Source: Bacteroidota bacterium (lineage in GTDB: Bacteria > Bacteroidota > Bacteroidia > Chitinophagales > Chitinophagaceae). Taken from it: a stretch of DNA of 64,000 nucleotides. Both the position numbers and the translations under genes were made by a program. How positions within the stretch are numbered: position 1 is the first letter of the stretch; each line of letters begins with the position of its first letter. The stretch spans positions 1 through 64,000 of the forward strand of contig VGGR01000008.1 in assembly GCA_016868585.1 (NCBI GenBank), in the 5' to 3' direction. The notes beneath the pieces are model-generated. The model saw only the letters and a program-made list of their open reading frames with translations. It was not told the DNA's origin and made no database searches. Shown here piece after piece: positions 1 to 64,000 of the stretch.

Positions 1-73
1 AGAAAAAATGGGATTTGCGGGCAGAGAAGAAGGATTGATGGCAATGGCAACCGTTCTCTTACAGCAATCCTGA
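1..73 (+). CDS. C-terminal fragment of an unidentified protein
   Basis: The second reading frame is open from the left edge and ends at a TGA at 71-73. It gives about 23 residues ending in [13 protein letters not shown]. The piece is too short to assign to a family. It lies 23 bases before dut on the same strand. The dut promoter box falls in that gap, so the two genes need not share a transcript. Confidence 0.5.
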
Positions 74-84
74 TAATCCCAACC

Positions 85-92
85 TATCTTTG
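85..92 (+). promoter_or_regulatory. -7 promoter box of dut (TATCTTTG)
   Basis: TATCTTTG is an exact match to the Bacteroidota -7 consensus TAnnTTTG. It ends only four bases before the dut ATG, so transcription would start at or next to the start codon and give a leaderless or nearly leaderless mRNA. No convincing -33 TTTG was found. Confidence 0.6.
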
Positions 93-96
93 CGCG

Positions 97-540
97 ATGC
101 CTGTTTTGTCTATTAAGATTGTTAATCGTTCGTCCAACCCCATACCCTCATATGCTACCGAGGCTGCTGCGGGCATGGATATACGGGCAGCACTTCCCAA
201 TCCTGTTCAATTAGCTCCTGGAGAAAGAAGATTAATTCCAACTGGCCTTTTCATTGAGTTGCCAATCGGTTATGAAGCGCAGGTGCGGCCTCGTAGTGGT
301 TTAGCGCTCAAGCAAGGTATTACCTGTTTGAATGCCCCTGGTACGATTGATGCTGATTATCGTGGTGAAATTGGTGTGATCCTTATCAATCACTCGAATG
401 AAACCCAAGTCATACAACCTGGCGATCGCATTGCCCAACTGGTAGTACAGCCTGTGGTAAGCTGTAGTTGGATCTTTGTATCTGAATTACCTGATTCCAC
501 ACGTGGCCAGGGTGGTTTTGGCCACACGGGATTAAAATGA
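97..540 (+). CDS. dut: dUTP diphosphatase
   Basis: This enzyme hydrolyses dUTP to dUMP and pyrophosphate in the cytoplasm, keeping uracil out of DNA and supplying the dTMP precursor. At 147 residues it has the usual length of the homotrimeric family. All five motifs are present in order: AAAGMDIRA (23-31), [11 protein letters not shown] (64-74), [13 protein letters not shown] (82-94), GDRIAQLV (109-116) and [10 protein letters not shown] (136-145). The last is the mobile C-terminal arm that closes over the nucleotide. The start is supported by the -7 box four bases upstream. It is followed nine bases later by the DUF4292 lipoprotein gene, and the two are probably co-transcribed. Confidence 0.97.
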
Positions 541-549
541 ATCGTATCT

Positions 550-1368
550 ATGCGAATTGTAGTGATACTATTAACGCTGGGTGTATTTTTTACTTCCTGC
601 AGGAGCACAAAAAAAATTCAGACAGCCCTGGTTAAAAGAGACACAATTCAAACGAACATGCTCTCTGATTTGGAGCGTGCCCGATTGGATTCTATTGCAT
701 TTATCCAAGAACAGTATGCACAACTTCAGTCTAAGCGTATACAGTATACCACCTTCAATGCAAAACTGGATGTGAATTATGAGGATGGGACGGGCCAGCA
801 AGTAAATTTAAATGCCCAGTTACGTATGTATAAGGACAGTGTGATTTGGGCCTCGATCACTGCTATTTTGGGCATAGAGGGATTACGTGCTTACATAACC
901 CGTGACTCAGTTAAGTTGTTAGATAAACAAAATAAAATTTACATAGCGCGTAGTGTGGTTTATTTGACTGAGGTAACAGCATTGCCGCTGGATCTGCGCT
1001 CGCTGCAAGACTTGTTGATTGGTAATCCTGTTTTTTTAGATTCATCCTTACACGCTTATAGCAAGGGCAATGGAACTATTTCTTTACAAGGGGCCAATTC
1101 CTTTTTCCGCCTTTTATTTACAATTGCCGAACAAGAGAAAGTGTTGCTTAGCTCTAAATTGGACGATTTGGATTTGACACGTAACCGTACCAGTTTTTTA
1201 GGTTATGCAGACTACGATAATCGTACGGGGGTATACTTTTCCCAACGCAGGAATATTGCCGTATCTGAGAAAAAGAAATTGAATGTAGAATTACGGTTCA
1301 AACACTATGCCTTTAATGAAACGTTAAGTTTTCCATTTAATATCCCCAAAAATTATCGCCGCGGTTGA
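550..1368 (+). CDS. DUF4292-type lipoprotein
   Basis: This is a 272-residue predicted lipoprotein. A hydrophobic leader ends in FFTSC, placing the lipid-anchored Cys at residue 17, followed by the positively charged RSTKK. The rest is beta-rich and resembles the Bacteroidota DUF4292 family, which is thought to be related to the LolA/LolB lipoprotein-carrier fold. Its function is not established. Its position directly before an EnvC-like gene is common in this phylum and suggests an envelope role. The family call rests on recognition of the overall sequence and neighbourhood. Confidence 0.75.
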   Translation: MRIVVILLTLGVFFTSCRSTKKIQTALVKRDTIQTNMLSDLERARLDSIAFIQEQYAQLQSKRIQYTTFNAKLDVNYEDGTGQQVNLNAQLRMYKDSVIWASITAILGIEGLRAYITRDSVKLLDKQNKIYIARSVVYLTEVTALPLDLRSLQDLLIGNPVFLDSSLHAYSKGNGTISLQGANSFFRLLFTIAEQEKVLLSSKLDDLDLTRNRTSFLGYADYDNRTGVYFSQRRNIAVSEKKKLNVELRFKHYAFNETLSFPFNIPKNYRRG

Positions 1369-1409
1369 TGAATAAAATTTATTTTGCACGGAATCGTTAT
1401 AGTAAATCC

Positions 1410-2768
1410 ATGCGGCTTAGCTTTTTAGTTTTTTTATTGTTAGTGATTACTTGCGCTGTCCAGGCCCAACCTGGTGCCGAAAAAGGGCAGTTAGAGAAAG
1501 AAAGACAGGAGATACAAAAAGAACTTAAGGAAATTCAAACCTTATATGAATCTGTTAAAGGGCAGACTAAGAAAACATTGAGTCAACTCAATGTATTGAA
1601 TCGAAAAATCTCTTTGCAGGAACGCTATATCAATAGTATCAGCCGAGAAATTCGTTCTATTGATGATGATATTTATCTGAGTGAACTTGAAATTTATCGG
1701 CTAAACCGACAGTTGGATACATTAAAAGTGCAGTATGCCCGCTCGGTGGCCTATGCCTATAAAAACAGAAGTAATTACGATTATGTCAGTTTTATCTTTT
1801 CAGCCAGCAGCTTTAATGATGCAGTAAAAAGAATTTCTTATCTCAAGAGTTACCGGGATTATCGAGAGAAACAAGTGGGTACCATTTATAAAACCCAGGA
1901 GTTGATTTTGCAACGACGTAAACAGCAGCTCGTTCGTAAAGAACAAAAGCATGTGGCGCTGGAAACACAAACCAAACAAGTGCAAGAGTTGGCCGTACAG
2001 AAAAAGGAAAAAAACGCGGTAGTAGCACAATTGAAGAGTAAGGAAAAGGAATTGTCCAGACAAATTGCTGAGAAAAAGAAAAAAGATCGTGATCTGCAAA
2101 AAGCCGTTTTAGTAATTGTTCGTCGGGAAATTGAATTGGCAAAAAAAGAAGCCGAGGACCGTCGGAAAAAAGAGGAGGAAGAAAAGAAACAATCAAGTGC
2201 CAGTACGGGTTCAACAATTGTCAAAACGGAAACAGCAAAAACTACCGCTCTTACTCCTGCTCCAAGTAATGAGGAGCTGAACGCAGCAGCAAAACGCACG
2301 GACCCCACGCGTAATCCAACAAGTTATTTAGACCTTAATGCCAAGGACATTGCGCTAAACAGCAGTTTTGAAGCTAACCGCTACAAGCTTCCCTGGCCTG
2401 TTGATAATGGAATAGTGGTATTGAAATTTGGTGATAATAAAATTGAAAACACTTTCTTGACCATCGATAATCCAGGTTTAACCATTGCTACACCCAATGC
2501 GGGATCTAATGTAAAATCCATTTTTGAAGGAGAAGTGCGTGGGGTGTATAATTTGGGAGATGGCATGGCAGTTACCATTCGGCATGGGAAATACTTTACC
2601 ACCTATAGTAATTTATCTACTGTCAGTGTTGCCAAGGGGGCCATGGTAAAAACGGGTCAGGTGATTGGTAAAACCGGTAAGGACGATGAGGGAAATGGAG
2701 GTCAGATTGATTTTATCATGACCATGGAGACAAAGAAAATCGATCCGCAAGGTTGGTTACGTCGGTAG
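1410..2768 (+). CDS. EnvC-like murein hydrolase activator (degenerate M23/LytM domain)
   Basis: This secreted protein has a signal peptide (MRLSFLVFLLLVITCAVQAQ), a long charged coiled coil to about residue 260, a low-complexity Ser/Thr/Lys linker and a C-terminal LytM (peptidase M23) domain. The zinc site looks broken. HGKYFTTYSNL keeps one His, but the block that normally reads LHFE is QIDFIM, and the HxxxD segment is also lost. This is the pattern of EnvC-type proteins, which activate amidases rather than cut peptidoglycan themselves. The start at 1410 is chosen because the signal peptide begins there. An in-frame ATG at 1368 overlaps the previous stop (TGATG) and would add 14 residues. 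Confidence 0.88.
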   Translation: MRLSFLVFLLLVITCAVQAQPGAEKGQLEKERQEIQKELKEIQTLYESVKGQTKKTLSQLNVLNRKISLQERYINSISREIRSIDDDIYLSELEIYRLNRQLDTLKVQYARSVAYAYKNRSNYDYVSFIFSASSFNDAVKRISYLKSYRDYREKQVGTIYKTQELILQRRKQQLVRKEQKHVALETQTKQVQELAVQKKEKNAVVAQLKSKEKELSRQIAEKKKKDRDLQKAVLVIVRREIELAKKEAEDRRKKEEEEKKQSSASTGSTIVKTETAKTTALTPAPSNEELNAAAKRTDPTRNPTSYLDLNAKDIALNSSFEANRYKLPWPVDNGIVVLKFGDNKIENTFLTIDNPGLTIATPNAGSNVKSIFEGEVRGVYNLGDGMAVTIRHGKYFTTYSNLSTVSVAKGAMVKTGQVIGKTGKDDEGNGGQIDFIMTMETKKIDPQGWLRR

Positions 2769-3893
2769 TCAATTTTTTACAAAACGACTATAGAGTTTCT
2801 CGTATTGAGGAACAATATGATGAATGTCAAACTTACAAGCCTGTTTGTAGGCATTGTTGCGAAATGACAGGTGCGTGCTTTCACTTTGGAGTAGTTGCAT
2901 CACTTGCTGGCTCATGGTATTGATATCTCCTACTTGGCTGAGAAAGCCTGTTTGACCATGTATATTGATTTCAGCAAGTCCTCCTGCATCGGTAGATACC
3001 ACCGGAACTTTTGCAGCCATAGCTTCCAGTGCAGCCAATCCAAAACTTTCGTATTCAGAGGTAAGTAAAAATACATCGGCAATAGCCAAAATATCCTCCA
3101 TCTGCTCTTGCTTGCCTACAAACAACACGTTTTCGCTCACGCCTAATTCGCGGCTTAGATCTTCAGCCACACTACGCTCCGGGCCATCTCCAACAAATAA
3201 AAGTTTGCTGGGAATTTTAGCATGAACATTGGCAAAAATCCGAACCACATCGGGTACACGTTTTATTTTTCGGAAGTTGGAAGCGTGGAGCAGAATACGT
3301 TCGCCCGAAGGGGCAATTGCTTTTCTAAAGGCATCGATAGGTTTACGGTTAAAACGGGTTACATCCACAAAATTCATGATCACCTCTATTTCTTTGTTAA
3401 TCTTGAAGTGTCTGAAGGTCTCCTCTCGGAGGTTGTGAGAGACCGCTGTGATGGCATCGCTCTCATTGATAGAAAAAGTAACAACCGGTGCATAGGTTTT
3501 GTCACGACCCACCAGTGTAATATCCGTTCCATGAAGGGTTGTAATAAATGGGATCTGAATTTTTTCATTAGCCAAAATTTGTTTTGCTAAATATGCGGCA
3601 GAGGCATGTGGAATGGCATAATGAACATGCAATAAATCCAAACGATGGTTTTTTATCACATCCACCAGCGTACTGGCTAAGGCTGTTTCGTATGGGGGGA
3701 AATCAAATAAGGGGTAGGTAGGTACCTGCACTTCATGATAAAAAATATTGGGAACAAAACGTTCCAGCCGAACGGGTTGCTGATAAGTTACAAAATGAAC
3801 CTCATGATTTTTTTGAGCCAACGCTTTCCCCAGCTCTGTGGCTAATACGCCTGAGCCACCAAAAGTCGGATAACAAACTATACCTATTTTCAT
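2769..3893 (-). CDS. bshA: N-acetyl-alpha-D-glucosaminyl L-malate synthase BshA
   Basis: This GT4-family glycosyltransferase joins GlcNAc from UDP-GlcNAc to L-malate, the first step of bacillithiol synthesis. The 374-residue length is typical. The N-terminus MKIGIVCYPTFGGSGV carries the glycine-rich acceptor loop, LLHVHYAIPHA is characteristic of BshA, and the nucleotide-sugar E-x7-E motif lies in YESFGLAALEAMA near residue 285. A perfect -7 box lies 16 bases upstream of the ATG. No bshB or bshC is visible in the window. The gene ends one base after the converging EnvC-like gene. Confidence 0.93.
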   Translation of the reverse strand: MKIGIVCYPTFGGSGVLATELGKALAQKNHEVHFVTYQQPVRLERFVPNIFYHEVQVPTYPLFDFPPYETALASTLVDVIKNHRLDLLHVHYAIPHASAAYLAKQILANEKIQIPFITTLHGTDITLVGRDKTYAPVVTFSINESDAITAVSHNLREETFRHFKINKEIEVIMNFVDVTRFNRKPIDAFRKAIAPSGERILLHASNFRKIKRVPDVVRIFANVHAKIPSKLLFVGDGPERSVAEDLSRELGVSENVLFVGKQEQMEDILAIADVFLLTSEYESFGLAALEAMAAKVPVVSTDAGGLAEINIHGQTGFLSQVGDINTMSQQVMQLLQSESTHLSFRNNAYKQACKFDIHHIVPQYEKLYSRFVKN

Positions 3894-3909
3894 ACATGTA
3901 ACGGGTTTG

Positions 3910-3917
3910 CAAAGGTA
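3910..3917 (-). promoter_or_regulatory. -7 promoter box of bshA (TACCTTTG)
   Basis: The minus strand reads TACCTTTG, an exact TAnnTTTG match, ending 16 bases before the bshA ATG. A short untranslated leader is expected. No clear -33 element is seen. Confidence 0.6.
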
Positions 3918-3983
3918 GGTTATTTAAAAGGAGCATCTGCCTGCACAGGATTCTTTACCTTCAGGAATCAAAACAAGTAAGCT

Positions 3984-5366
3984 ATGCTTCTGTTCAATCG
4001 ACTAGTACTTTTAGTAAGCCTTATTTGCACGGGAGTGGTGCAGGCGCAATCTGTGGATTCTATTTTTATTCGTCAATTAGCCGATGAAATTTTCTTACGT
4101 TCCAAGGCCTACGAGAATCTTCGCGTATTGACCAAAAATATCGGACCTCGTTTAGCGGGCTCTTCCGGAATGGTCAAGGCTGAAAAATGGGGCTTGGCTG
4201 CCATGCAAGCGGCTGGTGCGGATCAAGCATGGATGCAAGAATCTATGGTCCCACATTGGGTGCGGGGTGGAACAGACAAAGCAACAACGATGGTGAATAC
4301 GGTTGCTGGAAAACGAGGAGTTTCCTTGGATGTGGTAGCGTTGGGTAATTCAATTGGGTCAGGACCAAAGGGGATTACGGCGGAAGTTGTGGAGGTAAAA
4401 TCCTTTGAGGAATTGGAATTGAAAAAGGAGCAGGTTAAAGGGAAAATTGTTTTTTACAACTATCCTTTCAATGCCACTTTTGTAAAAACCTTTCAAGCAT
4501 ACGGAGATGCCAGTAAATACAGGGGACAGGGTCCTTCACAGGCTGCAAAATATGGAGCTGTGGGAACCATTGTGAGAAGTATGAGTCATGGTGCCAATAA
4601 TCATCCGCATACGGGCTCCACTCGATACGATAGTTTGTATGCTAAAATTCCAGCGGTGGCAATTGGGTTGGTAGATGCAGATCAATTAAGTCAGTGGCTT
4701 GAAAAACAAACCGTAAAGGTTAAGCTTGAAACACATGGTTATTTTTTACCAGACACCATTGGGCATAATATCATTGGAGAATTAAAGGGAACAGCATTTC
4801 CTGATCAGATCATTACAGTAGGTGGGCATTTGGATAGCTGGGATAATTGTGAAGGGGCACATGATGATGGGGCAGGTTGTGTACAAACAATTGAGATACT
4901 GCGCGCCTTCAAGGCAATTGGGTATCAACCAAGACATACTATTCGTTTTGTGCTTTTTGCCAATGAGGAAAATGGATTACGTGGTGGAACCAAATATGCG
5001 GAGGAAGCAAAGGAGAAAAATGAAAAACACATTTTTGCATTAGAAAGTGATGCGGGTGGCTTTACTCCGAGGGGTTTTGGATTTTCAGTTTCTGATGAAC
5101 AGTTTCAAAAGATAATGCAGTGGCAACCCTTGATTTCGCCGTATGGTTGTTCGGAGTTTTCTCGAGGAGGCGGCGGTGCCGACATAGGGCCGTTGAGGCG
5201 CCTATTCAATACGCCGGTGGCTGGCTTGCAACCCGATTCGCAGCGGTATTTTGATTACCACCACGCACGCAATGATGTCTTTGAGGCGGTCAATAAGCGA
5301 GAGTTGGAGTTAGGTGCAATAAATATGGCGGCCCTGCTATACCTGATAGACCGGTATGGATTATGA
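3984..5366 (+). CDS. M28 family zinc metallopeptidase, secreted
   Basis: This is a 460-residue secreted aminopeptidase-type enzyme. The signal peptide ends at VVQAQ (about residue 22), a protease-associated (PA) type insert occupies roughly 130-250, and the M28 catalytic domain follows. Zinc ligands and catalytic residues can be read directly: GGHLDSWD (His282, Asp284), HDDGAG (Asp294/295), NEENGLRGG (Glu328/329), ESDAGG (Asp356) and FDYHHARND near 434. It probably trims peptides in the periplasm or outside the cell. Its exact specificity cannot be read from sequence. The stop overlaps the next ATG by four bases (ATGA), so the two genes are probably translationally coupled. Confidence 0.93.
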   Translation: MLLFNRLVLLVSLICTGVVQAQSVDSIFIRQLADEIFLRSKAYENLRVLTKNIGPRLAGSSGMVKAEKWGLAAMQAAGADQAWMQESMVPHWVRGGTDKATTMVNTVAGKRGVSLDVVALGNSIGSGPKGITAEVVEVKSFEELELKKEQVKGKIVFYNYPFNATFVKTFQAYGDASKYRGQGPSQAAKYGAVGTIVRSMSHGANNHPHTGSTRYDSLYAKIPAVAIGLVDADQLSQWLEKQTVKVKLETHGYFLPDTIGHNIIGELKGTAFPDQIITVGGHLDSWDNCEGAHDDGAGCVQTIEILRAFKAIGYQPRHTIRFVLFANEENGLRGGTKYAEEAKEKNEKHIFALESDAGGFTPRGFGFSVSDEQFQKIMQWQPLISPYGCSEFSRGGGGADIGPLRRLFNTPVAGLQPDSQRYFDYHHARNDVFEAVNKRELELGAINMAALLYLIDRYGL

Positions 5367-6262
5367 TCAGCAAGCGTGTTCTAATGGTTAGACCCCATGC
5401 CTTTGGGCATAACCCGCAAACGGCGGTCAATAATCTTTTTCAGCTCAAGACGACAAGGGATGCTGTTCCTGAGAAAGCACTGCATGAATTTGACACGCTG
5501 GTCACAGTTCTACAAACTAGAGGGGTAGAGGTTCATGTGGTGCAGGACACTGAAGATCCACATACCCCGGATGCTCTCTTTCCCAACAATTGGATTTCTT
5601 TTCACGAAACGGGTCAGTTTTTTTTATATCCGATGTTTGCGGCGAACAGGCGTGCCGAGCGCAAGGCTTCGGTGCTAAAATATGTGGCGCAGCAATTTTC
5701 TTCTTTTCAGAGGGTCGATCTCTCTTTTTATGAGCAAGAAGATTTTTTTTTAGAGGGAACGGGTAGTATGGTGCTTGATCGTGATGCTAAAATTGCCTAT
5801 GCGTGCCGCAGTCCTCGAACTCACGAAAGAGTACTAAGGGATTTTTGTACGCTTGCCGGTTACACACCATGTATTTTTGACGCCACCGATCTCTTAGGCT
5901 ATCCTTATTATCATACCAATGTAATGATGACCGTAACAAGGCGCCATGTTATTGTATGTTTGGACAGTATTGTAAACGAGGTGCAACGGCAACAATTGAA
6001 GTCCTTTATTCAAGAATCAAAAAAGCAATTATTAGTGATTACACGCAAGCAGGTTACTTCGTTTGCAGGTAACATGCTCGAACTTCAGGGTCATGATGTC
6101 CTGCCATTACTGGTCATGAGTACGCAAGCCTTTCTGTCGTTGACCCCCTTGCAATGTGAGCAAATAAGCTGCTATAACGAAATAGTGCACTGTTCGCTTT
6201 CCACGATAGAAGAAGCCGGGGGTGGCAGCGCTCGTTGTATGCTCACTGAGATACCGGGCTAA
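5363..6262 (+). CDS. ctlX: CtlX-like citrulline/arginine hydrolase (amidinotransferase fold)
   Basis: This 299-residue cytoplasmic protein belongs to the guanidino-group modifying superfamily (arginine deiminase/amidinotransferase fold). The family signature PNNWISFHETG is near residue 75 and DFFLEGTGSMVLDR near 130. The catalytic nucleophile is Cys292 in GGGSARCML, almost at the C-terminus. It matches the group annotated as citrulline utilisation hydrolase CtlX. Whether the substrate is citrulline, arginine or a related compound is inference. Coupling to the M28 peptidase suggests a peptide-to-amino-acid nitrogen salvage pair. Confidence 0.85.
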   Translation: MISKRVLMVRPHAFGHNPQTAVNNLFQLKTTRDAVPEKALHEFDTLVTVLQTRGVEVHVVQDTEDPHTPDALFPNNWISFHETGQFFLYPMFAANRRAERKASVLKYVAQQFSSFQRVDLSFYEQEDFFLEGTGSMVLDRDAKIAYACRSPRTHERVLRDFCTLAGYTPCIFDATDLLGYPYYHTNVMMTVTRRHVIVCLDSIVNEVQRQQLKSFIQESKKQLLVITRKQVTSFAGNMLELQGHDVLPLLVMSTQAFLSLTPLQCEQISCYNEIVHCSLSTIEEAGGGSARCMLTEIPG

Positions 6263-6958
6263 TCAGCGATCGGGGAGCACTAAAAAAATAACGGGACGAT
6301 TGTGCAGGTTTGGCAGGCGTTTTTCCCACTCGGCCACCGTTCGGGTACGAACCCACTCAGCGGGTCCTGTCAGCTCTACTGCCAGACAAAGAAGCGTAGA
6401 TGGCTGCAGATGCCTGAGCAGCGCTCTAAACAATTGATCATTTCGGTAAGGGGTTTCAATAAAAAGTTGTGTGGTATTTTCTTTTTTGGCAGCGGACTCT
6501 ATATGTCGAATCATTTTTTCTCTCGCTTTCTCTTCTATCGGCAAATAACCAATAAAATGAAACTGTTGCCCATTGCCTCCACTGGCCATTAAAGCAAGTA
6601 AGATCGAACTGGGTCCAACGAGGGGTTTAATTGTGGCACCGTGTCGGTGTGCAAGTGCGATCAGCTCTTGCCCCGGATCGGCAACACCCGGACAACCGGC
6701 TTCGCTGACAATACCGATAATATCGTTGGTCTGGAGTATATTTAAGAAAGCAGCTGTGGTAGCGGGCTCACCGATCGTATGCCATGTATATTCATCGATG
6801 ACCATTTCTTTCCAGCACTTCTTGAAATAACGACGGCAGGTTCGTTTGTTTTCGACAAAAAACACCTTGCATTCTTTAATGGCCTCCATTACATAGCCGG
6901 GTAGCACCTGCGTGACCTCGGGATGTAGCGGGGAGGGTATCAGATAAACGGTGGTCAT
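6263..6958 (-). CDS. RsmI-like SAM-dependent methyltransferase (tetrapyrrole methylase family)
   Basis: This is a 231-residue member of the tetrapyrrole methylase family, close to RsmI, which 2'-O-methylates C1402 of 16S rRNA. SEAGCPGVADPG (near 85-97) and LVGPSSILLALMASG (near 112-126) are the SAM-site and family motifs. The N-terminus reads VYLIPSPL instead of the usual GTPIGN of canonical RsmI, and the protein is shorter. It is probably the RsmI-like paralogue common in Bacteroidota rather than RsmI itself. It overlaps the upstream EI24 gene by four bases. It ends directly against the end of the CtlX-like gene. Confidence 0.85.
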   Translation of the reverse strand: MTTVYLIPSPLHPEVTQVLPGYVMEAIKECKVFFVENKRTCRRYFKKCWKEMVIDEYTWHTIGEPATTAAFLNILQTNDIIGIVSEAGCPGVADPGQELIALAHRHGATIKPLVGPSSILLALMASGGNGQQFHFIGYLPIEEKAREKMIRHIESAAKKENTTQLFIETPYRNDQLFRALLRHLQPSTLLCLAVELTGPAEWVRTRTVAEWEKRLPNLHNRPVIFLVLPDR

Positions 6959-7698
6959 ACTTTTTTTATCTGTCGTACACTAAATGTAGCTGCAATTATT
7001 GCATAAGCGGGCGCGAGCAACACAAATAAATGCATCGCAAAAAATAATAGTCCGTTTCCAATGGCCAGTCCTTTATGGTGGCTGCAAAAAACGGCACTTT
7101 GCGAGGGGGTTAATTGACTGCGCGCAAAAGAATAGTCCAGCATTGCGAATCCAAAGTAATAACCTTGCATCAATAGCCCGATCAATGGGGTAATCCATCC
7201 TGCAACAGGAATCAGTGCCAGTAAAATCAATCCCCCAAAATAGAGCGCTTCCAGCCCGGTATTTTTTATTGCTAACCGAATTCCTCGTTGAGCGTCTTTC
7301 CAAACAACATCCCAGTAAAACCGATGTTGGTTATTTTCAAGCAATGCTTCTGTCTTTTCACTCAGATAGGCAAAGGCTGGAGCACCCACAACCAGAATTA
7401 GGTTTTTAAAAAGGGCAAAATAAAATAGAAGCAGTACTAGTCTCAACATCATCCCGTTCATCACAAACAAAAAACTGAGCCATTCACTTCTTTCTTTTTG
7501 CAACCATTGTTCAATTCCCAGCGTGGCACTCATCCAGCTGACCGCATCATTGGAAGAAATAACAAAGAGGATCAATCCAATGACGGCAAATAAGGAGTAC
7601 AAGATCCCCGGCCAAAGAACTCCTCGCAGCAGATTTTGTTGCTGAATAAAATGGCGTGCCTCCTGCCAGGAGCGAAATGCAATTACAATCTCTTTCAA
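6955..7698 (-). CDS. EI24 domain (CysZ-like) membrane protein
   Basis: This 247-residue integral membrane protein has about four to six hydrophobic segments, including one near 30-50 (LWPGILYSLFAVIGLILFVI), one near 85-105 and the pair around 150-190. The block GLLMQGYYFGFAMLDYSF is the conserved EI24/CysZ signature. CysZ carries sulphate in some bacteria, but the substrate of this group in Bacteroidota is unknown. It is four bases overlapped with the downstream methyltransferase gene. Confidence 0.8.
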   Translation of the reverse strand: MKEIVIAFRSWQEARHFIQQQNLLRGVLWPGILYSLFAVIGLILFVISSNDAVSWMSATLGIEQWLQKERSEWLSFLFVMNGMMLRLVLLLFYFALFKNLILVVGAPAFAYLSEKTEALLENNQHRFYWDVVWKDAQRGIRLAIKNTGLEALYFGGLILLALIPVAGWITPLIGLLMQGYYFGFAMLDYSFARSQLTPSQSAVFCSHHKGLAIGNGLLFFAMHLFVLLAPAYAIIAATFSVRQIKKV

Positions 7699-7720
7699 AA
7701 CTGTATTTTAATAGTAACCG

Positions 7721-8734
7721 TTAGAAAGTGGGACAGTTGAGTCTTTTGAGACTGGGGTCAGACGGCTTTTTGATATAGATCAGTGAGATTTCTAAACCAC
7801 CTCTTGCGTTAGAGGCAGGTTTTAAAATGGACGTGTTGGCATCGTAACTAGCACCCAATCTGAGTCCACTAAACTCAAGACCAATGTATGGGATCACCGC
7901 ATCATTCAATCGGTACCAGCTACCCAAGTATACATTCACAGGGTTATCCTCATTTCTGTTGACGCTGTAGGAGAACGCTGCCCCTAGGATAGTGTTTGTT
8001 GCTTTTGATTGCATGCTATGATTAGCTGCCAGGTGGATATAGTGGTAACCACCAACGGGAATCCTACCACCAGCTTGAAGCGTGGTACGTGTGTTGAGAA
8101 TATACTGACCACCTTGAAAACTTTCTTTAGGGCGGTTGAGATGATACATAGAAGCCCCCAGATAAAAATTGTTATACCCATTGGTAGTGCCACTATATAG
8201 TAATCCGGCACTTAGATCAAAGTAGCCAAGGCTAAGTTGACGACTATCAAAAATTTCGCTGGTTACCCCTGTGAATCCAAGCGGCGTTAACTGATCGGCA
8301 AAAACTACTTTGCTGACATCCAATCGTTTATTTACAAATGCACCTTGAAATCCAACACCAATTTGATGAAAACCATCTTCGTCCAATCCTTTATGGTAAG
8401 AAAAAGAAGCCCCTGCATAGTTGGAAACAAGAATTCCATCACCTGCCACATCTGTCATCCCCAATAAACCCACTCCCATATTATCAGAGCTGATCAATCG
8501 GTTTCTCATCATCCCAAAGTCAACGGAAACGGTTTTGGTGACAAATGCATTTTCAATTGTTGGCCACTGGTTACGATAATTACCTGCTACCCGAACTGCG
8601 CCATCAAATTTTCCGGTAAGGGCAGGGTTGAGGGTTAAGGGCGAAGCAAAAAATTGTGAAAAATTAGGATCCTGAGCCTTGATTATCAAGACTTGAGCAA
8701 TAATGAGGGTCAGGCTAAGGATAATTCTTCGCAT
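7721..8734 (-). CDS. Type IX secretion system outer-membrane protein, PorP/SprF family
   Basis: This is a 337-residue outer-membrane beta-barrel protein. The signal peptide ends near AQ at residue 20 and is followed by the family hallmark DPNFSQFFASPLTLNPALTG. PorP/SprF proteins belong to the type IX secretion and gliding machinery of Bacteroidota. Many paralogues are found alone or paired with substrates rather than beside porK-N. Here none of the core secretion genes is nearby, so this is an orphan paralogue. It sits 70 bases downstream of upp. Confidence 0.9.
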   Translation of the reverse strand: MRRIILSLTLIIAQVLIIKAQDPNFSQFFASPLTLNPALTGKFDGAVRVAGNYRNQWPTIENAFVTKTVSVDFGMMRNRLISSDNMGVGLLGMTDVAGDGILVSNYAGASFSYHKGLDEDGFHQIGVGFQGAFVNKRLDVSKVVFADQLTPLGFTGVTSEIFDSRQLSLGYFDLSAGLLYSGTTNGYNNFYLGASMYHLNRPKESFQGGQYILNTRTTLQAGGRIPVGGYHYIHLAANHSMQSKATNTILGAAFSYSVNRNEDNPVNVYLGSWYRLNDAVIPYIGLEFSGLRLGASYDANTSILKPASNARGGLEISLIYIKKPSDPSLKRLNCPTF

Positions 8735-8804
8735 AGGTCTTTAAAAAACGGGCAAACAGGATCTTTAATTGTGAGACTGGCAAGTTACGATTTTTAGGGC
8801 AAAA

Positions 8805-9455
8805 TCACTGTTGAAGCTTGGTTCCAAATGCCAGGTCCCCGGCATCCCCTAATCCAGGTACAATATAGCTTTTAGCCGTTAGTTCCTCGTCTATATCACC
8901 GCACCAGATATGGGCATGTGGGGCATGGCGCTGTACATATTCAATACCCGTTGTGCATGCAATGGCCACCACCAGGTGAATCGAGCTGGGTTTACCCTGT
9001 GCCTCTAACTCATGAATTGTTTTAATAAGCGAGGCACCGGTTGCTAACATGGGGTCCGCAATGATAAGCACTCGATTAGTTAAGTCCGGGCAAGAAACAT
9101 ATTCCAGGCTAATCTCAAATGTGCCATCCTTGTTATGCTTGCGATAGGCACCGATAAAGGCATTATCCGCTTTGTCAAAGTAGTTGAGTAACCCTTGGTG
9201 TAAGGGTAAGCCGGCTCTTAAAATAGTTGCCAACACGGGCTGTGTTTGCAAAACCTGATGTGTAGCCACTCCCAACGGAGTTTCAACTTTTTTTTGAACC
9301 GACAGAAGCATTTTGCTGATTTCATAGGCCGCCACTTCGCCTATGCGTTCTAAATTTCTTCGAAATCGCATCCGATCTTCTTGTATGGTGATATCTCTGA
9401 TTTCACTAATCCAATTACTGACCAAGGAGTGGTTTTTACAAAGATTAACTAGCAT
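8805..9455 (-). CDS. upp: Uracil phosphoribosyltransferase
   Basis: This cytoplasmic enzyme makes UMP from uracil and PRPP in pyrimidine salvage. Its 216 residues match the family length. The PRPP-binding loop is VLIIADPMLATGASL (near 128-142), and the uracil-binding end contains YIVPGLGDAGDLAFG near 197-211. The substrate loop RAGLPLHQGLLNYF near 80 is also conserved. The gene diverges from anmK across a 55-base gap. Confidence 0.95.
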   Translation of the reverse strand: MLVNLCKNHSLVSNWISEIRDITIQEDRMRFRRNLERIGEVAAYEISKMLLSVQKKVETPLGVATHQVLQTQPVLATILRAGLPLHQGLLNYFDKADNAFIGAYRKHNKDGTFEISLEYVSCPDLTNRVLIIADPMLATGASLIKTIHELEAQGKPSSIHLVVAIACTTGIEYVQRHAPHAHIWCGDIDEELTAKSYIVPGLGDAGDLAFGTKLQQ

Positions 9456-9459
9456 GCGA

Positions 9460-9487
9460 TTTGTTTCGGGTGAACACTTTACTTTTA
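9460..9487 (+). promoter_or_regulatory. Possible promoter of anmK
   Basis: TTTG at 9460-9463 is followed after 16 bases by TACTTTTA at 9480-9487, one base off the -7 consensus TAnnTTTG. The anmK ATG follows 23 bases later. The spacing is a little shorter than usual, so this is tentative. Confidence 0.3.
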
Positions 9488-9510
9488 CCCGCCGAAATTA
9501 ATTTGTTTTT

Positions 9511-10605
9511 ATGGTTTATCACGCATTGGGAATCATGAGTGGCAGTTCGCTGGATGGGCTGGACCTTGTTTTTGCTCATTTTCATGAGCAGGGGGGGCAA
9601 TGGTCATTTGAAATAGAAGCAACTGCCTGCTACAAGTATACTGCCGATTGGGAGAATCTTCTTAAAGAGGCAACCAAATTAGACGCACGGGCGTATTGTC
9701 AGCTTCATGTTGATTATGGTCATTACCTCGGAAAAGAAGTAAACCGGTTTATTGAAGAACATCAGCTTACTTATAAAGTCAGTTTGATTGGGAGCCATGG
9801 ACATACAGTTTTTCATTCACCCTCTGCCGGTTTGACCACACAAATAGGGGAAGGAGCTGCTTTGGCTGCAACAACAGAATTACCAGTTGTAACGGACCTG
9901 CGTACCATGGACCTGGCATGGGGGGGACAGGGAGCACCTTTGGTTCCCATTGGAGAATTACAACTATTTCCCGGTCACTCATTTTTTTTGAATTTAGGAG
10001 GCATTGCCAACATCACACATGCCGCTGATCCAATTGTGGCTTTTGACTGTTGTCCGGCTAATCGGGTACTCAATTTATTGGCTTCACAATTAGGTCAACC
10101 ATATGATCAGGATGGACTGATAGCTGCCAGGGGACAAACAAATACTGCTTTGCTCACAGTGCTGAATGACCACCCGTACTACAAGAAACCCTATCCCAAA
10201 TCACTGGCCAATGAAATAGGTACCGACCATCATTTTCCTTTGTTGATGGCAAGCGGCTCCTCCATTCCTGATCTATTAGCTACCTATACACAGCATATTA
10301 TTGACCAGATTGGTCAGTCTGCTCAACTATTGGTTTCTCAAGCAGCGGGGGCAGAAAAAAAGTGTTTGGTTACCGGTGGTGGCGCCTTTAATGCACATCT
10401 GATCAAAGGCTTAGAAAGTGCTTTTCACAAACTGGGAATTTCGCTGGAACTGCCAAGCCCAGACTTGATTAATTATAAGGAAGCCTTGATCATGGCTTTT
10501 CTGGCCGTACTACGCTGGAGACAAGAATACACGGTAATTCCATCAGTAACGGGTGCTCGCAAAGCCAGTATTGGTGGTGCGCTTTGGAATGGTCAGGAAG
10601 CTTGA
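9511..10605 (+). CDS. anmK: Anhydro-N-acetylmuramic acid kinase
   Basis: AnmK opens the 1,6-anhydro ring of anhydroMurNAc and phosphorylates it, recycling peptidoglycan sugars released during growth. At 364 residues it is full length. The N-terminal ATP-binding signature GIMSGSSLDGLDL is diagnostic. LNLGGIANITH near 165, with FDCCPANRVLN shortly after, and VTGGGAFNAHLI near 290 are the other conserved blocks of this ASKHA-fold kinase. Its end overlaps the end of the converging desaturase gene by 13 bases. Confidence 0.95.
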   Translation: MVYHALGIMSGSSLDGLDLVFAHFHEQGGQWSFEIEATACYKYTADWENLLKEATKLDARAYCQLHVDYGHYLGKEVNRFIEEHQLTYKVSLIGSHGHTVFHSPSAGLTTQIGEGAALAATTELPVVTDLRTMDLAWGGQGAPLVPIGELQLFPGHSFFLNLGGIANITHAADPIVAFDCCPANRVLNLLASQLGQPYDQDGLIAARGQTNTALLTVLNDHPYYKKPYPKSLANEIGTDHHFPLLMASGSSIPDLLATYTQHIIDQIGQSAQLLVSQAAGAEKKCLVTGGGAFNAHLIKGLESAFHKLGISLELPSPDLINYKEALIMAFLAVLRWRQEYTVIPSVTGARKASIGGALWNGQEA

Positions 10606-11648
10606 GTGAATAAAGGCCGCGTGCGTGATTTCAATAGTGTTATCGCTTCCTCCTTGCTTGTAAACATATGATCAATATTGACCAATCGGTCCGCCAGCTT
10701 ATCGTACCGTTTTGTCATTAACCAAATGAAAATATGCAGATAGTGTATGCCTTCAAATGTGAAAATTTTCTTTTCGGCTAAATCACTTTTTACACGTAAA
10801 AACTCATTTGGCAGATCGGTATAGTGCATTGCGGGACGGTCATGATGAATGACATGATACCCATCGTTCCAGCAAATATGGTTGTAGTTGGTGTTAATAC
10901 AGTTGATCGTATTTTTCTCAAAATCCTGAGGATCCACAAATGCATGTTGAGCCCAATTGCCAAGCATCATCACTACGCGAGCAAAGAAAAATGGAATGAC
11001 AAATACAAACAGGGCAGCTTTTGCATTGAGGTTATAGAGTACAATACAGGCAATATAAAACGCAAATTCTCCAGCGGTCAAGCGCATGTAGAAGCGTTTT
11101 CTGTTTCTGGAAAAAAAATACAGAAACGTATCTCGGAAGCCCAGAAATAAAAAGCGGGATACATAGCAAATAAAACCCCATAGCGAATCGCGGCGATAAC
11201 GTAAGGTGCTGCTGGCATCGTTCTCCATATTATTTTCCACATGATGCATCCCCATATGATGTGCAAAATAGGTTTCAGGCGTATGACCAAAAAACGGACA
11301 AACCACCCAAATGACCCAGTGCTGCAAAAAAGCAACTTCTTTTTTGAATAAACGGCGATGAACAATACAATGAAGCATCAGTCCAAACCGACCTTTAAAA
11401 TAAAGTTGAGAAATATAGAAGTAGGGAATGTAGGCCAACCACCAATAGACTCCTTGTAAAAGGGGAGTAAAAAGTAGAACAGCTACAGGTAGAACCAACA
11501 GATGAATGCCAGTTAGCAAATGAATAAAGGGTAGATCTCTTTTATCATTAATGTAAGACAGCCAGCATTTTTCGTAAGCAGTCAAGCGTTCAGGCAACCG
11601 ATAAACGGGGTCGTTGATGACTGTTAGTTTTCGCATAATAACAATCAT
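10593..11648 (-). CDS. Fatty acid desaturase family membrane protein
   Basis: This is a 351-residue membrane di-iron enzyme of the fatty acid desaturase/hydroxylase superfamily. Three histidine boxes are readable: HCIVH (93-97), HHMGMHH (130-136) and HVIHH near 264. Hydrophobic segments flank them near 45-80, 108-122 and 190-220. It probably acts on acyl lipids, but whether it desaturates or hydroxylates, and where, cannot be told. The start could also be the Met at residue 5. It lies 20 bases downstream of the GH109-like gene on the same strand. Confidence 0.85.
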   Translation of the reverse strand: MIVIMRKLTVINDPVYRLPERLTAYEKCWLSYINDKRDLPFIHLLTGIHLLVLPVAVLLFTPLLQGVYWWLAYIPYFYISQLYFKGRFGLMLHCIVHRRLFKKEVAFLQHWVIWVVCPFFGHTPETYFAHHMGMHHVENNMENDASSTLRYRRDSLWGFICYVSRFLFLGFRDTFLYFFSRNRKRFYMRLTAGEFAFYIACIVLYNLNAKAALFVFVIPFFFARVVMMLGNWAQHAFVDPQDFEKNTINCINTNYNHICWNDGYHVIHHDRPAMHYTDLPNEFLRVKSDLAEKKIFTFEGIHYLHIFIWLMTKRYDKLADRLVNIDHMFTSKEEAITLLKSRTRPLFTQAS

Positions 11649-11667
11649 TAAAGTTACACCCTTCTTC

Positions 11668-13107
11668 CTACATCTTTAGCGTAGGTTTGCTAGTGCGCAC
11701 ACCTGTAGTGGCCCCACCCTCCAGCGTAAGATTGACCGGTTGATTTTTTTTCCAATTACCTCTTGTAAAATCGGGAATGTCTACAGTGCGTGATCTTTTC
11801 TGCGTGGAAAGAACACTTAAGGGAACAATACTGCTCCAAGATGCGGCATCATAAACATCCTGATCAAGGGGTAGGCCGTTTCTTAAGCAATCGATCAATC
11901 TCCAATCCATAATAAAGTCCATACCCCCATGTCCGCCTACTTCTTTGGCAATAGCACCAATATGTTTGACAATAGGAAGCGTATATTTTTCTTCCAATGA
12001 TTTCAGTTCTTCCGGTTTAACCCAGTTATGTCCAAAAGCAATTTTCGCAGGGCCAGGCCATTTTTGCGCCACTCCTTTGGTTCCGCTAACAAGATGAATT
12101 CGGGAGTAGGGGCGGGGTGTTGATACATCGTGTTGGATCAAAATAGTTTTTCCTTTCACTGTACGGATCGCCGTGTTGTTCATATTTCCACGATAGGTTT
12201 TCCCCACATACGGTTCAAAGAAATGGTCTTTGGCTGCCATCTCTGCAGCTAAGGGAGCCAGGCTAAAATCTCCAGTACTCATACTAACCAGATGCTCCAT
12301 CAGGTCACCGCGATTGATATTCATGCATTGCGCAACAGGGCCCAATCCGTGCGTGGGGTAAAGACTTCCATTCTTCCCCATATTCTCTTTGAGGCGCCAC
12401 ATATCTGCATAAGCCTTTTTGTTAAAAAGCCATCCGGTAGAAAGATCATGTATGTAAGCGCCTTCTGCATGTACAATATCGCCAAACAAGCCTTGTCGGC
12501 TCATATTTAAAGTGAGCAACTCAAAAAAGTCATAGCAGCAGTTCTCGAGCATCATGCAGTGACGCTTTGTTTTTTCCGAAGTGGCAACGAGTTCCCAGCA
12601 CTGTTCCAGAGTTAACGCAGCAGGTACCTCAGTGGCTGCATGTTTGCCATTTTTCATTGCATACACGGCCATGGGCGTATGCAAGGACCAAGGGGTAACG
12701 ATGTATACCAGATCAACATCGTTGGATTCGCAAAGCGCTTTCCATCCTTCCTCTCCGCTATATTCTTGTGCTTTTGGTCGATTGACGGCTGCCAAAGTTT
12801 TTTGTGCTCCCGCAATCTTATCCGAATATTTATCACAGACCGCTACGATCTCAACCCCATCGATATAAGCTAATCTTCCAACTGCATCAGATCCTCGCAT
12901 GCCTAACCCCACGATTCCAATACGTACTAAATCCAACTTTGGTGCAGCGTAACCACTCATATTAAAACCGGGTGGTTGTTCAAGCATTTGTGCGGAACGG
13001 GCCAACGCTTCCTTGGTGGGGGCAGTAGCAAAAGCAGGTAAGCCCGTAACTAATGCAGAACCACCAAGGGCCATCTTGCGAATAAAATCTCTTCTGGGCG
13101 TAGACAT
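11668..13107 (-). CDS. Gfo/Idh/MocA family protein, GH109-like, Tat-exported
   Basis: This 479-residue protein starts with a twin-arginine signal (RRDFIRK, residues 5-11) and a hydrophobic stretch ending near 28, so it is probably exported folded with its cofactor. A Rossmann dinucleotide fold follows, with GIVGLGMRGSD near 64 and EVPAALTLEQCWE near 159. The overall match is to the GH109 group, NAD-dependent enzymes that include alpha-N-acetylgalactosaminidases. The activity in this organism is inferred only from that resemblance. Other Gfo/Idh/MocA oxidoreductase activities remain possible. It lies 10 bases downstream of trmD. Confidence 0.85.
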   Translation of the reverse strand: MSTPRRDFIRKMALGGSALVTGLPAFATAPTKEALARSAQMLEQPPGFNMSGYAAPKLDLVRIGIVGLGMRGSDAVGRLAYIDGVEIVAVCDKYSDKIAGAQKTLAAVNRPKAQEYSGEEGWKALCESNDVDLVYIVTPWSLHTPMAVYAMKNGKHAATEVPAALTLEQCWELVATSEKTKRHCMMLENCCYDFFELLTLNMSRQGLFGDIVHAEGAYIHDLSTGWLFNKKAYADMWRLKENMGKNGSLYPTHGLGPVAQCMNINRGDLMEHLVSMSTGDFSLAPLAAEMAAKDHFFEPYVGKTYRGNMNNTAIRTVKGKTILIQHDVSTPRPYSRIHLVSGTKGVAQKWPGPAKIAFGHNWVKPEELKSLEEKYTLPIVKHIGAIAKEVGGHGGMDFIMDWRLIDCLRNGLPLDQDVYDAASWSSIVPLSVLSTQKRSRTVDIPDFTRGNWKKNQPVNLTLEGGATTGVRTSKPTLKM

Positions 13108-13117
13108 ACTTCTAAAT

Positions 13118-13795
13118 TTAATCTTTCAATAGATCAGGTCTTCTTTCTTTTGTTCTTCTCAACGCTTCTTCATAGCGCCATTCTTCAATTTTTTTATGGT
13201 TGCCACTTAATAAAATATCAGGTACTCTCCAACCTCTGAACTCTTCTGGTCGGGTATAAACGGGAGGAGATAGTAGATTATCCTGGAACGAATCTGTTAG
13301 CGCCGAAGTTTCGTCATTCAATACTCCTGGAATTAACCTTCCAATGGCATCTACTAAGATGGCTGCGGGCAACTCACCTCCGCTTAATACGTAATCTCCA
13401 ATTGAGATTTCGCGTGTCACATATTGTGCTCTGATTCGTTCGTCAATCCCTTTGTAGTGACCGCAGATCAATAAAAGATTTTGTTGTAACGAAAGTTGGT
13501 TGACGCGAGATTGCGTTAACCTTTCTCCATCGGGGGTTAAGTAAATGATCTCGTCGTATTTTCTATTGGCTGCCAATGCATCAATGGCATTAGCCAATGG
13601 TTGGCACATCATGACCATGCCGGCGCCTCCGCCATATTGGTAATCATCTACCTGGCCATATTCATTTACAGCCCATTGTCTGAGTGAGTGCACTTCAATA
13701 GCGAGCAGGCCTTTTTCTTGTGCCCGTTTCATCATACTATGTTGCAAGGGACCTTCCAGCAGTCCGGGCAGTAGGGTTATAATGTCAATGTGCAT
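13118..13795 (-). CDS. trmD: tRNA (guanine37-N1)-methyltransferase
   Basis: TrmD methylates G37 next to the anticodon and prevents +1 frameshifting. The 225 residues include the knotted SPOUT-fold blocks [12 protein letters not shown] near 58, [14 protein letters not shown] near 108 and [14 protein letters not shown] near 130. The start is supported by a perfect -7 box four bases upstream. In many bacteria trmD follows rimM directly. Here an M20 peptidase and dinB lie between them. Confidence 0.97.
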
Positions 13796-13799
13796 GGTA

Positions 13800-13807
13800 C
13801 AAATATA
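13800..13807 (-). promoter_or_regulatory. -7 promoter box of trmD (TATATTTG)
   Basis: The minus strand reads TATATTTG and ends four bases before the trmD ATG, the same spacing as at dut, rlmN and mnmE. A leaderless transcript is expected. This suggests trmD is not dependent on the upstream rpsP-rimM transcript. Confidence 0.6.
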
Positions 13808-13830
13808 ACCTACTCTTTTTTTAACAAGGA

Positions 13831-15201
13831 TCAGAAAAGTGCAGCAAAATACTGGTGGAAGTAGGGAATGGTTTCAATGCCTTTAAAATAATGCTCAATA
13901 TTATACTTCTCATTGGGGCTATGTAAATTATCGTTATCTAATCCAAAGCCCATAAAAACTATTTTGATGCCCAGCTCTTTCTCCAGAATGGAACAGATAG
14001 GAATACTGCCCCCACACCGAACAGGAATGGGCGTTTTTCCAAAGGTGGTTTGAATTGCTTTTGCTGCAGCCTGGTACCCCTTACTATCAATGGGAGTCAT
14101 ATAAGGTTCGCCACCATGATGGAGGGATGCTTTTACTTGCACACTTGCCGGAGCAATGGATTGGAAATACTGGATTAATTTTTGTGTAATGGTTGCTGCG
14201 GATTGATTAGGGACCAATCGAGCAGAAATTTTTGCATAGGCCTTTGAGGGTAATACTGTTTTTGCTCCTTCTCCCGTATATCCACCCCAAATTCCATTTA
14301 CTTCAATTGTGGGTCGGATGCCGGTGCGTTCATATGTCGAAAAACCCTTTTCGCCCCATAATTCTTGAATACCTAATTCTTCTTTATATGCCTTTTCATC
14401 AAAGGGTGCTTTATTAATTAACGCACGCTCCGCGGCACTGGCTTCTATTACATCATCATAAAAACCTGGTATGGTGATGTGATTGTTATGGTCGTGGCAA
14501 CTGGCAATCATTTTGGCCAATATGGTTATGGGATTAGCAACAGCTCCTCCATAGGTGCCACTATGTAAATCCCGATTAGCACCCGTGACTTCTATCTCAA
14601 TATAACTAAGTCCTCGTACGCCGGTATCCAGGGAAGGGGTATCAAAACTTAGCATGGCAGAATCACTGATCAATATCACATCCGCTTTTAATAGTTCTTT
14701 ATGTTTTACCACAAAATTGCCCAGATTGGGAGATCCCACTTCTTCTTCGCCCTCAATTAAAAATTTGATATTGGTGCATAGTGTTTGTGTCTGGTTCATC
14801 AATTCTAATGCTTTCACATGCATATAGAATTGGCCTTTGTCGTCTGCCGAGCCGCGTGCAAATACTTTTCCGTCTTTGATCACTGGTTCAAAGGGTCCGC
14901 TATGCCATAATTCCAATGGATCGGCAGGTTGAACGTCGTAATGGCCATATACCAAAACAGTAGGTGCTTGTTGGGCGATTATTTTTTCTCCGTAAACAAC
15001 GGGGTAACCTTCGGTTGGCATCACGGCTGCATGGTCACATCCGGCATCCAACAAACTTTTTTTAACGGCGTCGGCGCAATGAAACATGTCTGCTTTGTGT
15101 GTTGATTTTGCGCTGATCGATGGTATTTTCAAGAGGTCGATCATCTCATGCAAAAAGCGTTCTTGATTTTTTTCCTGATAAGATTTCCAGACAGCAGACA
15201 T
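13831..15201 (-). CDS. M20 family dipeptidase
   Basis: This 456-residue cytoplasmic metallopeptidase belongs to the M20 family (carnosinase/CNDP-like dipeptidases). [10 protein letters not shown] near 85 carries the first zinc His and the catalytic Asp. The bridging Asp is in [10 protein letters not shown] near 115, the catalytic Glu pair in [12 protein letters not shown] near 150, and a further ligand in SDSAMLS near 180. The dimerisation lid spans roughly 190-350. The start at 15201 is preferred over an upstream in-frame Met at 15231, because the -7 box at 15229-15236 would place the longer start before the transcript begins. Confidence 0.93.
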
Positions 15202-15228
15202 GGTATTTATTTGTTGATAATTGAAAAG

Positions 15229-15236
15229 CAAAAATA
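15229..15236 (-). promoter_or_regulatory. -7 promoter box of the M20 peptidase gene (TATTTTTG)
   Basis: The minus strand reads TATTTTTG, an exact TAnnTTTG match, 27 bases before the chosen ATG at 15201. It lies in the short gap after dinB. Confidence 0.45.
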
Positions 15237-16427
15237 CTAATTGTTTGGAGTCTTACCCTCTGCTGTTTTACCTTCCTGAAGGGGTAAAATGCCAGCCTTT
15301 GTAAGGGTGTTTTTCCCAAATCGATTATTCAATTGATCAACCGCTTGATAGAGTTGAAGTTTTTCTGCAGCCTGGTCAAACAAACTCATCTGTAGCGAGA
15401 GCGGAACCAGTTGACTGCACCTCACACCAAGCAGTCTTACTTTTCTTCCCTTTTGATAAAGTTCCGTAAATAATTGTTTTGCTTTTTCAGCGAAAACATC
15501 ATCCAGCGCAGTATAGTCAAATGTTCCCTGTTTAGCGTTTACCTCAAAGTCCTGGTATTTTATTTTTACCGCTATACACCCGGACATTTTTTCCTCTGCG
15601 CGCACTGCAGCCGCAGTTTCTTCCACCAACTGAAGCAGCTGTTGCGTCAAGAAATTGAGATCCTGGCTATCCTCCTCAAATGTTCTTTCGTGACTCACAC
15701 TTTTTTGTTCCCAATCTGTACTTATGGTAGTACTTCCAATGCCTTGCGCTTTTTCCCATAGTGATTCTCCCCACTTTCCAAGATACGAGACTAACAACTC
15801 TACGGGCGTTTTGGCAAGGTCCTCAATATAGTACAAGCCCTTGCTTCTTAACAACACCGCAGTTTGTTGACCCACTCCGTTTATTTTATCAATGGGTAAT
15901 GGCCACAAAAATTCTTTTTCTTTTCCGGGAGGCACCGCTAAAAATCCATTTGGTTTGGCTTCGTTGGTGGCCATCTTAGCAATGTATCGTGCAGTAGCCA
16001 GCCCACAGGAAATGGGGAGCCCTGTTTTTTCAGTAATATGTTGTCTTAAGGATTGGGCAAATGCAGTCACTCCAAAAAATCGGTCCATGCCTGTGAGGTC
16101 TATATAAAATTCATCTATGCTGGCTTTTTCGAACAAAGGAACTTTTGCGGCAATTAAATCGGTAACCCATCTTGAATAATGGCTGTATTGTTTTGGGCTG
16201 GCATTGGTGATGATGGCTTGCGGGCAAAGTTTCAATGCTTGTTTGGTGGGCATGGCCGAATGAATACCAAACTTTCTGGCCTCATAACTACAAGCAGCCA
16301 CTACGCCTCGATCACCCCCGCCAACAATTACTGGTTTTCCTTTTAGGGATGGATTGTGAATCATTTCAACAGAAACAAAAAAGGAATCCAGATCTAAGTG
16401 TGCAATATGACTAACGGGGGCTGACAT
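15237..16427 (-). CDS. dinB: DNA polymerase IV (Y-family)
   Basis: This is a 396-residue translesion DNA polymerase. The catalytic metal-binding residues are in HLDLDSFFVSVE near residue 12 and ASIDEFYIDLTG near 103. The thumb helix-hairpin-helix block is INGVGQQTAVLLRSKG near 185, and the little-finger domain spans about 240-350. It has no recognisable beta-clamp motif that I can state with confidence. It starts eight bases after rimM ends, so it is probably transcribed with rimM, inside what is elsewhere a ribosomal-protein operon. Confidence 0.95.
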   Translation of the reverse strand: MSAPVSHIAHLDLDSFFVSVEMIHNPSLKGKPVIVGGGDRGVVAACSYEARKFGIHSAMPTKQALKLCPQAIITNASPKQYSHYSRWVTDLIAAKVPLFEKASIDEFYIDLTGMDRFFGVTAFAQSLRQHITEKTGLPISCGLATARYIAKMATNEAKPNGFLAVPPGKEKEFLWPLPIDKINGVGQQTAVLLRSKGLYYIEDLAKTPVELLVSYLGKWGESLWEKAQGIGSTTISTDWEQKSVSHERTFEEDSQDLNFLTQQLLQLVEETAAAVRAEEKMSGCIAVKIKYQDFEVNAKQGTFDYTALDDVFAEKAKQLFTELYQKGRKVRLLGVRCSQLVPLSLQMSLFDQAAEKLQLYQAVDQLNNRFGKNTLTKAGILPLQEGKTAEGKTPNN

Positions 16428-16434
16428 GAATAAA

Positions 16435-16953
16435 TCAGGACAAGTAGATGTCTAATAAGCCATCTGGAAGCCGTACAATTACTTTTTTTGCAGCATGATC
16501 AATTGAAAGTAAAGTATCCTCGTGCAAGGGTATCAGTACTTCCTGTTCTTGAATAAATACTTTGCAAAGGAGTTGTTGTGGCTGCTCAATCACCTCAGTA
16601 ATGGCGCCAATTTCTTTTCCATTCTCCACAATCTGATACCCCAATAAATTTGCAGGTGCATTTTTACTGGCCAATTGATGGTAGCGTCCCTCAGGTATCC
16701 AAACTGCTTGGGATACAAGTTGCTGCGCTCTTTCTCTGGTTTTAATACCTTCCAAGGTAATAAAAACGGAGTTGGCTGTTTTTTTTCTGCTGGTTGATAT
16801 AAAATAGGGTAGCATTGCTTTTTTATGATCTTCTATAAAAAGCATCTCCACTTTTTTAAGCGATGTTGCTTTGCCTAATGTATGCTCAAGTAGCAGCTCA
16901 CCTGTTAACCCGTGTGCACTGATGATTTTACCCAATTTTAAATATGCGCCCAT
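16435..16953 (-). CDS. rimM: 16S rRNA processing protein RimM
   Basis: RimM is a maturation factor for the 30S head domain that binds ribosomal protein S19. The 172 residues show the N-terminal beta-barrel signature KLGKIISAHGLTGELLLE and the C-terminal PRC-barrel with IPLHEDTLLSIDHAAKKV near 140-157. The start at 16953 (MGAYLKLG) fits the family. A Met three codons upstream is possible. A strong terminator separates it from rpsP upstream, so it needs read-through or its own promoter. Confidence 0.93.
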   Translation of the reverse strand: MGAYLKLGKIISAHGLTGELLLEHTLGKATSLKKVEMLFIEDHKKAMLPYFISTSRKKTANSVFITLEGIKTRERAQQLVSQAVWIPEGRYHQLASKNAPANLLGYQIVENGKEIGAITEVIEQPQQLLCKVFIQEQEVLIPLHEDTLLSIDHAAKKVIVRLPDGLLDIYLS

Positions 16954-16982
16954 CAGTTGCAAAGCAAATCAATAAAGTGGAG

Positions 16983-17014
16983 CAAAAAAAATCCCGATGC
17001 GAGTTACATCGGGA
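16983..17014 (-). terminator. Intrinsic terminator/attenuator between rpsP and rimM
   Basis: On the minus strand an 8-base-pair stem TCCCGATG/CATCGGGA with a 7-base loop is followed at once by eight T residues. It lies 24 bases after the rpsP stop and 30 bases before the rimM start. It would end most rpsP transcripts before rimM. Confidence 0.85.
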
Positions 17015-17037
17015 CCCTAATAAAATCATTAACAAAG

Positions 17038-17526
17038 TTATGCTTCTTCTCCACCAGCTTCTTCAGCGGCAGGAGCCTCTTCTTGGGCAGGGGCAGCATT
17101 GGCCGCTTTTTTAGCTGCGACTTCAGCAAGAACTGCCTGACGATTTTCTTGGCGTTTGCGCTGGTTATTTTGGTTTCTTTTTATGAGTTGCTGATCATGT
17201 TGAGCGGTCCACTCGGTGAATTTCTGCATAGCGACAGCTTCGTCAAATAGTCCCAGACTTACTCCACGGAGCAAATGCTTGAGATAGAGTACTCCTTTGA
17301 AACTGAGGATACGACGTACCGTATCAGTTGGGGTAGCACCTTTGTTAAGCCATTCCAATGCTTTTTGACGATCTAACTGGACGGTAGCCGGAATTGTAAG
17401 TGGGTTGTAAGTGCCCAACTTTTGAATGAACTTACCATCGCGGGGAGAACGGGAATCGGCTACTACGATAAAATAGAATGGTCTTTTTTTAGACCCTTGT
17501 CTTTGAAGACGAATTTTGGCTGACAT
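17038..17526 (-). CDS. rpsP: 30S ribosomal protein S16 with C-terminal extension
   Basis: This is a structural protein of the small ribosomal subunit. The conserved S16 core is the first 80 or so residues, beginning [19 protein letters not shown] and including [18 protein letters not shown]. The rest, to 162 residues, is a lysine/glutamine-rich and then Ala/Glu-rich tail ending EEAGGEEA, as in other Bacteroidota. The start at 17526 matches the family. An open frame extends 17 codons further upstream but runs through the leader hairpin and almost to the promoter box. Confidence 0.97.
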
Positions 17527-17554
17527 AAATAAAAATTTAACAGCGTTAAACAAT

Positions 17555-17572
17555 ACCCGGTAAAAACCGGGT
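17555..17572 (-). promoter_or_regulatory. Hairpin at the 5' end of the rpsP leader
   Basis: ACCCGG and CCGGGT form a perfect 6-base-pair stem with a 6-base A/T loop. It begins two bases after the -7 box, so it would sit at the extreme 5' end of the rpsP mRNA. It has no T-run and is not a clear terminator for ffh. It may stabilise the transcript or take part in regulation. Confidence 0.4.
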
Positions 17573-17574
17573 TG

Positions 17575-17582
17575 CAAACATA
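17575..17582 (-). promoter_or_regulatory. -7 promoter box of rpsP (TATGTTTG)
   Basis: The minus strand reads TATGTTTG, an exact TAnnTTTG match, in the 82-base gap between ffh and rpsP. The rpsP leader would be about 45 bases and would include the ACCCGG hairpin. Confidence 0.5.
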
Positions 17583-17608
17583 GGGCAAAATTCTTGTTTT
17601 TCCCGTAT

Positions 17609-18934
17609 TTATCGACGCATTCCCGGCATCATTTTCCCCAAAGCTCCCAACTTGTTCATATTCCTCATCATATCACGCATTTGGGCAAATTGTTTTAGGA
17701 AATTATTAACCTCCTGAATGTCTTTTCCGCTCCCCTTGGCTATCCTTTTTTTTCGACTCATATCAAGTAGATCGGGGTCTGCCCTTTCGGCCGGGGTCAT
17801 GGAGTTGATCATGGCTTCTATCCCCTTGAAAGAATTTTCATCCATGTCAAGGTCCCTGATCTTGCTACCCATACCGGGGATCATGGAAAGCATTTCCTTC
17901 ATGTTCCCCATTTTTTTCAGCTGTTCAAGCTGGAGCTTAAAATCCGCAAAGTCAAATTTGTTTTTACGGAGTCTGGCTTCTAGTTTCTTCGTTTCTTCCT
18001 CATTGAATTGCTCCTGTGCTCTCTCCACCAGCGTGGTGATGTCTCCCATGCCCAAAATCCGTTGCGCCATTCTTTCCGGATAAAAAATATCCAGTGTTTC
18101 TAGTTTCTCGCCACTACTAATGAATTTGACGGGCTTATTCACGGTGTAGGTAACTGATAGGGCAGCACCTCCACGGGTATCTCCATCCAATTTTGTGAGG
18201 ACCACTCCGGTAAAATCTAGCCGATCATTAAATGCCTTTGCTGTATTGACAGCATCTTGTCCAGTCATGCTGTCTACAACAAAAAGGATTTCCTGGGGTT
18301 GAACCGCAGTACGTATAGCTGCCACTTCACTCATCATCTCTTCATCAACGGCCAAACGACCCGCCGTGTCGATGATCACAACATTTTTATTTTTACTTCT
18401 GGCACTAACCACTGCTTGAGTAACTATTTGTACGGGATCTTTTTCCTCCGCCTCAATCTGTACATCTACTCCAATTTGCTGGCCAAGGATCCGAAGTTGC
18501 TCCATTGCTGCAGGACGATATACGTCTGCAGCTACTAACAGGGGAGATAGTCCTTGTTTATTTCTTAAGTAGTTAGCAAGCTTGGCACTAAAGGTGGTTT
18601 TACCGCTACCTTGTAATCCGGCGATTAATATAACAGCCGGGTTTCCTTTGGCATTAAGGGAGGCTTCCTTCCCACCCATCAAGGCGGTTAATTGATCCTT
18701 GACAATCTTCACCATCAATTGTCCTGGAGAAACCGCTTGAATTACTTTTTCCCCAATTGCCTTTTCTTTTATGCGGTCCGTAAATTCTTTGGCAATTTTA
18801 AAATTGACGTCCGCCTCTACCAAGGCTCTCCGAATTTCTTTGACCGTAGTAGCTACGTTTATTTCGGTGATACGTCCCTGGCCTTTGATGTGTTTAAAGG
18901 CGGATTCTAATTTTTCCTGTAATCTGCTAAACAT
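17609..18934 (-). CDS. ffh: Signal recognition particle protein Ffh
   Basis: Ffh is the GTPase of the signal recognition particle, which targets nascent membrane proteins to FtsY and SecYEG. The 441 residues have an N-terminal helical bundle, the G domain with [10 protein letters not shown] near 105 (G1), [13 protein letters not shown] near 185 (G3) and [11 protein letters not shown] near 245, and a methionine-rich M domain from about 300 to the GMRR C-terminus. The start at 18934 (MFSRLQEKL) fits the family and lies nine bases after a -7 box. A Met four codons upstream is less likely. Confidence 0.96.
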
Positions 18935-18943
18935 AGAAGGGCG

Positions 18944-18951
18944 CAAAGATA
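18944..18951 (-). promoter_or_regulatory. -7 promoter box of ffh (TATCTTTG)
   Basis: The minus strand reads TATCTTTG, overlapping the 24 bases between the sigma factor stop and ffh. It ends nine bases before the ffh ATG at 18934 and supports that start. Confidence 0.55.
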
Positions 18952-18957
18952 AGAAGC

Positions 18958-19836
18958 CTATTCCTTATGCCCTCCCAGGTAGGAACGTAAATGCTGCGTT
19001 CGATGCCCATGCTGAAGACGTGCAATTGCCTTTTCTTTGATTTGACGAACCCGTTCCCGACTTATTCCCAGCAATTTCCCGATCTCCTCCAGGCTTTTCC
19101 CTTGTGGCTGTTCTATGCCAAAATAGGAAGTAAGCACAAATTGTTGACGTTGAGACAGCGTAGAAAAAGATCTTTTGATTTCTATTTGAAGTGAAGTCAC
19201 TTCCTCCAGGTATTGATCCGCCCTTCTGGTGTAATGATCCGCCAATGTTTCTGAAAGATGTAGGTTTTCTTCTTCCGCTAACGGCGCCTCTAATCGATAA
19301 TGTTTCACATTTACAAACAGACTGGTTTTAACCTCTTCTTTGGAAAATCCAGTGGTGGTAGCCAGTTCCTCATAAGTGGCTTCCCGCTCCAGTTGTTGTT
19401 CCAATAAGGATTGTGCTTTATAAACCTGTTGTGTAATTCCCACTTTGCTTAATGGAATGCGAACAACCCTCCCATGATCGGCCAGCGCTTGTAAAATGGC
19501 TTGTCGGATCCACCAAACTGCATAAGAGATAAATTTAAAACCTTTGGTCCCATCGAATCTACTTGCCGCTTTCAATAATCCGCAATTGCCTTCATTAATT
19601 AAGTCGCTCAGGGGGAGGCCCTGGTATTGATACTGTTTGCAAACTGAAATGACAAACCTAAGATTGGCCAGCACCAACTGGTGCAGGGATGCCTGGCATC
19701 CCATTTTGATTTTTTCAGCAAGCAAGAGTTCTTCCTCCGCACTTATTCTTTTAATCCTGGATATTTCCATAAGATATCTTTCCATACTTGCGGTGTCTCT
19801 GAACGTGATGGAAGTCCCAATTTTTATTTGTCTCAT
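18958..19836 (-). CDS. RpoD-like sigma-70 factor, probably a secondary paralogue
   Basis: This is a 292-residue sigma-70 factor lacking region 1.1, as is normal for Bacteroidota. Region 2 contains LANLRFVISVCKQYQYQG near 57, DLINEGNCGLLKAASRFDG near 80 and GFKFISYAVWWIRQAI near 100. Region 4 has the helix-turn-helix SLEEIGKLLGISRERVRQI near 255. Compared with the usual primary sigma of this phylum it departs at several normally invariant places: CKQYQYQGLP, GNCGLLKAA and DHGRVVRIPLSKVG. It may therefore be a second, non-housekeeping RpoD paralogue. That distinction is inference. The Met at 19842 is an alternative start. Confidence 0.88.
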   Translation of the reverse strand: MRQIKIGTSITFRDTASMERYLMEISRIKRISAEEELLLAEKIKMGCQASLHQLVLANLRFVISVCKQYQYQGLPLSDLINEGNCGLLKAASRFDGTKGFKFISYAVWWIRQAILQALADHGRVVRIPLSKVGITQQVYKAQSLLEQQLEREATYEELATTTGFSKEEVKTSLFVNVKHYRLEAPLAEEENLHLSETLADHYTRRADQYLEEVTSLQIEIKRSFSTLSQRQQFVLTSYFGIEQPQGKSLEEIGKLLGISRERVRQIKEKAIARLQHGHRTQHLRSYLGGHKE

Positions 19837-19980
19837 TCGCATTGCGTTGGTTTTAGATTAAATTACTTTCTTAGCAGGGGGCTAAACAAGGGGATTAAAC
19901 AAATCTGTGGTGTAAAAACCCCTTTTTTGGGGATGATGTTATTTTCTCTATTATTGCAACTGTTATAATTAATTTAAAGA

Positions 19981-20358
19981 ATGGCAAAGCAGCTTTACAC
20001 ATTGGAATTTCCCGTACGATGTTCTCCCTCTATACTTTATGATTTTCTGGCAACTCCCACTGGGTTAAGTGAGTGGTTCGCAGATAAGGCGGACGAAAGA
20101 GACGGCACCTTTTATTTTGCTTGGGACGGAAATGTGGAGCAGGCCGAAGTAGTGGAAATGGTGGAGGACAAACTAATTCGTTATCGCTGGCAAGGAGCCC
20201 CCGCAACCGAGTATTTTGAATTTGCCATTGAAAAATCAGAGATCACCAATCAGACAATTCTTGTAATCAAGGATTTTGCTGAAAAAAAGGATATCAAGGA
20301 TCAAACGCTTCTTTGGGATCATCAGGTGAAAGACTTGTTCCATCGGTTGGGTAATTAA
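19981..20358 (+). CDS. START-like domain protein
   Basis: This is a 125-residue small cytoplasmic protein of the SRPBCC/START-like fold found across Bacteroidota. The N-terminus YTLEFPVRCSPSILYDFLA, then GLSEWFADKADERDG near 31, resembles AHSA1-type ligand-binding domains. The ligand is unknown. It lies 47 bases before the LptF/G permease gene, which has its own -7 box. Confidence 0.85.
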   Translation: MAKQLYTLEFPVRCSPSILYDFLATPTGLSEWFADKADERDGTFYFAWDGNVEQAEVVEMVEDKLIRYRWQGAPATEYFEFAIEKSEITNQTILVIKDFAEKKDIKDQTLLWDHQVKDLFHRLGN

Positions 20359-20380
20359 GATTCTCCCTGTTGGAATAACC

Positions 20381-20388
20381 TACTTTTG
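20381..20388 (+). promoter_or_regulatory. -7 promoter box of the LptF/G gene (TACTTTTG)
   Basis: TACTTTTG is an exact TAnnTTTG match ending 16 bases before the GTG start at 20405. No convincing -33 element was found. Confidence 0.5.
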
Positions 20389-20404
20389 CAGGACTTCATT
20401 TACC

Positions 20405-21871
20405 GTGTTTAAAAAACTAGATAAGTTGGTGGTTAGGGCCTTTTTGGGTCCTTTTATGGCTACGTTCTTTGTTACGTTGTTGGTGCTTGTTATTCAGTTT
20501 TTCTGGCTTTACATTGATGATTTTGTGGGCAAGGGATTAGGCCCTAGCGTAATTCTGGAGTTCATTACCTATCAAAGTGCCGTACTAGTGCCATTGGCAC
20601 TTCCACTTGCTGTGTTGCTGTCTTCCTTAATGACATTTGGGAGTTTGGGAGAAAGTTTTGAATTAGTGGCCATCAAATCGGCAGGAATTTCACTGCTTAG
20701 GTTTATGCGTCCCCTTTTTTTTATTAGCCTACTGGTTGGTTTTATTGCTTTTCTCTTTTCTAATTATGTGATCCCTGTTGCAAATCTCAAATCGCGCACT
20801 TTACTGGCAGATATCGTGTATGCAAAACCTGCTTTTGATATTAAAGAGGGTGTCTTTTACGATCGCATCAACGGGTATGCCATAAAAATTGGCAGTAAAG
20901 AGCCTAACGACAGCATCATCCGCGACGTGATTATTTATGAGCAAGGCAACTTATTGCAGGATAATTTTATCATGGCAAAATCCGGTGTGATGCGCGTTAC
21001 TCCGGATAAACGTATTCTTGAATTTTATTTACAGGATGGCTGGCGATATCAGGAACGAGGTAATCCCTATGAGGGAACCGGAAGTGAATACATACGAGTT
21101 GGGTTTAAAACATACAATAAGCAATTTGATTTAGGGAGTCTTGGATTTTCCAATAGAACTGCAGACAGTGTGAACAAGAATAATGAACGCATGTTCAGCA
21201 TTCGACAGCTCAACAAAGCGCTGGACTCCCTGGAAAAAGAAACTACTGCAGTTAAGGATCGGATGTCCACGGATATGGCTTATTTATTTCCTTTTTCAAC
21301 CGTGTTGAAAATGCCCTGGAAAACTGATCGGCTAAGCGCAACGGAAAAAAAGCAAATTAGAGCTGTCAAACATTTTAAACAATTGCTTCCCGATACGGCA
21401 ATTATCAATGTTGGTTTGGCTGCAAAAAGTACAGCTTCAGCTGTTCGTATGAACGCGGAATCGCTCCGCTTGGTGTTGGAAGAAAAGAACAGGACCATAA
21501 GCAGACATGCCATTGAATGGCATCGAAAGATTACCCTTTCGTTGGCTTGTATTATCCTTTTTTTAATTGGAGCGCCTCTGGGTGCCATCATAAGAAAGGG
21601 GGGGCTGGGTACTCCTTTGATCTTTGCCATCGTCTTTTTTATGCTCTTTTATTTTTCAAGTACTATCGGTGAAAAATTTGCAAAGGAAAATAAGCTGACA
21701 CCTTGGCTTGGGATGTGGATGGCCACTTTGGTGCTGTTGCCCGTTGGGTTATTTTTAACTTATAAGGCCATGAGGGATTCTAAGTTGTTGAACAAAGAAA
21801 CCTACACGCCAGTGCTTCGATTAATTTCAAGAATTTCTTTTTTGAAAAAAAATTCAATCATCTCTGCATGA
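20405..21871 (+). CDS. LptF/LptG family lipopolysaccharide export permease
   Basis: This is a 488-residue inner-membrane permease of the YjgP/YjgQ family, half of the LptB2FG exporter that passes LPS to the periplasmic bridge. There are three N-terminal membrane segments (about 15-40, 55-80 and 100-120), a large periplasmic beta-jellyroll region (about 125-360) and three C-terminal segments (about 365-460). The start is GTG, supported by the -7 box. Which of LptF or LptG it represents cannot be decided. Its stop overlaps by four bases (ATGA) the start of a decayed cation transporter gene. Confidence 0.9.
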   Translation: MFKKLDKLVVRAFLGPFMATFFVTLLVLVIQFFWLYIDDFVGKGLGPSVILEFITYQSAVLVPLALPLAVLLSSLMTFGSLGESFELVAIKSAGISLLRFMRPLFFISLLVGFIAFLFSNYVIPVANLKSRTLLADIVYAKPAFDIKEGVFYDRINGYAIKIGSKEPNDSIIRDVIIYEQGNLLQDNFIMAKSGVMRVTPDKRILEFYLQDGWRYQERGNPYEGTGSEYIRVGFKTYNKQFDLGSLGFSNRTADSVNKNNERMFSIRQLNKALDSLEKETTAVKDRMSTDMAYLFPFSTVLKMPWKTDRLSATEKKQIRAVKHFKQLLPDTAIINVGLAAKSTASAVRMNAESLRLVLEEKNRTISRHAIEWHRKITLSLACIILFLIGAPLGAIIRKGGLGTPLIFAIVFFMLFYFSSTIGEKFAKENKLTPWLGMWMATLVLLPVGLFLTYKAMRDSKLLNKETYTPVLRLISRISFLKKNSIISA

Positions 21872-22211
21872 GTAGCATTGCTTCGCAAGCCAAGCCGCAG
21901 CAGCATTTACGCGTTCAACAATGGGGGGCTGGAGAGTATTGTTAACGTAGCGGCCGGATTTGTTGGACTTTACAGCCTTTATATTGCTGCTCAACCTGCC
22001 GATCAGGATCATCCCTATGGTCATGGGAAAGCCGAATTTATTTCTGCGGCGCGAATCGCTTGAGATATTTGTACATAGCGACGGGTGTTTGCCTTTTTCC
22101 TGTCCGATCTGTGCAAAAGAAGTTTGCCAGGAACGTCAGCAAACCTGCGAGAAAAAAGTGGTGTGGACCTTGGATAGTATCTTAGCTGATCAACAACACA
22201 AGTTAACATGA
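21868..22211 (+). pseudogene. Cation diffusion facilitator (CDF) transporter, decayed remnant
   Basis: Three pieces of one CDF-type transporter gene lie in three frames. Frame one opens with an ATG at 21868 and reads MSSIASQAKPQQHLRVQQW. From about 21925 the second frame gives GLESIVNVAAGFVGLYSLY and DHPYGHGKAEFISA, the family's second membrane helix region and its conserved HPYGHGK metal-site block. From about 22040 the third frame gives LEIFVHSDGCLPFSCPIC and the C-terminal end to 22211. The first membrane helix and the middle of the protein (roughly 200 residues in intact members) are missing. It keeps four-base overlaps with lptF/G upstream and osmC downstream, so it was once an intact operon member. 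A gene this short cannot encode a working transporter. Confidence 0.78.
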
Positions 22212-22603
22212 AAACCATTACTACCTGGAAAGGTGATCTTGTTTTTGAATCCATGCAAGAGGAGGGGGGCTCACTTTTAATGGATGGGAATTTAAAAAAA
22301 GGATTAAGTCCTAAGGCTTTGTTGTTAGCGGGTTTGTCTGGTTGCTCTGCTGTGGATGTGGTTGAAATCCTTCATAAGATGCGCATTAACTTTACTTCAT
22401 TGCAAGTGGTTAGCGAAGCGGATCAGACGGATCAACATCCACGCGTCTTCAAAGACATCACGCTCACCTTTATACTAAAGGCGGAGCAGGCTGATCTGGA
22501 AAAGATCCAAAAAGCAGTGGATCTTTCGATGGAAAAATACTGTGGAGTAGCCGCTATGCTTCGAAAAAACAGTCTCATTCACGCAAAACTGCAACTTACC
22601 TGA
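22208..22603 (+). CDS. OsmC family protein
   Basis: This 131-residue cytoplasmic protein belongs to the OsmC/Ohr superfamily, whose members reduce organic hydroperoxides with a pair of cysteines. Both are present: GLSGCSAVDVVEIL near residue 48 and KYCGVAAML near 117. It belongs to the OsmC-like rather than the Ohr branch by overall sequence, so the substrate is uncertain. The ATG overlaps the stop of the decayed CDF gene. It converges with the RluA-family gene, overlapping it by eight bases. Confidence 0.88.
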   Translation: MKTITTWKGDLVFESMQEEGGSLLMDGNLKKGLSPKALLLAGLSGCSAVDVVEILHKMRINFTSLQVVSEADQTDQHPRVFKDITLTFILKAEQADLEKIQKAVDLSMEKYCGVAAMLRKNSLIHAKLQLT

Positions 22604-23336
22604 AGCGGGGCGATGTTTGCCGCGAATATTTTCGTAATTGCAATAGGGTTACTTGTAATTCTTTGGGAAGCTCAGCTTGAATTTTTATTTTTTCTCCTGT
22701 TAAATCGGGGAAGCTTAATTCCATGGCATGAAGAGCCAGTCTGTTTAATAAGGGGGTTTCCTCTTCCTGGTGCTTGCTGATCTTATAACCCGGTTTTAAC
22801 CTGGACAGGTATAAAGGCTGTGCGTCTCCATACAAATTATCGCAGACCAAGGGAAAGCCAATGGACTGCATGTGCACACGAATTTGGTGTGTTCGTCCGG
22901 TGATGGGTTCAAATAATACCCAGCTGTAAGGTGCAAACTGCTCTGCAACAATGTAGTTTGTCTGAGAAGATTTCCCGTTTCGGTGGGTAGTCATTTTGCC
23001 CACAATAGCATGATGCTCTTTGATAGGACTGGTAATACTTCCCTCCAAGGGGAGCGGTTTGCCAATAACAAGTCCTCCGTATCTCTTCCGGACATCGCGT
23101 TGTTCAAACTGCATAGAGAGATAACGATGTGCTTCTTCATTTTTTGCAAAAAGAATCACACCACTGGTATCACGATCCAACCGGTGCACCGGCCAGATCT
23201 TCCCATACTGTTTTTGAAGCAGAGATTTTAGTGACTCTTCTTTGCCTTCTCTGTCAGGGACGGAAAGTAAACCAGCGGGTTTGTTTAGTGCAACCCAATG
23301 ATCAGTTTCTGCTAGGAGGGGCAACCCTTTTTTCAT
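22596..23336 (-). CDS. RluA family pseudouridine synthase
   Basis: This 246-residue enzyme converts uridine to pseudouridine in rRNA or tRNA. The catalytic motif is HRLDRDTSGVILFA near residue 55, with the Asp attacking the base. ALNKPAGLLSVPDREG near 15 and GRTHQIRVHMQSIGFPLVCD near 150 are the other family blocks. No S4 domain is present, which suggests a RluA/TruC-type enzyme. The exact target is unknown. The start at 23336 (MKKGLPLL) is preferred over 23354. Either way the gene begins inside the 3' end of the RluB-like gene. Confidence 0.9.
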   Translation of the reverse strand: MKKGLPLLAETDHWVALNKPAGLLSVPDREGKEESLKSLLQKQYGKIWPVHRLDRDTSGVILFAKNEEAHRYLSMQFEQRDVRKRYGGLVIGKPLPLEGSITSPIKEHHAIVGKMTTHRNGKSSQTNYIVAEQFAPYSWVLFEPITGRTHQIRVHMQSIGFPLVCDNLYGDAQPLYLSRLKPGYKISKHQEEETPLLNRLALHAMELSFPDLTGEKIKIQAELPKELQVTLLQLRKYSRQTSPRFR

Positions 23337-24252
23337 CTTTCTTATTATTTCCAAAATGCTTGAGCAGGCGAACTTCTTTTTCGGTTAAAAAGCGCCATTT
23401 GCCACGGTCTACATTTTTTTTAGTGAGTCCCGCAAACAATACCCGATCCAGATTTTTGACATCATAACCTACATGTTCAAATAACCTTCGAACAATACGA
23501 TTGCGTCCGCTGTGCATCTCTACACCTAGCTGTCTTTTATCTTTGGGATCTGAATAAGCTATGGCATCTATTGTTACTGGTCCATCCTCTAACACCACGC
23601 CTTTTGCCAGTTGAGCAAAATGATTTTTTTCCAGAGGTTTATCCAGTGTTACCTGATAAATTTTACGAACCTGGTGGCTGGGATGTGTCAATTGCTGTGC
23701 CAGGTCTCCATCATTTGTCAGTAGTAAAACACCCGTTGTATTTCTGTCTAAGCGTCCTACAGGATATATTCTTTCCTTGGTTGCTTTTCCCAGCAAATCA
23801 ATGACCGTTTTTCTTTTTTGTGGATCATCGGTAGTAGTGATGTAGTCCTTGGGTTTGTTCATTAAAATGTATACCAGGGAACGTTGCGGTTGCACTTTTT
23901 TGCCATTCACGGTAACTATGTCGGCTGGAGAAACCTTGTAACCGGGTTCGTTCACCACAGCGCCATTAACTTTTACCAGTCCATTTTTGACCAGCTCAGC
24001 GGCTTCTCGTCTTGCAGCAATACCGCCATGCGCAATAAATTTATTTAAAGGCATTTTTTCTGTGAACGGTTTTGCGTTAGTCGGGGCTGCAGGTTGTTGC
24101 TGTGGATTGCGGAGCGCGACTTTTTTCTTTTCAAAATATTGCTCTCGCTCCTTCTTGGCTTTTTTCTTTTCTTGACGAAACTGCTCCTTAATGGCAGCGT
24201 TGGATTTGCGCGGGGCAAATTTGGCAAAGGGGTTGCCGGTAGATTTTTTCAT
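23302..24252 (-). CDS. RsuA/RluB family rRNA pseudouridine synthase with S4 domain
   Basis: This is a 316-residue pseudouridine synthase. A lysine-rich N-terminal tail of about 65 residues precedes an S4 RNA-binding domain (MPLNKFIAHGGIAARREAAE near 68) and the catalytic domain with GRLDRNTTGVLLLTNDGDLA near 165. It probably modifies helix 89-93 of 23S rRNA as RluB does, though RsuA or RluF activity cannot be excluded. The 3' end overlaps the following RluA-family gene by 35 bases. A -7 box lies 31 bases upstream. Confidence 0.9.
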   Translation of the reverse strand: MKKSTGNPFAKFAPRKSNAAIKEQFRQEKKKAKKEREQYFEKKKVALRNPQQQPAAPTNAKPFTEKMPLNKFIAHGGIAARREAAELVKNGLVKVNGAVVNEPGYKVSPADIVTVNGKKVQPQRSLVYILMNKPKDYITTTDDPQKRKTVIDLLGKATKERIYPVGRLDRNTTGVLLLTNDGDLAQQLTHPSHQVRKIYQVTLDKPLEKNHFAQLAKGVVLEDGPVTIDAIAYSDPKDKRQLGVEMHSGRNRIVRRLFEHVGYDVKNLDRVLFAGLTKKNVDRGKWRFLTEKEVRLLKHFGNNKKDEKRVAPPSRN

Positions 24253-24283
24253 ATTGAGCGTGCTGTTTTACAACAGGATGTTA

Positions 24284-24291
24284 CAAAGGTA
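24284..24291 (-). promoter_or_regulatory. -7 promoter box of the RluB-like gene (TACCTTTG)
   Basis: The minus strand reads TACCTTTG, an exact TAnnTTTG match, 31 bases before the ATG at 24252. It lies just downstream of the terminator of the preceding gene. Confidence 0.5.
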
Positions 24292-24310
24292 CCATAAAAG
24301 AAAGCAGCAC

Positions 24311-24334
24311 TAAAAAGCCCCCAATGCGGGGGCT
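24311..24334 (-). terminator. Intrinsic terminator of the Spy-like gene
   Basis: On the minus strand a 7-base-pair G/C stem (AGCCCCC/GGGGGCT, 5-base loop) is followed by TTTTTA. It lies 12 bases after the stop of the Spy-like gene and insulates it from the RluB-like gene. Confidence 0.85.
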
Positions 24335-24345
24335 GTTAAATTTTA

Positions 24346-24981
24346 TTACTCACTCCATTCGGCTGTAGTCTTGGAATGTGGTGGTGGAGGCGGTGGTGGC
24401 GACCCCTTTCTCTCACCCAAACCCCTTAGTCTGGTTTCTATTTTATTACGAAAGCCTTGCACACGGTCCCGCATCAGTTGTTTGTACTTCTCTATTTGAT
24501 CGGCATTTAATAATTGATTCAAATTATTTTTCTGCTCTTCCATTAAGTTGCGGAGCTGTTCTCTATGACTATCCCGAAAAGAATCTGCCTTCTTCTGCAA
24601 GGCTCTCATAGATTGTTGAAACTTCTCTTGTTGTGCTTGTAGCTTCACTACCTGCTCATCAGACAGGGACAAGGCCTCTTTTAATCGAGCAGCTTGTCTT
24701 TTTTTAGCACTGTCTTTTCTGGCCGTTTGTTTTTCTTTTAATTCCTTTAATTGTTTTTTTTGCTCTGGTGTTAAAACCTTTTCAAGTGCTTTCTCTTGCT
24801 CTTTTTTTAATTGCTCCCGTTGTGTTTTACTGAGATTTAATTGTTCACTGAGTTGTTGTTTTCTTTCTTCACGCATCCTTGATAATTGCTCGTGAGGAGC
24901 CGCTTTACGTTCTTGTACAGGTTGTGCGTTGGCCCCTGTGCCCCACACAAGCAATGTGAAAATAAAAATTGCATTTTTCAT
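24346..24981 (-). CDS. Secreted helical protein with Spy/CpxP-like repeats
   Basis: This is a 211-residue exported protein: a signal peptide ends at ANAQ (residue 19) and almost all the rest is predicted helical and rich in Lys, Glu and Gln. Four copies of a loose LTxxQ-type repeat can be seen (LNLSKTQREQLKK, LTPEQKKQLKEL, LSLSDEQVVKLQ, LNADQIEKYKQL). That pattern resembles the periplasmic Spy/CpxP chaperones and heavy-metal sensors. The C-terminus has a run of seven prolines. The function is not known. A terminator follows it directly. Confidence 0.7.
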   Translation of the reverse strand: MKNAIFIFTLLVWGTGANAQPVQERKAAPHEQLSRMREERKQQLSEQLNLSKTQREQLKKEQEKALEKVLTPEQKKQLKELKEKQTARKDSAKKRQAARLKEALSLSDEQVVKLQAQQEKFQQSMRALQKKADSFRDSHREQLRNLMEEQKNNLNQLLNADQIEKYKQLMRDRVQGFRNKIETRLRGLGERKGSPPPPPPPHSKTTAEWSE

Positions 24982-25059
24982 AAAATGGTTACTTTAAGAT
25001 CAGCAAAAACTAATACTAAGAAGTCTACGGAGCGTTAAGGTTTAATGCAGGGACCAAAA

Positions 25060-26103
25060 CTATCCTTTATTGGCTAACTGTCCACAAGCCGCGTCTATAT
25101 CCTTACCCCGACTTCTGCGTAACCGCGCGTTGACCCTGTTTTTACTCAAGTGATTCATAAATTGGTCCACCTTCACGGCATCGGGTTTTTCAAATTTGGC
25201 TTTATCGATCGGATTGTATTCGATAATATTTACCAGGTCTGCAGGCACCTGTCTGTATAATTTCACCAGCTCGTCAGCATCACGTTGCCCATCATTAAAA
25301 TCTTTGAATAAGATGTATTCAAAGGTGATCTCGTTTCCGGTTTCCTGATAAAAATAGTTTAGGGCATCAACCAGTGATTTAATATTATTGGAATCATTGA
25401 TTGGCATGATCTGCTTTCTCTTGGCATCATTGGCCGCATGCAGGGAGAGCGCCAGTTTGAATCGTACCCGATCGTCTGCCAACTGTCGGATGCCTCTGGC
25501 TACACCCGCAGTGGAAACAGTGATCCTTCGGGGGCTCATACCCATTGCCTCGGGCGAACTGATGGTTTGAATAGCACGTAAAACCTGTTTATAGTTCAGC
25601 AAGGGTTCGCCCATGCCCATAAAAACTATGTTGGTAATTTTTTTATCCAAGATTCGCTCTGCTTGCCGGTTTAATAAAACAACCTGATCTACGATCTCGT
25701 CGAACTGTAGATTTCTTTTACGTTCCATGTACCCTGTAGCGCAAAATTTACAGGTAAGCGAGCATCCTACCTGGGAGGATACGCAAGCAGTAATTCTTTT
25801 ATCGGTGGGAATTAACACGCTCTCAATGGCATGACCATCCCATGTCTTGAAGCGGGATTTGATGGTCCCGTCTGAGGAGTATTGGGTGGTTTCCACCTGT
25901 AATGCAGGAAGGCTAAATTGCTCTCCTAATTGTTGGCGCAATAGTTTGCTGAGGTTTGTCATATCAGCAAAACTCATGGCCTGTTTTTTCCATAGCCATT
26001 CATGAATCTGTTGGGCCCTGAATTTCTTTTCGCCGGATTGTTCTACAAATTGCTCAAGCTCACCTAAGCTTAACTCACGGATGTTGCGGGTTTGTTTGAT
26101 CAC
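25060..26103 (-). CDS. rlmN: 23S rRNA (adenine2503-C2)-methyltransferase
   Basis: This is a radical-SAM methyltransferase that methylates A2503 of 23S rRNA and A37 of some tRNAs. At 347 residues it is full length. The [4Fe-4S] ligands are in CSLTCKFCATG near residue 115, FMGMGEPLLNY near 160 is the GEP SAM motif, and the methyl-carrying Cys lies near the C-terminus in IDAACGQLA. The start codon is GTG at 26101-26103, four bases after a -7 box, again suggesting a leaderless transcript. Confidence 0.96.
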   Translation of the reverse strand: MIKQTRNIRELSLGELEQFVEQSGEKKFRAQQIHEWLWKKQAMSFADMTNLSKLLRQQLGEQFSLPALQVETTQYSSDGTIKSRFKTWDGHAIESVLIPTDKRITACVSSQVGCSLTCKFCATGYMERKRNLQFDEIVDQVVLLNRQAERILDKKITNIVFMGMGEPLLNYKQVLRAIQTISSPEAMGMSPRRITVSTAGVARGIRQLADDRVRFKLALSLHAANDAKRKQIMPINDSNNIKSLVDALNYFYQETGNEITFEYILFKDFNDGQRDADELVKLYRQVPADLVNIIEYNPIDKAKFEKPDAVKVDQFMNHLSKNRVNARLRRSRGKDIDAACGQLANKG

Positions 26104-26107
26104 GATG

Positions 26108-26115
26108 CAAAGATA
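26108..26115 (-). promoter_or_regulatory. -7 promoter box of rlmN (TATCTTTG)
   Basis: The minus strand reads TATCTTTG and ends four bases before the GTG start codon of rlmN. With this spacing the mRNA would begin at or next to a GTG. Confidence 0.6.
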
Positions 26116-26167
26116 AAGGCCCGTGAACCGATTTGAGGAATTAACGGATATTTGTGCAAAGCATGCT

Positions 26168-27361
26168 ATGAAACCAGTTTACGTAATTGATGCGGTACGA
26201 ACACCAATTGGCAGATATGGTGGAATATTAAGCGGTGTGCGTCCTGACGATTTATTGGCCACTGTGCTTCGTGCCTTGTTAAATCGAAATGAATCAATTG
26301 ACCCATCTGCTATAGGAGATGTGATTGCCGGTGCAGCGAATCAAGCAGGTGAGGATAATCGAAATCTAGCCAGAATGGCCGCATTACTAGCCGGGCTTCC
26401 TGTAACTGTTCCTGGAACCACCGTAAATCGGCTTTGCGCATCGGGGCTGCAGGCAATCATGGATGGAAGTCGTCAAATTGCCTGTGGCGATGCCTCACTT
26501 ATTTTAGCAGGAGGTGCGGAGAGTATGACGCGGGCACCTTTTGTGATGGCCAAATCAACCAGTGCTTATGATCGTACGGCTACTGTATTTGATACCACTA
26601 TGGGTTGGCGATTTATTAATCCTTTACTGGCGCAGCAATATCCTCCGTTTACCATGGGTGAAACAGCGGAAAATGTGGCAACACGATGGAATATTAGTCG
26701 GGACCAACAAGATGTTTTTGCATTGCAATCGCAAACTAAATATGCGGCCGCTAAATCAGCCGGAAAATGGGAGAACGAACTTGTTGCAGTTGAATTAAGC
26801 AATAAAGGATTATTGAGTTGGGTGGTTGATGATGAACATCCACGTCAAACTTCATTGAAAAAATTAGCTGCTTTACAACCGGCATTCAAAAAAGGCGGAA
26901 CGGTCACCGCTGGAAATTCTTCCGGTATCAATGACGGGGCAGCCGCTTTATTATTGGCCAATGAGGAAAGCATCAAGTTATTCTCCTTACAGCCTCTGGC
27001 GCGTGTGGTTGCAATGGCGGTTACCGGTGTTGATCCATCAATTATGGGAATTGGTCCTGTTACAGCAACAAAACTTGTGTTGGAGCGCGCCGGCTTAGCG
27101 TTAAAAGAAATTGGTCTATTTGAGTTGAATGAGGCTTTTGCGTCTCAGTCGCTGGCTTGTATAAAAGAGTTAGGATTGGATCCCGAACGGGTTAATGTCA
27201 ATGGGGGTGCCATTGCAATTGGCCATCCTTTAGGTTGTAGTGGGGCCAGGATTTCTGCCACGCTCCTCTACGAAATGAAGCGTCAAAACGTTAAATACGG
27301 AATAGCTACAATGTGCGTGGGAGTGGGGCAGGGAGCCGCAGTGTTATATGAATTAGCTTAA
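26168..27361 (+). CDS. Acetyl-CoA C-acyltransferase (thiolase)
   Basis: This 397-residue thiolase cleaves 3-ketoacyl-CoA with CoA, or runs in reverse. The acylated nucleophile is Cys90 in [10 protein letters not shown]. The second site is [10 protein letters not shown] near 352 and the acid/base Cys is in [10 protein letters not shown] near 382. [17 protein letters not shown] near 14 and [12 protein letters not shown] resemble the 3-oxoadipyl-CoA thiolases (PcaF/PaaJ) more than short-chain acetyl-CoA acetyltransferases. The substrate is therefore uncertain. The start at 26168 fits the family. An earlier in-frame GTG at 26123 adds residues not seen in thiolases. It overlaps hisS by nine bases at the 3' ends. 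Confidence 0.9.
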
Positions 27362-28723
27362 CAGTTGCTTGCTTAAGGCTGTCCAGGCAACTGTTTCCTG
27401 ATTTCCTGTTTGTAAGTTTTTAATGGTTGCGGATTGTGCCGCAATTTCTTTTTGGCCCAGTATAATTACGGTGGTAATTTTTTTTCTTTCGGCATATTTA
27501 AACTGCTTATCGAACTTGACGGCCTCGGGATAAAGTTCGCAGGATATTCCGGATTGTCTTAATTGTTGCATCTGCTGAAAGGCCACGTTTGCTTCCTCTT
27601 CCCCCAAATTGAAAAATAATACTTGCGTACTTGTTTGTGTAGTGGCCGGAAAAAGATCCAACTCTTCCAATACATCATAAATCCGATCAACACCAAAAGA
27701 GATGCCTACACCGGGCATGTTCGGTACCCCAAAAAGCCCGGTTAGATCATCGTAACGACCACCCCCTCCAATGCTACCGATTTTAACCGTCTTTGGTACC
27801 TGCAATTCAAAAATCACACCGGTATAATAATTTAACCCGCGTGCCAATGTGGGATCGATTTGTACAGTAACCCCTTGCGCTTGTAAGGAATTAAATAAAT
27901 TGGTTAGGTCTTTAAAACCATCTTGTGCAGCTTTTTCATTGCCAAGTAACAGGCTTAATTCCTGTAGTAAATCAAGTCCATTTCCTTTTGCCTGAAGGTA
28001 TTTTGCAACGATGTCTATTGCGGACTCGGCAAGTCCTCTTAACCGAAGTTCGTCCTTGACCTTATCAAGCCCGATCTTATCAAGTTTGTCAATTGCCACG
28101 GTAATGGGCAACAGCCAATTGATCCCCCCACAGTTTTCCGCCAGCGCCACCAACAATTTCCGGTGGTTGATCCGCAATGTGTACCCGGGTAATCCAAGCT
28201 TAGTAAATACCTGATGGGCAATGCAACCCAATTCAATCTCATTGAACAGCGAACTACTGCCTACAACATCTACATCACATTGGTAGAATTCTCTGTAACG
28301 TCCTTTTTGTGGTCTGTCTGCACGCCATACCGGTTGAATCTGGTATCGCTTAAAAGGAATGGGAAGCTGCTGGTGCCAAGTGGCCACATAACGTGCAAGG
28401 GGGATGGTTAAATCATAACGCAAGGCTCGTTCTGTGATTTGCTTACTTGATTTTCCGGTAAGCACTTTTTCCCATTCTTCTCGAATACTTTTTTCTTTTT
28501 CCGGATTATCCAATCCGTTATTGAGAATTTTAAAAATCAATTTGTCTCCTTCTTCACCATATTTACCCAGCAAGGTGTCCAGATTTTCCATAGCCGGTGT
28601 TTCAAGTGGCTCAAATCCATAGCACTCAAAAACGGAACGAATCGTATCCAGTATATAGCGTCTTTTCCGGACAGTGTCCGCACAAAAATCTCTGGTTCCT
28701 GGTGGAAGGCTGGGTTTTGACAT
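27353..28723 (-). CDS. hisS: Histidine--tRNA ligase
   Basis: This class II aminoacyl-tRNA synthetase charges tRNA-His. The 456 residues include motif 2, YREFYQCDVDVVG near 142, the histidine-binding block LARGLNYYTG near 295, GGGGRYDDLTGLFG near 318 with GVGISFGVDRIYDV near 338 (motif 3), and the C-terminal anticodon-binding domain from about 365. It starts one base after the phosphatase gene ends and is probably transcribed from the promoter in front of that gene. Confidence 0.97.
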   Translation of the reverse strand: MSKPSLPPGTRDFCADTVRKRRYILDTIRSVFECYGFEPLETPAMENLDTLLGKYGEEGDKLIFKILNNGLDNPEKEKSIREEWEKVLTGKSSKQITERALRYDLTIPLARYVATWHQQLPIPFKRYQIQPVWRADRPQKGRYREFYQCDVDVVGSSSLFNEIELGCIAHQVFTKLGLPGYTLRINHRKLLVALAENCGGINWLLPITVAIDKLDKIGLDKVKDELRLRGLAESAIDIVAKYLQAKGNGLDLLQELSLLLGNEKAAQDGFKDLTNLFNSLQAQGVTVQIDPTLARGLNYYTGVIFELQVPKTVKIGSIGGGGRYDDLTGLFGVPNMPGVGISFGVDRIYDVLEELDLFPATTQTSTQVLFFNLGEEEANVAFQQMQQLRQSGISCELYPEAVKFDKQFKYAERKKITTVIILGQKEIAAQSATIKNLQTGNQETVAWTALSKQLLS

Positions 28724-28724
28724 G

Positions 28725-29201
28725 TTATTTGAAGGCGCTATTGATGGTTTGATACTTTAAAATTAACTGATCGCATACTTCATCCAATAAATTATATACT
28801 TCCTGAAAATCTGGCTCTCCACCGTAGTAGGGGTCAGGTACATCCAGGTTTTTGCCCGGATATTGTTCATTCATCAGCAAATCTACCTTTGAATTGTCGA
28901 AATTATTACCCGTTATTCTTTGTATAGCGTTCAACACATCTCCGGCAAGGGCATATATTTTGTCAAACTGATGTAAATCCTCCGTGGTAAACCTTCGGGC
29001 GCGTTGGTGTGTGATATCGATCCCATTATTCAAAGCAACCTTTTGCGATAGGGGATGTGGTGGGTCGCCGGTGTGGTAATGGTTAGTGCCGGCACTGTCA
29101 ACCAGCCAGTTAAGCCCGGCTTTTTTTACCTTCTCCTGAAGAATACCCTCTGCAAGTGGGCTTCGGCAAATATTACCCAAACATACCATTAGAATTCTCA
29201 T
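28725..29201 (-). CDS. Low molecular weight protein-tyrosine phosphatase
   Basis: This is a 158-residue phosphatase of the LMW-PTP family. The P-loop CLGNICRSP (C-x5-R-S) is at residues 7-15 and the general acid Asp is in DVPDPYYGG near 120. Related proteins act on tyrosine-phosphorylated enzymes or on low-molecular-weight phosphates. The target here is unknown. It is the first gene of a two-gene unit with hisS, five bases after a -7 box. Confidence 0.93.
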   Translation of the reverse strand: MRILMVCLGNICRSPLAEGILQEKVKKAGLNWLVDSAGTNHYHTGDPPHPLSQKVALNNGIDITHQRARRFTTEDLHQFDKIYALAGDVLNAIQRITGNNFDNSKVDLLMNEQYPGKNLDVPDPYYGGEPDFQEVYNLLDEVCDQLILKYQTINSAFK

Positions 29202-29206
29202 TGGTG

Positions 29207-29214
29207 CAAATATA
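29207..29214 (-). promoter_or_regulatory. -7 promoter box of the phosphatase-hisS unit (TATATTTG)
   Basis: The minus strand reads TATATTTG, an exact consensus match ending five bases before the phosphatase ATG. A near-leaderless transcript covering hisS is expected. Confidence 0.55.
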
Positions 29215-29273
29215 GTTAGCTGTCTTTACCTATTGGTGATTCTACTAGAGCCAAAATTTACTAATTTGCCACC

Positions 29274-29525
29274 ATGCAGGCCGATTTTCGAAAAAAAATA
29301 AATAAACAACAAAAGCAATTGCTAATGCTTCGTGATGTGGGCATGGGAATTGTAATCATTGGTGCAGGTTTTTTCTTTCTGCTTCGCTCCTGGTTTGTGT
29401 TGGATTTTAATCAACGATATCCACCAGACCAATTGGATAAATTATTTGGCATTGCTTGTTTATTATACGGCGGCTGGCGTGGGTATCGGGGCTATTTACA
29501 CACCCGTCAGTCCTCAACTTCTTAG
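29274..29525 (+). CDS. Small membrane protein, unknown function
   Basis: This is an 83-residue protein with a basic N-terminus (RKKINKQQKQ) and two hydrophobic stretches, about 25-45 (MGIVIIGAGFFFLL) and 59-68 (KLFGIACLLYGGW), followed by a charged tail. I do not recognise the family. The stop TAG lies one base before the GTG of the PstS-like gene, so the two genes are very likely coupled. It may be a membrane accessory of that pair. Confidence 0.7.
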   Translation: MQADFRKKINKQQKQLLMLRDVGMGIVIIGAGFFFLLRSWFVLDFNQRYPPDQLDKLFGIACLLYGGWRGYRGYLHTRQSSTS

Positions 29526-29526
29526 C

Positions 29527-30444
29527 GTGAAGTATAAAATCACTACTTGTGTTTTCCTCTTGTTGGTCGTTGGCATTGGATGTACTACCTATGAGGAGCA
29601 ACGTGATCGATTGCCAGACACACCGAACAGAGGTCAGATCAGGATATCGGTAGATGAAACGTTTAAACCCCTCATGGACGAACTGGTACAGGTGTATCAA
29701 TCCAATCATCCGCAGGCAAAAATTGAAGTGGATTACAAGACCGAGGCAGATTGTTTACGGGATGCACTCAGCGACAGCGTTCGCCTACTTTTTATAACCC
29801 GTCGTTTATCTATTGAGGAAAAGGCGCTACTGGCGGACTCGCTCCGACTCAACGCGCGAAGTCTGGTAGTAGCCCGTGATGCTATTGCTGTTATTGTTCA
29901 TCCTAATTCCCCGGATACTATTTTTTCCATGGAGGAGATCAAGGCAATTCTCACAGGGAATTACAAGAAAAAGTTAATTCCTGTTTTTGATGGAATAAAG
30001 GCAACCAGCACGGTCCGATTTATTGTAGATTCAATCTTGAAAGGAAACTCTCCAACTCCTGATGCAATGGCTGCCAGAAATAGTGAGGGGGTAGTTGATT
30101 ATGTAGCTGCACATCAGGAGGTGATTGGATTTGTTGGGGTGGGGTGGGTAGGTAATCCGGAAGATTCCTTACAAATGAGTTTCCTAAAAAAAGTTAAAGT
30201 GGCGCACCTGGAAAGCGCGGATAAAAAAGGAGCCTATGTTAAGGCATACCAGGCCAATATTTATGCAAAACGCTACCCCATGGTTAGGGATTTGGTGTAC
30301 ATACTCAAAGAAAAACACCGGGGACTGGCCACGGGCTTTGCTCACTTTGTCAGTGGAGAATTGGGGCAACTTATTATTAGACGAGCCTATCTGGCACCTG
30401 CCCAAAAAAGGCTGGGAATACGCCCTGTTAAACTCAACGGGTAA
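29527..30444 (+). CDS. PstS-like substrate-binding lipoprotein
   Basis: This is a 305-residue lipoprotein. A GTG start is followed by a hydrophobic leader ending VVGIGC with the lipid Cys at residue 19, then a periplasmic binding protein fold of the PstS phosphate-binding type (SVDETFKPLMDELVQVYQ near 44). The start is set by the lipobox. An upstream in-frame Met at 29359 would run through the preceding gene in another frame. No pstCAB genes are adjacent. In this phylum similar proteins often accompany exbB-exbD-tonB and TPR genes, which fits the layout here. Phosphate binding is inference. Confidence 0.85.
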   Translation: MKYKITTCVFLLLVVGIGCTTYEEQRDRLPDTPNRGQIRISVDETFKPLMDELVQVYQSNHPQAKIEVDYKTEADCLRDALSDSVRLLFITRRLSIEEKALLADSLRLNARSLVVARDAIAVIVHPNSPDTIFSMEEIKAILTGNYKKKLIPVFDGIKATSTVRFIVDSILKGNSPTPDAMAARNSEGVVDYVAAHQEVIGFVGVGWVGNPEDSLQMSFLKKVKVAHLESADKKGAYVKAYQANIYAKRYPMVRDLVYILKEKHRGLATGFAHFVSGELGQLIIRRAYLAPAQKRLGIRPVKLNG

Positions 30445-30481
30445 TTCCACTATATTTACAACCTTTTTAATGTAAAAGGCT

Positions 30482-32269
30482 ATGACTAATCGGGTCCTTG
30501 TTTTGATTTTGTGTGTTGCACTGAATGATTTTATTGCGGGTGCCCAGACTATCCAGGAAGGTAAAGCGCATTTTTTTGCGCAGCGGTTTCAATTGGCCAA
30601 TACAGTTTTTCAGCAATTATTAAAGAACAATCCGGCAGATGCTGAAGCCTTATACTGGGGTGGTCAATCCGCCATCAGTCTTGAATTGGATTCAGCAAGC
30701 AAACCTGCTGTGGCCAGGGCTTGGTATGCAAAAGCATTGCAAACCGCGGCCGCTTCTCCAATTGTGCAAGTGGGGGCCGGGCAGGCTGATCTCTATGAAA
30801 ATAAGCTCAATGAGGCACGTCAAAAGTTTGAGTTTGCTTTAACACAAACACGGACCCGTAAGGGAGATAACGCTGACATTTTAATTGCCATTGCTCGTGC
30901 TAATATTGATGCACCGTTTCATGAGTTGGAGACTATCATAGCAAAAATCAACATGCAGCTGGAAAAGGGCGAAAAAAATGCGGAGTTGTATCTGATGCAA
31001 GGGGATGCCATACGAAAGGCCAGACCGGGTGAAGGAGGAGGAGAAGCTTTCAGAAATTATCAGGAAGCACTTAAGTTAAATCCAGGTTACGCATTGGCAA
31101 GCTACCGATTAGCTCGTTTATTCGATTCTCAGAAAAACTGGGAAATGGTATATCAATACTTGAATGAGTGCGTACAAAAAGATCCCAGCTTTACACCTGC
31201 TTATTACGAACTATTCTATTATTACTTCTATCGCCGGGATTTTTCCACAGCAGAAGAGCAGCTCAAAAAATTCATAGCCACCAAACAACGGCAGAAAAAT
31301 TTTCAGGACGAATTTCTTTATGCTCAATTGTGTTGGGCTCGTGGTGATTTTGATTGTGCCATCACAAAAGCGGAGTCAGTATTTGCGGCGCTTGAAGATA
31401 ATACCAAGCCACGCGTCTTTCGGTTGTTGTCCGATGCTTATTTCCAAGTAGGGGATACCTTACAAAAACAGGGTAATACTGATGGGGCTTCTACTTCATT
31501 TGCCAATGCAAAAAAGTACAGTGATCGTTTTTTTGGTAAAACTGGTGAGGAAAGTGATGCCGTAATCCTATATGATTATCAATTACGTGCTGATATTTTG
31601 GATAAAACCGGAGGAACGCCAGAGGAAATTTCGGCTACTTATTTGCGTGCAACCCGAGTGGATACACTGTACAACCTCAAGGTGGATCTCTTAAAGAGAG
31701 GGGCAGAGAGATTCAAGGCAAAAGGTGATAGCCTTAGCCGGATAATGGAAGGGATACTTCTTACAGAAGTGATAAAAATTAAGCCAACACCCATTAATCG
31801 CGATTACTTTGATGCTGGTTTTGCCTTCTATCAAGGAAAAGATTTCATGCATGCTGACAGTATTTTCTCAATTTATGTTACCCATTATCCCGACGAACCA
31901 TTTGGATACATGATGCAGTACAATATTCAACGGGCAGTGGATACAGCAATGGAGAAAGGAGCTGCTGTACCCTGGGCTATCAAATACCTGGAAATTCTGG
32001 AGCGGGATACCGTGAAAAACAAAAAGACCATAATCGGGGTGGCTGGCTACCTGGCAGCATACAATGCTAACATACTCAAGGATAAAGAAAAAGCCCTTCA
32101 ATATTTACGTCGAATGTTAGCATTAGACCCAACCAATGTGGCCATTCAACAGAATATTTCCGTGCTGGAAAAGGCATCAACCAACAAACAGGAGCCTACA
32201 AAAGATACGGTTCCTTCCAACCAACCGGCAAAGCCTGTCGGAAATATGCCCAAACCGCTGAAAACATAA
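30482..32269 (+). CDS. Secreted tetratricopeptide repeat protein
   Basis: This is a 595-residue exported protein. The signal peptide ends near AGAQ (residue 22) and is followed by many TPR-like helix pairs, such as FQLANTVFQQLLKNNPADAE near 37, YALASYRLARLFDSQKNWEM near 203 and a last clear one near 535 (KEKALQYLRRMLALDPTNV). The C-terminus is a low-complexity Pro/Lys tail. It is likely a periplasmic scaffold. Its partner is not identified, but the adjacent PstS-like gene and the downstream exbB/tonB cluster suggest an envelope energy-transduction module. Confidence 0.85.
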   Translation: MTNRVLVLILCVALNDFIAGAQTIQEGKAHFFAQRFQLANTVFQQLLKNNPADAEALYWGGQSAISLELDSASKPAVARAWYAKALQTAAASPIVQVGAGQADLYENKLNEARQKFEFALTQTRTRKGDNADILIAIARANIDAPFHELETIIAKINMQLEKGEKNAELYLMQGDAIRKARPGEGGGEAFRNYQEALKLNPGYALASYRLARLFDSQKNWEMVYQYLNECVQKDPSFTPAYYELFYYYFYRRDFSTAEEQLKKFIATKQRQKNFQDEFLYAQLCWARGDFDCAITKAESVFAALEDNTKPRVFRLLSDAYFQVGDTLQKQGNTDGASTSFANAKKYSDRFFGKTGEESDAVILYDYQLRADILDKTGGTPEEISATYLRATRVDTLYNLKVDLLKRGAERFKAKGDSLSRIMEGILLTEVIKIKPTPINRDYFDAGFAFYQGKDFMHADSIFSIYVTHYPDEPFGYMMQYNIQRAVDTAMEKGAAVPWAIKYLEILERDTVKNKKTIIGVAGYLAAYNANILKDKEKALQYLRRMLALDPTNVAIQQNISVLEKASTNKQEPTKDTVPSNQPAKPVGNMPKPLKT

Positions 32270-32290
32270 GATTTTCTCCTGCCCTCATCC

Positions 32291-32298
32291 TACCTTTG
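32291..32298 (+). promoter_or_regulatory. -7 promoter box of the nuo operon (TACCTTTG)
   Basis: TACCTTTG is an exact TAnnTTTG match ending 19 bases before the ATG of the nuoA-like stub. It appears to be the original promoter of the complex I operon, now close to nuoJ. Confidence 0.55.
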
Positions 32299-32317
32299 CG
32301 GCCAATAAGAAAGGGCT

Positions 32318-32437
32318 ATGTCTTATTTGCTTCAAGCTGGTGCAACTTCGTCGAGTGCAACCACTTATTTGCCCCTTGCCTTACAAGTGCTGATTGTGAT
32401 CGTCAACCATCTTCTCGAAACGCAAATCAACCTATAG
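32318..32437 (+). pseudogene. nuoA-like stub left at the start of the complex I operon
   Basis: A 39-codon reading frame begins MSYLLQAG, continues TTYLPLALQVLIVIV and stops at 32437, one base before the nuoJ ATG. The start resembles the N-terminus and first membrane helix of NuoA, normally about 120 residues or more. The last ten residues (NHLLETQINL) do not continue as NuoA and may come from another gene joined here, possibly the 3' end of nuoI. The most likely reading is a deletion that fused the start of nuoA to sequence just before nuoJ, removing nuoB to nuoI. A real small gene cannot be fully excluded. Confidence 0.6.
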
Positions 32438-32438
32438 C

Positions 32439-32939
32439 ATGAGTATATCCGCCATTTTGTTTTGGGTGCTGTCGATAGCCGCACTTTTTAGTGCACTCAT
32501 GGTGGTGACCAGCCGCAACCCCATCTACAGCGTAATCTGGCTAATTGTTACCTTTTTTACGATCTCTGGCCACTATATCCTTTTAAATGCCCAGTTTCTG
32601 GCGGTGGTTAATATCATTATTTATGCTGGGGCAATTATGGTGCTTTTATTATTTGTTATCATGTTGATGAATTTGAATAAGGAAAGTGAACCCGCGCGCC
32701 ATCGCTGGTTGCAATTGGCTGGTGCAGCAAGTGGGGGTGCATTCATGTTGGTGTTAGTGGCAGCACTCAAGGACACCGAGTTAAAATCACAGCAATCCTT
32801 ATTGTTGGAAGGACATATCGGCTTGATCAAAACGTTGGGACGGGAATTGTTTTCCACCTATGTAGTCCCATTTGAGTTGAGTAGCATTTTGTTTTTAAGT
32901 GCTATGATAGGGGCCGTATTAATTGGTAAAAAAGATTAA
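32439..32939 (+). CDS. nuoJ: NADH-quinone oxidoreductase subunit J
   Basis: NuoJ is a membrane-arm subunit of complex I that sits near the junction with the peripheral arm. The 166 residues have five hydrophobic helices. [17 protein letters not shown] near 24 and [20 protein letters not shown] near 58 are the conserved blocks, the latter containing the pi-bulge helix of transmembrane segment 3. It looks intact. It is preceded only by a nuoA-like stub and followed by nuoK 11 bases later. Confidence 0.95.
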
Positions 32940-32949
32940 TCAGGAAAAC

Positions 32950-33288
32950 ATGCCAATCAATTATTATTTATTCTTAGCAATCGCACTGTTCTCCATCGGA
33001 GTGGTTGGGGTGTTAACAAGAAGAAATGCCATCATCATATTCATGTGCATTGAATTAATGTTGAATGCGGTTAATCTGTTGCTGGTGGCGTTTTCAAAGA
33101 TGCACTACAATCAGGCTGCAGCCACTGCTATTCCTGTTGCCAATCCGGGTATTGATGGACAGCTTTTTGTTTTTTTTATTATGGTCGCAGCGGCTGCTGA
33201 GGTAAGTGTGGGTTTAGCCATTATTGTTATGTTGTATAGAAATATTCACTCGGTGGATATTAATTTTTTAAACCGATTGAAACATTGA
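32950..33288 (+). CDS. nuoK: NADH-quinone oxidoreductase subunit K
   Basis: This small membrane subunit of complex I has 112 residues and three transmembrane helices. The conserved glutamates lie in [17 protein letters not shown] near 35 and in the third helix [14 protein letters not shown] near 82, both implicated in proton transfer. The start at 32950 (MPINYYLFL) gives the usual length. An open frame runs nine codons further into nuoJ. Confidence 0.95.
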
Positions 33289-33305
33289 TCAAACTGTACG
33301 CTTTT

Positions 33306-35207
33306 ATGCACTCCTCTTTTCAACTTGCCTTTTTAATTCCCCTACTGCCTTTGATCGGATGCTTGATCAATGGGCTGGGGCGTAATTGGCTCTCTAAGCA
33401 ATGGTCAGGGCTGATTGGATCCGGCACTGTATTAGGCTCTTTTCTGATCAGTTTATTGGTGTTCCAAACCGTTGAAACCGGTCAGGATGCCGTGATCGCT
33501 TATTTTGATTTTATTCGTGTGGAGGGATTGCATATTCCATTTGCCTTTCAATTGGATGCATTATCCTCACTGTTCCTGCTTATTATTACCTCCATTGGAT
33601 TCCTGATTCATGTTTACTCTATCGCGTACATGCACCAGGAATCTTCCTCCTCATTTGCGCGTTATTTCTCTTATTTGAACTTGTTTGTGTTTTCCATGCT
33701 GTTGCTGGTATTAGGTGGCAATTATGTGGTGATGTTTATTGGTTGGGAGGGCGTAGGCCTTTGTTCGTATTTACTCATTGGATTTTGGTTTAAAAACCTG
33801 GAATCTACAAAGGCGGCCAATAAAGCCTTTATTATGAACCGTATTGGTGATCTGGCTTTTCTGCTGGCTATTTTTTGGCTGATTATTAAAACGGGGTCCG
33901 CTTCATTTTTGGAAGTTTTTGACTTTATACAGGCCAACGGGGGAACTGTCAAATTCTCCGCAACAGACATCACTGTGGTTACCCTATTATTATTTATTGG
34001 CGCAACCGGTAAGAGTGCTCAGCTTCCACTTTATACCTGGTTACCCGATGCTATGGCAGGACCAACGCCAGTTTCTGCATTGATCCACGCTGCAACCATG
34101 GTTACAGCGGGTATTTATATGATTGCACGCAGTAATGTTATTTATTCATTGGCTCCTTTTACGATGTCGCTGATTAGTTGGGTGGGATTGGCAACCGCTT
34201 TTCTGGCAGCTACCATCGCATTACAACAATTTGATATTAAGAAAGTGTTGGCCTATTCGATCGTGAGTCAGTTAGGTTTTATTTTTCTGGCACTGGGAAG
34301 TGGCGCCTATATCGCTGCCGTATTTCATGTATTCACGCAGGCATTCTTCAATGCCCTTCTTTTCTTGGGCAGTGGAAGTGTAATTCATGCTATGGGGGGC
34401 GAACAAGACATTCGCAAGATGGGTGGACTCTCAGGTAAATTAAAGATTACTTACTTCACGTTTATGATTGGTTGTTTAGCTATAGCCGGGCTCCCTCCTT
34501 TAAGCGGGTTCTTTTCCAAGGATGCTATTTTGCTAAGCGCCTTTCTACACCAGCCTCTGCAATATGGCCTTGCTTTATTTACCGCTTTTTTGACCGCTTT
34601 CTATATGTTTCGTTTGTTATTCCTGACCTTTCATGGTTCGTTCCGCGGTACAGCAGCGCAACAAGCTCACTTGCATGAGAGCCCTGCATTGATGACGGTG
34701 CCACTTATATTGTTGGCCTTGCTTTCTGTAGTGGGAGGATGGATTGGTATTCCATCCGTGCTGATCCATGACGCAGATCGGTTAGGCACTTTTCTTTCTC
34801 CTGTTGTTGGACCCATGTTGCACGAAGTTTCTCATGCCACCAAGTGGGTGTTGATGACTGTTTCTGCGGGAGGGGTGTTACTGACCCTAGGATTTGCCGG
34901 GTATCGTTTTAGTAATTATTCCGCGACCGAATCAAAAGGGATCTTTCGGTTTTTTGAACATAAATGGTATGTGGACCAATTATACGAGCATGTGGTGGGT
35001 AAACCAATTACGTACATGAGCCGGCTGTTAAATGAATGGGTTGAGCCAAGGCTTATTGACGCATTAGTCAATAGAGTGGGTAGATCAGTGCAGTTAGCCG
35101 GAAAACAAATTCGATTTTTACAAAGTGGAAAAATTGGGAGTTATGTGTTGTTAATGGTGCTTGCTATGGTAACTGTCCTTCTGGTTCAATTTTTTATCAG
35201 AAAGTAA
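33306..35207 (+). CDS. nuoL: NADH-quinone oxidoreductase subunit L
   Basis: This is the distal antiporter-like subunit of complex I, with the long lateral helix. The 633 residues have about 15 membrane segments. The Glu of the proton channel is in GWEGVGLCSYLLIGFW near 148, the Lys block in IGATGKSAQLPLYTWLPDAM near 232 and LIHAATMVTAGIYM near 258. ATG 33306 is chosen over an in-frame TTG at 33285, which would overlap the nuoK stop. Confidence 0.95.
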   Translation: MHSSFQLAFLIPLLPLIGCLINGLGRNWLSKQWSGLIGSGTVLGSFLISLLVFQTVETGQDAVIAYFDFIRVEGLHIPFAFQLDALSSLFLLIITSIGFLIHVYSIAYMHQESSSSFARYFSYLNLFVFSMLLLVLGGNYVVMFIGWEGVGLCSYLLIGFWFKNLESTKAANKAFIMNRIGDLAFLLAIFWLIIKTGSASFLEVFDFIQANGGTVKFSATDITVVTLLLFIGATGKSAQLPLYTWLPDAMAGPTPVSALIHAATMVTAGIYMIARSNVIYSLAPFTMSLISWVGLATAFLAATIALQQFDIKKVLAYSIVSQLGFIFLALGSGAYIAAVFHVFTQAFFNALLFLGSGSVIHAMGGEQDIRKMGGLSGKLKITYFTFMIGCLAIAGLPPLSGFFSKDAILLSAFLHQPLQYGLALFTAFLTAFYMFRLLFLTFHGSFRGTAAQQAHLHESPALMTVPLILLALLSVVGGWIGIPSVLIHDADRLGTFLSPVVGPMLHEVSHATKWVLMTVSAGGVLLTLGFAGYRFSNYSATESKGIFRFFEHKWYVDQLYEHVVGKPITYMSRLLNEWVEPRLIDALVNRVGRSVQLAGKQIRFLQSGKIGSYVLLMVLAMVTVLLVQFFIRK

Positions 35208-35227
35208 AAGCGTAAGACGCAAAAAAT

Positions 35228-36706
35228 ATGGTTGTTTTATTATTACTCTTGATTCCGTTGATTGGTGCCAGTTTTCTTTTTTTGTATAAGGGGGATCATC
35301 AATTTGCATCAACTGCCAGTCTTAAGCTTTCCCTTGTATCATTGCTGGTCATGTGTCTCCGGCTATTTTGTTGGCATACACCTGAACAGCTTTCCTTCAC
35401 GGCCCCCTGGCTTACCTCACTGGGTAGTTCATTTTCCTTGCGGATGGATGGCTTGGGCACTATACTCAGCCTACTAACTACTACTGCTTATTTTCTGCTT
35501 TTCTGGTATATGAGAAGCAGAACAATAGAGAGACCAGCTGCTTTTTTTGCCTGGTTGCTATTGGCGCAAGTAGGCATGTTGGGAGTTTTTTTAGCGATGG
35601 ACTCTTTGTTGTTTTATTTCTTTTGGGAGCTGGCATTGATCCCCATGTATTTTTTGGCCTCTCAGTGGGGTGGAGCCAGAAGCGTTTCGGTAACATTTAA
35701 ATTTTTCATTTATACATTCTTAGGGTCGGTGTTTATGTTGATCGGGATCTTATACTTACAATCAAAAACAGCCGATCATTCATTTGCATTGGAAAGCATT
35801 AAGAAAATCAAATTGACCAGTGATCAACAATCCTGGTTATTCTGGTTCTTTTTTATTGCATTTGCTATAAAGCTTCCTGTTTTTCCTTTTCATACTTGGC
35901 AGCCGGACACGTATGAGGAATCTGCCACACCTGTAACGGCTATTTTGAGTGCGATCATGGTAAAAATGGGAGTCCTGGGGTTGTTACGTTGGGTATTGCC
36001 ACTATTTCCTATCGCTTCGTATATGTGGGGTGATGTTGTAATGTCAATGGCTGTGGCAGGCATTGTATATGCCTCATTTTTAGCCATGCAACAAGTTGAC
36101 TTGAAACGGTTAATTGCTTACTCTTCTATTGCACACATTGGTCTAATGACGGCAGGGGCATTTGCGTTGAATCAGCTCGCATATCAAGGACTATTAATTC
36201 AATTGTTTACGCATGGTATCAATATCCTTGGCATGTGGATACTTGCCGATATTATTGAGCGCAAAACGGGAACACGTTCGATCGATTCCTTAGGAGGAAT
36301 TGCACAACATTCACCCACCTTGACCATTTTCTTTGTGATCATTGCTCTTGCCAACATAGCATTACCCCTTACCAATGCTTTTGTGGGTGAGTTTCTTCTT
36401 TTCGCTGGCGTATTAGCCACCCCTTCAACTTACTATTGGGCATTTGCTGTAGCGGTTGGGCTGGGCATTATTCTCTCGGCTGTTTATACGCTTCGAATGA
36501 TTCGGGCTGTTTTTTATGGCCAACCCAGCGCAAGAACCTCAATGGCCATTCGATTAGCGTTGCATGAGGTTGGGGCACTAGTTTTTATAGTAGGACTGAT
36601 ACTTTTCTTTGGTATCTGTCCGCAGCCTCTCATAGACATGACAGCAGATTTTTCCAAAGACCTATTTGGTCAAACCGATATAACCTCCTTATTCCGCAAA
36701 TCCTAA
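35228..36706 (+). CDS. nuoM: NADH-quinone oxidoreductase subunit M
   Basis: This is an antiporter-like membrane subunit of complex I, 492 residues and about 14 helices. Conserved blocks are FFWELALIPMYFLASQWGG near 137, FAIKLPVFPFHTWQPDTYEE near 217, and AYSSIAHIGLMTAGAFAL near 300, with Glu and Lys residues in the proton path. It lies 20 bases after nuoL and nine before nuoN. Confidence 0.95.
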   Translation: MVVLLLLLIPLIGASFLFLYKGDHQFASTASLKLSLVSLLVMCLRLFCWHTPEQLSFTAPWLTSLGSSFSLRMDGLGTILSLLTTTAYFLLFWYMRSRTIERPAAFFAWLLLAQVGMLGVFLAMDSLLFYFFWELALIPMYFLASQWGGARSVSVTFKFFIYTFLGSVFMLIGILYLQSKTADHSFALESIKKIKLTSDQQSWLFWFFFIAFAIKLPVFPFHTWQPDTYEESATPVTAILSAIMVKMGVLGLLRWVLPLFPIASYMWGDVVMSMAVAGIVYASFLAMQQVDLKRLIAYSSIAHIGLMTAGAFALNQLAYQGLLIQLFTHGINILGMWILADIIERKTGTRSIDSLGGIAQHSPTLTIFFVIIALANIALPLTNAFVGEFLLFAGVLATPSTYYWAFAVAVGLGIILSAVYTLRMIRAVFYGQPSARTSMAIRLALHEVGALVFIVGLILFFGICPQPLIDMTADFSKDLFGQTDITSLFRKS

Positions 36707-36715
36707 GCATCCTTT

Positions 36716-38086
36716 ATGAACGCCTTATTTGTATCTGCAATCCTGGGAGTTTTGTTAATGCTCAGCAGTCTTTTTATCAAGGATAGAAATTATATACATG
36801 CGTTGGCATTGGCAGGTTTAGCAGTATTATTTGCAATCAATTTGGCCGAATTCGATGGATGGTTGCTTTTTGAAATGGACCTATCGGGGATGCTTCGTTT
36901 TGATCGGTATGCATTAGTCATGAATGCCATTGGGCTGGCTTCATTTTTCTTTTACTTACTTCTCAGCGGGAGCGCTATGGAAAAAGTGGGGCCTCATCAT
37001 GCAGATTACCTTGCTTTACTGTTTTTTATCTGTGCAGGACTTTTTATGGTTACCGGTTTTGAGTCCTTACTGATCCTATTCCTGGGTATTGAAGTGGTTT
37101 CAATTCCCTTATATATTCTTACGGGTAGTGACAAACGAAATTTAAAAAGCAATGAAGCTGCCTTGAAATATTTTCTATTGGGATCATTCTCAACCGGTTT
37201 ATTATTACTTGGCATTGCCTTCTTTTATGGGGCAAGGGGCAACTTCATGGCCACCGTTTCAGTTGACCCCACGGTGGTTGGTTCTTCGCTACAGCTTGCT
37301 GCAGTTTTGCTCTTATTATTTGCGATGTCATTCAAAGTTTCAGTAGCCCCTTTTCACTTTTGGACGCCGGATGTTTATGACGGAGCACCAACAGTTTTTA
37401 CTTCTTTCATGGCCACCATTGTTAAAGTGGCATTGTTTGCAGCGTTTGTTCGTCTTTTTGAAGATACATTCAGCCTTCAATTCTCATTATGGCAACCCTG
37501 GGTGGCTGGTTTTGTGGTAGTAACCTTACTCATAGGAAACCTTACGGCCGTTTTTCAGCAAAGTGTAAAACGAATGCTTGCTTATTCAAGCATTGCACAG
37601 GCAGGATTTATGTTGTTGGCTGTTTATACGATCAATGGGGATAGTAAAGAGGGATTGTTATTATATGCTGCATCCTATTCGCTGGCAACCATTGGCATAT
37701 TTGCCGTACTTGTCTACTTGCAGGATCATACATTTGAAGGATTCAACGGACTTGCAAAAAAACAACCCATTGTGGCTGCTTCACTGGTCATTTTTTCCCT
37801 TTCCCTGGCGGGTATCCCGCTTACCGGAGGCTTCCTGGCCAAACTTTTTATGATCAAAGCTGCTTTAGCTTATCAGCCCTGGTTGGCTATTGTGTCGGTG
37901 GTCATGGCAGTTGTTTCAGTTTTCTATTATTTCCGGTTAATCCAAGCCATGTACTTTCGCAAAGACGCGCAATCCATTTCAATTGAATTTCCAAAGTCAT
38001 TTCCAATAGGATTACTGGTTACGGCATTGATTGTTGTATTGCTGGGCATTTTCCCTGAGGCCATCTTAGGGCTCCTTTATTTTTGA
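36716..38086 (+). CDS. nuoN: NADH-quinone oxidoreductase subunit N
   Basis: This is the proximal antiporter-like membrane subunit of complex I. Its 456 residues include LFLGIEVVSIPLYILTG near 120, KVSVAPFHFWTPDVYDGAP near 215 and LAYSSIAQAGFMLLAVYT near 290. It appears intact and ends the nuoJKLMN set. Because nuoB-I are missing from this locus, the protein can only work in complex I if those subunits are encoded elsewhere. Confidence 0.95.
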   Translation: MNALFVSAILGVLLMLSSLFIKDRNYIHALALAGLAVLFAINLAEFDGWLLFEMDLSGMLRFDRYALVMNAIGLASFFFYLLLSGSAMEKVGPHHADYLALLFFICAGLFMVTGFESLLILFLGIEVVSIPLYILTGSDKRNLKSNEAALKYFLLGSFSTGLLLLGIAFFYGARGNFMATVSVDPTVVGSSLQLAAVLLLLFAMSFKVSVAPFHFWTPDVYDGAPTVFTSFMATIVKVALFAAFVRLFEDTFSLQFSLWQPWVAGFVVVTLLIGNLTAVFQQSVKRMLAYSSIAQAGFMLLAVYTINGDSKEGLLLYAASYSLATIGIFAVLVYLQDHTFEGFNGLAKKQPIVAASLVIFSLSLAGIPLTGGFLAKLFMIKAALAYQPWLAIVSVVMAVVSVFYYFRLIQAMYFRKDAQSISIEFPKSFPIGLLVTALIVVLLGIFPEAILGLLYF

Positions 38087-38105
38087 TAGCGCCCACAAAC
38101 CGTTC

Positions 38106-38133
38106 ATCAAGCTTTTCTTGATATGGAGTTTTT
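38106..38133 (+). terminator. Weak candidate terminator after nuoN
   Basis: A 6-base-pair stem ATCAAG/CTTGAT with a 5-base loop is followed, after six bases, by five T residues. It is in the 68-base gap between nuoN and the ABC permease gene. The stem is short and A/T-rich, so the call is tentative. Confidence 0.3.
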
Positions 38134-38154
38134 CGGCAGTACCTTCAATTGCTC

Positions 38155-39441
38155 ATGATGCAATTTGCTGATATTTTTTCATTGGCTTTTAGAGCTATTC
38201 GCGGTAATAAACTTCGAACAGGCCTTACGGTATGCATCATTGCTTTTGGAATAATGGCCTTGATTGGAATTATCACCGCCATCGAAGCCATGAATCAAAA
38301 GCTGACGGAAAGCTTCTCTACTATGGGGGCCAATGGTTTTACTATCCGTTACAAACAACGAGATATTCGATTTGGAAACGTTGAGAACAACAACTCCGAG
38401 GTAAAGGTTACCCAAAAAGGACTACGTAAGGAACGCCGTTCCAATCTCGATAAAAAAATTACTATTAAACAAGCGGAATTGTTTGTGGACAGCTTTCAAT
38501 TTCCCGCCACCATCGGGATTGGAATTAGTGGAGGAAGAAATAGTATTATTTCTTATAAAACTCGGAAAACCAGCCCCAATATCTTTTTGCTTGGGGGAGA
38601 TGAAAATTACCTGACATTGAATGGTTTTGCAGTAGAGCTGGGACGAAATTTCAATCGATTGGATATTCAGTCGGCCCGAAATGTGTGCTTGTTGGGTTAC
38701 GATGTGGCCAATAAATTATTCAAGCAGGATCTTCAGGGTGCCGTCAATAAAATTGTTCGTATTAACTCCATACCTTATCGTGTACTTGGCGTGCTGGAGA
38801 GTAGGGGTTCTACATTTGGATTTAGTCGAGATAATGTTGTGTTGACCAGCTATACAAACATGGAGCGTAATTTTAATTCGGGGGGGTCTTACAATATAGC
38901 CATTCAAACAACAGCAATTGATCAAGTGCCTGCTGTAATGGGAGAAGCAGAAGGGTTGTTCCGGTCCATACGTAGATTGAGCACTACGGAGCAAAGTAAT
39001 TTTGTGTTGGATCGTGCGGATAGTATAGCAGAAAAAGCAATGAACAGTCTTGGATTTTTAACAATATCTGCAACAGTAATAGGGTTGATTACCTTAATTG
39101 GGGCAGCAATTGGCTTAATGAATATTATGCTGGTCTCCGTATCCGAACGTACCCGGGAAGTAGGATTGATAAAAGCAATTGGCGGAAAACGTAAATCAGT
39201 AAGTCAGCAATTTTTATTAGAAGCAATAATTATTAGCATACTAGGTGCTTTTTTTGGAATTATTCTGGGTATTGCCGTTGGCAACCTTTTTTCCTTTGTG
39301 CTTAAAACGGGATTTGTGCTTCCCTGGAACTGGGTTTTTTATGGGATAGCGATCTGCACCGGGGTGGGGTTAACCGCTGGTATCTATCCAGCCCGAAAGG
39401 CCGGAAAGTTAAACCCTATAGAAGCATTGCAATACGAGTAG
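38155..39441 (+). CDS. MacB/FtsX-type ABC transporter permease
   Basis: This is a 428-residue inner-membrane permease. An N-terminal helix (LTVCIIAFGIMALIGIITAI near 22) is followed by a periplasmic MacB-type core domain (about 45-285) and three C-terminal helices of the FtsX domain, including IGLITLIGAAIGLMNIMLVS and SERTREVGLIKAIGGKR, the coupling block. No ATPase gene is adjacent, so the partner must be encoded elsewhere. The substrate is unknown. ATG 38155 is used; ATG 38158 is equally possible. Confidence 0.88.
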   Translation: MMQFADIFSLAFRAIRGNKLRTGLTVCIIAFGIMALIGIITAIEAMNQKLTESFSTMGANGFTIRYKQRDIRFGNVENNNSEVKVTQKGLRKERRSNLDKKITIKQAELFVDSFQFPATIGIGISGGRNSIISYKTRKTSPNIFLLGGDENYLTLNGFAVELGRNFNRLDIQSARNVCLLGYDVANKLFKQDLQGAVNKIVRINSIPYRVLGVLESRGSTFGFSRDNVVLTSYTNMERNFNSGGSYNIAIQTTAIDQVPAVMGEAEGLFRSIRRLSTTEQSNFVLDRADSIAEKAMNSLGFLTISATVIGLITLIGAAIGLMNIMLVSVSERTREVGLIKAIGGKRKSVSQQFLLEAIIISILGAFFGIILGIAVGNLFSFVLKTGFVLPWNWVFYGIAICTGVGLTAGIYPARKAGKLNPIEALQYE

Positions 39442-39608
39442 TTTTCCCACATATTACCTGGTTTTTGTGACTTACGGATCAGGCAGTTATGAATTTCTGC
39501 TTCAAAGAATTATTACTTTTAAAAAATTCCTTACCTTGACCACCCTTCTGATGGGAAGGATGATAAAAATTTATTTAAACATTTATAACTCAACAAAAAA
39601 CAACGACA

Positions 39609-40469
39609 ATGGCAGAGACTAAACCAACTGCAACAGCTACTCCAAAGGCAACTTCCGTTCAGGCGAAACATGACAATAATATTATTTCATGGCTTGCACC
39701 ATTATTTTGTACACTAGCTGGCTATGCAATCTGGCGTTTTATGATGGGGAGCGAAAGTGGATTTGCTGAACCCGATAAAAGTGGAGGATTTTGGCCATCC
39801 CACACAGGGCCTAAAGATGCTTTTCATCGTATTTACGAAGGAGGTATCATTGTTCCACTATTGATTGGTATGTTTTTGATGGTGGTTGTTTTCTCTATTG
39901 AGCGTTATCTGACCATTCGTCGTACATTAGGAAATGGAGCTATAGCTGATTTTATCCGCAAAGTGCAATTTCATTTGGCAAGCCGTAATGTAGATGCTGC
40001 TATCGCTGAGTGCGATAAACAACGTGGTTCAGTAGGTAATGTAATGAAGGCTGGCCTTCGTCGTTACAAGGAAATGATTGCTGAAGGCAGCATGTCTACC
40101 GATCAAAAAGTGGTTGCTATTCAAAAGGAAGTGGAAGAAGCAACAGCATTGGAATTACCTATGATGCAAAAGAACCTGGTGTTCCTATCTACGATCACCT
40201 CTGTAGGTACCTTGATTGCCCTTTTGGGAACTGTATTGGGTATGATCCGTTCATTCGCTGCCTTAGGTGAAGAAGGGGGTGGAGGCGCTGCAGCTGATTT
40301 AGCTGTGGGTATCTCTGAGGCCCTTTATAATACCGCATTGGGTATTGGTACTTCTGCTATTGCATTGATTCTTTACAATGTATTTACTACTAAGATTGAC
40401 TCAATCACGCACGGTATAGATGAATCTGGTTTCACTTTGACACAAAGTTTTGCTTCTTTGTATAAATAA
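39609..40469 (+). CDS. exbB: ExbB/TolQ/MotA family proton channel protein
   Basis: This is a 286-residue inner-membrane protein forming the proton channel that energises TonB. A first helix lies near 27-45, a second near 85-105 (GGIIVPLLIGMFLMVVVFSI) and the conserved pair near 195-265 (STITSVGTLIALLGTVLGMI). The N-terminus carries a short extension rich in Thr and Ala. It heads an exbB-exbD-exbD-tonB cluster with gaps of 20 to 55 bases. Confidence 0.93.
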   Translation: MAETKPTATATPKATSVQAKHDNNIISWLAPLFCTLAGYAIWRFMMGSESGFAEPDKSGGFWPSHTGPKDAFHRIYEGGIIVPLLIGMFLMVVVFSIERYLTIRRTLGNGAIADFIRKVQFHLASRNVDAAIAECDKQRGSVGNVMKAGLRRYKEMIAEGSMSTDQKVVAIQKEVEEATALELPMMQKNLVFLSTITSVGTLIALLGTVLGMIRSFAALGEEGGGGAAADLAVGISEALYNTALGIGTSAIALILYNVFTTKIDSITHGIDESGFTLTQSFASLYK

Positions 40470-40524
40470 GCATCACTGCAATTACATGTGTGCAACTGTT
40501 TCTTCACGAAAAAACTAATTCATC

Positions 40525-41178
40525 ATGCCCAGTGCCAAGATACCCAGGAAAAGTACGGATACCGATATGACCCCATTTGTGGACATCGCGTTTCTGATCC
40601 TTTCCTTTTTCATCATGGCCACCAAATTCAAGCCACCTGATCCTATAGAGATTACTACACCCGGCTCGGTGCTTTCTCAGAAACTTCCTGAGAATAATGC
40701 TGTGATGATCACCATAGACTCTTCTAACAAAGTTTACTTTTCCGTAATGTCTTATCGCGATCCTTCTAAATACGACGCGATCATTCAAGGATTAAACTCC
40801 AGTCAAAACCTGAGGTTGAGCCCTGCTGAAATGGCTAATTTCAGAAAGACATTTGTGGTAGGGGTTGCCTTTGCTAACCTCAAAGAGCTACTGGCTACTG
40901 ATTTTCACGATCAGTCAAAAATCAAACAGCCGGGAATACCTGTTGCAGATACTTTGAACAACCAGCTTGTCTGGTGGATCAAGGAAGCGAAAATAGCTTT
41001 TGCCGGTGAAAAGCTGAATTATCTGATTAAAGGGGATGGACTTTCCAAGTATCCCACTTTTGCTGCAGTTGTGTATGCCTTGAAAAAGAATGAGGAGTTC
41101 AAGTACAATCTGGTTACTTCCCTTGACGATATTCCTCCCGGAACAGAATTGTACAAGAAGGAGCAAAACAAGCAATAA
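40525..41178 (+). CDS. exbD: ExbD/TolR family biopolymer transport protein (first copy)
   Basis: This is a 217-residue protein with one N-terminal membrane helix and a periplasmic domain. The helix begins DMTPFVDIAFLIL, with the conserved Asp needed for proton coupling near residue 18. The periplasmic part is longer than in Proteobacterial ExbD. Two different exbD genes in a row are usual in Bacteroidota and probably give a mixed ExbD dimer in the ExbB channel. Confidence 0.93.
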   Translation: MPSAKIPRKSTDTDMTPFVDIAFLILSFFIMATKFKPPDPIEITTPGSVLSQKLPENNAVMITIDSSNKVYFSVMSYRDPSKYDAIIQGLNSSQNLRLSPAEMANFRKTFVVGVAFANLKELLATDFHDQSKIKQPGIPVADTLNNQLVWWIKEAKIAFAGEKLNYLIKGDGLSKYPTFAAVVYALKKNEEFKYNLVTSLDDIPPGTELYKKEQNKQ

Positions 41179-41204
41179 ATTATAACCACTAACGACACTT
41201 AATT

Positions 41205-41831
41205 ATGGCAAGTATAGATACCGGTGCGGAACAGGGTGGCAAAAAAGGCCCGGGCGTCAAGAAGGCCAAAAAACTTTCTACCCGTGTGGATATGACCCCC
41301 ATGGTGGACCTTGGCTTTTTGTTGATCACCTTCTTCGTTTTCACCGCTACGATGAGCTCGCCCACTACCTTAGACCTGAACATGCCTAAGGATATTAAGA
41401 AGCAGGAAGACCAAACTGAAGTAAAAGAATCCTCTGTGTTGACTGTCATGCTTGGGAAGGCAAATCAGGTATATTATTACGAAGGAAAACTGGTGGTTGA
41501 TGCCGCAGGTAATAATTTCAAGCAAACCACGTTCAAAGGAATAAGAGACATCATTGTCAATAAAAAGAAAGAGGTGATTGATCGTTATTACCAGCGCCCT
41601 GATAAAGAATGCGAGGATAAAGCCACCGCAGCAGGGAAACCAGTAAGCAATTGCGCTGACAAGGATTTCGTGGTAATTATTAAACCTAGCAATGATGCCA
41701 CCTATCGAAATACAGTAGATATTTTGGATGAGATGACAATTAATCAGGTTCGAACTTACGCAATGGTAAAAATTGGGGATGTGGAATACGAATTAATTAA
41801 GAAAACCGAAGCATTCAGAGGCATCAAATAG
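41205..41831 (+). CDS. exbD: ExbD/TolR family biopolymer transport protein (second copy)
   Basis: This is a second ExbD-type protein of 208 residues, distinct in sequence from the first. A Lys-rich cytoplasmic start precedes DMTPMVDLGFLLITFFVF near 30-47, with the proton-coupling Asp at the head of the only membrane helix. A periplasmic domain of about 150 residues includes two Cys near 130 and 143. It is co-transcribed with its neighbours by spacing. Confidence 0.93.
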   Translation: MASIDTGAEQGGKKGPGVKKAKKLSTRVDMTPMVDLGFLLITFFVFTATMSSPTTLDLNMPKDIKKQEDQTEVKESSVLTVMLGKANQVYYYEGKLVVDAAGNNFKQTTFKGIRDIIVNKKKEVIDRYYQRPDKECEDKATAAGKPVSNCADKDFVVIIKPSNDATYRNTVDILDEMTINQVRTYAMVKIGDVEYELIKKTEAFRGIK

Positions 41832-41851
41832 TAAACGACAAAACAGCAAGC

Positions 41852-42673
41852 ATGGAAGTCAACAACATACTATCAGCAGATCTGCTGGAAATCATATTCG
41901 AAGGAAGAAATAAAGAATATGGAGCCTACTATCTGCGTAAAACTTACAATCAAAGAATCAAGCGCGCCTTGATTATTACTGCGTCAATTACCGGAATGAT
42001 TCTTTTGATCTCTTTCCTGAATCAAACGCTGAGCAATAAGAACGACTCCAAATTAAAGATCAATGAGATGACTTTACAGGATGTAAAGCAGGAGGAAAAT
42101 GAACCTCCGCCGCCACCTCCGCCACCTCCAAAGCAGGAGCCGCCCAAAGTGGAAATGAAGCAGTTTACCCCTCCTGTAATTAAAAAGGATGAGGAAGTTG
42201 AAAAACCCCCGCCACCACAGGAAGAATTGAAAGAAGCAAAAATCGATGTGGTTAACGTGGAGGGTATCAAAGACGAAGGTTTAGCTACTCCGGTTGATAT
42301 CGATCAGGGACGTCAGATAGTTGAAGAAAAAATTGACGATAACAAGATCTTCGATAAGGTGGAGATTGAAGCTAGTTTCCCTGGAGGCGACAGCAAATGG
42401 CGTATGTATCTCGAACGCAATGCCAATGGACAGGTTGCCACCGATAATAATGCTCCTGAAGGCTCCTATACCGTAGTAGTGCAGTTTGTGGTAGATAAGG
42501 ATGGAAATATCTCAGACGTTCGCACACTTACTAATCATGGTTATGGAATGGAGGAAGAAGCTTCGCGTGTAATACGTAAAGGACCAAGATGGAATCCTGC
42601 CATACAGAACGGGCGTCAGGTAAAAGCGTATCGTAAACAACCTATCACATTCCGCGTTGAGTCCGATTACTAA
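41852..42673 (+). CDS. tonB: Energy transducer TonB
   Basis: TonB spans the periplasm and passes proton-motive force to outer-membrane receptors such as the SusC protein later in this window. The 273 residues show an N-terminal helix near 32-52, a proline-rich linker (EPPPPPPPPPKQEPP near 85 and more near 120) and a C-terminal TonB domain with GSYTVVVQFVVDKDGNISDV near 205. It ends the cluster and is followed by a strong terminator. Confidence 0.95.
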   Translation: MEVNNILSADLLEIIFEGRNKEYGAYYLRKTYNQRIKRALIITASITGMILLISFLNQTLSNKNDSKLKINEMTLQDVKQEENEPPPPPPPPPKQEPPKVEMKQFTPPVIKKDEEVEKPPPPQEELKEAKIDVVNVEGIKDEGLATPVDIDQGRQIVEEKIDDNKIFDKVEIEASFPGGDSKWRMYLERNANGQVATDNNAPEGSYTVVVQFVVDKDGNISDVRTLTNHGYGMEEEASRVIRKGPRWNPAIQNGRQVKAYRKQPITFRVESDY

Positions 42674-42692
42674 TGCTTACAATCATTTTAGA

Positions 42693-42722
42693 TGTCCCCT
42701 CCTTTGGAGGGGACATTTTTTT
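42693..42722 (+). terminator. Strong intrinsic terminator after tonB
   Basis: A perfect 10-base-pair stem TGTCCCCTCC/GGAGGGGACA with a 3-base TTT loop is followed by seven T residues. It lies 19 bases after the tonB stop and ends the exbB-exbD-exbD-tonB transcript. Confidence 0.95.
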
Positions 42723-42744
42723 ATACCCCCCGATCCCTTTGTGT

Positions 42745-42752
42745 TAATTTTG
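42745..42752 (+). promoter_or_regulatory. -7 promoter box of mnmE (TAATTTTG)
   Basis: TAATTTTG is an exact TAnnTTTG match, 22 bases after the tonB terminator and four bases before the mnmE ATG. A leaderless transcript is expected. Confidence 0.6.
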
Positions 42753-42756
42753 TGAA

Positions 42757-44139
42757 ATGCATCAATTGTCGGGTTGGGATGATACTATTGTAGCCTTAGC
42801 TACTCCTCCAGGAGTGGGAGCAATTGGTGTAATTCGAGTAAGCGGTCAGCAGGCACTTGCCATTGTTGGCCAACTATTTCCCGCAAAAGATCTAAGGAGT
42901 CTTCCCAGCCATACGGTTCATGTGGGTTTGCTGCAAGCGGGTAATAAAGTTTTGGATGAAGTAATAATAACACTTTTCAAATCTCCTCGCTCTTACACCG
43001 GAGAGGAAGTGGTAGAAATTAGTTGTCATGGTTCGCCCTTGGTACAACGTGAGGTTCTTGATGCTATTGTTCAATTAGGAGCACGTTTAGCCCGTCCCGG
43101 TGAATTTACACAGCGTGCTTTTTTAAAAGGGAAACTTGATTTGACACAAGCAGAGGCCGTTGCAGATCTTATTGCTGCTGGAACCGAAGCTGCACAACGT
43201 GCCGCTTTACAAGGTTTGCGCGGTGGTTTTTCAGCCGAGTTGAAACAATTACGCGAACAGCTCATTCAGTTTTCATCTCTTTTGGAATTAGAACTTGATT
43301 TTTCCCAAGAGAATGTAACGTTTGCCGACCGTACGCAATTAAAAGAACTATTGAATCGTCTTGCGGCTACCACCCAAACCTTGCTTCAATCTTTTAAGTT
43401 GGGTAATGTAATTAAAAATGGTGTTAGTGTAGCAATAGTAGGAAAGCCAAATGCTGGGAAAAGTACGCTGCTGAATAGTTTGTTGAATGAGAATAGAGCC
43501 ATTGTCAGTGAAATTGCCGGCACTACCCGAGACACTATAGAAGAAGTAGTAAATATCGAAGGAGTATTATTCCGATTAATTGATACAGCAGGCCTTCGTG
43601 CAAATACCATTGATCAAATAGAGCAAGTAGGTATCGAAAGGAGCTTTGAAAAAATGAGTGCAGCTGATCTGGTGCTATATTTATTTGACGTAGCCGATCC
43701 TTACGAAGAAGTTATGCAATGGGCTGAAGAGGCAAGAGAACAGGGGTTACGTTTTCTGTTGGTTGGAAATAAAATAGATTTGGCTAGTGCACAATCACTG
43801 GATGAACGTTCCTCTCAGTTGCCTGTGGTCCCGCTCCTAATTGCCGCAAAAGACAAAACAAATCTAGAGGCATTAAAAGCAGCCATTTTAAAGGAAGTTT
43901 TGAGTGGGCAGGTTTTATCTGAAAATATAGTTGTAACCAACGAGCGTCATTACCAAGCTTTGCAACAAGTGAGTCATGCACTTGAAGATACTCGAAAAGG
44001 AATCGAGGAGGGGCTGGCTAGTGATTTAGTAGCCCTTGAGATAAGAAGATGTTTGCAATATCTTGGAGAAATTACAGGTGAGATTACTAACGAGGAACAA
44101 CTCGATTTTATATTTAGTAAGTTTTGTATCGGAAAGTAA
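42757..44139 (+). CDS. mnmE: tRNA uridine-5-carboxymethylaminomethyl synthesis GTPase MnmE
   Basis: MnmE works with MnmG to modify the wobble uridine of several tRNAs. The 460 residues have the N-terminal formyl-THF-binding domain (VSGQQALAIVGQLFP near 29), a helical domain and an inserted G domain with GKPNAGKSTLLNSLL near 229, the GTTRDTIEE switch, DTAG and NKID. The essential C-terminal CIGK is intact (FCIGK). It is the last clearly housekeeping gene before the accessory region. Confidence 0.97.
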   Translation: MHQLSGWDDTIVALATPPGVGAIGVIRVSGQQALAIVGQLFPAKDLRSLPSHTVHVGLLQAGNKVLDEVIITLFKSPRSYTGEEVVEISCHGSPLVQREVLDAIVQLGARLARPGEFTQRAFLKGKLDLTQAEAVADLIAAGTEAAQRAALQGLRGGFSAELKQLREQLIQFSSLLELELDFSQENVTFADRTQLKELLNRLAATTQTLLQSFKLGNVIKNGVSVAIVGKPNAGKSTLLNSLLNENRAIVSEIAGTTRDTIEEVVNIEGVLFRLIDTAGLRANTIDQIEQVGIERSFEKMSAADLVLYLFDVADPYEEVMQWAEEAREQGLRFLLVGNKIDLASAQSLDERSSQLPVVPLLIAAKDKTNLEALKAAILKEVLSGQVLSENIVVTNERHYQALQQVSHALEDTRKGIEEGLASDLVALEIRRCLQYLGEITGEITNEEQLDFIFSKFCIGK

Positions 44140-44200
44140 TAGGTTGAAGTAAAGAGGTAGCAAACGTATAATAACATTACACAAATAATTGAAAATCAAT

Positions 44201-44492
44201 TCAATAAATCTTATTACTCTCTTGTAAATCGTCAGCATAAAGTGGACTTGTTTATTTCTTTATCATTTCCTGATTCTTTATGAACCAGATCAGTCAGCCC
44301 GATTTTATAATTATTAATCTGGTAACATTGCTCTGGAGTTAGCTTATCAGATGTAAATCCAGCTTCGAAAAGTATAGAATAAAACTTATTTCGTTTATGA
44401 GCGTAATAAAAACCTGATTGTGCGGATTTCTTGCCCTTTGCTGTGCCACAAAACACAACTTTTAGATTATATGTTAGTACATCTCTCAGCAA
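44201..44492 (-). pseudogene. Mismatch-specific uracil-DNA glycosylase (Mug-like), truncated
   Basis: An 86-residue reading frame from a TTG at 44492 reads LKVVFCGTAKGKKSAQSGFY, NKFYSILFEAGF and YKIGLTDLVHKESGND, the N-terminal half of a Mug/TDG-family DNA glycosylase. Intact relatives are roughly twice as long. The frame stops at 44232. A shifted frame continues with SPLYADDLQESNK and stops at 44201, after which nothing family-like is clear before mnmE. The start is also damaged, since an in-frame TAG lies just upstream where the native Met would be expected. It is most likely a decayed copy. Confidence 0.7.
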
Positions 44493-44904
44493 ATCCTTTA
44501 CAGGCTATTTAATGATACCCCAATTATTTAAATAATAGCTCATTTCATGTTCACGGTTTCCAAGGTATATTTTATCCTCTCTCACATCAATTTTTACACG
44601 ATACTTTTCATAGCTTTAGGGGGAAGATTACAAGTTATACATCTTTATTATTTTATGGAATAACGTGTAGTATTTGGCTCAATTAACCGATCTAAAGACA
44701 CAAAACATTTTCGTTCATATGCTTTATAGATTTTGCCTTTCCCTGGTATTTTCTGCATGTTGTTTCACCGTATACGCGCAACCGGCCCAAAAGGGACGTT
44801 TTGTAAAGAAATCTTAAAAAAAGTCGGTATTAATTTGGCCATTAGTTGATTAATTAGTCCATTTATTAAGGTTGCAGGCGCTTATTTAGGTTCATTTTAC
44901 TTGA
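44493..44904. other. A/T-rich intergenic stretch between the housekeeping block and the PUL
   Basis: These 412 bases hold no full gene. They contain an orphan signal-peptide reading frame at 44719-44817 and an A/T-rich stretch with repeated TTAATTAG-like words near 44850. No perfect -7 promoter box, tRNA or insertion-sequence end was recognised. The stretch marks the change from housekeeping genes to the accessory sugar-use locus. Confidence 0.6.
44719..44817 (+). pseudogene. Orphan signal-peptide fragment
   Basis: A 32-residue frame starts MLYRFCLSLVFSACCF and continues TVYAQPAQKGRFVKKS before a TAA. It is a textbook signal peptide with a VYAQ cleavage site but almost no mature protein. It looks like the 5' end of a lost secreted-protein gene rather than a functional peptide. 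Chance cannot be excluded. Confidence 0.4.
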
Positions 44905-47256
44905 ATGCTTGTTTTTATGAACTACCTGCCTGAATCTAAAATGGAGTCGAAGCGTCTTTTTATAGATTCACACTCCCTGTTTGTTTGTTTCTTTCCGAAG
45001 ATTGCAAGAAAAATTCTTAAAGTATTGATTATCAGTTGTTTTGTCAATATCGGACAAGCACAAAACAGAAATACGCAGGTTTCAAACATTGATTATATAG
45101 ACCCTACAATTGGAAATGTAGGCCTGATATTGGAGCCCACCAGGCCAACCGTACAGCTTCCAAATCAACTTATTAGGTTTACGCCGCAAAGAAAAGATTA
45201 CCTGGACGACCAAATTTCAAGTTTTCCTTTAACGATCGTTTCTCACCGTTTAGGCCAGGTTTTTTCTTTAAAACCTGTTGCCGGTAACATTAGCAATCAT
45301 AGCTGGAAAGCAAAGATGGCTTATGACCATAATCTTGAAGTTAACAAACCGTGGTTTTATTCTACCTATTTAATTGATGATGAGGTTACTGTGGACTATA
45401 CGGCCGCTAAAAAGTCGGGGATTTATCGGTTTTCATTTCCTGCAGGAAAAGAAAAGTCAATATTACTGGGAGTGTATAATGATGGGAAAGCGGCCTTCAA
45501 TTTTTTGTCATCCACAGAAGTTACAGGCATGGAAACCTATCATGGTGATATAAAGGTATTTATGTATGGCATTTTTAGTATAGCAGGAGTTCCGGGCTTT
45601 GTTATGAATAGTCAATTACAACAAGGCTCGGCTATTGAAGGTCAGGATGCCAGGGCGTATATTACTTTTCCACCGGCAGCCACTCAGGTTACTTTTAAAT
45701 ATGCCATCAGCTATGTTAGTGCAGAACAGGCCAGAAGAAATTATGAAAAGGAATTGAGAGGTGAGAGTTTTCAATCGGTAGCAGATGAAGGGAAAAAGGC
45801 ATGGAATATTGTCATGTCGCAAATAAAAGTTGAAGGCGGTACAGAGGCTCAAAAACGTTCCTTTTACACGGCTTTGTACCGTTGTTATGAGAGGATGGTA
45901 AACATATCTGAAGACTCATTTTATTACAGCGGGTTTGATAAAAAAGTACATAAAGAAAGCCGTCCTTTTTATGTGGATGATTGGTCATGGGATACATACC
46001 TGGCTTTACATCCTTTAAGAACAATTTTAAACCCTTCACAGGAAGAGGATATGCTTCACTCATATGTTCGTATGTATGAACAAAGCGGATGGATGCCTAC
46101 TTTTCCTGTACTCTTCGGCGATCATGCCTGCATGAATGGATTTCATTCATCCGTTACTTTATTAGATGCACACAGAAAGGGGCTGAAAAATTTTGATATA
46201 GAAAAAGCATATGAAGGCATGCGTAAAAATGCAACGGATGCCACTATGCTGCCTTGGAGAAATGGTAAAAAAACAGTTTTGGATGATATCTATCATCAAA
46301 AGGGTTTTTTCCCGGCATTACCTTCTGGAGAAAAAGAAACAGTAGCACAAGTTCATCATTTTGAAAAAAGACAATCTGTTGCAGTAACATTAGGTCACAG
46401 CTATGACGATTGGGCTTTAGGACAGTTGGGTAAAAATCTTGGTAAAAAAGATGCAGCTATTTTTGTTTCTAGAGGACTTAATTATAAAAATCTGTGGCAC
46501 AATGAAAAGCAATTTTTTCTCCCAAAAGACGACAAAGGGAACTGGATTCTTATAGATCCAAAATTCGATGGAGGGATGGGTGGTCGTGAGTTTTACGACG
46601 AAAATAATGGGTACACTTATTTGTGGCAGGTGCAACAGGATATTCCCGGGCTGATTCAATTGATGGGAGGAAGCGATTCTTTTGAACACAGGCTTGATCA
46701 GTTGTTTCGTGAAGGTCTTGGCCGTTCTAAATATGAATTCTGGAGCAAGTTTCCTGATGCAACCGGCTTGGTAGGCCAGTTCTCGATGGGCAATGAACCC
46801 AGTTTTCATATTCCTTACCTGTATAATTTTACCAAATCTCCATGGAAATCTCAAAAGAGAATAAGGTTTCTGCTGGATGCCTGGTTTAAGGATAGTATTT
46901 ATGGAATTCCCGGAGATGAAGATGGCGGAGGAATGTCAGCGTTCGTTGTATTTTCTTCAATGGGTTTCTATCCGGTTACACCGGGTCTGCCTGTTTATAC
47001 CATTGGAAGCCCTGTGTTTTCAAAAGTCACCATTGACTTACCCAATAAAAAGCAATTCCGGTTAACGGCAAATAATTGCTCCGTTACTAATAAATATATA
47101 CAAAGTGCAAAGCTTAACGGTAAGTTGTTAGATTCTCCCTGGTTTACGCATGAACAATTAATTTCGGGAGGGCACCTTGAATTGGAAATGGGATCAAAGC
47201 CAAATAAAAAATGGGGTGTTCAGGGCAATACTATTAACGACCTTACAATAAAGTAA
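44905..47256 (+). CDS. GH92 family glycosidase, variant N-terminus
   Basis: This is a 783-residue exported glycoside hydrolase of family GH92, calcium-dependent exo-alpha-mannosidases. The C-terminal catalytic domain is clear: WSWDTYLALHPLRTI near 356, GNEPSFHIPYLYN near 629 and GDEDGGGMSAFVVFSSMG near 669. The N-terminus lacks the usual GGHGH metal/sugar-site block and reads DPTIGNVGLILEPTRPTVQL instead, so it belongs to a divergent GH92 branch whose linkage specificity is unknown. The signal peptide is roughly 31-53. Later Met codons at 44917 and 44941 may be the true start. It is the first gene of the PUL. Confidence 0.88.
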   Translation: MLVFMNYLPESKMESKRLFIDSHSLFVCFFPKIARKILKVLIISCFVNIGQAQNRNTQVSNIDYIDPTIGNVGLILEPTRPTVQLPNQLIRFTPQRKDYLDDQISSFPLTIVSHRLGQVFSLKPVAGNISNHSWKAKMAYDHNLEVNKPWFYSTYLIDDEVTVDYTAAKKSGIYRFSFPAGKEKSILLGVYNDGKAAFNFLSSTEVTGMETYHGDIKVFMYGIFSIAGVPGFVMNSQLQQGSAIEGQDARAYITFPPAATQVTFKYAISYVSAEQARRNYEKELRGESFQSVADEGKKAWNIVMSQIKVEGGTEAQKRSFYTALYRCYERMVNISEDSFYYSGFDKKVHKESRPFYVDDWSWDTYLALHPLRTILNPSQEEDMLHSYVRMYEQSGWMPTFPVLFGDHACMNGFHSSVTLLDAHRKGLKNFDIEKAYEGMRKNATDATMLPWRNGKKTVLDDIYHQKGFFPALPSGEKETVAQVHHFEKRQSVAVTLGHSYDDWALGQLGKNLGKKDAAIFVSRGLNYKNLWHNEKQFFLPKDDKGNWILIDPKFDGGMGGREFYDENNGYTYLWQVQQDIPGLIQLMGGSDSFEHRLDQLFREGLGRSKYEFWSKFPDATGLVGQFSMGNEPSFHIPYLYNFTKSPWKSQKRIRFLLDAWFKDSIYGIPGDEDGGGMSAFVVFSSMGFYPVTPGLPVYTIGSPVFSKVTIDLPNKKQFRLTANNCSVTNKYIQSAKLNGKLLDSPWFTHEQLISGGHLELEMGSKPNKKWGVQGNTINDLTIK

Positions 47257-47442
47257 ATGAGTAGTTGAAATGGAATATGTAAACAATAATAACTTTTTAA
47301 CTATGCGAAACAAACAATCATTTTCTCCCTGATACAAATAGCAAACCTTGGTTTTGAAATATAAATCCTGGTTATAAATATTTCATGCTAAAAAAATGTA
47401 TAGTAGTATAATTTTATAACAATCAATAAAACTGCCAAATGT

Positions 47443-50400
47443 ATGAGTAAATTATTTATGCTGTTCTTTATGGTACTCACGGTAACCGTAAGCAATGCAC
47501 AATCCAAAACAATAAAAGGAGTTTTGACGGATGAAAAAGGAATTCCTGTGGTTGGTGCATCAGTCTCAGTAAAAGGTAAGCCGAACCTGGGAACTGTATC
47601 AAATGAACAGGGAGCTTACCAGATTTCTATAACGGATCCTGCAAAAGACATACTTGTCTTTTCTCATGTGGAGTTTGCAACGGAGGAAATTCCAGTAAAC
47701 AATCAAACTGTAATCAACCTGAAATTTAAAGATTCCCAGGGTCAGCAGATGGGTGATGTGGTGGTTGTTTCTGCACTTGGTGTCACCCGGAAACAGAAAT
47801 CACTAACCTATGCTTCTCAAAACATCGATCCCAAATCAATTACGGAAGCTAGGGATGTTAGTTTTCTAAATGCACTGCAAGGCAAAGTAGCTGGTCTGCA
47901 AATTACAGGTACAGGGCAACCCGGAGGAAGTGTTAGGATTACTCTGCGGGGAGACAATTCACTGTCTTCCTCCAATCAGCCATTAATAGTTATTGATGGT
48001 GTTCCCATTGAAAATTCTCCCGGAGAGGTTGGTAACATTGACTATGGAAATGCAGCAGCGAACATAAATCCTGATGATATAGAATCAATCACTGTATTGA
48101 AGGGGCCAAATGGTGCTGCTCTATATGGGGCAAAAGCAGCTAACGGGGCAATTTTGATTACAATGAAAAAGGGAAAACCTGGAGGTAATGGCTCCCTTGG
48201 AATTGAAGTGAATCAAAATTTACAGCTATACAAAGTTACTGCCTTCCCTGAGTACCAGAATGTTTATGGTGAGGGCAGCGCATTCAGGCTTTCCGGTGGC
48301 AATGTAAATAATATAAATAGAGCTAATGGCGGTGTTAATATGGGAACCAGTAACCAAAGCTGGGGTGCTCCAATGCTGGGCCAACCTTACAATACTTATG
48401 GTGGAGTACCCATAGCGGGTGGGTATTTGCCTCAAACAAATAATGTTACCGGTCTTTACCAGACTGCTTTTACCAATACTTCCAATGTGGCTGTCAGTAA
48501 ATCAGATGCCAATGGAGGTTTCAGGATGTCATATGGGTTTACGAAAGGCAATGATGTAATCGACAACTTAAATCTGATGAATAAGCACAACATAAGCCTT
48601 TCGGCCACCAGAAATTTAAGCAAACTGATTAAGATTGAATCAAGGTTAAATTATACCAATTGGAACACAAAAAACAGGATGATAAAGAACCTGGATCCGA
48701 CAAACCCATTGGCTACATATGTATACATGGGCAGAAGTACAAGATTGGATGGGTTTTTACCATATAGAAATGCTGAAGGGAATTCAATTGCTACAGGGCA
48801 GGTAAATAATACGGAAAATCCCTATTGGTCCATTTATGCCAATTCAAATGAAGATACCCGTTCGGCCATGAACGGGGCTATAGTAGCTACTATAAATCTA
48901 TCACCTGCCTTAAAAGTGAGGGGGCAGGTTGTTGCAGATTTGGCAACCACAGAAAACTATATTTATAGAGAAAAAGGCAGCAGACTAACTCCGCTTGGAT
49001 ATTATTCAAACAGTTTAACAAGACAAAACAATATGTTTTATGAGGTGATGGCAACATATTCAAAGCAATTAAATAAGAACATAAGTCTTGATGGATTGGC
49101 GGGGTTTAGTATAAGTGATGTAAATATTTTGGGCAGGGCAGCTAGAATTGAAGCTTTACTGGTACATAACATGCCTAGCATTGGTAATGCAAATGCTGTA
49201 CCGGTAGCTACTGAATTTCTTACCCGGTCAAGACAGCAATCTGCCTTTGCAAGGGCGGTTGTTGGCTATAAAGAAATGGTTTATTTAGAAGTATCAGGAC
49301 GGAAAGAATGGTCATCAACCTTGCCAATAAAAAACAATACTTTTTTCTATCCTGGTATAGGAGCTAATTTCAATTTTGGCAAATTCATTAGTAATAAAAA
49401 CATACTAAGCTCTGGCAAGTTGAGTGTTAACTATGCCAGGGTTGGTAATAGCACTAATCCGTATCAATTGGTAAATACTTTTTCGCCTCAGGGATTATAC
49501 ATGGGTAATCCCTACCTTTCCTATACAACATCGTTAAGAAATCCAGATTTAAAACCTGAGCAGCAAATTTCAAAAGAAATCGGCCTGGAGTTTTCTTCGC
49601 TTAAAGGTAAAGTAGATGTTAGTCTTACCTATTATAAGAACAGTACTATTAATCAGATCGTAAGTGTGCAAACACCTTTTGAAACCGGATTTCTAAACAG
49701 GATAATAAATGCAGGGGAAATTCAGAATAAAGGAGTTGAAATGACTGTCGCTGCTACAATCATAAGAAACAAAAAGATTACATGGAAGTCAAGTTTAAAT
49801 TATGCATCTAACAGAAGTGAGGTGGTTTCCTTGTTACCCAATGTGACACGAATTCAGTTAGGAAACAGATTGGGAATGACGGTTAATGCAGTGGTTGGCC
49901 AACCCTATGGTGTTCATATGGGATTTGCCCCGTATCGGGTTGGTGATACTATTCTTGTGGCAGCTACCGGAAGAGTTATTGCGGAACCGAATGTAATTAC
50001 CGGTAATCCCCGGCCTAAGTGGATTGGTGGTTTTACCAATTCTGTTTCCTATAAAGGCTTTACGCTTCAGGTGGTAGCCACTGTTAAAGTGGGGGGTGTA
50101 ATATTTTCTGAGTCTTATGGAAGAGGAATGTTTGCAGGGAGCACTGTAAAAAGCCTTGAAGGCAGAGACAGTTATTTCTTCAGCAGTTTTATATTGGGTG
50201 AAACGGATAACGAAAGAAGAAATATCGGCCAGACAATTGGTCCTAATAGAACCCGTTATCTTGATTCTCTCCGGATTAAAGGAATGGCTTATCCCAATGC
50301 ATATTTAGCAAGAACAGGACCTGGTGGCGTAGTGCTGACTGATTCCAAAGGAAGGTTACTGGTTGGCGATAAATTTTTGGGTTGGGTATATCCACAATTA

Positions 50401-50703
50401 GTAAATGGAAATGATAAAGTGGTCAATGATGTTCCATTCCTCACATTTGATGCTACTTCTGTAAGGATCAGTGAAATTGTATTAGGTTATACAGTTCCAA
50501 GTAAAGTGTTTGGAAAGAAAAGTTTTGTACGGGGAGCGTATGTGGCTTTAACAGGAAGAAATGTCTGGCAGATATTCCAAAAAACTCCTTATGGAATTGA
50601 TCCGGAATCAACTACCGGAACTTCAAATGGTACCATGGGGATTGAATCAGGCGGTTCATTTCCATATGCTATAATGGGTTTGAATATAAAACTGACTTTC
50701 TAA
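47443..50703 (+). CDS. SusC/RagA family TonB-linked outer-membrane protein
   Basis: This 1,086-residue TonB-dependent transporter imports oligosaccharides through the outer membrane together with its SusD lid. A signal peptide ends near SNAQ (residue 20), a carboxypeptidase-regulatory-like domain spans about 22-95 (GVLTDEKGIPVVGASVSV), and the plug about 106-230 contains GKVAGLQITGTGQPGG and QPLIVIDGVPIENSPG. The remaining part is a beta-barrel ending in the expected aromatic residue (KLTF). There is no STN domain, so direct control of an ECF sigma/anti-sigma pair is not suggested. SusD follows after 25 bases. Confidence 0.95.
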   Translation: MSKLFMLFFMVLTVTVSNAQSKTIKGVLTDEKGIPVVGASVSVKGKPNLGTVSNEQGAYQISITDPAKDILVFSHVEFATEEIPVNNQTVINLKFKDSQGQQMGDVVVVSALGVTRKQKSLTYASQNIDPKSITEARDVSFLNALQGKVAGLQITGTGQPGGSVRITLRGDNSLSSSNQPLIVIDGVPIENSPGEVGNIDYGNAAANINPDDIESITVLKGPNGAALYGAKAANGAILITMKKGKPGGNGSLGIEVNQNLQLYKVTAFPEYQNVYGEGSAFRLSGGNVNNINRANGGVNMGTSNQSWGAPMLGQPYNTYGGVPIAGGYLPQTNNVTGLYQTAFTNTSNVAVSKSDANGGFRMSYGFTKGNDVIDNLNLMNKHNISLSATRNLSKLIKIESRLNYTNWNTKNRMIKNLDPTNPLATYVYMGRSTRLDGFLPYRNAEGNSIATGQVNNTENPYWSIYANSNEDTRSAMNGAIVATINLSPALKVRGQVVADLATTENYIYREKGSRLTPLGYYSNSLTRQNNMFYEVMATYSKQLNKNISLDGLAGFSISDVNILGRAARIEALLVHNMPSIGNANAVPVATEFLTRSRQQSAFARAVVGYKEMVYLEVSGRKEWSSTLPIKNNTFFYPGIGANFNFGKFISNKNILSSGKLSVNYARVGNSTNPYQLVNTFSPQGLYMGNPYLSYTTSLRNPDLKPEQQISKEIGLEFSSLKGKVDVSLTYYKNSTINQIVSVQTPFETGFLNRIINAGEIQNKGVEMTVAATIIRNKKITWKSSLNYASNRSEVVSLLPNVTRIQLGNRLGMTVNAVVGQPYGVHMGFAPYRVGDTILVAATGRVIAEPNVITGNPRPKWIGGFTNSVSYKGFTLQVVATVKVGGVIFSESYGRGMFAGSTVKSLEGRDSYFFSSFILGETDNERRNIGQTIGPNRTRYLDSLRIKGMAYPNAYLARTGPGGVVLTDSKGRLLVGDKFLGWVYPQLVNGNDKVVNDVPFLTFDATSVRISEIVLGYTVPSKVFGKKSFVRGAYVALTGRNVWQIFQKTPYGIDPESTTGTSNGTMGIESGGSFPYAIMGLNIKLTF

Positions 50704-50728
50704 TACAAATATTTTAAAAAGATAAAAA

Positions 50729-52537
50729 ATGAAAAGAATAATATATTTATTTATAGCAAGCCTTGCAACAATTTGCCTGGCTTCCTGTACCAAAAAATTT
50801 GAAGAACTTAATACTGATCCTACTCAGTTTATCAAAGTTACCCCAGAGTCTTTGATTGCAACAGCCGTGAAAAGAACAGGTGACATGATAGGTGCAAACG
50901 GACTGAACAGTGGCATTAATATCAGCATGTGGGAAATTGCCAATTATGCAGAACCAGGTGCAAGATATACTGCGGATGACCGGAACGTTTGGCGGGACAG
51001 CTATGTAAATATTTTGGAAAACTTAGTACAGGTTGAAAAAGATTATGCTGCGGATTCAGCTTTTAACAACCGTGTTCAAATTGTCAGAATTTGGAAAGCA
51101 TATGTTTATTCTATCCTTGTTGGTTATTTTGGGCCGATCCCAATAGCGGAAGCAAATAACCTGAATAATCTTAATGTAGTAAAATTTGAGTCTGAAGACA
51201 CCGCTTACGCCAAGATACTGGTGATGCTCAAAGAGGCCAGTGACAAAATTGATTTAAACAAACCAAACGACAAATTAACGTACGATGCCATATATGGTGC
51301 AACAGCAAATCCGTTATTGAGTTGGAAAAAATTTGCCAACACGCTACGGTTAAAGGTTGCATTACGTTGCAGAAGAGTACTCCCCGGATCAGCCAATGCC
51401 AATATACAGGAGCTGATGGCAAATGAAGCAAACCTGATAGGTGCTGAAGCAGAAACAGCAAAAGTGCCTTATGAAAATATTATTGGGAATGAAAACCCAT
51501 ATTACAAAACATATATCAGGGGAGTTTTCACAGGGGCTTTTCCAAGAATGACAGATATGATGTTTATGTATCTCCGGTCATATAAAGATCCCAGAATAAA
51601 CTACTATTTCGATAGTGTGAAACTGGCCAGCAGATTTCGGGTAACCGATACAGTTTCCAGTACGGCAGATGATTCATTAAGAGTGATAACATATCCTATA
51701 CCGCATTATGGACTTGTAAAATCAAATACCAAGCTTGCAGGTTGGTTACCCACATTGGCTGGCGGAGTAGATCCCCAAAATCAGGTGAATATGCCTGGTA
51801 TCAATGGAAATAGTGCTTATTCAATGGTTTCGATGAATATCCTTAATAATCCTGCCCGGCCTATTATTATTCTGAGTTTTGCAGAAGCACAGCTATTAAA
51901 GGCATGGGCAGCTTCATTAGGACTGGGGGGAGCACAAAGTGCTGAGTCGTATTATAATTCTGGTATTGATGCCAATTTTGCTTTTTGGGGAATTCCCGCT
52001 TCTTTAAGGGATACCTATAAGGCAGGTAACGGAGTAAAATTTGGTACAACAGGTATTGGCTTATGGAACTATCTGCATATTGTAAATGCTAATATTCCTG
52101 CAGGGGACATAAACAAGATCTATCATCAGTTATGGCTAAATTATTATCCCGATCAGCCTTTTGATGCATGGTGTCTGCAACGTCAAACCCGGGTTTGTAA
52201 TTTTTCACCTCATACCAATCCCGGATTTTCCGCACAGGTATACCAGGACATACCATCCCGTGGAATTTATCCATCAGCGGTCAGCACGCAAAACTCGGTT
52301 GGTTACCAGGGGGCATTGCAACTTCTTGGCATAAATAGTATTTCAGTCGAAACAACAAATCCATATATAGATTTAAAATTTGCCATACCTTATACAGTGC
52401 CGAATTATGACGCCATACCGGCGTATTACGATCAATCAGGAATGAATAAATGGTATGGCAACACCATTCAATCTGTAAGAGCTGCCGGAACGGCAATAGG
52501 GTTTACAGTAATTGTTACAAGAACCTATAAACCATAA
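50729..52537 (+). CDS. SusD/RagB family nutrient-binding lipoprotein (SusD-like_2 type)
   Basis: This is a 602-residue surface lipoprotein that captures glycan and closes over the SusC barrel. The leader ends CLASC, lipid Cys at residue 20, followed by TKKFEELNTDP, a charged stretch typical of surface-exposed Bacteroidota lipoproteins. The helical TPR-like scaffold includes RIWKAYVYSILVGYFGPIPI near 127, and the C-terminal half contains IIILSFAEAQLLKAWAASL near 379. Its layout matches the SusD-like_2 subgroup. It is coupled to SusC by position. Confidence 0.93.
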   Translation: MKRIIYLFIASLATICLASCTKKFEELNTDPTQFIKVTPESLIATAVKRTGDMIGANGLNSGINISMWEIANYAEPGARYTADDRNVWRDSYVNILENLVQVEKDYAADSAFNNRVQIVRIWKAYVYSILVGYFGPIPIAEANNLNNLNVVKFESEDTAYAKILVMLKEASDKIDLNKPNDKLTYDAIYGATANPLLSWKKFANTLRLKVALRCRRVLPGSANANIQELMANEANLIGAEAETAKVPYENIIGNENPYYKTYIRGVFTGAFPRMTDMMFMYLRSYKDPRINYYFDSVKLASRFRVTDTVSSTADDSLRVITYPIPHYGLVKSNTKLAGWLPTLAGGVDPQNQVNMPGINGNSAYSMVSMNILNNPARPIIILSFAEAQLLKAWAASLGLGGAQSAESYYNSGIDANFAFWGIPASLRDTYKAGNGVKFGTTGIGLWNYLHIVNANIPAGDINKIYHQLWLNYYPDQPFDAWCLQRQTRVCNFSPHTNPGFSAQVYQDIPSRGIYPSAVSTQNSVGYQGALQLLGINSISVETTNPYIDLKFAIPYTVPNYDAIPAYYDQSGMNKWYGNTIQSVRAAGTAIGFTVIVTRTYKP

Positions 52538-52620
52538 ATAAATTGAACCACTCTAACGGCCTGCGGGGTAACATAGCCTGACCTAGCCAAAGTGGAGACA
52601 AAATCTAAAAAAAATTACGC

Positions 52621-53745
52621 ATGAAAAAGATAAAATTCTCAATACTTATTCTGACTGCAGTAAGTGTTTTTTCATCTTGTACCAAAGAAAATGATGCACC
52701 TAAAGCGGAAGATAATATTTTAGCATATAGTATTAATGAGGTGCCAGTAACGGCCGACTACAATGTAGGTGCATTTTATTATAATTTCTCAACATTTAAT
52801 ACTGCCATAACCGAAGTTCCGGTTGTAGGTAAGTACGCAATGACAAACGGAGTGGTTTCGCCTGCAATAATGACCGAGCATATACAGCAGGCCAAAAGAG
52901 GTGGAATTGATTATTTCCTTTTTCAATTCAGGTCAAACAGTAGAGACAAGAATAATTATAAGTTAGATTCGGCTTTAATCAAATCATTTCTGGATGTGAA
53001 TACTGCAAATCTGCAATTTGCATTGGCATATAATTTTTCTAGTTCAACCTTTGCTATAAACAATAATACGACCAATCCAGCCTATCTTGAAAATGATCCG
53101 GTTAAACTTGAGCAGTTTTTTCAGGATATTCTAAAAATGACAACGTTGATGGGAAATACAAATTATGCGAAAGTGAATGGAAAAACACTCTTGTATATAA
53201 TGAACGCACAAACAATTTTTTCCGGTAATAACCCTGGTATTTATACTACCTTAAGGAATCGTCTGTCGGCGTTGGGTATTCAGCTTTATATAGTTGGAAT
53301 GCAGGAAAGATGGTCTCCGCCTGCAAGATATCCACACAGGTATCAGGGTTGTGTAGATGCTATTTACCATCAGTCTTACAGTGCGCAGTTGAATGACTGG
53401 GACCGCTGGTGGTTGCTTCCTCAGGCCATGGATCAAAACTGGAAGTATTCAAAAAATTATTTTGCAAACAACATGGGAGGTATTGATTATGTACCCAATA
53501 TTACTCCGGCTTATAATTGGAAAATTCTTGCACCTACCAGTGCAAATCCAAATTATCCAAGAACAGACAGTGGTGCTGTGTATAAGAAGCTGTGCAACGT
53601 AGCTAAAATGAATGCCAGTGCAACTACCCGCATGATATTAATTGATTCATGGAATAAATGGGATGAGGACATGCAACTTGAACCTGCTTTATCTTACGGC
53701 GACCTGTATCTTAATATTACAAAACAGCAATTCAAGAAACCTTAA
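52621..53745 (+). CDS. GH99-like secreted lipoprotein
   Basis: This is a 374-residue lipoprotein with lipid Cys at residue 20 (VFSSC) and a charged start TKENDAPK, so it is likely at the cell surface. The predicted TIM-barrel resembles the GH99-like/WbsX group. AFYYNFSTFNTA near 51 is the opening strand, GGIDYFLFQFRSN near 98 follows, and SWNKWDEDMQLEPA near 343 aligns with the family's W-N-E-W-x-E-x-x-L-E-P block, but with Lys at the first Glu position. Endo-alpha-mannosidase activity is a reasonable guess from the locus, not a demonstrated property. Related domains of unknown activity are common. Confidence 0.65.
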   Translation: MKKIKFSILILTAVSVFSSCTKENDAPKAEDNILAYSINEVPVTADYNVGAFYYNFSTFNTAITEVPVVGKYAMTNGVVSPAIMTEHIQQAKRGGIDYFLFQFRSNSRDKNNYKLDSALIKSFLDVNTANLQFALAYNFSSSTFAINNNTTNPAYLENDPVKLEQFFQDILKMTTLMGNTNYAKVNGKTLLYIMNAQTIFSGNNPGIYTTLRNRLSALGIQLYIVGMQERWSPPARYPHRYQGCVDAIYHQSYSAQLNDWDRWWLLPQAMDQNWKYSKNYFANNMGGIDYVPNITPAYNWKILAPTSANPNYPRTDSGAVYKKLCNVAKMNASATTRMILIDSWNKWDEDMQLEPALSYGDLYLNITKQQFKKP

Positions 53746-53869
53746 TAGAAGAAAAGTGAAAATTATTGTTTCAGCTATTTGCTTATCTCAGGCACATTAA
53801 GAACTAGTATAATTTTTAATGTGCCCAAATAAGCTCTGGTTTATTACTGATTCTTTGGCCTGACTTTCT

Positions 53870-53907
53870 AAACCCGGATTTTGCAGTTCGCTGCAAAATT
53901 TGGGTTT
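53870..53907 (+). repeat. 17-base-pair inverted repeat with TTCG loop inside the PUL
   Basis: Left arm 53870-53886 (AAACCCGGATTTTGCAG) and right arm 53891-53907 pair along all 17 positions as RNA, with two G-U pairs, and close on a TTCG tetraloop. It lies in the 293-base gap between two PUL genes, which otherwise holds nothing recognisable. It may act as a terminator, a stabilising 3' end or a processing site. No T-run follows. Confidence 0.8.
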
Positions 53908-54038
53908 ATCCAGTAAACAATCAGTTTTTATGGATAAATATTCAACATCATTTTTATTATTTATTTTTTTAGACTCAACCGGCAATTGCCGCAAAAACTG
54001 CAAAAAAAGAACACATAGTAAACTCAAAATATTTAATT

Positions 54039-55364
54039 ATGAATAGATTTAATCAAATACTGCTAGTCAATCTTTTATTTTTAGCAATTAGTTGCTCAAA
54101 TAAAGGCGGGACAAACATTGATCCTTTAATACCACCACCGGGTGTTACAGAAGTTATATATAACGAAACAGGGTGTAATTATACTTCTTATAAAAATATG
54201 GTGATGGCCGGATACCAGGGTTGGTTTGGAGCAGAGGGTGATGGCTCTGACAGGGGCTGGGCCCATTATAAGAATACTAGCTGCGGAGGTTTTTTCCCGG
54301 GTTGTGCTTCCGTTGATTTTTGGCCTGACATAAGCGAATACACAAAAAAGTACCAGTCTCCGTTTAGTTTTGCGAATGGAACTAACGCCAATCTCTTTAG
54401 CCCTTATGATGAAGAAACAGTGGACCTTCATTTCAAATGGATGAAAGATTATGGTATCGATGGCGTATTTATGCAACGGTTTGTTGTTGAAGTAAAACAG
54501 TCTAATCCAAAAGGCAAAGCTCATTTTAATAAGGTTTTACAAAATGCTTTAAAGGCGGCAAATAAATACCAAAGGGCCATTTGCATCATGTACGATTTAA
54601 GCGGCTGTACCAGCGCCGATGTGGCCTATGTTGAACAAGACTGGAATGAATTGCAGTCTCTTTTCTCACTTTTTAGTAATACGCTGCAGCCAAATTATTT
54701 GCGGCATAATAAAAAGCCCCTTGTCGCAATCTGGGGTGTTGGTTTTAGTAATGGCAGAGCGTATTCAGTTGCTGATGTAGAGAATCTTGTTAATAGAATT
54801 AAAGGCCCTACAAAAAAAGTTTCAGTTATGCTGGGCTTGCCATATTATTGGAGGACATTGGATCGTGACACTGAAAACAATCCTTTACTGCATTTGCTTA
54901 TTAAAAAAGCAGATATTATTATGCCATGGGCAGTAGGAAGGTATAACGCTGGAAGTTACAATAATGTAGCAGCGGCATTGCCGTTGGATATCCAATGGTG
55001 TAATAGCAATAAAGTTGATTATGTACCCTTGGCTTTTCCGGGATTTAGCTGGGGAAATCTTAAAAACAACGTTGCACAGTACAATCTGATACCAAGAAAT
55101 GGTGGTGATTTTTTGTGGCAGCAAGTAGCCGGGGCAAAGTCAGCAGGAGCCAAATCTTTATATGTGGCCATGTTTGATGAAATAGATGAGGGCACCGCCA
55201 TTTTTAAATGCCAACGGGAATCAGAACTTCCCTTAAATGGCAATAAGATTTTTGTGGGCATTGAAAATCACCTTGCTTCTGATTACTATTTGTGGTTAAC
55301 CGGAAAAGCGGGCAATTGGTTTCATGGAGAGAGCGGTTACAGTAATGTAAAGCCAATTCGATAG
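54039..55364 (+). CDS. GH71/99-like secreted lipoprotein (first paralogue)
   Basis: This is a 441-residue lipoprotein with lipid Cys at residue 19 (LAISC) and a SNKGG start. It matches the group named glycoside hydrolase family 71/99-like, predicted TIM-barrels related to endo-alpha-mannosidases. Shared blocks with its paralogue at 57722 are VMAGYQGWF near 51, STVDLHF-type EETVDLHFKWMKDYGIDG near 126, YDLSG near 186, FPGFSW near 335 and MFDEIDEGTAIFKC near 383, which may hold the acidic catalytic pair. The assignment of catalytic residues is inference. It is followed by a GH92 gene after 25 bases. Confidence 0.8.
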   Translation: MNRFNQILLVNLLFLAISCSNKGGTNIDPLIPPPGVTEVIYNETGCNYTSYKNMVMAGYQGWFGAEGDGSDRGWAHYKNTSCGGFFPGCASVDFWPDISEYTKKYQSPFSFANGTNANLFSPYDEETVDLHFKWMKDYGIDGVFMQRFVVEVKQSNPKGKAHFNKVLQNALKAANKYQRAICIMYDLSGCTSADVAYVEQDWNELQSLFSLFSNTLQPNYLRHNKKPLVAIWGVGFSNGRAYSVADVENLVNRIKGPTKKVSVMLGLPYYWRTLDRDTENNPLLHLLIKKADIIMPWAVGRYNAGSYNNVAAALPLDIQWCNSNKVDYVPLAFPGFSWGNLKNNVAQYNLIPRNGGDFLWQQVAGAKSAGAKSLYVAMFDEIDEGTAIFKCQRESELPLNGNKIFVGIENHLASDYYLWLTGKAGNWFHGESGYSNVKPIR

Positions 55365-55389
55365 AATAATAAGATAAACATGATTAATC

Positions 55390-57654
55390 ATGAAAAAGTG
55401 TTTTCAATTTGCTTTACTCAAAATCATTTTTTATTTATCAGTTTGTGCAGGAACCTATGACCATTTAAATGCACAAAATCTTACCAAATATGTTAACCCA
55501 TTAATTGGCTCCGGAGGTCACGGGCATGTATTTGTTGGGGCTAGTGTACCATTTGGTGCGGTACAAATTGGCCCTAATAATATTTATAAAGGCTGGGACT
55601 GGTGTTCGGGGTATCATTATTCCGACAGCCTTATTATTGGCTTCTCGCAATTGCATCTAAGTGGCACTGGAATCGGCGATCTGGCAGATGTGTTAATGAT
55701 GCCAATTACCGGAGAAGTAAAGCTTGATAAAGGTCGGCAGGAATATCCGCACAATGGATATCTAAGCACTTTCAGCCATAAGAATGAAATTTCAAAACCC
55801 GGGTTTTATTCAGTAAAACTTGATAATGGTGTGGCTGTTGAACTTACTGCTACAGAACGGGTAGGGTTTCATCAACACCGTTTTCCCAAAAGCAAGGACG
55901 CACATGTAATGATTGACCTGAAAGAGGGAATCAATGACCAGAGTACAGACACTTACCTGGAGCAAACAGATGAATACACATTAAAAGGATATCGGTTTTC
56001 ATCGGGCTGGGCCAAAGTACAAAAAGTGTTTTTTGCTATTCGTTCTTCAAAGCCAATTAACAAACTGCTCTTGTATGATGATGTAAAATCATTATCGGGT
56101 AATAAAGGGAAGGGCAAAGCTGTAAAGGGAGTCATTAAATTTAATCAGGGTGATTTTGTACAATTAAAAGTAGGCATTTCACCAGTTAGTGCAGACAATG
56201 CGCTTGCCAATATCAATGCAGAAGTTCCTGCCTGGAACTTCAATGAAATAGTGAAACAAGCCGATACAAGGTGGAACAAGGAACTTTCAAGAATTAAAAT
56301 TGAAACTAAAAACGAAGCCGACAAACGAATTTTTTATACGGCAATGTTTCACTCTTTAATTCACCCATCACTTTTCAATGATCACAATGGTGATTTTCCG
56401 GGTACGAATAATAAAATTAATAACAAACAAAATTTTAATAATTATTCGGTATTCTCAACATGGGATACTTACCGTGCAGAGCATTCGCTTTTAACATTGA
56501 TTGCACCTGACAGGGTAAACGATTTTATTAATAGCATCTTAGCTATTAATGATGAGCAGGGACACATGCCCATCTGGCACCTGAATGGTTTTGAAACAGA
56601 GTGTATGCCTGGCATCAGCAGCATGCAAATTGTGGCTGAAGCATATCTGAAAGGATTTCGGGGTTTTGATGCAGAAAAGGCTTATCAGTCACTCAAAAAA
56701 ACAGCAATGTCAGATTTGCGAGGGCTCAACTATCTCAGAGATTTTAAAGCTATTCCATCTGATGTTAAGTTATTGAGCTCGGTTCCGTCAGCAGCTAATT
56801 CAACAAGAACAGTAGCCCAGACCATGGAACTTTCCATTTCTGATGGCAGCCTTGCATTAATGGCAAAGGCTTTGGGAAAGAATGATGATTATACTTATTT
56901 CAGCAAGCGGGCTAAAAACTATCAGCTTTTTTATGATCCTGCTGTTGGTTTCTTCAGGGGTATCAAAAGCGATGGTACCCGCAACCCCGTATTTGATCCC
57001 ATAAAATCAAAAAAGCCCTGGTCAGCTGATTATGCTGAAGGCAATGCGTGGCAATACTTGTGGATGGCGCCACACGATGTTCCGGGATTAATAAATTTCT
57101 TGGGAGGCAACGACAAATTCAACGCCAGGCTAGATAGTTTTTTTGTCATTACTGCGCCAGATACCGCTGATGTTTTGGTTGATCTTACTGGAAATATCGG
57201 GCAGTATGCACATGGTAATGAACCTAGCCACCACAATGCCTATATGTATGCCTATTCCGGGCAGCAATGGAAAACTGCGGAAAAAGTGCGCTTCATCATG
57301 AAGGAATTTTATCATGATGATCCCGATGGTATAATTGGTAATGAAGATTGTGGGCAGATGTCAGCATGGTACATCTTTTCATCGCTTGGATTTTACCCGG
57401 TATTTCCAGCCTCAGGAGAATATGTAATGGGAAGTCCACTTTTTGATAAAGCGACGATCAATTTACCCAATGGGAAAAAATTCTCAGTGGAGGTTGTAAA
57501 CAACAACGCTAAAAATATCAATATCCAACAAGTTGAACTGAACGGACAGAAGTCAGCAAAAGGTACCATTAGCCATGAGGACATTTTAAAAGGTGGTGTT
57601 TTGAAAATTAGTATGGGTAATAGTCCTAATCGAAACTTTAGTTCACCCATGTAA
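55390..57654 (+). CDS. GH92 family exo-alpha-mannosidase
   Basis: This is a 754-residue exported GH92 enzyme with the canonical architecture. The signal peptide ends near LNAQ (residue 29). The N-terminal beta-sandwich has PLIGSGGHGHVFVGASVPFG near 37-56, the hallmark absent from the first GH92 of this locus. The catalytic (alpha/alpha)6 domain shows STWDTYRAEHSLLTLI near 356, GNEPSHHNAYMY near 608 and GNEDCGQMSAWYIFSSLG near 651. GH92 enzymes remove terminal alpha-linked mannose with inversion and need Ca2+. Linkage preference cannot be read here. Confidence 0.95.
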   Translation: MKKCFQFALLKIIFYLSVCAGTYDHLNAQNLTKYVNPLIGSGGHGHVFVGASVPFGAVQIGPNNIYKGWDWCSGYHYSDSLIIGFSQLHLSGTGIGDLADVLMMPITGEVKLDKGRQEYPHNGYLSTFSHKNEISKPGFYSVKLDNGVAVELTATERVGFHQHRFPKSKDAHVMIDLKEGINDQSTDTYLEQTDEYTLKGYRFSSGWAKVQKVFFAIRSSKPINKLLLYDDVKSLSGNKGKGKAVKGVIKFNQGDFVQLKVGISPVSADNALANINAEVPAWNFNEIVKQADTRWNKELSRIKIETKNEADKRIFYTAMFHSLIHPSLFNDHNGDFPGTNNKINNKQNFNNYSVFSTWDTYRAEHSLLTLIAPDRVNDFINSILAINDEQGHMPIWHLNGFETECMPGISSMQIVAEAYLKGFRGFDAEKAYQSLKKTAMSDLRGLNYLRDFKAIPSDVKLLSSVPSAANSTRTVAQTMELSISDGSLALMAKALGKNDDYTYFSKRAKNYQLFYDPAVGFFRGIKSDGTRNPVFDPIKSKKPWSADYAEGNAWQYLWMAPHDVPGLINFLGGNDKFNARLDSFFVITAPDTADVLVDLTGNIGQYAHGNEPSHHNAYMYAYSGQQWKTAEKVRFIMKEFYHDDPDGIIGNEDCGQMSAWYIFSSLGFYPVFPASGEYVMGSPLFDKATINLPNGKKFSVEVVNNNAKNINIQQVELNGQKSAKGTISHEDILKGGVLKISMGNSPNRNFSSPM

Positions 57655-57721
57655 TAAGGGTGAATGACCAGTTCAGTTTTCAAAAAGAAGCAAATGATGC
57701 GCAAAATGTTTTAAAGCACTA

Positions 57722-58993
57722 ATGATGAGCAACTCTAAAAGGCAAATATTAACTTTCCTAACTCTATTCGTCTTTAGTATTAGTACAATAGCTCAAAGCA
57801 GGCATGCTAAGGTTACAAAATACCCTGCATATAAGGGATTGGTGATGGCTGGTTACCAGGGATGGTTCCGTGCTCCCAAAACTGGGGTAATGTATCCTGA
57901 TGACAACAAGATTCGTATTGACATGTGGCCGGAAGTGACCGAATATAAAAATGTCTATCCTACCGGTTTAAAGTTAGCCGACGGCAGCAAGGCTCTTTTC
58001 TTTAGTTCCGATGATAAAAGTACAGTGGACCTGCACTTTAGTTGGATGAAGCAATATGGCTTAGATGGTGTGTTTATGCAGCGATTTTTTGATGCTGCTA
58101 AACCTGAACGACGTCATAGCGATGCTACCAATGTACTGCGCAATGCTTTGCAGGCTGCATCAGCAAACGAAAGGGCCATTGGCGTGATGTATGATCTTTC
58201 GGGATTGAAAGGTGTTGGTCAGGATTGTTCATCATTAATTGATGATTGGAAATACCTTGTAGATTCATTGCGTGTAACCAATCAGAGCGGAACTAAAACC
58301 TACATTTTCCATAACGGTAAACCCCTAGTTACTATTTGGGGTCTTGGTTTTCCTGACCGTCCCTATAATATTCGAAATATTGGTATTGCGAGGTTTATTG
58401 ATTTTCTTAAGAATGATCCTGAATATGGCGGTTGTAGTGTAATGCTAGGGGTGCCTACATTCTGGCGTGAATTGAATGCTGACTGTAATGCAGATCCATA
58501 TTTGCATGAGTTGATAAAGCAGGCGGATATTGTATTGCCATGGACGGTTCAACGATTTTCGCCACTGCTCCATAATGATATGGATCGATATCGTGATGTG
58601 ATGTTGGCAGATATAAAATGGTGCAAAGAGAATGGAGTGGATTATGTTCCCTGTGTTTACCCGGGCTTTAGCTGGCATAATCTTAGCCGTTTTGAATTTC
58701 CTGATGATGTAAAGCCGGTGGGTTCAATTCCACGCCAGGGGGGTAGATTTTATTGGCAGCAAATTGCAACTGCAATCAATGCAGGAGCCACCATGCTATA
58801 TGTTGCCATGTTCGACGAAGTAAATGAAGGCACTGCCATATTCAAATGCAGCGATAATCCACCAGTAAGCAATATTGCTAAGTTTATCGGTATGGATGGT
58901 ATGCCAAGCGATCATTATTTATGGCTCACTGGAGAAGCGGGGAAAATGCTTAGAAAAGAAAAGCCATTGAGTTTGACAATTCCTAAAAAGTAA
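57722..58993 (+). CDS. GH71/99-like secreted protein (second paralogue)
   Basis: This 423-residue protein has a cleavable signal peptide (ending STIAQ near 25) and no lipobox, so it is probably periplasmic or released, unlike its lipoprotein paralogue at 54039. It shares with that paralogue LVMAGYQGWF near 40, STVDLHFSWMKQYGLDGVFM near 100, MYDLSG near 158, YPGFSWHNL near 313 and MFDEVNEGTAIFKC near 361. A related pair in one locus, one surface-anchored and one not, suggests successive steps of glycan breakdown. Substrate is inference. ATG 57722 and 57725 are adjacent; either may be used. Confidence 0.8.
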   Translation: MMSNSKRQILTFLTLFVFSISTIAQSRHAKVTKYPAYKGLVMAGYQGWFRAPKTGVMYPDDNKIRIDMWPEVTEYKNVYPTGLKLADGSKALFFSSDDKSTVDLHFSWMKQYGLDGVFMQRFFDAAKPERRHSDATNVLRNALQAASANERAIGVMYDLSGLKGVGQDCSSLIDDWKYLVDSLRVTNQSGTKTYIFHNGKPLVTIWGLGFPDRPYNIRNIGIARFIDFLKNDPEYGGCSVMLGVPTFWRELNADCNADPYLHELIKQADIVLPWTVQRFSPLLHNDMDRYRDVMLADIKWCKENGVDYVPCVYPGFSWHNLSRFEFPDDVKPVGSIPRQGGRFYWQQIATAINAGATMLYVAMFDEVNEGTAIFKCSDNPPVSNIAKFIGMDGMPSDHYLWLTGEAGKMLRKEKPLSLTIPKK

Positions 58994-59018
58994 ACGAAAT
59001 GAATAAGATGTATCAGGT

Positions 59019-59025
59019 AGGAGGG
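59019..59025 (+). promoter_or_regulatory. Shine-Dalgarno-like site AGGAGGG before the GH2 gene
   Basis: AGGAGGG lies six bases before the ATG at 59032, an ideal ribosome-binding site. Such sites are rare in this window. It supports ATG 59032 over the upstream in-frame ATG at 58999. Confidence 0.5.
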
Positions 59026-59031
59026 AAAGTG

Positions 59032-62000
59032 ATGAAAAAAGGCATTAACGTAAGCGTTGGTTTATTGTTTGCTTTTTTCTTTTTGCAGGTTAGTGTTTTT
59101 GCACAGTCATTCAGCTTGAAAACTGATTTTTCAGATTCTGCTGCTAATCTCAAAAAAATTGGCAGGGGTACTTGTACAATTGCTGACGGTGTTTTTAAGT
59201 CAAAAGATGCGTATGCCTGTTTTGGAAATGTAGAATGGAAGAACTATGTACTACAGTTTAAGGCAAGAGCTCCTCAATATGCTGATCAGGTTCAGATATG
59301 GGCGGGATTCAGGGCTTACAATAGAAACGATAGATACATAGTAGGTTTAAGAGGAGGCATCCAAAATACTCTGTACCTGAGCAGGATGGGCTACATGGGT
59401 ACCGATGAATTTATTGGTATCCGACAACTATCTTTTGACCCAAAGCCTGGTGTATGGTATGATGTAAAAATTGAGGTATGTGGTGATCGTATCAGGATAT
59501 TCCTGAACAATGAGGCCATACCCTTGATGGATGTTGAAGATAAGAATGCAAACCTGGCTCCTAGTGGTGAAGTCACATTGGGAGGTAGCTGGATTGAAAC
59601 TGAATTTGATAATTTATCGATAACAGCACTGAAGGAAAATCACCTGCAAGGAATTGCCAAACAAGAAATCGAAGTAAAAATTGATCCTGTTGATAAGGAG
59701 AAGAAAAGAGTAGTAGAAAGAGAAGCGTATAAGCCAGTTACTATTGCAGGACTTAATAGTGGCCGTTCAGAAATTTCATTGGATGGACAGTGGTTGTTTA
59801 TGCCGGAACATGAGTTCAATGGCGGAAAAAAGGCCTCTGATGTAAGTGTTGATGATAAAAATTGGCACACCATGTCAGTGCCTAACTTTTGGAACCCATC
59901 ACGGATATGGCTTCACGGCGAATCATTTGAAGGACATCCCAAAGGGGTGTCAGACAATTATTTTCAAATGGAAACAGACAGGTGTACGAACTATACTTTC
60001 GATTACACCAAGACCAAAGTAGCCTGGTACAGGCATTGGATTGAACTTCCTGTTGATATAAAATCGAAGCAACTAACACTGCATTTCGATGCCGTTTCAA
60101 AAGTGGCCGAAGTTTATATCAATGGACAACTGGCAGGTTCGCATATTGGTATGTTTGGCGATTTTTCAGTGGATGGAACTTCATTATTGAAGCCCGGGAA
60201 AAACCTGGTTGCTGTTCGGGTGGTGCGTGATTTTATCAAAAACATTGAAGACGGTGAAAAAATTGTTGATGTGGCTGTAACTGTACCTGTCACCAACAAC
60301 ATGCTAAAAGATATTGCTCACGGATTTTACAAAGATGATCCTGCGGGTATTTGGCAGCCAGTAAAACTGGTAATAACTGATAAGGTAAAAATTGAAGACG
60401 TATTCATTAAGCCAACACTTCAGGGTGCAAGCTTTGATGTAACCTTAAAAAACTATTCTACTAAGCCTGTTACCTATGATGTATCAACTGATATTCTTGA
60501 AAAAGCGACAGGTAATCAATTGTATGCAGGCGTTTCAATAAAGCAGGTTGTACTGAATGCAGGTGAAGAGCGAAAGGTTTCATTCGCCATTTCAAATTTG
60601 AAGCCACAACTATGGACGCCCAATCATCCCAATCTCTACGATTTTACATTCAAACTACTGTCAGGTAACAGTGAGGTCGATAGCAAAGTAATCACTTCAG
60701 GATTCAGAACATTTGAAGCCAAGAATGGATTTTTCTACCTCAATGGCAAGCAATACTGGCTGAGAGGTGCTAACCATACGCCGTTTGCATTAGCACCCAA
60801 CGATAAAGACTTAGCCAACTCTTTCTATCAGATAATGAAGGCTGGGAATATTGATATTACCCGAACCCATACAGCGCCTTACAATGAGTTATGGATGGAT
60901 GCTGCTGATGAGAATGGTATAGGAGTAAGCTTTGAAGGCACCTGGCCCTGGTTAATGATAAGTTCTTCGATGCCCGACATGAGTTTGATTGATCTATGGG
61001 CAGATGAATTCATCGGGTTGTTGAAGAAATATAGAAATCATCCTTCTCTATTGTTTTGGACCGTAAACAATGAAATGAAGTTCTACGACAATGAACCTGA
61101 TTTTGAGGTCGCGAAGAAAAAAATGAAAATCATTTCAGATGTGGTGAAAAGGATGCGTGCCGTTGACTCGACTCGTCCTATTTGTTTTGATTCGAATTAC
61201 AAGCGTAATAAGAAAAAATACGGGGAAGCTTTTTTTGAAACAATTGATGATGGTGATATCGATGATGATCATAAATATATTAACTGGTACGACTACACTG
61301 TCTTTAAGCAATTCAAAGGAGAGTTTCAAAAAAATGCCCGCAATGAAGGCAGACCGTTGATCAGCCAGGAAATGTCTACTGGTTACCCGAATGCCGAAAC
61401 AGGACATGCCACCCGCTTCTACAACCTTGTTCACCAGAATCCGCAGACACTGATTGGATATCAATCGTATGAATATGCCAACCCTCAGGCATTTTTAGAT
61501 GTCCATTCTTTTATTACAGGTGAATTGGCTGAGGCTTTGCGTCGCTCCAACGATAAAGCATCAGGTATTTTGCATTTCGCCTTATTAACCTGGTTTAGAA
61601 ATGTATATGATGTAAAAAACATCGAGCCGTATCCAACCTATTTCGCCATTAAGAGAGCCTTGCAACCTGTACTGGTAAGCGCAGAAATATGGGGGCGTAA
61701 TTTGTACGCTGGCGAAAAACTACCTGCAAAAATTTGTGTGGTAAACGATAAAGAGAATGGTACAGACTTAAAAGAAACAAAGCTGTATTGGGAACTCGTT
61801 ACGGAAACTGGAGAAAGATTGGCTAGAGGGACTGAGAATGTACCGGCTGTAAAACATTCAACCAGGCAATGGATTACACCCACTATTCAAATTCCTGAGG
61901 TGCTGCCTACTTTGAAAGTAGCTGCCAAATTGAAACTGAAACTTACCGAAAACGGTATCCCTGTTTCTGAAAATGAATACAAAATCAACATTGCACAGAA

Positions 62001-62679
62001 GAGCTGGAGCAGATCTTCAGTTGATCAGCGTAAGAAAATTGCGGTTGTTGATTTTAATGAAACTTCTAAGGCTTTAAGTTTTCTGAAAGTAAACTATACT
62101 TCTTATGCCAGCATCGCACAAGGGATTCAATCAAAATCGGATATCCTTATTGTTGCTGGTCTTGATACGGCTAAGAATTGCTCAAAGCAGGACTTGATGG
62201 ATTTGCGAGCCAGCATTGATGGTGGCGCAAAAGTGTTGGTACTAAATTCTCCTGCCGTATCCATGAATTTGTATCCGGAGTACATCAACGGATGGATTGT
62301 TCCTACTGAAGGTGACATTGTAAACATGGAGATACCAGAGTCAAAGGTGTTTGATGGTATCGGGCTATTCGATGTTCGGTGCTTCAATAATAATAAGCCG
62401 GAAATTCCTACTGTTTGTGAAGTGGCGTTCAAGTTGAAGCGAGACAAGAATGTAATTGAAATTGCCAACCAGACTAAAATACACGGATACATTAACGGAG
62501 CAATGTTAGCCCGGTCGGATTATGTGAAAACTATTAAGGGATTTCCAATTTTTCGTATTAACAAAGGAGGTTCTGCATTAATTTCTGGCATGAGGACTGA
62601 AAAAGCTACTACTGATCCAATTGCAGGTCGTTTGCTTGTAAATATGATCAATGAATTATTGAATAGAGACAGTAAGTAA
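59032..62679 (+). CDS. GH2 family glycosidase with N-terminal lectin-like domain
   Basis: This is a 1,215-residue exported enzyme. A signal peptide ends near VFAQ (25). Residues about 30-200 form a LamG-like/3-keto-disaccharide hydrolase-type sandwich (WAGFRAYNRNDRYIVGLRGG). Then follow the GH2 sugar-binding domain (SLDGQWLFMPEH near 253), an Ig-like domain and a TIM-barrel from about 570. Likely catalytic residues are Glu681 in FWTVNNEMKF (acid/base) and Glu780 in PLISQEMSTGYP (nucleophile). Beyond it, about 1000-1090 resembles a glutamine-amidotransferase-like fold (KSDILIVAGLDTAKN). GH2 includes beta-mannosidases and beta-galactosidases. In this locus a beta-mannosidase role is plausible but not shown. 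Confidence 0.82.
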   Translation: MKKGINVSVGLLFAFFFLQVSVFAQSFSLKTDFSDSAANLKKIGRGTCTIADGVFKSKDAYACFGNVEWKNYVLQFKARAPQYADQVQIWAGFRAYNRNDRYIVGLRGGIQNTLYLSRMGYMGTDEFIGIRQLSFDPKPGVWYDVKIEVCGDRIRIFLNNEAIPLMDVEDKNANLAPSGEVTLGGSWIETEFDNLSITALKENHLQGIAKQEIEVKIDPVDKEKKRVVEREAYKPVTIAGLNSGRSEISLDGQWLFMPEHEFNGGKKASDVSVDDKNWHTMSVPNFWNPSRIWLHGESFEGHPKGVSDNYFQMETDRCTNYTFDYTKTKVAWYRHWIELPVDIKSKQLTLHFDAVSKVAEVYINGQLAGSHIGMFGDFSVDGTSLLKPGKNLVAVRVVRDFIKNIEDGEKIVDVAVTVPVTNNMLKDIAHGFYKDDPAGIWQPVKLVITDKVKIEDVFIKPTLQGASFDVTLKNYSTKPVTYDVSTDILEKATGNQLYAGVSIKQVVLNAGEERKVSFAISNLKPQLWTPNHPNLYDFTFKLLSGNSEVDSKVITSGFRTFEAKNGFFYLNGKQYWLRGANHTPFALAPNDKDLANSFYQIMKAGNIDITRTHTAPYNELWMDAADENGIGVSFEGTWPWLMISSSMPDMSLIDLWADEFIGLLKKYRNHPSLLFWTVNNEMKFYDNEPDFEVAKKKMKIISDVVKRMRAVDSTRPICFDSNYKRNKKKYGEAFFETIDDGDIDDDHKYINWYDYTVFKQFKGEFQKNARNEGRPLISQEMSTGYPNAETGHATRFYNLVHQNPQTLIGYQSYEYANPQAFLDVHSFITGELAEALRRSNDKASGILHFALLTWFRNVYDVKNIEPYPTYFAIKRALQPVLVSAEIWGRNLYAGEKLPAKICVVNDKENGTDLKETKLYWELVTETGERLARGTENVPAVKHSTRQWITPTIQIPEVLPTLKVAAKLKLKLTENGIPVSENEYKINIAQKSWSRSSVDQRKKIAVVDFNETSKALSFLKVNYTSYASIAQGIQSKSDILIVAGLDTAKNCSKQDLMDLRASIDGGAKVLVLNSPAVSMNLYPEYINGWIVPTEGDIVNMEIPESKVFDGIGLFDVRCFNNNKPEIPTVCEVAFKLKRDKNVIEIANQTKIHGYINGAMLARSDYVKTIKGFPIFRINKGGSALISGMRTEKATTDPIAGRLLVNMINELLNRDSK

Positions 62680-62778
62680 TCATTCAGAGAATTTAAGTTC
62701 AACGACGATTGCTGCTAGAAATTGAGATATTCTAATTGCGTGCTTCCATTCAATAATAAACTGAAAACAGATTTTAAT

Positions 62779-64000
62779 ATGCTTACCAAAAATGTTCGAC
62801 TCCTGATTGTTTTTCTTCTTTCAGTAGGAAGCCTTCAAGCCAAAGTAAAATTGCCGGCTATTCTTGGCGATGGTATGATATTGCAGCAAAAAACGACTGC
62901 TAAGATTTGGGGATGGTCGAAAGAGAATACAAAGATCAAAGTTGTTACCTCATGGGATAAGAAGACCTATGCCGCGACCTCTGATAGCAAAGGAAGTTGG
63001 CTGCTCGTTGTTAACACCCCCGATGCCGGCGGGCCTTATCAAATCAGTATTTCAGATGGTGAAGTCCTTACGCTGAATAATATCCTGATCGGAGAAGTTT
63101 GGTTTTGTTCGGGTCAATCGAATATGGAAATGCCCATGAGGGGATTTGATAGACAGCCGCTAAAAGGAACCAACAATATAATTGCAAAAGCCAAAGCGGT
63201 AACTCCTATTCGCATGTTTACCACTGATTCGAAAGATGGAAAATGGGTAAGACAGTTTAATAAAAAACCACAAGAGGACTGCGAGGGACAGTGGCTTGAA
63301 AACAGCTCCGAAAATGTTGCCAATATTAGTGCAACAGCCTATTATTTTGCCCGCTATGTGCAGGAGGTATTAGATGTGCCTGTTGGCATTATTGTATCAT
63401 CGTGGGGAGGGTCCATTGTAGAATCCTGGATGAGCAGGGAGGCTATTGAACCATTTAAGGAAGTAAACCTTTCCATACTTGATAATGATTCTGTAGTTAA
63501 AGCTCCCAATAGCACTCCTTGTGTTTTGTACAATGCGAAAATTGCTCCCCTCACAAACTTTACCATAAAGGGAATGCTTTGGTACCAGGGGGAGAGTAAC
63601 CGAAAAAATGCAGATCTGTATGCCAAGTTGATGCCTGCATTTGTGAAAGACTTGCGTGCCAAATGGAACGTTGGCGAATTTCCTTTTTATTTTGTACAGA
63701 TAGCACCTTTTAATTATGAAGGAGCTGATAGTACATCTGCTGCCCGTCTTCGGGAAGTACAACTGCAAAATATGAATGACATTCCCAATTCGGGTATGGC
63801 AATAACAATGGATATTGGTCATCCAAAATTTATTCATCCGGTTGACAAAGAAACGGTAGGGGAAAGACTGGCTTTGTGGGCCCTGGGAGCAACATATGGC
63901 AGGAAAGGTTTTTCATATTCCCCCGTGGTGTATAAATCAATGGAGGTAAAAGGCCAGAAGGTTTACATCAACTTCAAGAATGCTGAACGAGGCATTAGTC
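62779..64000 (+). CDS. Sialate O-acetylesterase-type protein (cut by window edge)
   Basis: About 407 residues are visible and the frame is still open at the edge. A signal peptide (LLIVFLLSVGSLQAK) precedes a beta-sandwich start and a SASA/SGNH-type esterase domain with GEVWFCSGQSNMEMPM near 107, where the Ser is the nucleophile, and MLWYQGESNRKNADLY near 270. Such enzymes remove O-acetyl groups from sugars, not only sialic acid. In this locus it may deacetylate a decorated mannan-type glycan. It lies 99 bases after the GH2 gene. Confidence 0.88.
   Translation, partial: MLTKNVRLLIVFLLSVGSLQAKVKLPAILGDGMILQQKTTAKIWGWSKENTKIKVVTSWDKKTYAATSDSKGSWLLVVNTPDAGGPYQISISDGEVLTLNNILIGEVWFCSGQSNMEMPMRGFDRQPLKGTNNIIAKAKAVTPIRMFTTDSKDGKWVRQFNKKPQEDCEGQWLENSSENVANISATAYYFARYVQEVLDVPVGIIVSSWGGSIVESWMSREAIEPFKEVNLSILDNDSVVKAPNSTPCVLYNAKIAPLTNFTIKGMLWYQGESNRKNADLYAKLMPAFVKDLRAKWNVGEFPFYFVQIAPFNYEGADSTSAARLREVQLQNMNDIPNSGMAITMDIGHPKFIHPVDKETVGERLALWALGATYGRKGFSYSPVVYKSMEVKGQKVYINFKNAERGIS

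Follow-up and report, generated by a model that had tools for sequence, protein, structure and literature searches.

The nuoA–N operon of this Bacteroidota genome was probably hit by a single non-homologous deletion of ~7.35 kb after the split from its sister genome G010, leaving nuoJ–N behind as a decaying remnant. Ordinary gene loss with an eroding remnant is the most likely explanation. The window, i.e., the whole 64-kb stretch of DNA that was analysed, comprises positions 1–64000 of contig C8 of the MAG G000, an assembly of 1,767,145 bp in 20 contigs with a completeness of 99.39% and a contamination of 0.04%. The window does not contain a single N. The features of the locus are as follows:

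32291–32298, + strand: promoter-like motif TACCTTTG of the TAnnTTTG type (−7), with TAACTTTG at the equivalent place in G010, G025, and G022; putative position of the former nuoA–N promoter
32318–32395, + strand: nuoA codons 1–26, from alignment with nuoA of G025 (L047), G022 (L046), and G010 (L151); the sister NuoA has 131 residues
32396–32398, + strand: deletion junction; positions 2772–10121 of G010 L151 (7,350 bp) are missing, and base 32397 matches neither side
32398–32442, + strand: nuoI end, comprising the last 14 codons and a stop codon that shares bases with the nuoJ ATG; its frame differs from that of the nuoA stub
32318–32437, + strand: fused stub frame of 39 codons (nuoA 1–26 and the out-of-frame nuoI end)
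32439–32939, + strand: nuoJ, intact, 166 aa (PF00499, E 8.3e-43)
32950–33288, + strand: nuoK, intact, 112 aa (PF00420; NF004320 above cut-off)
33306–35207, + strand: nuoL, open, 633 aa (TIGR01974 above cut-off); six residues that all 98 other sequences keep are substituted
35228–36706, + strand: nuoM, intact, 492 aa (TIGR01972 above cut-off)
36716–38086, + strand: nuoN, intact, 456 aa (TIGR01770 above cut-off)

The stop codon of the stub and the nuoJ ATG at 32439 are separated by one base. All five frames from nuoJ to nuoN are open, and the only broken genes are nuoA and nuoI. The original prediction of a 39-codon frame, followed one base later by nuoJ and then by intact nuoK, L, M, and N, agrees with the coordinates and the family matches. 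It had also described the stub as starting like NuoA. Alignment with NuoA N-termini and with the nuoI end revealed that this holds for residues 1–26, while residues 27–39 are encoded by the nuoI 3' end in a frame other than its own. The stub itself matches no Pfam or NCBIfam family. The motif TACCTTTG is located 19 bases upstream of the stub start codon and resembles a TAnnTTTG-type (−7) promoter element. As for the −7 promoter that had been proposed here, the motif and its counterpart in the three relatives are present, but the count of TANNTTTG is uninformative: the pattern occurs 39 times in the window, compared with 71.7 times on average in shuffled sequences, and by itself it constitutes no evidence. 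Positions 32291–32298 are best described as promoter-like and as the putative promoter of the former nuoA–N operon. The frames adjoining the nuo locus encode a TPR protein as well as MacB-like, ExbB/TolQ-like, and MnmE proteins; the exbD labels used below were assigned by eye.

The anatomy of the gap was derived from comparison with related genomes. Two relatives, L046 (record BJGL01000001.1) and L047 (VGMN01000001.1), were found with the window NuoL as query and are colinear with the window around the junction, apart from ~7.35 kb. In a tree of concatenated NuoJ–N proteins from 24 taxa, G010 is the sister of the window with a support of 1.000 and its closest relative (~90% identical); the grouping of the outgroups G025 and G022 has a support of 0.191 only. 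G010 aligns with window positions 29629–32396 (87% identity) and 32398–42270 (90% identity). Between both blocks, 7,350 bp of G010 are absent from the window, and the flanks are colinear. The missing segment, and thus what the deletion would have taken from an ordinary nuoA–N operon encoding a 14-subunit complex I, holds nuoA from codon 27, all of nuoB–H, and nuoI except its last 14 codons. G010 possesses a complete nuoA–N, and a full NuoA is carried by both G025 and G010. Directly left of the junction, the window and G010 are identical over 74 bp. In G010, G025, and G022, no in-register direct repeat of at least 7 bases was found up to 60 bp from the breakpoints, which rules out recombination between direct repeats, and the junction is read as a non-homologous deletion.

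A junction query of 1,001 bp was run on 42 genomes of the genus and matched in 37 of them, with a match across the junction in G000 only. Fifteen other genomes match both sides of the junction, always apart or on different contigs; the remaining matching genomes match on the nuoJ side, so that for these the query bears on that side alone. No match was obtained in G008, G011, G014, G023, and G030 (five of the 41 others). An ancestral short frame shared within the genus is ruled out by the full NuoA of G025 and G010, together with the lack of any junction-crossing match among the other genus genomes (only 15 of 41 match both sides, and five match on neither). A lineage-specific deletion is supported, because nuoA–N is complete in G010, the flanks are colinear, and none of the other genus genomes searched has a match across the junction. 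The large deletion, which was among the explanations offered in the original prediction, is thereby reduced to a precise gap that was seen in none of the other genus genomes searched. A conserved separate short frame with nuoB–I at another locus, named there as speaking against a recent deletion, was looked for and found neither in the assembly nor in the genus genomes searched.

The predicted lack of nuoB–I was borne out by searches of the rest of the assembly. The 7,348-bp nuoA–I DNA of G010 has no match in G000 (nine of 11 first-look candidates scored). The same query matches 19 of 19 congeners and 22 of 33 genomes overall, with G000 counted among the 33. Profile searches for NuoD (PF00346), NuoF (PF01512), and NuoH (PF00146) gave zero matches in G000. 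NuoH is present in all 34 congeners, as is NuoD (G020 being included only via matches of a second, divergent type), and NuoF in 33 of 34, with none in G007. The NuoJ profile yields one match in G000, namely the window locus. The absence of NuoB, C, E, G, and I rests on the nuoA–I DNA query, and that of NuoD, F, and H also on the profiles. The idea that the missing genes had moved elsewhere is not supported, as the sister DNA query and the three profiles found no trace of them in the assembly. Compared with a functional 14-subunit complex I, the genome retains the subunits L, M, and N along with J and K; the NADH-oxidising module (NuoE, F, and G) and the quinone module (NuoB, C, D, and I) together with NuoH are absent.

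The promoter position, the nuoA start, and the closeness to nuoJ have been kept, and transcription and translation of nuoJ–N should thus still be possible. A remnant that lacks NuoA, NuoH, and the whole peripheral arm has neither an NADH site nor a quinone site, and no redox reaction to drive it. Its J–N proteins therefore cannot carry out the proton pumping of complex I. A haem-copper oxidase is still present, but NADH would have to be re-oxidised by another route. In Escherichia coli, NuoL is missing from membranes that lack NuoA and nearly absent from those lacking NuoG or NuoH, according to an excerpt of PMC13073174. A stable J–N remnant is disfavoured, since NuoA, G, and H are all missing here. 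Against a reading as decay stand the open nuoJ–N frames, the nearly full conservation of NuoM, N, and K, and the E. coli strain without NuoB, in which NuoL stays in the membrane (same excerpt of PMC13073174).

Conservation and selection were analysed in alignments of nuoJ–N comprising the window and 89 to 98 other sequences per gene, drawn from 99 candidate loci; matches covering less than 80% of the protein were dropped, e.g., G006 (L, M, and N) and L048 (J and K). J–N have 439 sites with a conservation of 98% or more outside the close subclade. Nine of these are changed in the window but unchanged in G010, and the reverse case does not occur. Six of the nine changes are located in NuoL, two in NuoJ, and one in NuoM, with NuoM, N, and K keeping nearly all conserved residues. 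The control gene macB shows two such changes in the window only and none in G010 only, and exbB none in the window only and two in G010 only. The NuoL substitutions, numbered from the ATG at 33306, are G96S, T319I, M326I, H345Q, K349N, and E513K, each at a residue that all 98 other sequences retain. In three solved NuoL chains, the positions of H345 and K349 are occupied by His and Lys, and the two residues presumably correspond to H338 and K342 of E. coli. An excerpt of PMC13324432 places the E. coli NuoL residues K342, H334, H338, and K399 along the hydrophilic axis and assigns the first three to the proton path. The conserved His/Lys chain of this path is interrupted in the window by H345Q and K349N, while both residues are present in 98 of 98 others.

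Substitutions were polarised with G025 and G022 as outgroups, and the starts of nuoK and nuoL were taken at longer upstream start codons for these counts. For nuoJ–N, the nonsynonymous to synonymous (N:S) counts amount to 49:102 on the branch leading to the window, compared with 40:181 on that leading to G010 (Fisher p 0.0019), an approximately twofold ratio. As controls, 20 other genes were picked mechanically from the 9.5–44.1 kb part of the window, as frames of at least 90 codons with matches in all three relatives; their counts are 120:367 versus 193:605 (p 0.89). The interaction of gene set (J–N versus controls) and branch has an odds ratio of 2.12 (p 0.007), i.e., selection on J–N is relaxed beyond that on the other genes when compared with the sister branch. 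Within the window branch, J–N versus controls gives p 0.07, and within the G010 branch p 0.06 in the opposite direction. Of the nonsynonymous changes, NuoL contributes 26 of 49 on the window side and 20 of 40 on the G010 side. Some individual controls have elevated values on the window branch as well, namely exbB (N:S 7:10), the first exbD (7:6), and the second exbD (9:9). The latter, an exbD-like gene at 41205–41828 (label by eye), has 0:19 on the sister branch. On these counts, nuoJ–N looks like a remnant of recent origin on which selection has relaxed and in which NuoL changes most rapidly. It is probably not a working pump, since the J–N N:S ratio is doubled relative to the sister and the NuoL His and Lys are lost. 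The working J-K-L-M-N remnant envisaged in the original prediction is disfavoured by the same two observations, the frames still being open though.

The designation as recent is inferred from the lack of stop codons in nuoJ–N. With a neutral N/S of 2.52 and the ratio of the sister as background, the unconstrained share of the window branch is estimated at ~11% (95% interval 4–20%). If J–N had been neutral for 11% of the branch, 3.6 nonsense changes are expected and the probability of none is 0.03; at 5%, 1.6 are expected and the probability is 0.20. If indels are assumed at 10% of substitutions, the chance that all frames are open is 0.0045 at 5%, 0.12 at 2%, and 0.34 at 1%. Because all five frames are open despite this expectation of nonsense changes and indels, either the deletion would be very recent, or the relaxation partial, or part of the relaxation would predate the deletion.

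No replacement for complex I was detected in G000. A profile search for the NQR/RNF subunit (PF03116) found none, and neither did one for NDH-2 (PF22366), an insensitive profile whose control matched in four of 14 genomes and not in E. coli. Because of this weakness, a second NDH-2 query was made with a protein from the same order. It has no match in G000 and matches 18 of 33 genomes (19 congeners covered), including six congeners at E values of 1.5e-136 to 3.3e-129. Mqo is over the cut-off in none of the 33 genomes, G000 included, and is uninformative for the clade. The small-genome congeners (up to 2.1 Mb; G002, G005, G006, G010, G012, G013, G015, G016, G022, G023, G025, G029, G033, and G034) contain no PF03116 or PF22366 in 14 of 14, several of these assemblies being incomplete, and the NDH-2 protein query matches none of the eight that it covered. 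As judged from these searches, complex I seems to be the sole respiratory NADH dehydrogenase of the small-genome congeners.

COX1 has two matches in G000, on the contigs C3 and C19. C19 is, over all of its 10,869 bp, 91.4% identical to part of C3, and 99.7% identical to G010 over 10,076 bp. The whole contig (L166) duplicates the COX1-containing stretch of C3 (L167, G000:C3:76000-95000). C19 is probably a stray sister-species contig that was binned into the MAG. If so, C3 carries the one haem-copper oxidase locus detected in the genome proper. Three COX1-family matches were obtained in G010; two of these, at G010:C7:10854-12146 and G010:C23:14734-15969, are located in frames of other lengths (715 and 461 aa). 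Neither of these two types was seen in G000, and other respiratory genes may have been lost from G000, too.

The purity of the MAG bears on the interpretation of the gap. Confidence in a deletion is held at the level of a probable reading mainly because the MAG carries a sister-species contig and is not perfectly pure. The population may have an intact nuoA–N, with the assembler or curation having joined nuoA to the nuoI end and the missing piece left unbinned; a sister species may have tangled the graph. Given the 99.7% identity of C19 to G010, a relative with an intact nuo operon was probably in the sample, and the 74 bp of identity left of the junction would suit a false join. It would be physiologically unusual for a cell to lose its only detected NADH:quinone oxidoreductase, and the failure to detect a replacement NADH dehydrogenase raises the prior for an assembly error. 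The open J–N frames would then need no explaining. However, the window contains no N, and there is no shared repeat at the breakpoints to cause such a join. The assembly is nearly complete in only 20 contigs, and no fragment of nuoA–I was found in it. Relaxed selection on J–N and the loss of invariant NuoL residues, which is evidence independent of the assembly, would not be expected if complex I works. Skipped kilobases in the assembly, as considered in the original prediction, are thus unlikely, though the chance of such an error is appreciable.

It is far less probable that J-K-L-M-N forms a working orphan module, e.g., a Mrp-like cation/proton antiporter or a proton leak, that was kept after loss of the redox arm. 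Five open frames with an N/S of 0.48, well below the neutral 2.52, would suit such a module, as would the conservation of NuoM, N, and K and the kept promoter position and start. Moreover, Mrp A subunits match NuoL (6z16_A and 7qru_A). However, NuoL, the very subunit matching MrpA, has lost H345 and K349, the N:S ratio is doubled relative to the sister, and the junction query on 42 genomes revealed no such module in a second genome of the genus. An N/S below neutral is expected anyway, as most of the branch may predate the deletion. Similarly hard to credit is an aerobe that has lost every recognised respiratory NADH dehydrogenase (complex I, NDH-2, or NQR/RNF), in which some unrecognised pathway oxidises NADH and J-K-L-M-N persists as an ion-translocating unit without redox function and with an altered NuoL. 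Finally, a small element could be absent from a 20-contig assembly, yet a location of the missing genes on another replicon or at a locus outside the assembly is extremely improbable, because the excised piece would lack nuoA codons 1–26 and the nuoI end and could not represent a functional cut-and-paste event, no trace of it is present in the assembly, and selection on J–N is relaxed.

A deletion remnant of complex I can be compared with several known systems. With the NDH-1/complex I nuoA–N operon of G010, G022, and G025, the window has in common the promoter position, the gene order, the nuoA start, and nuoJ–N; unlike NDH-1, it lacks nuoA from codon 27 through most of nuoI and thereby the NADH-oxidising, quinone-binding, and NuoH parts. 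Mrp-type Na+/H+ antiporters likewise have homologous antiporter-like subunits and no redox arm, whereas L, M, and N of the window are three separate complex I-type subunits by NCBIfam, and its NuoL lacks two conserved proton-path residues. A complex I-like enzyme of 11 subunits keeps A–D and H–N. According to an excerpt of PMC11238625, this enzyme is without the NADH-oxidising module, which is also missing from the window remnant; in contrast to it, the remnant additionally lacks A–D, H, and I. In reducing genomes of Sodalis endosymbionts, complex I was lost in a small-genome lineage as well, with loss of some subunits disabling the whole, and Ndh is stated to be invariably kept wherever Nuo is inactivated (excerpt of PMC11137140). 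Unlike in that account, no NDH-2 was detected in G000, and one clean deletion leaves five frames open. A limited literature search found no orphan nuoJ–N of this origin. Shrinking genomes are already known to lose complex I, and the setting without a detected replacement is unusual.

If reads confirm the deletion, the re-oxidation of NADH in such a cell becomes a concrete, testable question. The operon would then show complex I shortly after it was lost, with the distal NuoL changing most rapidly and K, M, and N still of intact appearance. Failing such confirmation, the locus serves as a warning on single-locus gaps in highly complete MAGs.

Further observations concern the remainder of the window. 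Positions 24318–25056 hold ~740 bp that are absent at that place in G010 and seem, by eye, to encode on the minus strand a small protein with many Gln, Glu, and Lys residues. Right after mnmE, at ~44140, the window ceases to be colinear with the compared parts of G010, G025, and G022. By eye, the large frames from 44140 to 64000 resemble a glycoside-hydrolase locus with SusC/SusD genes, which may be directed at mannose-rich glycans.
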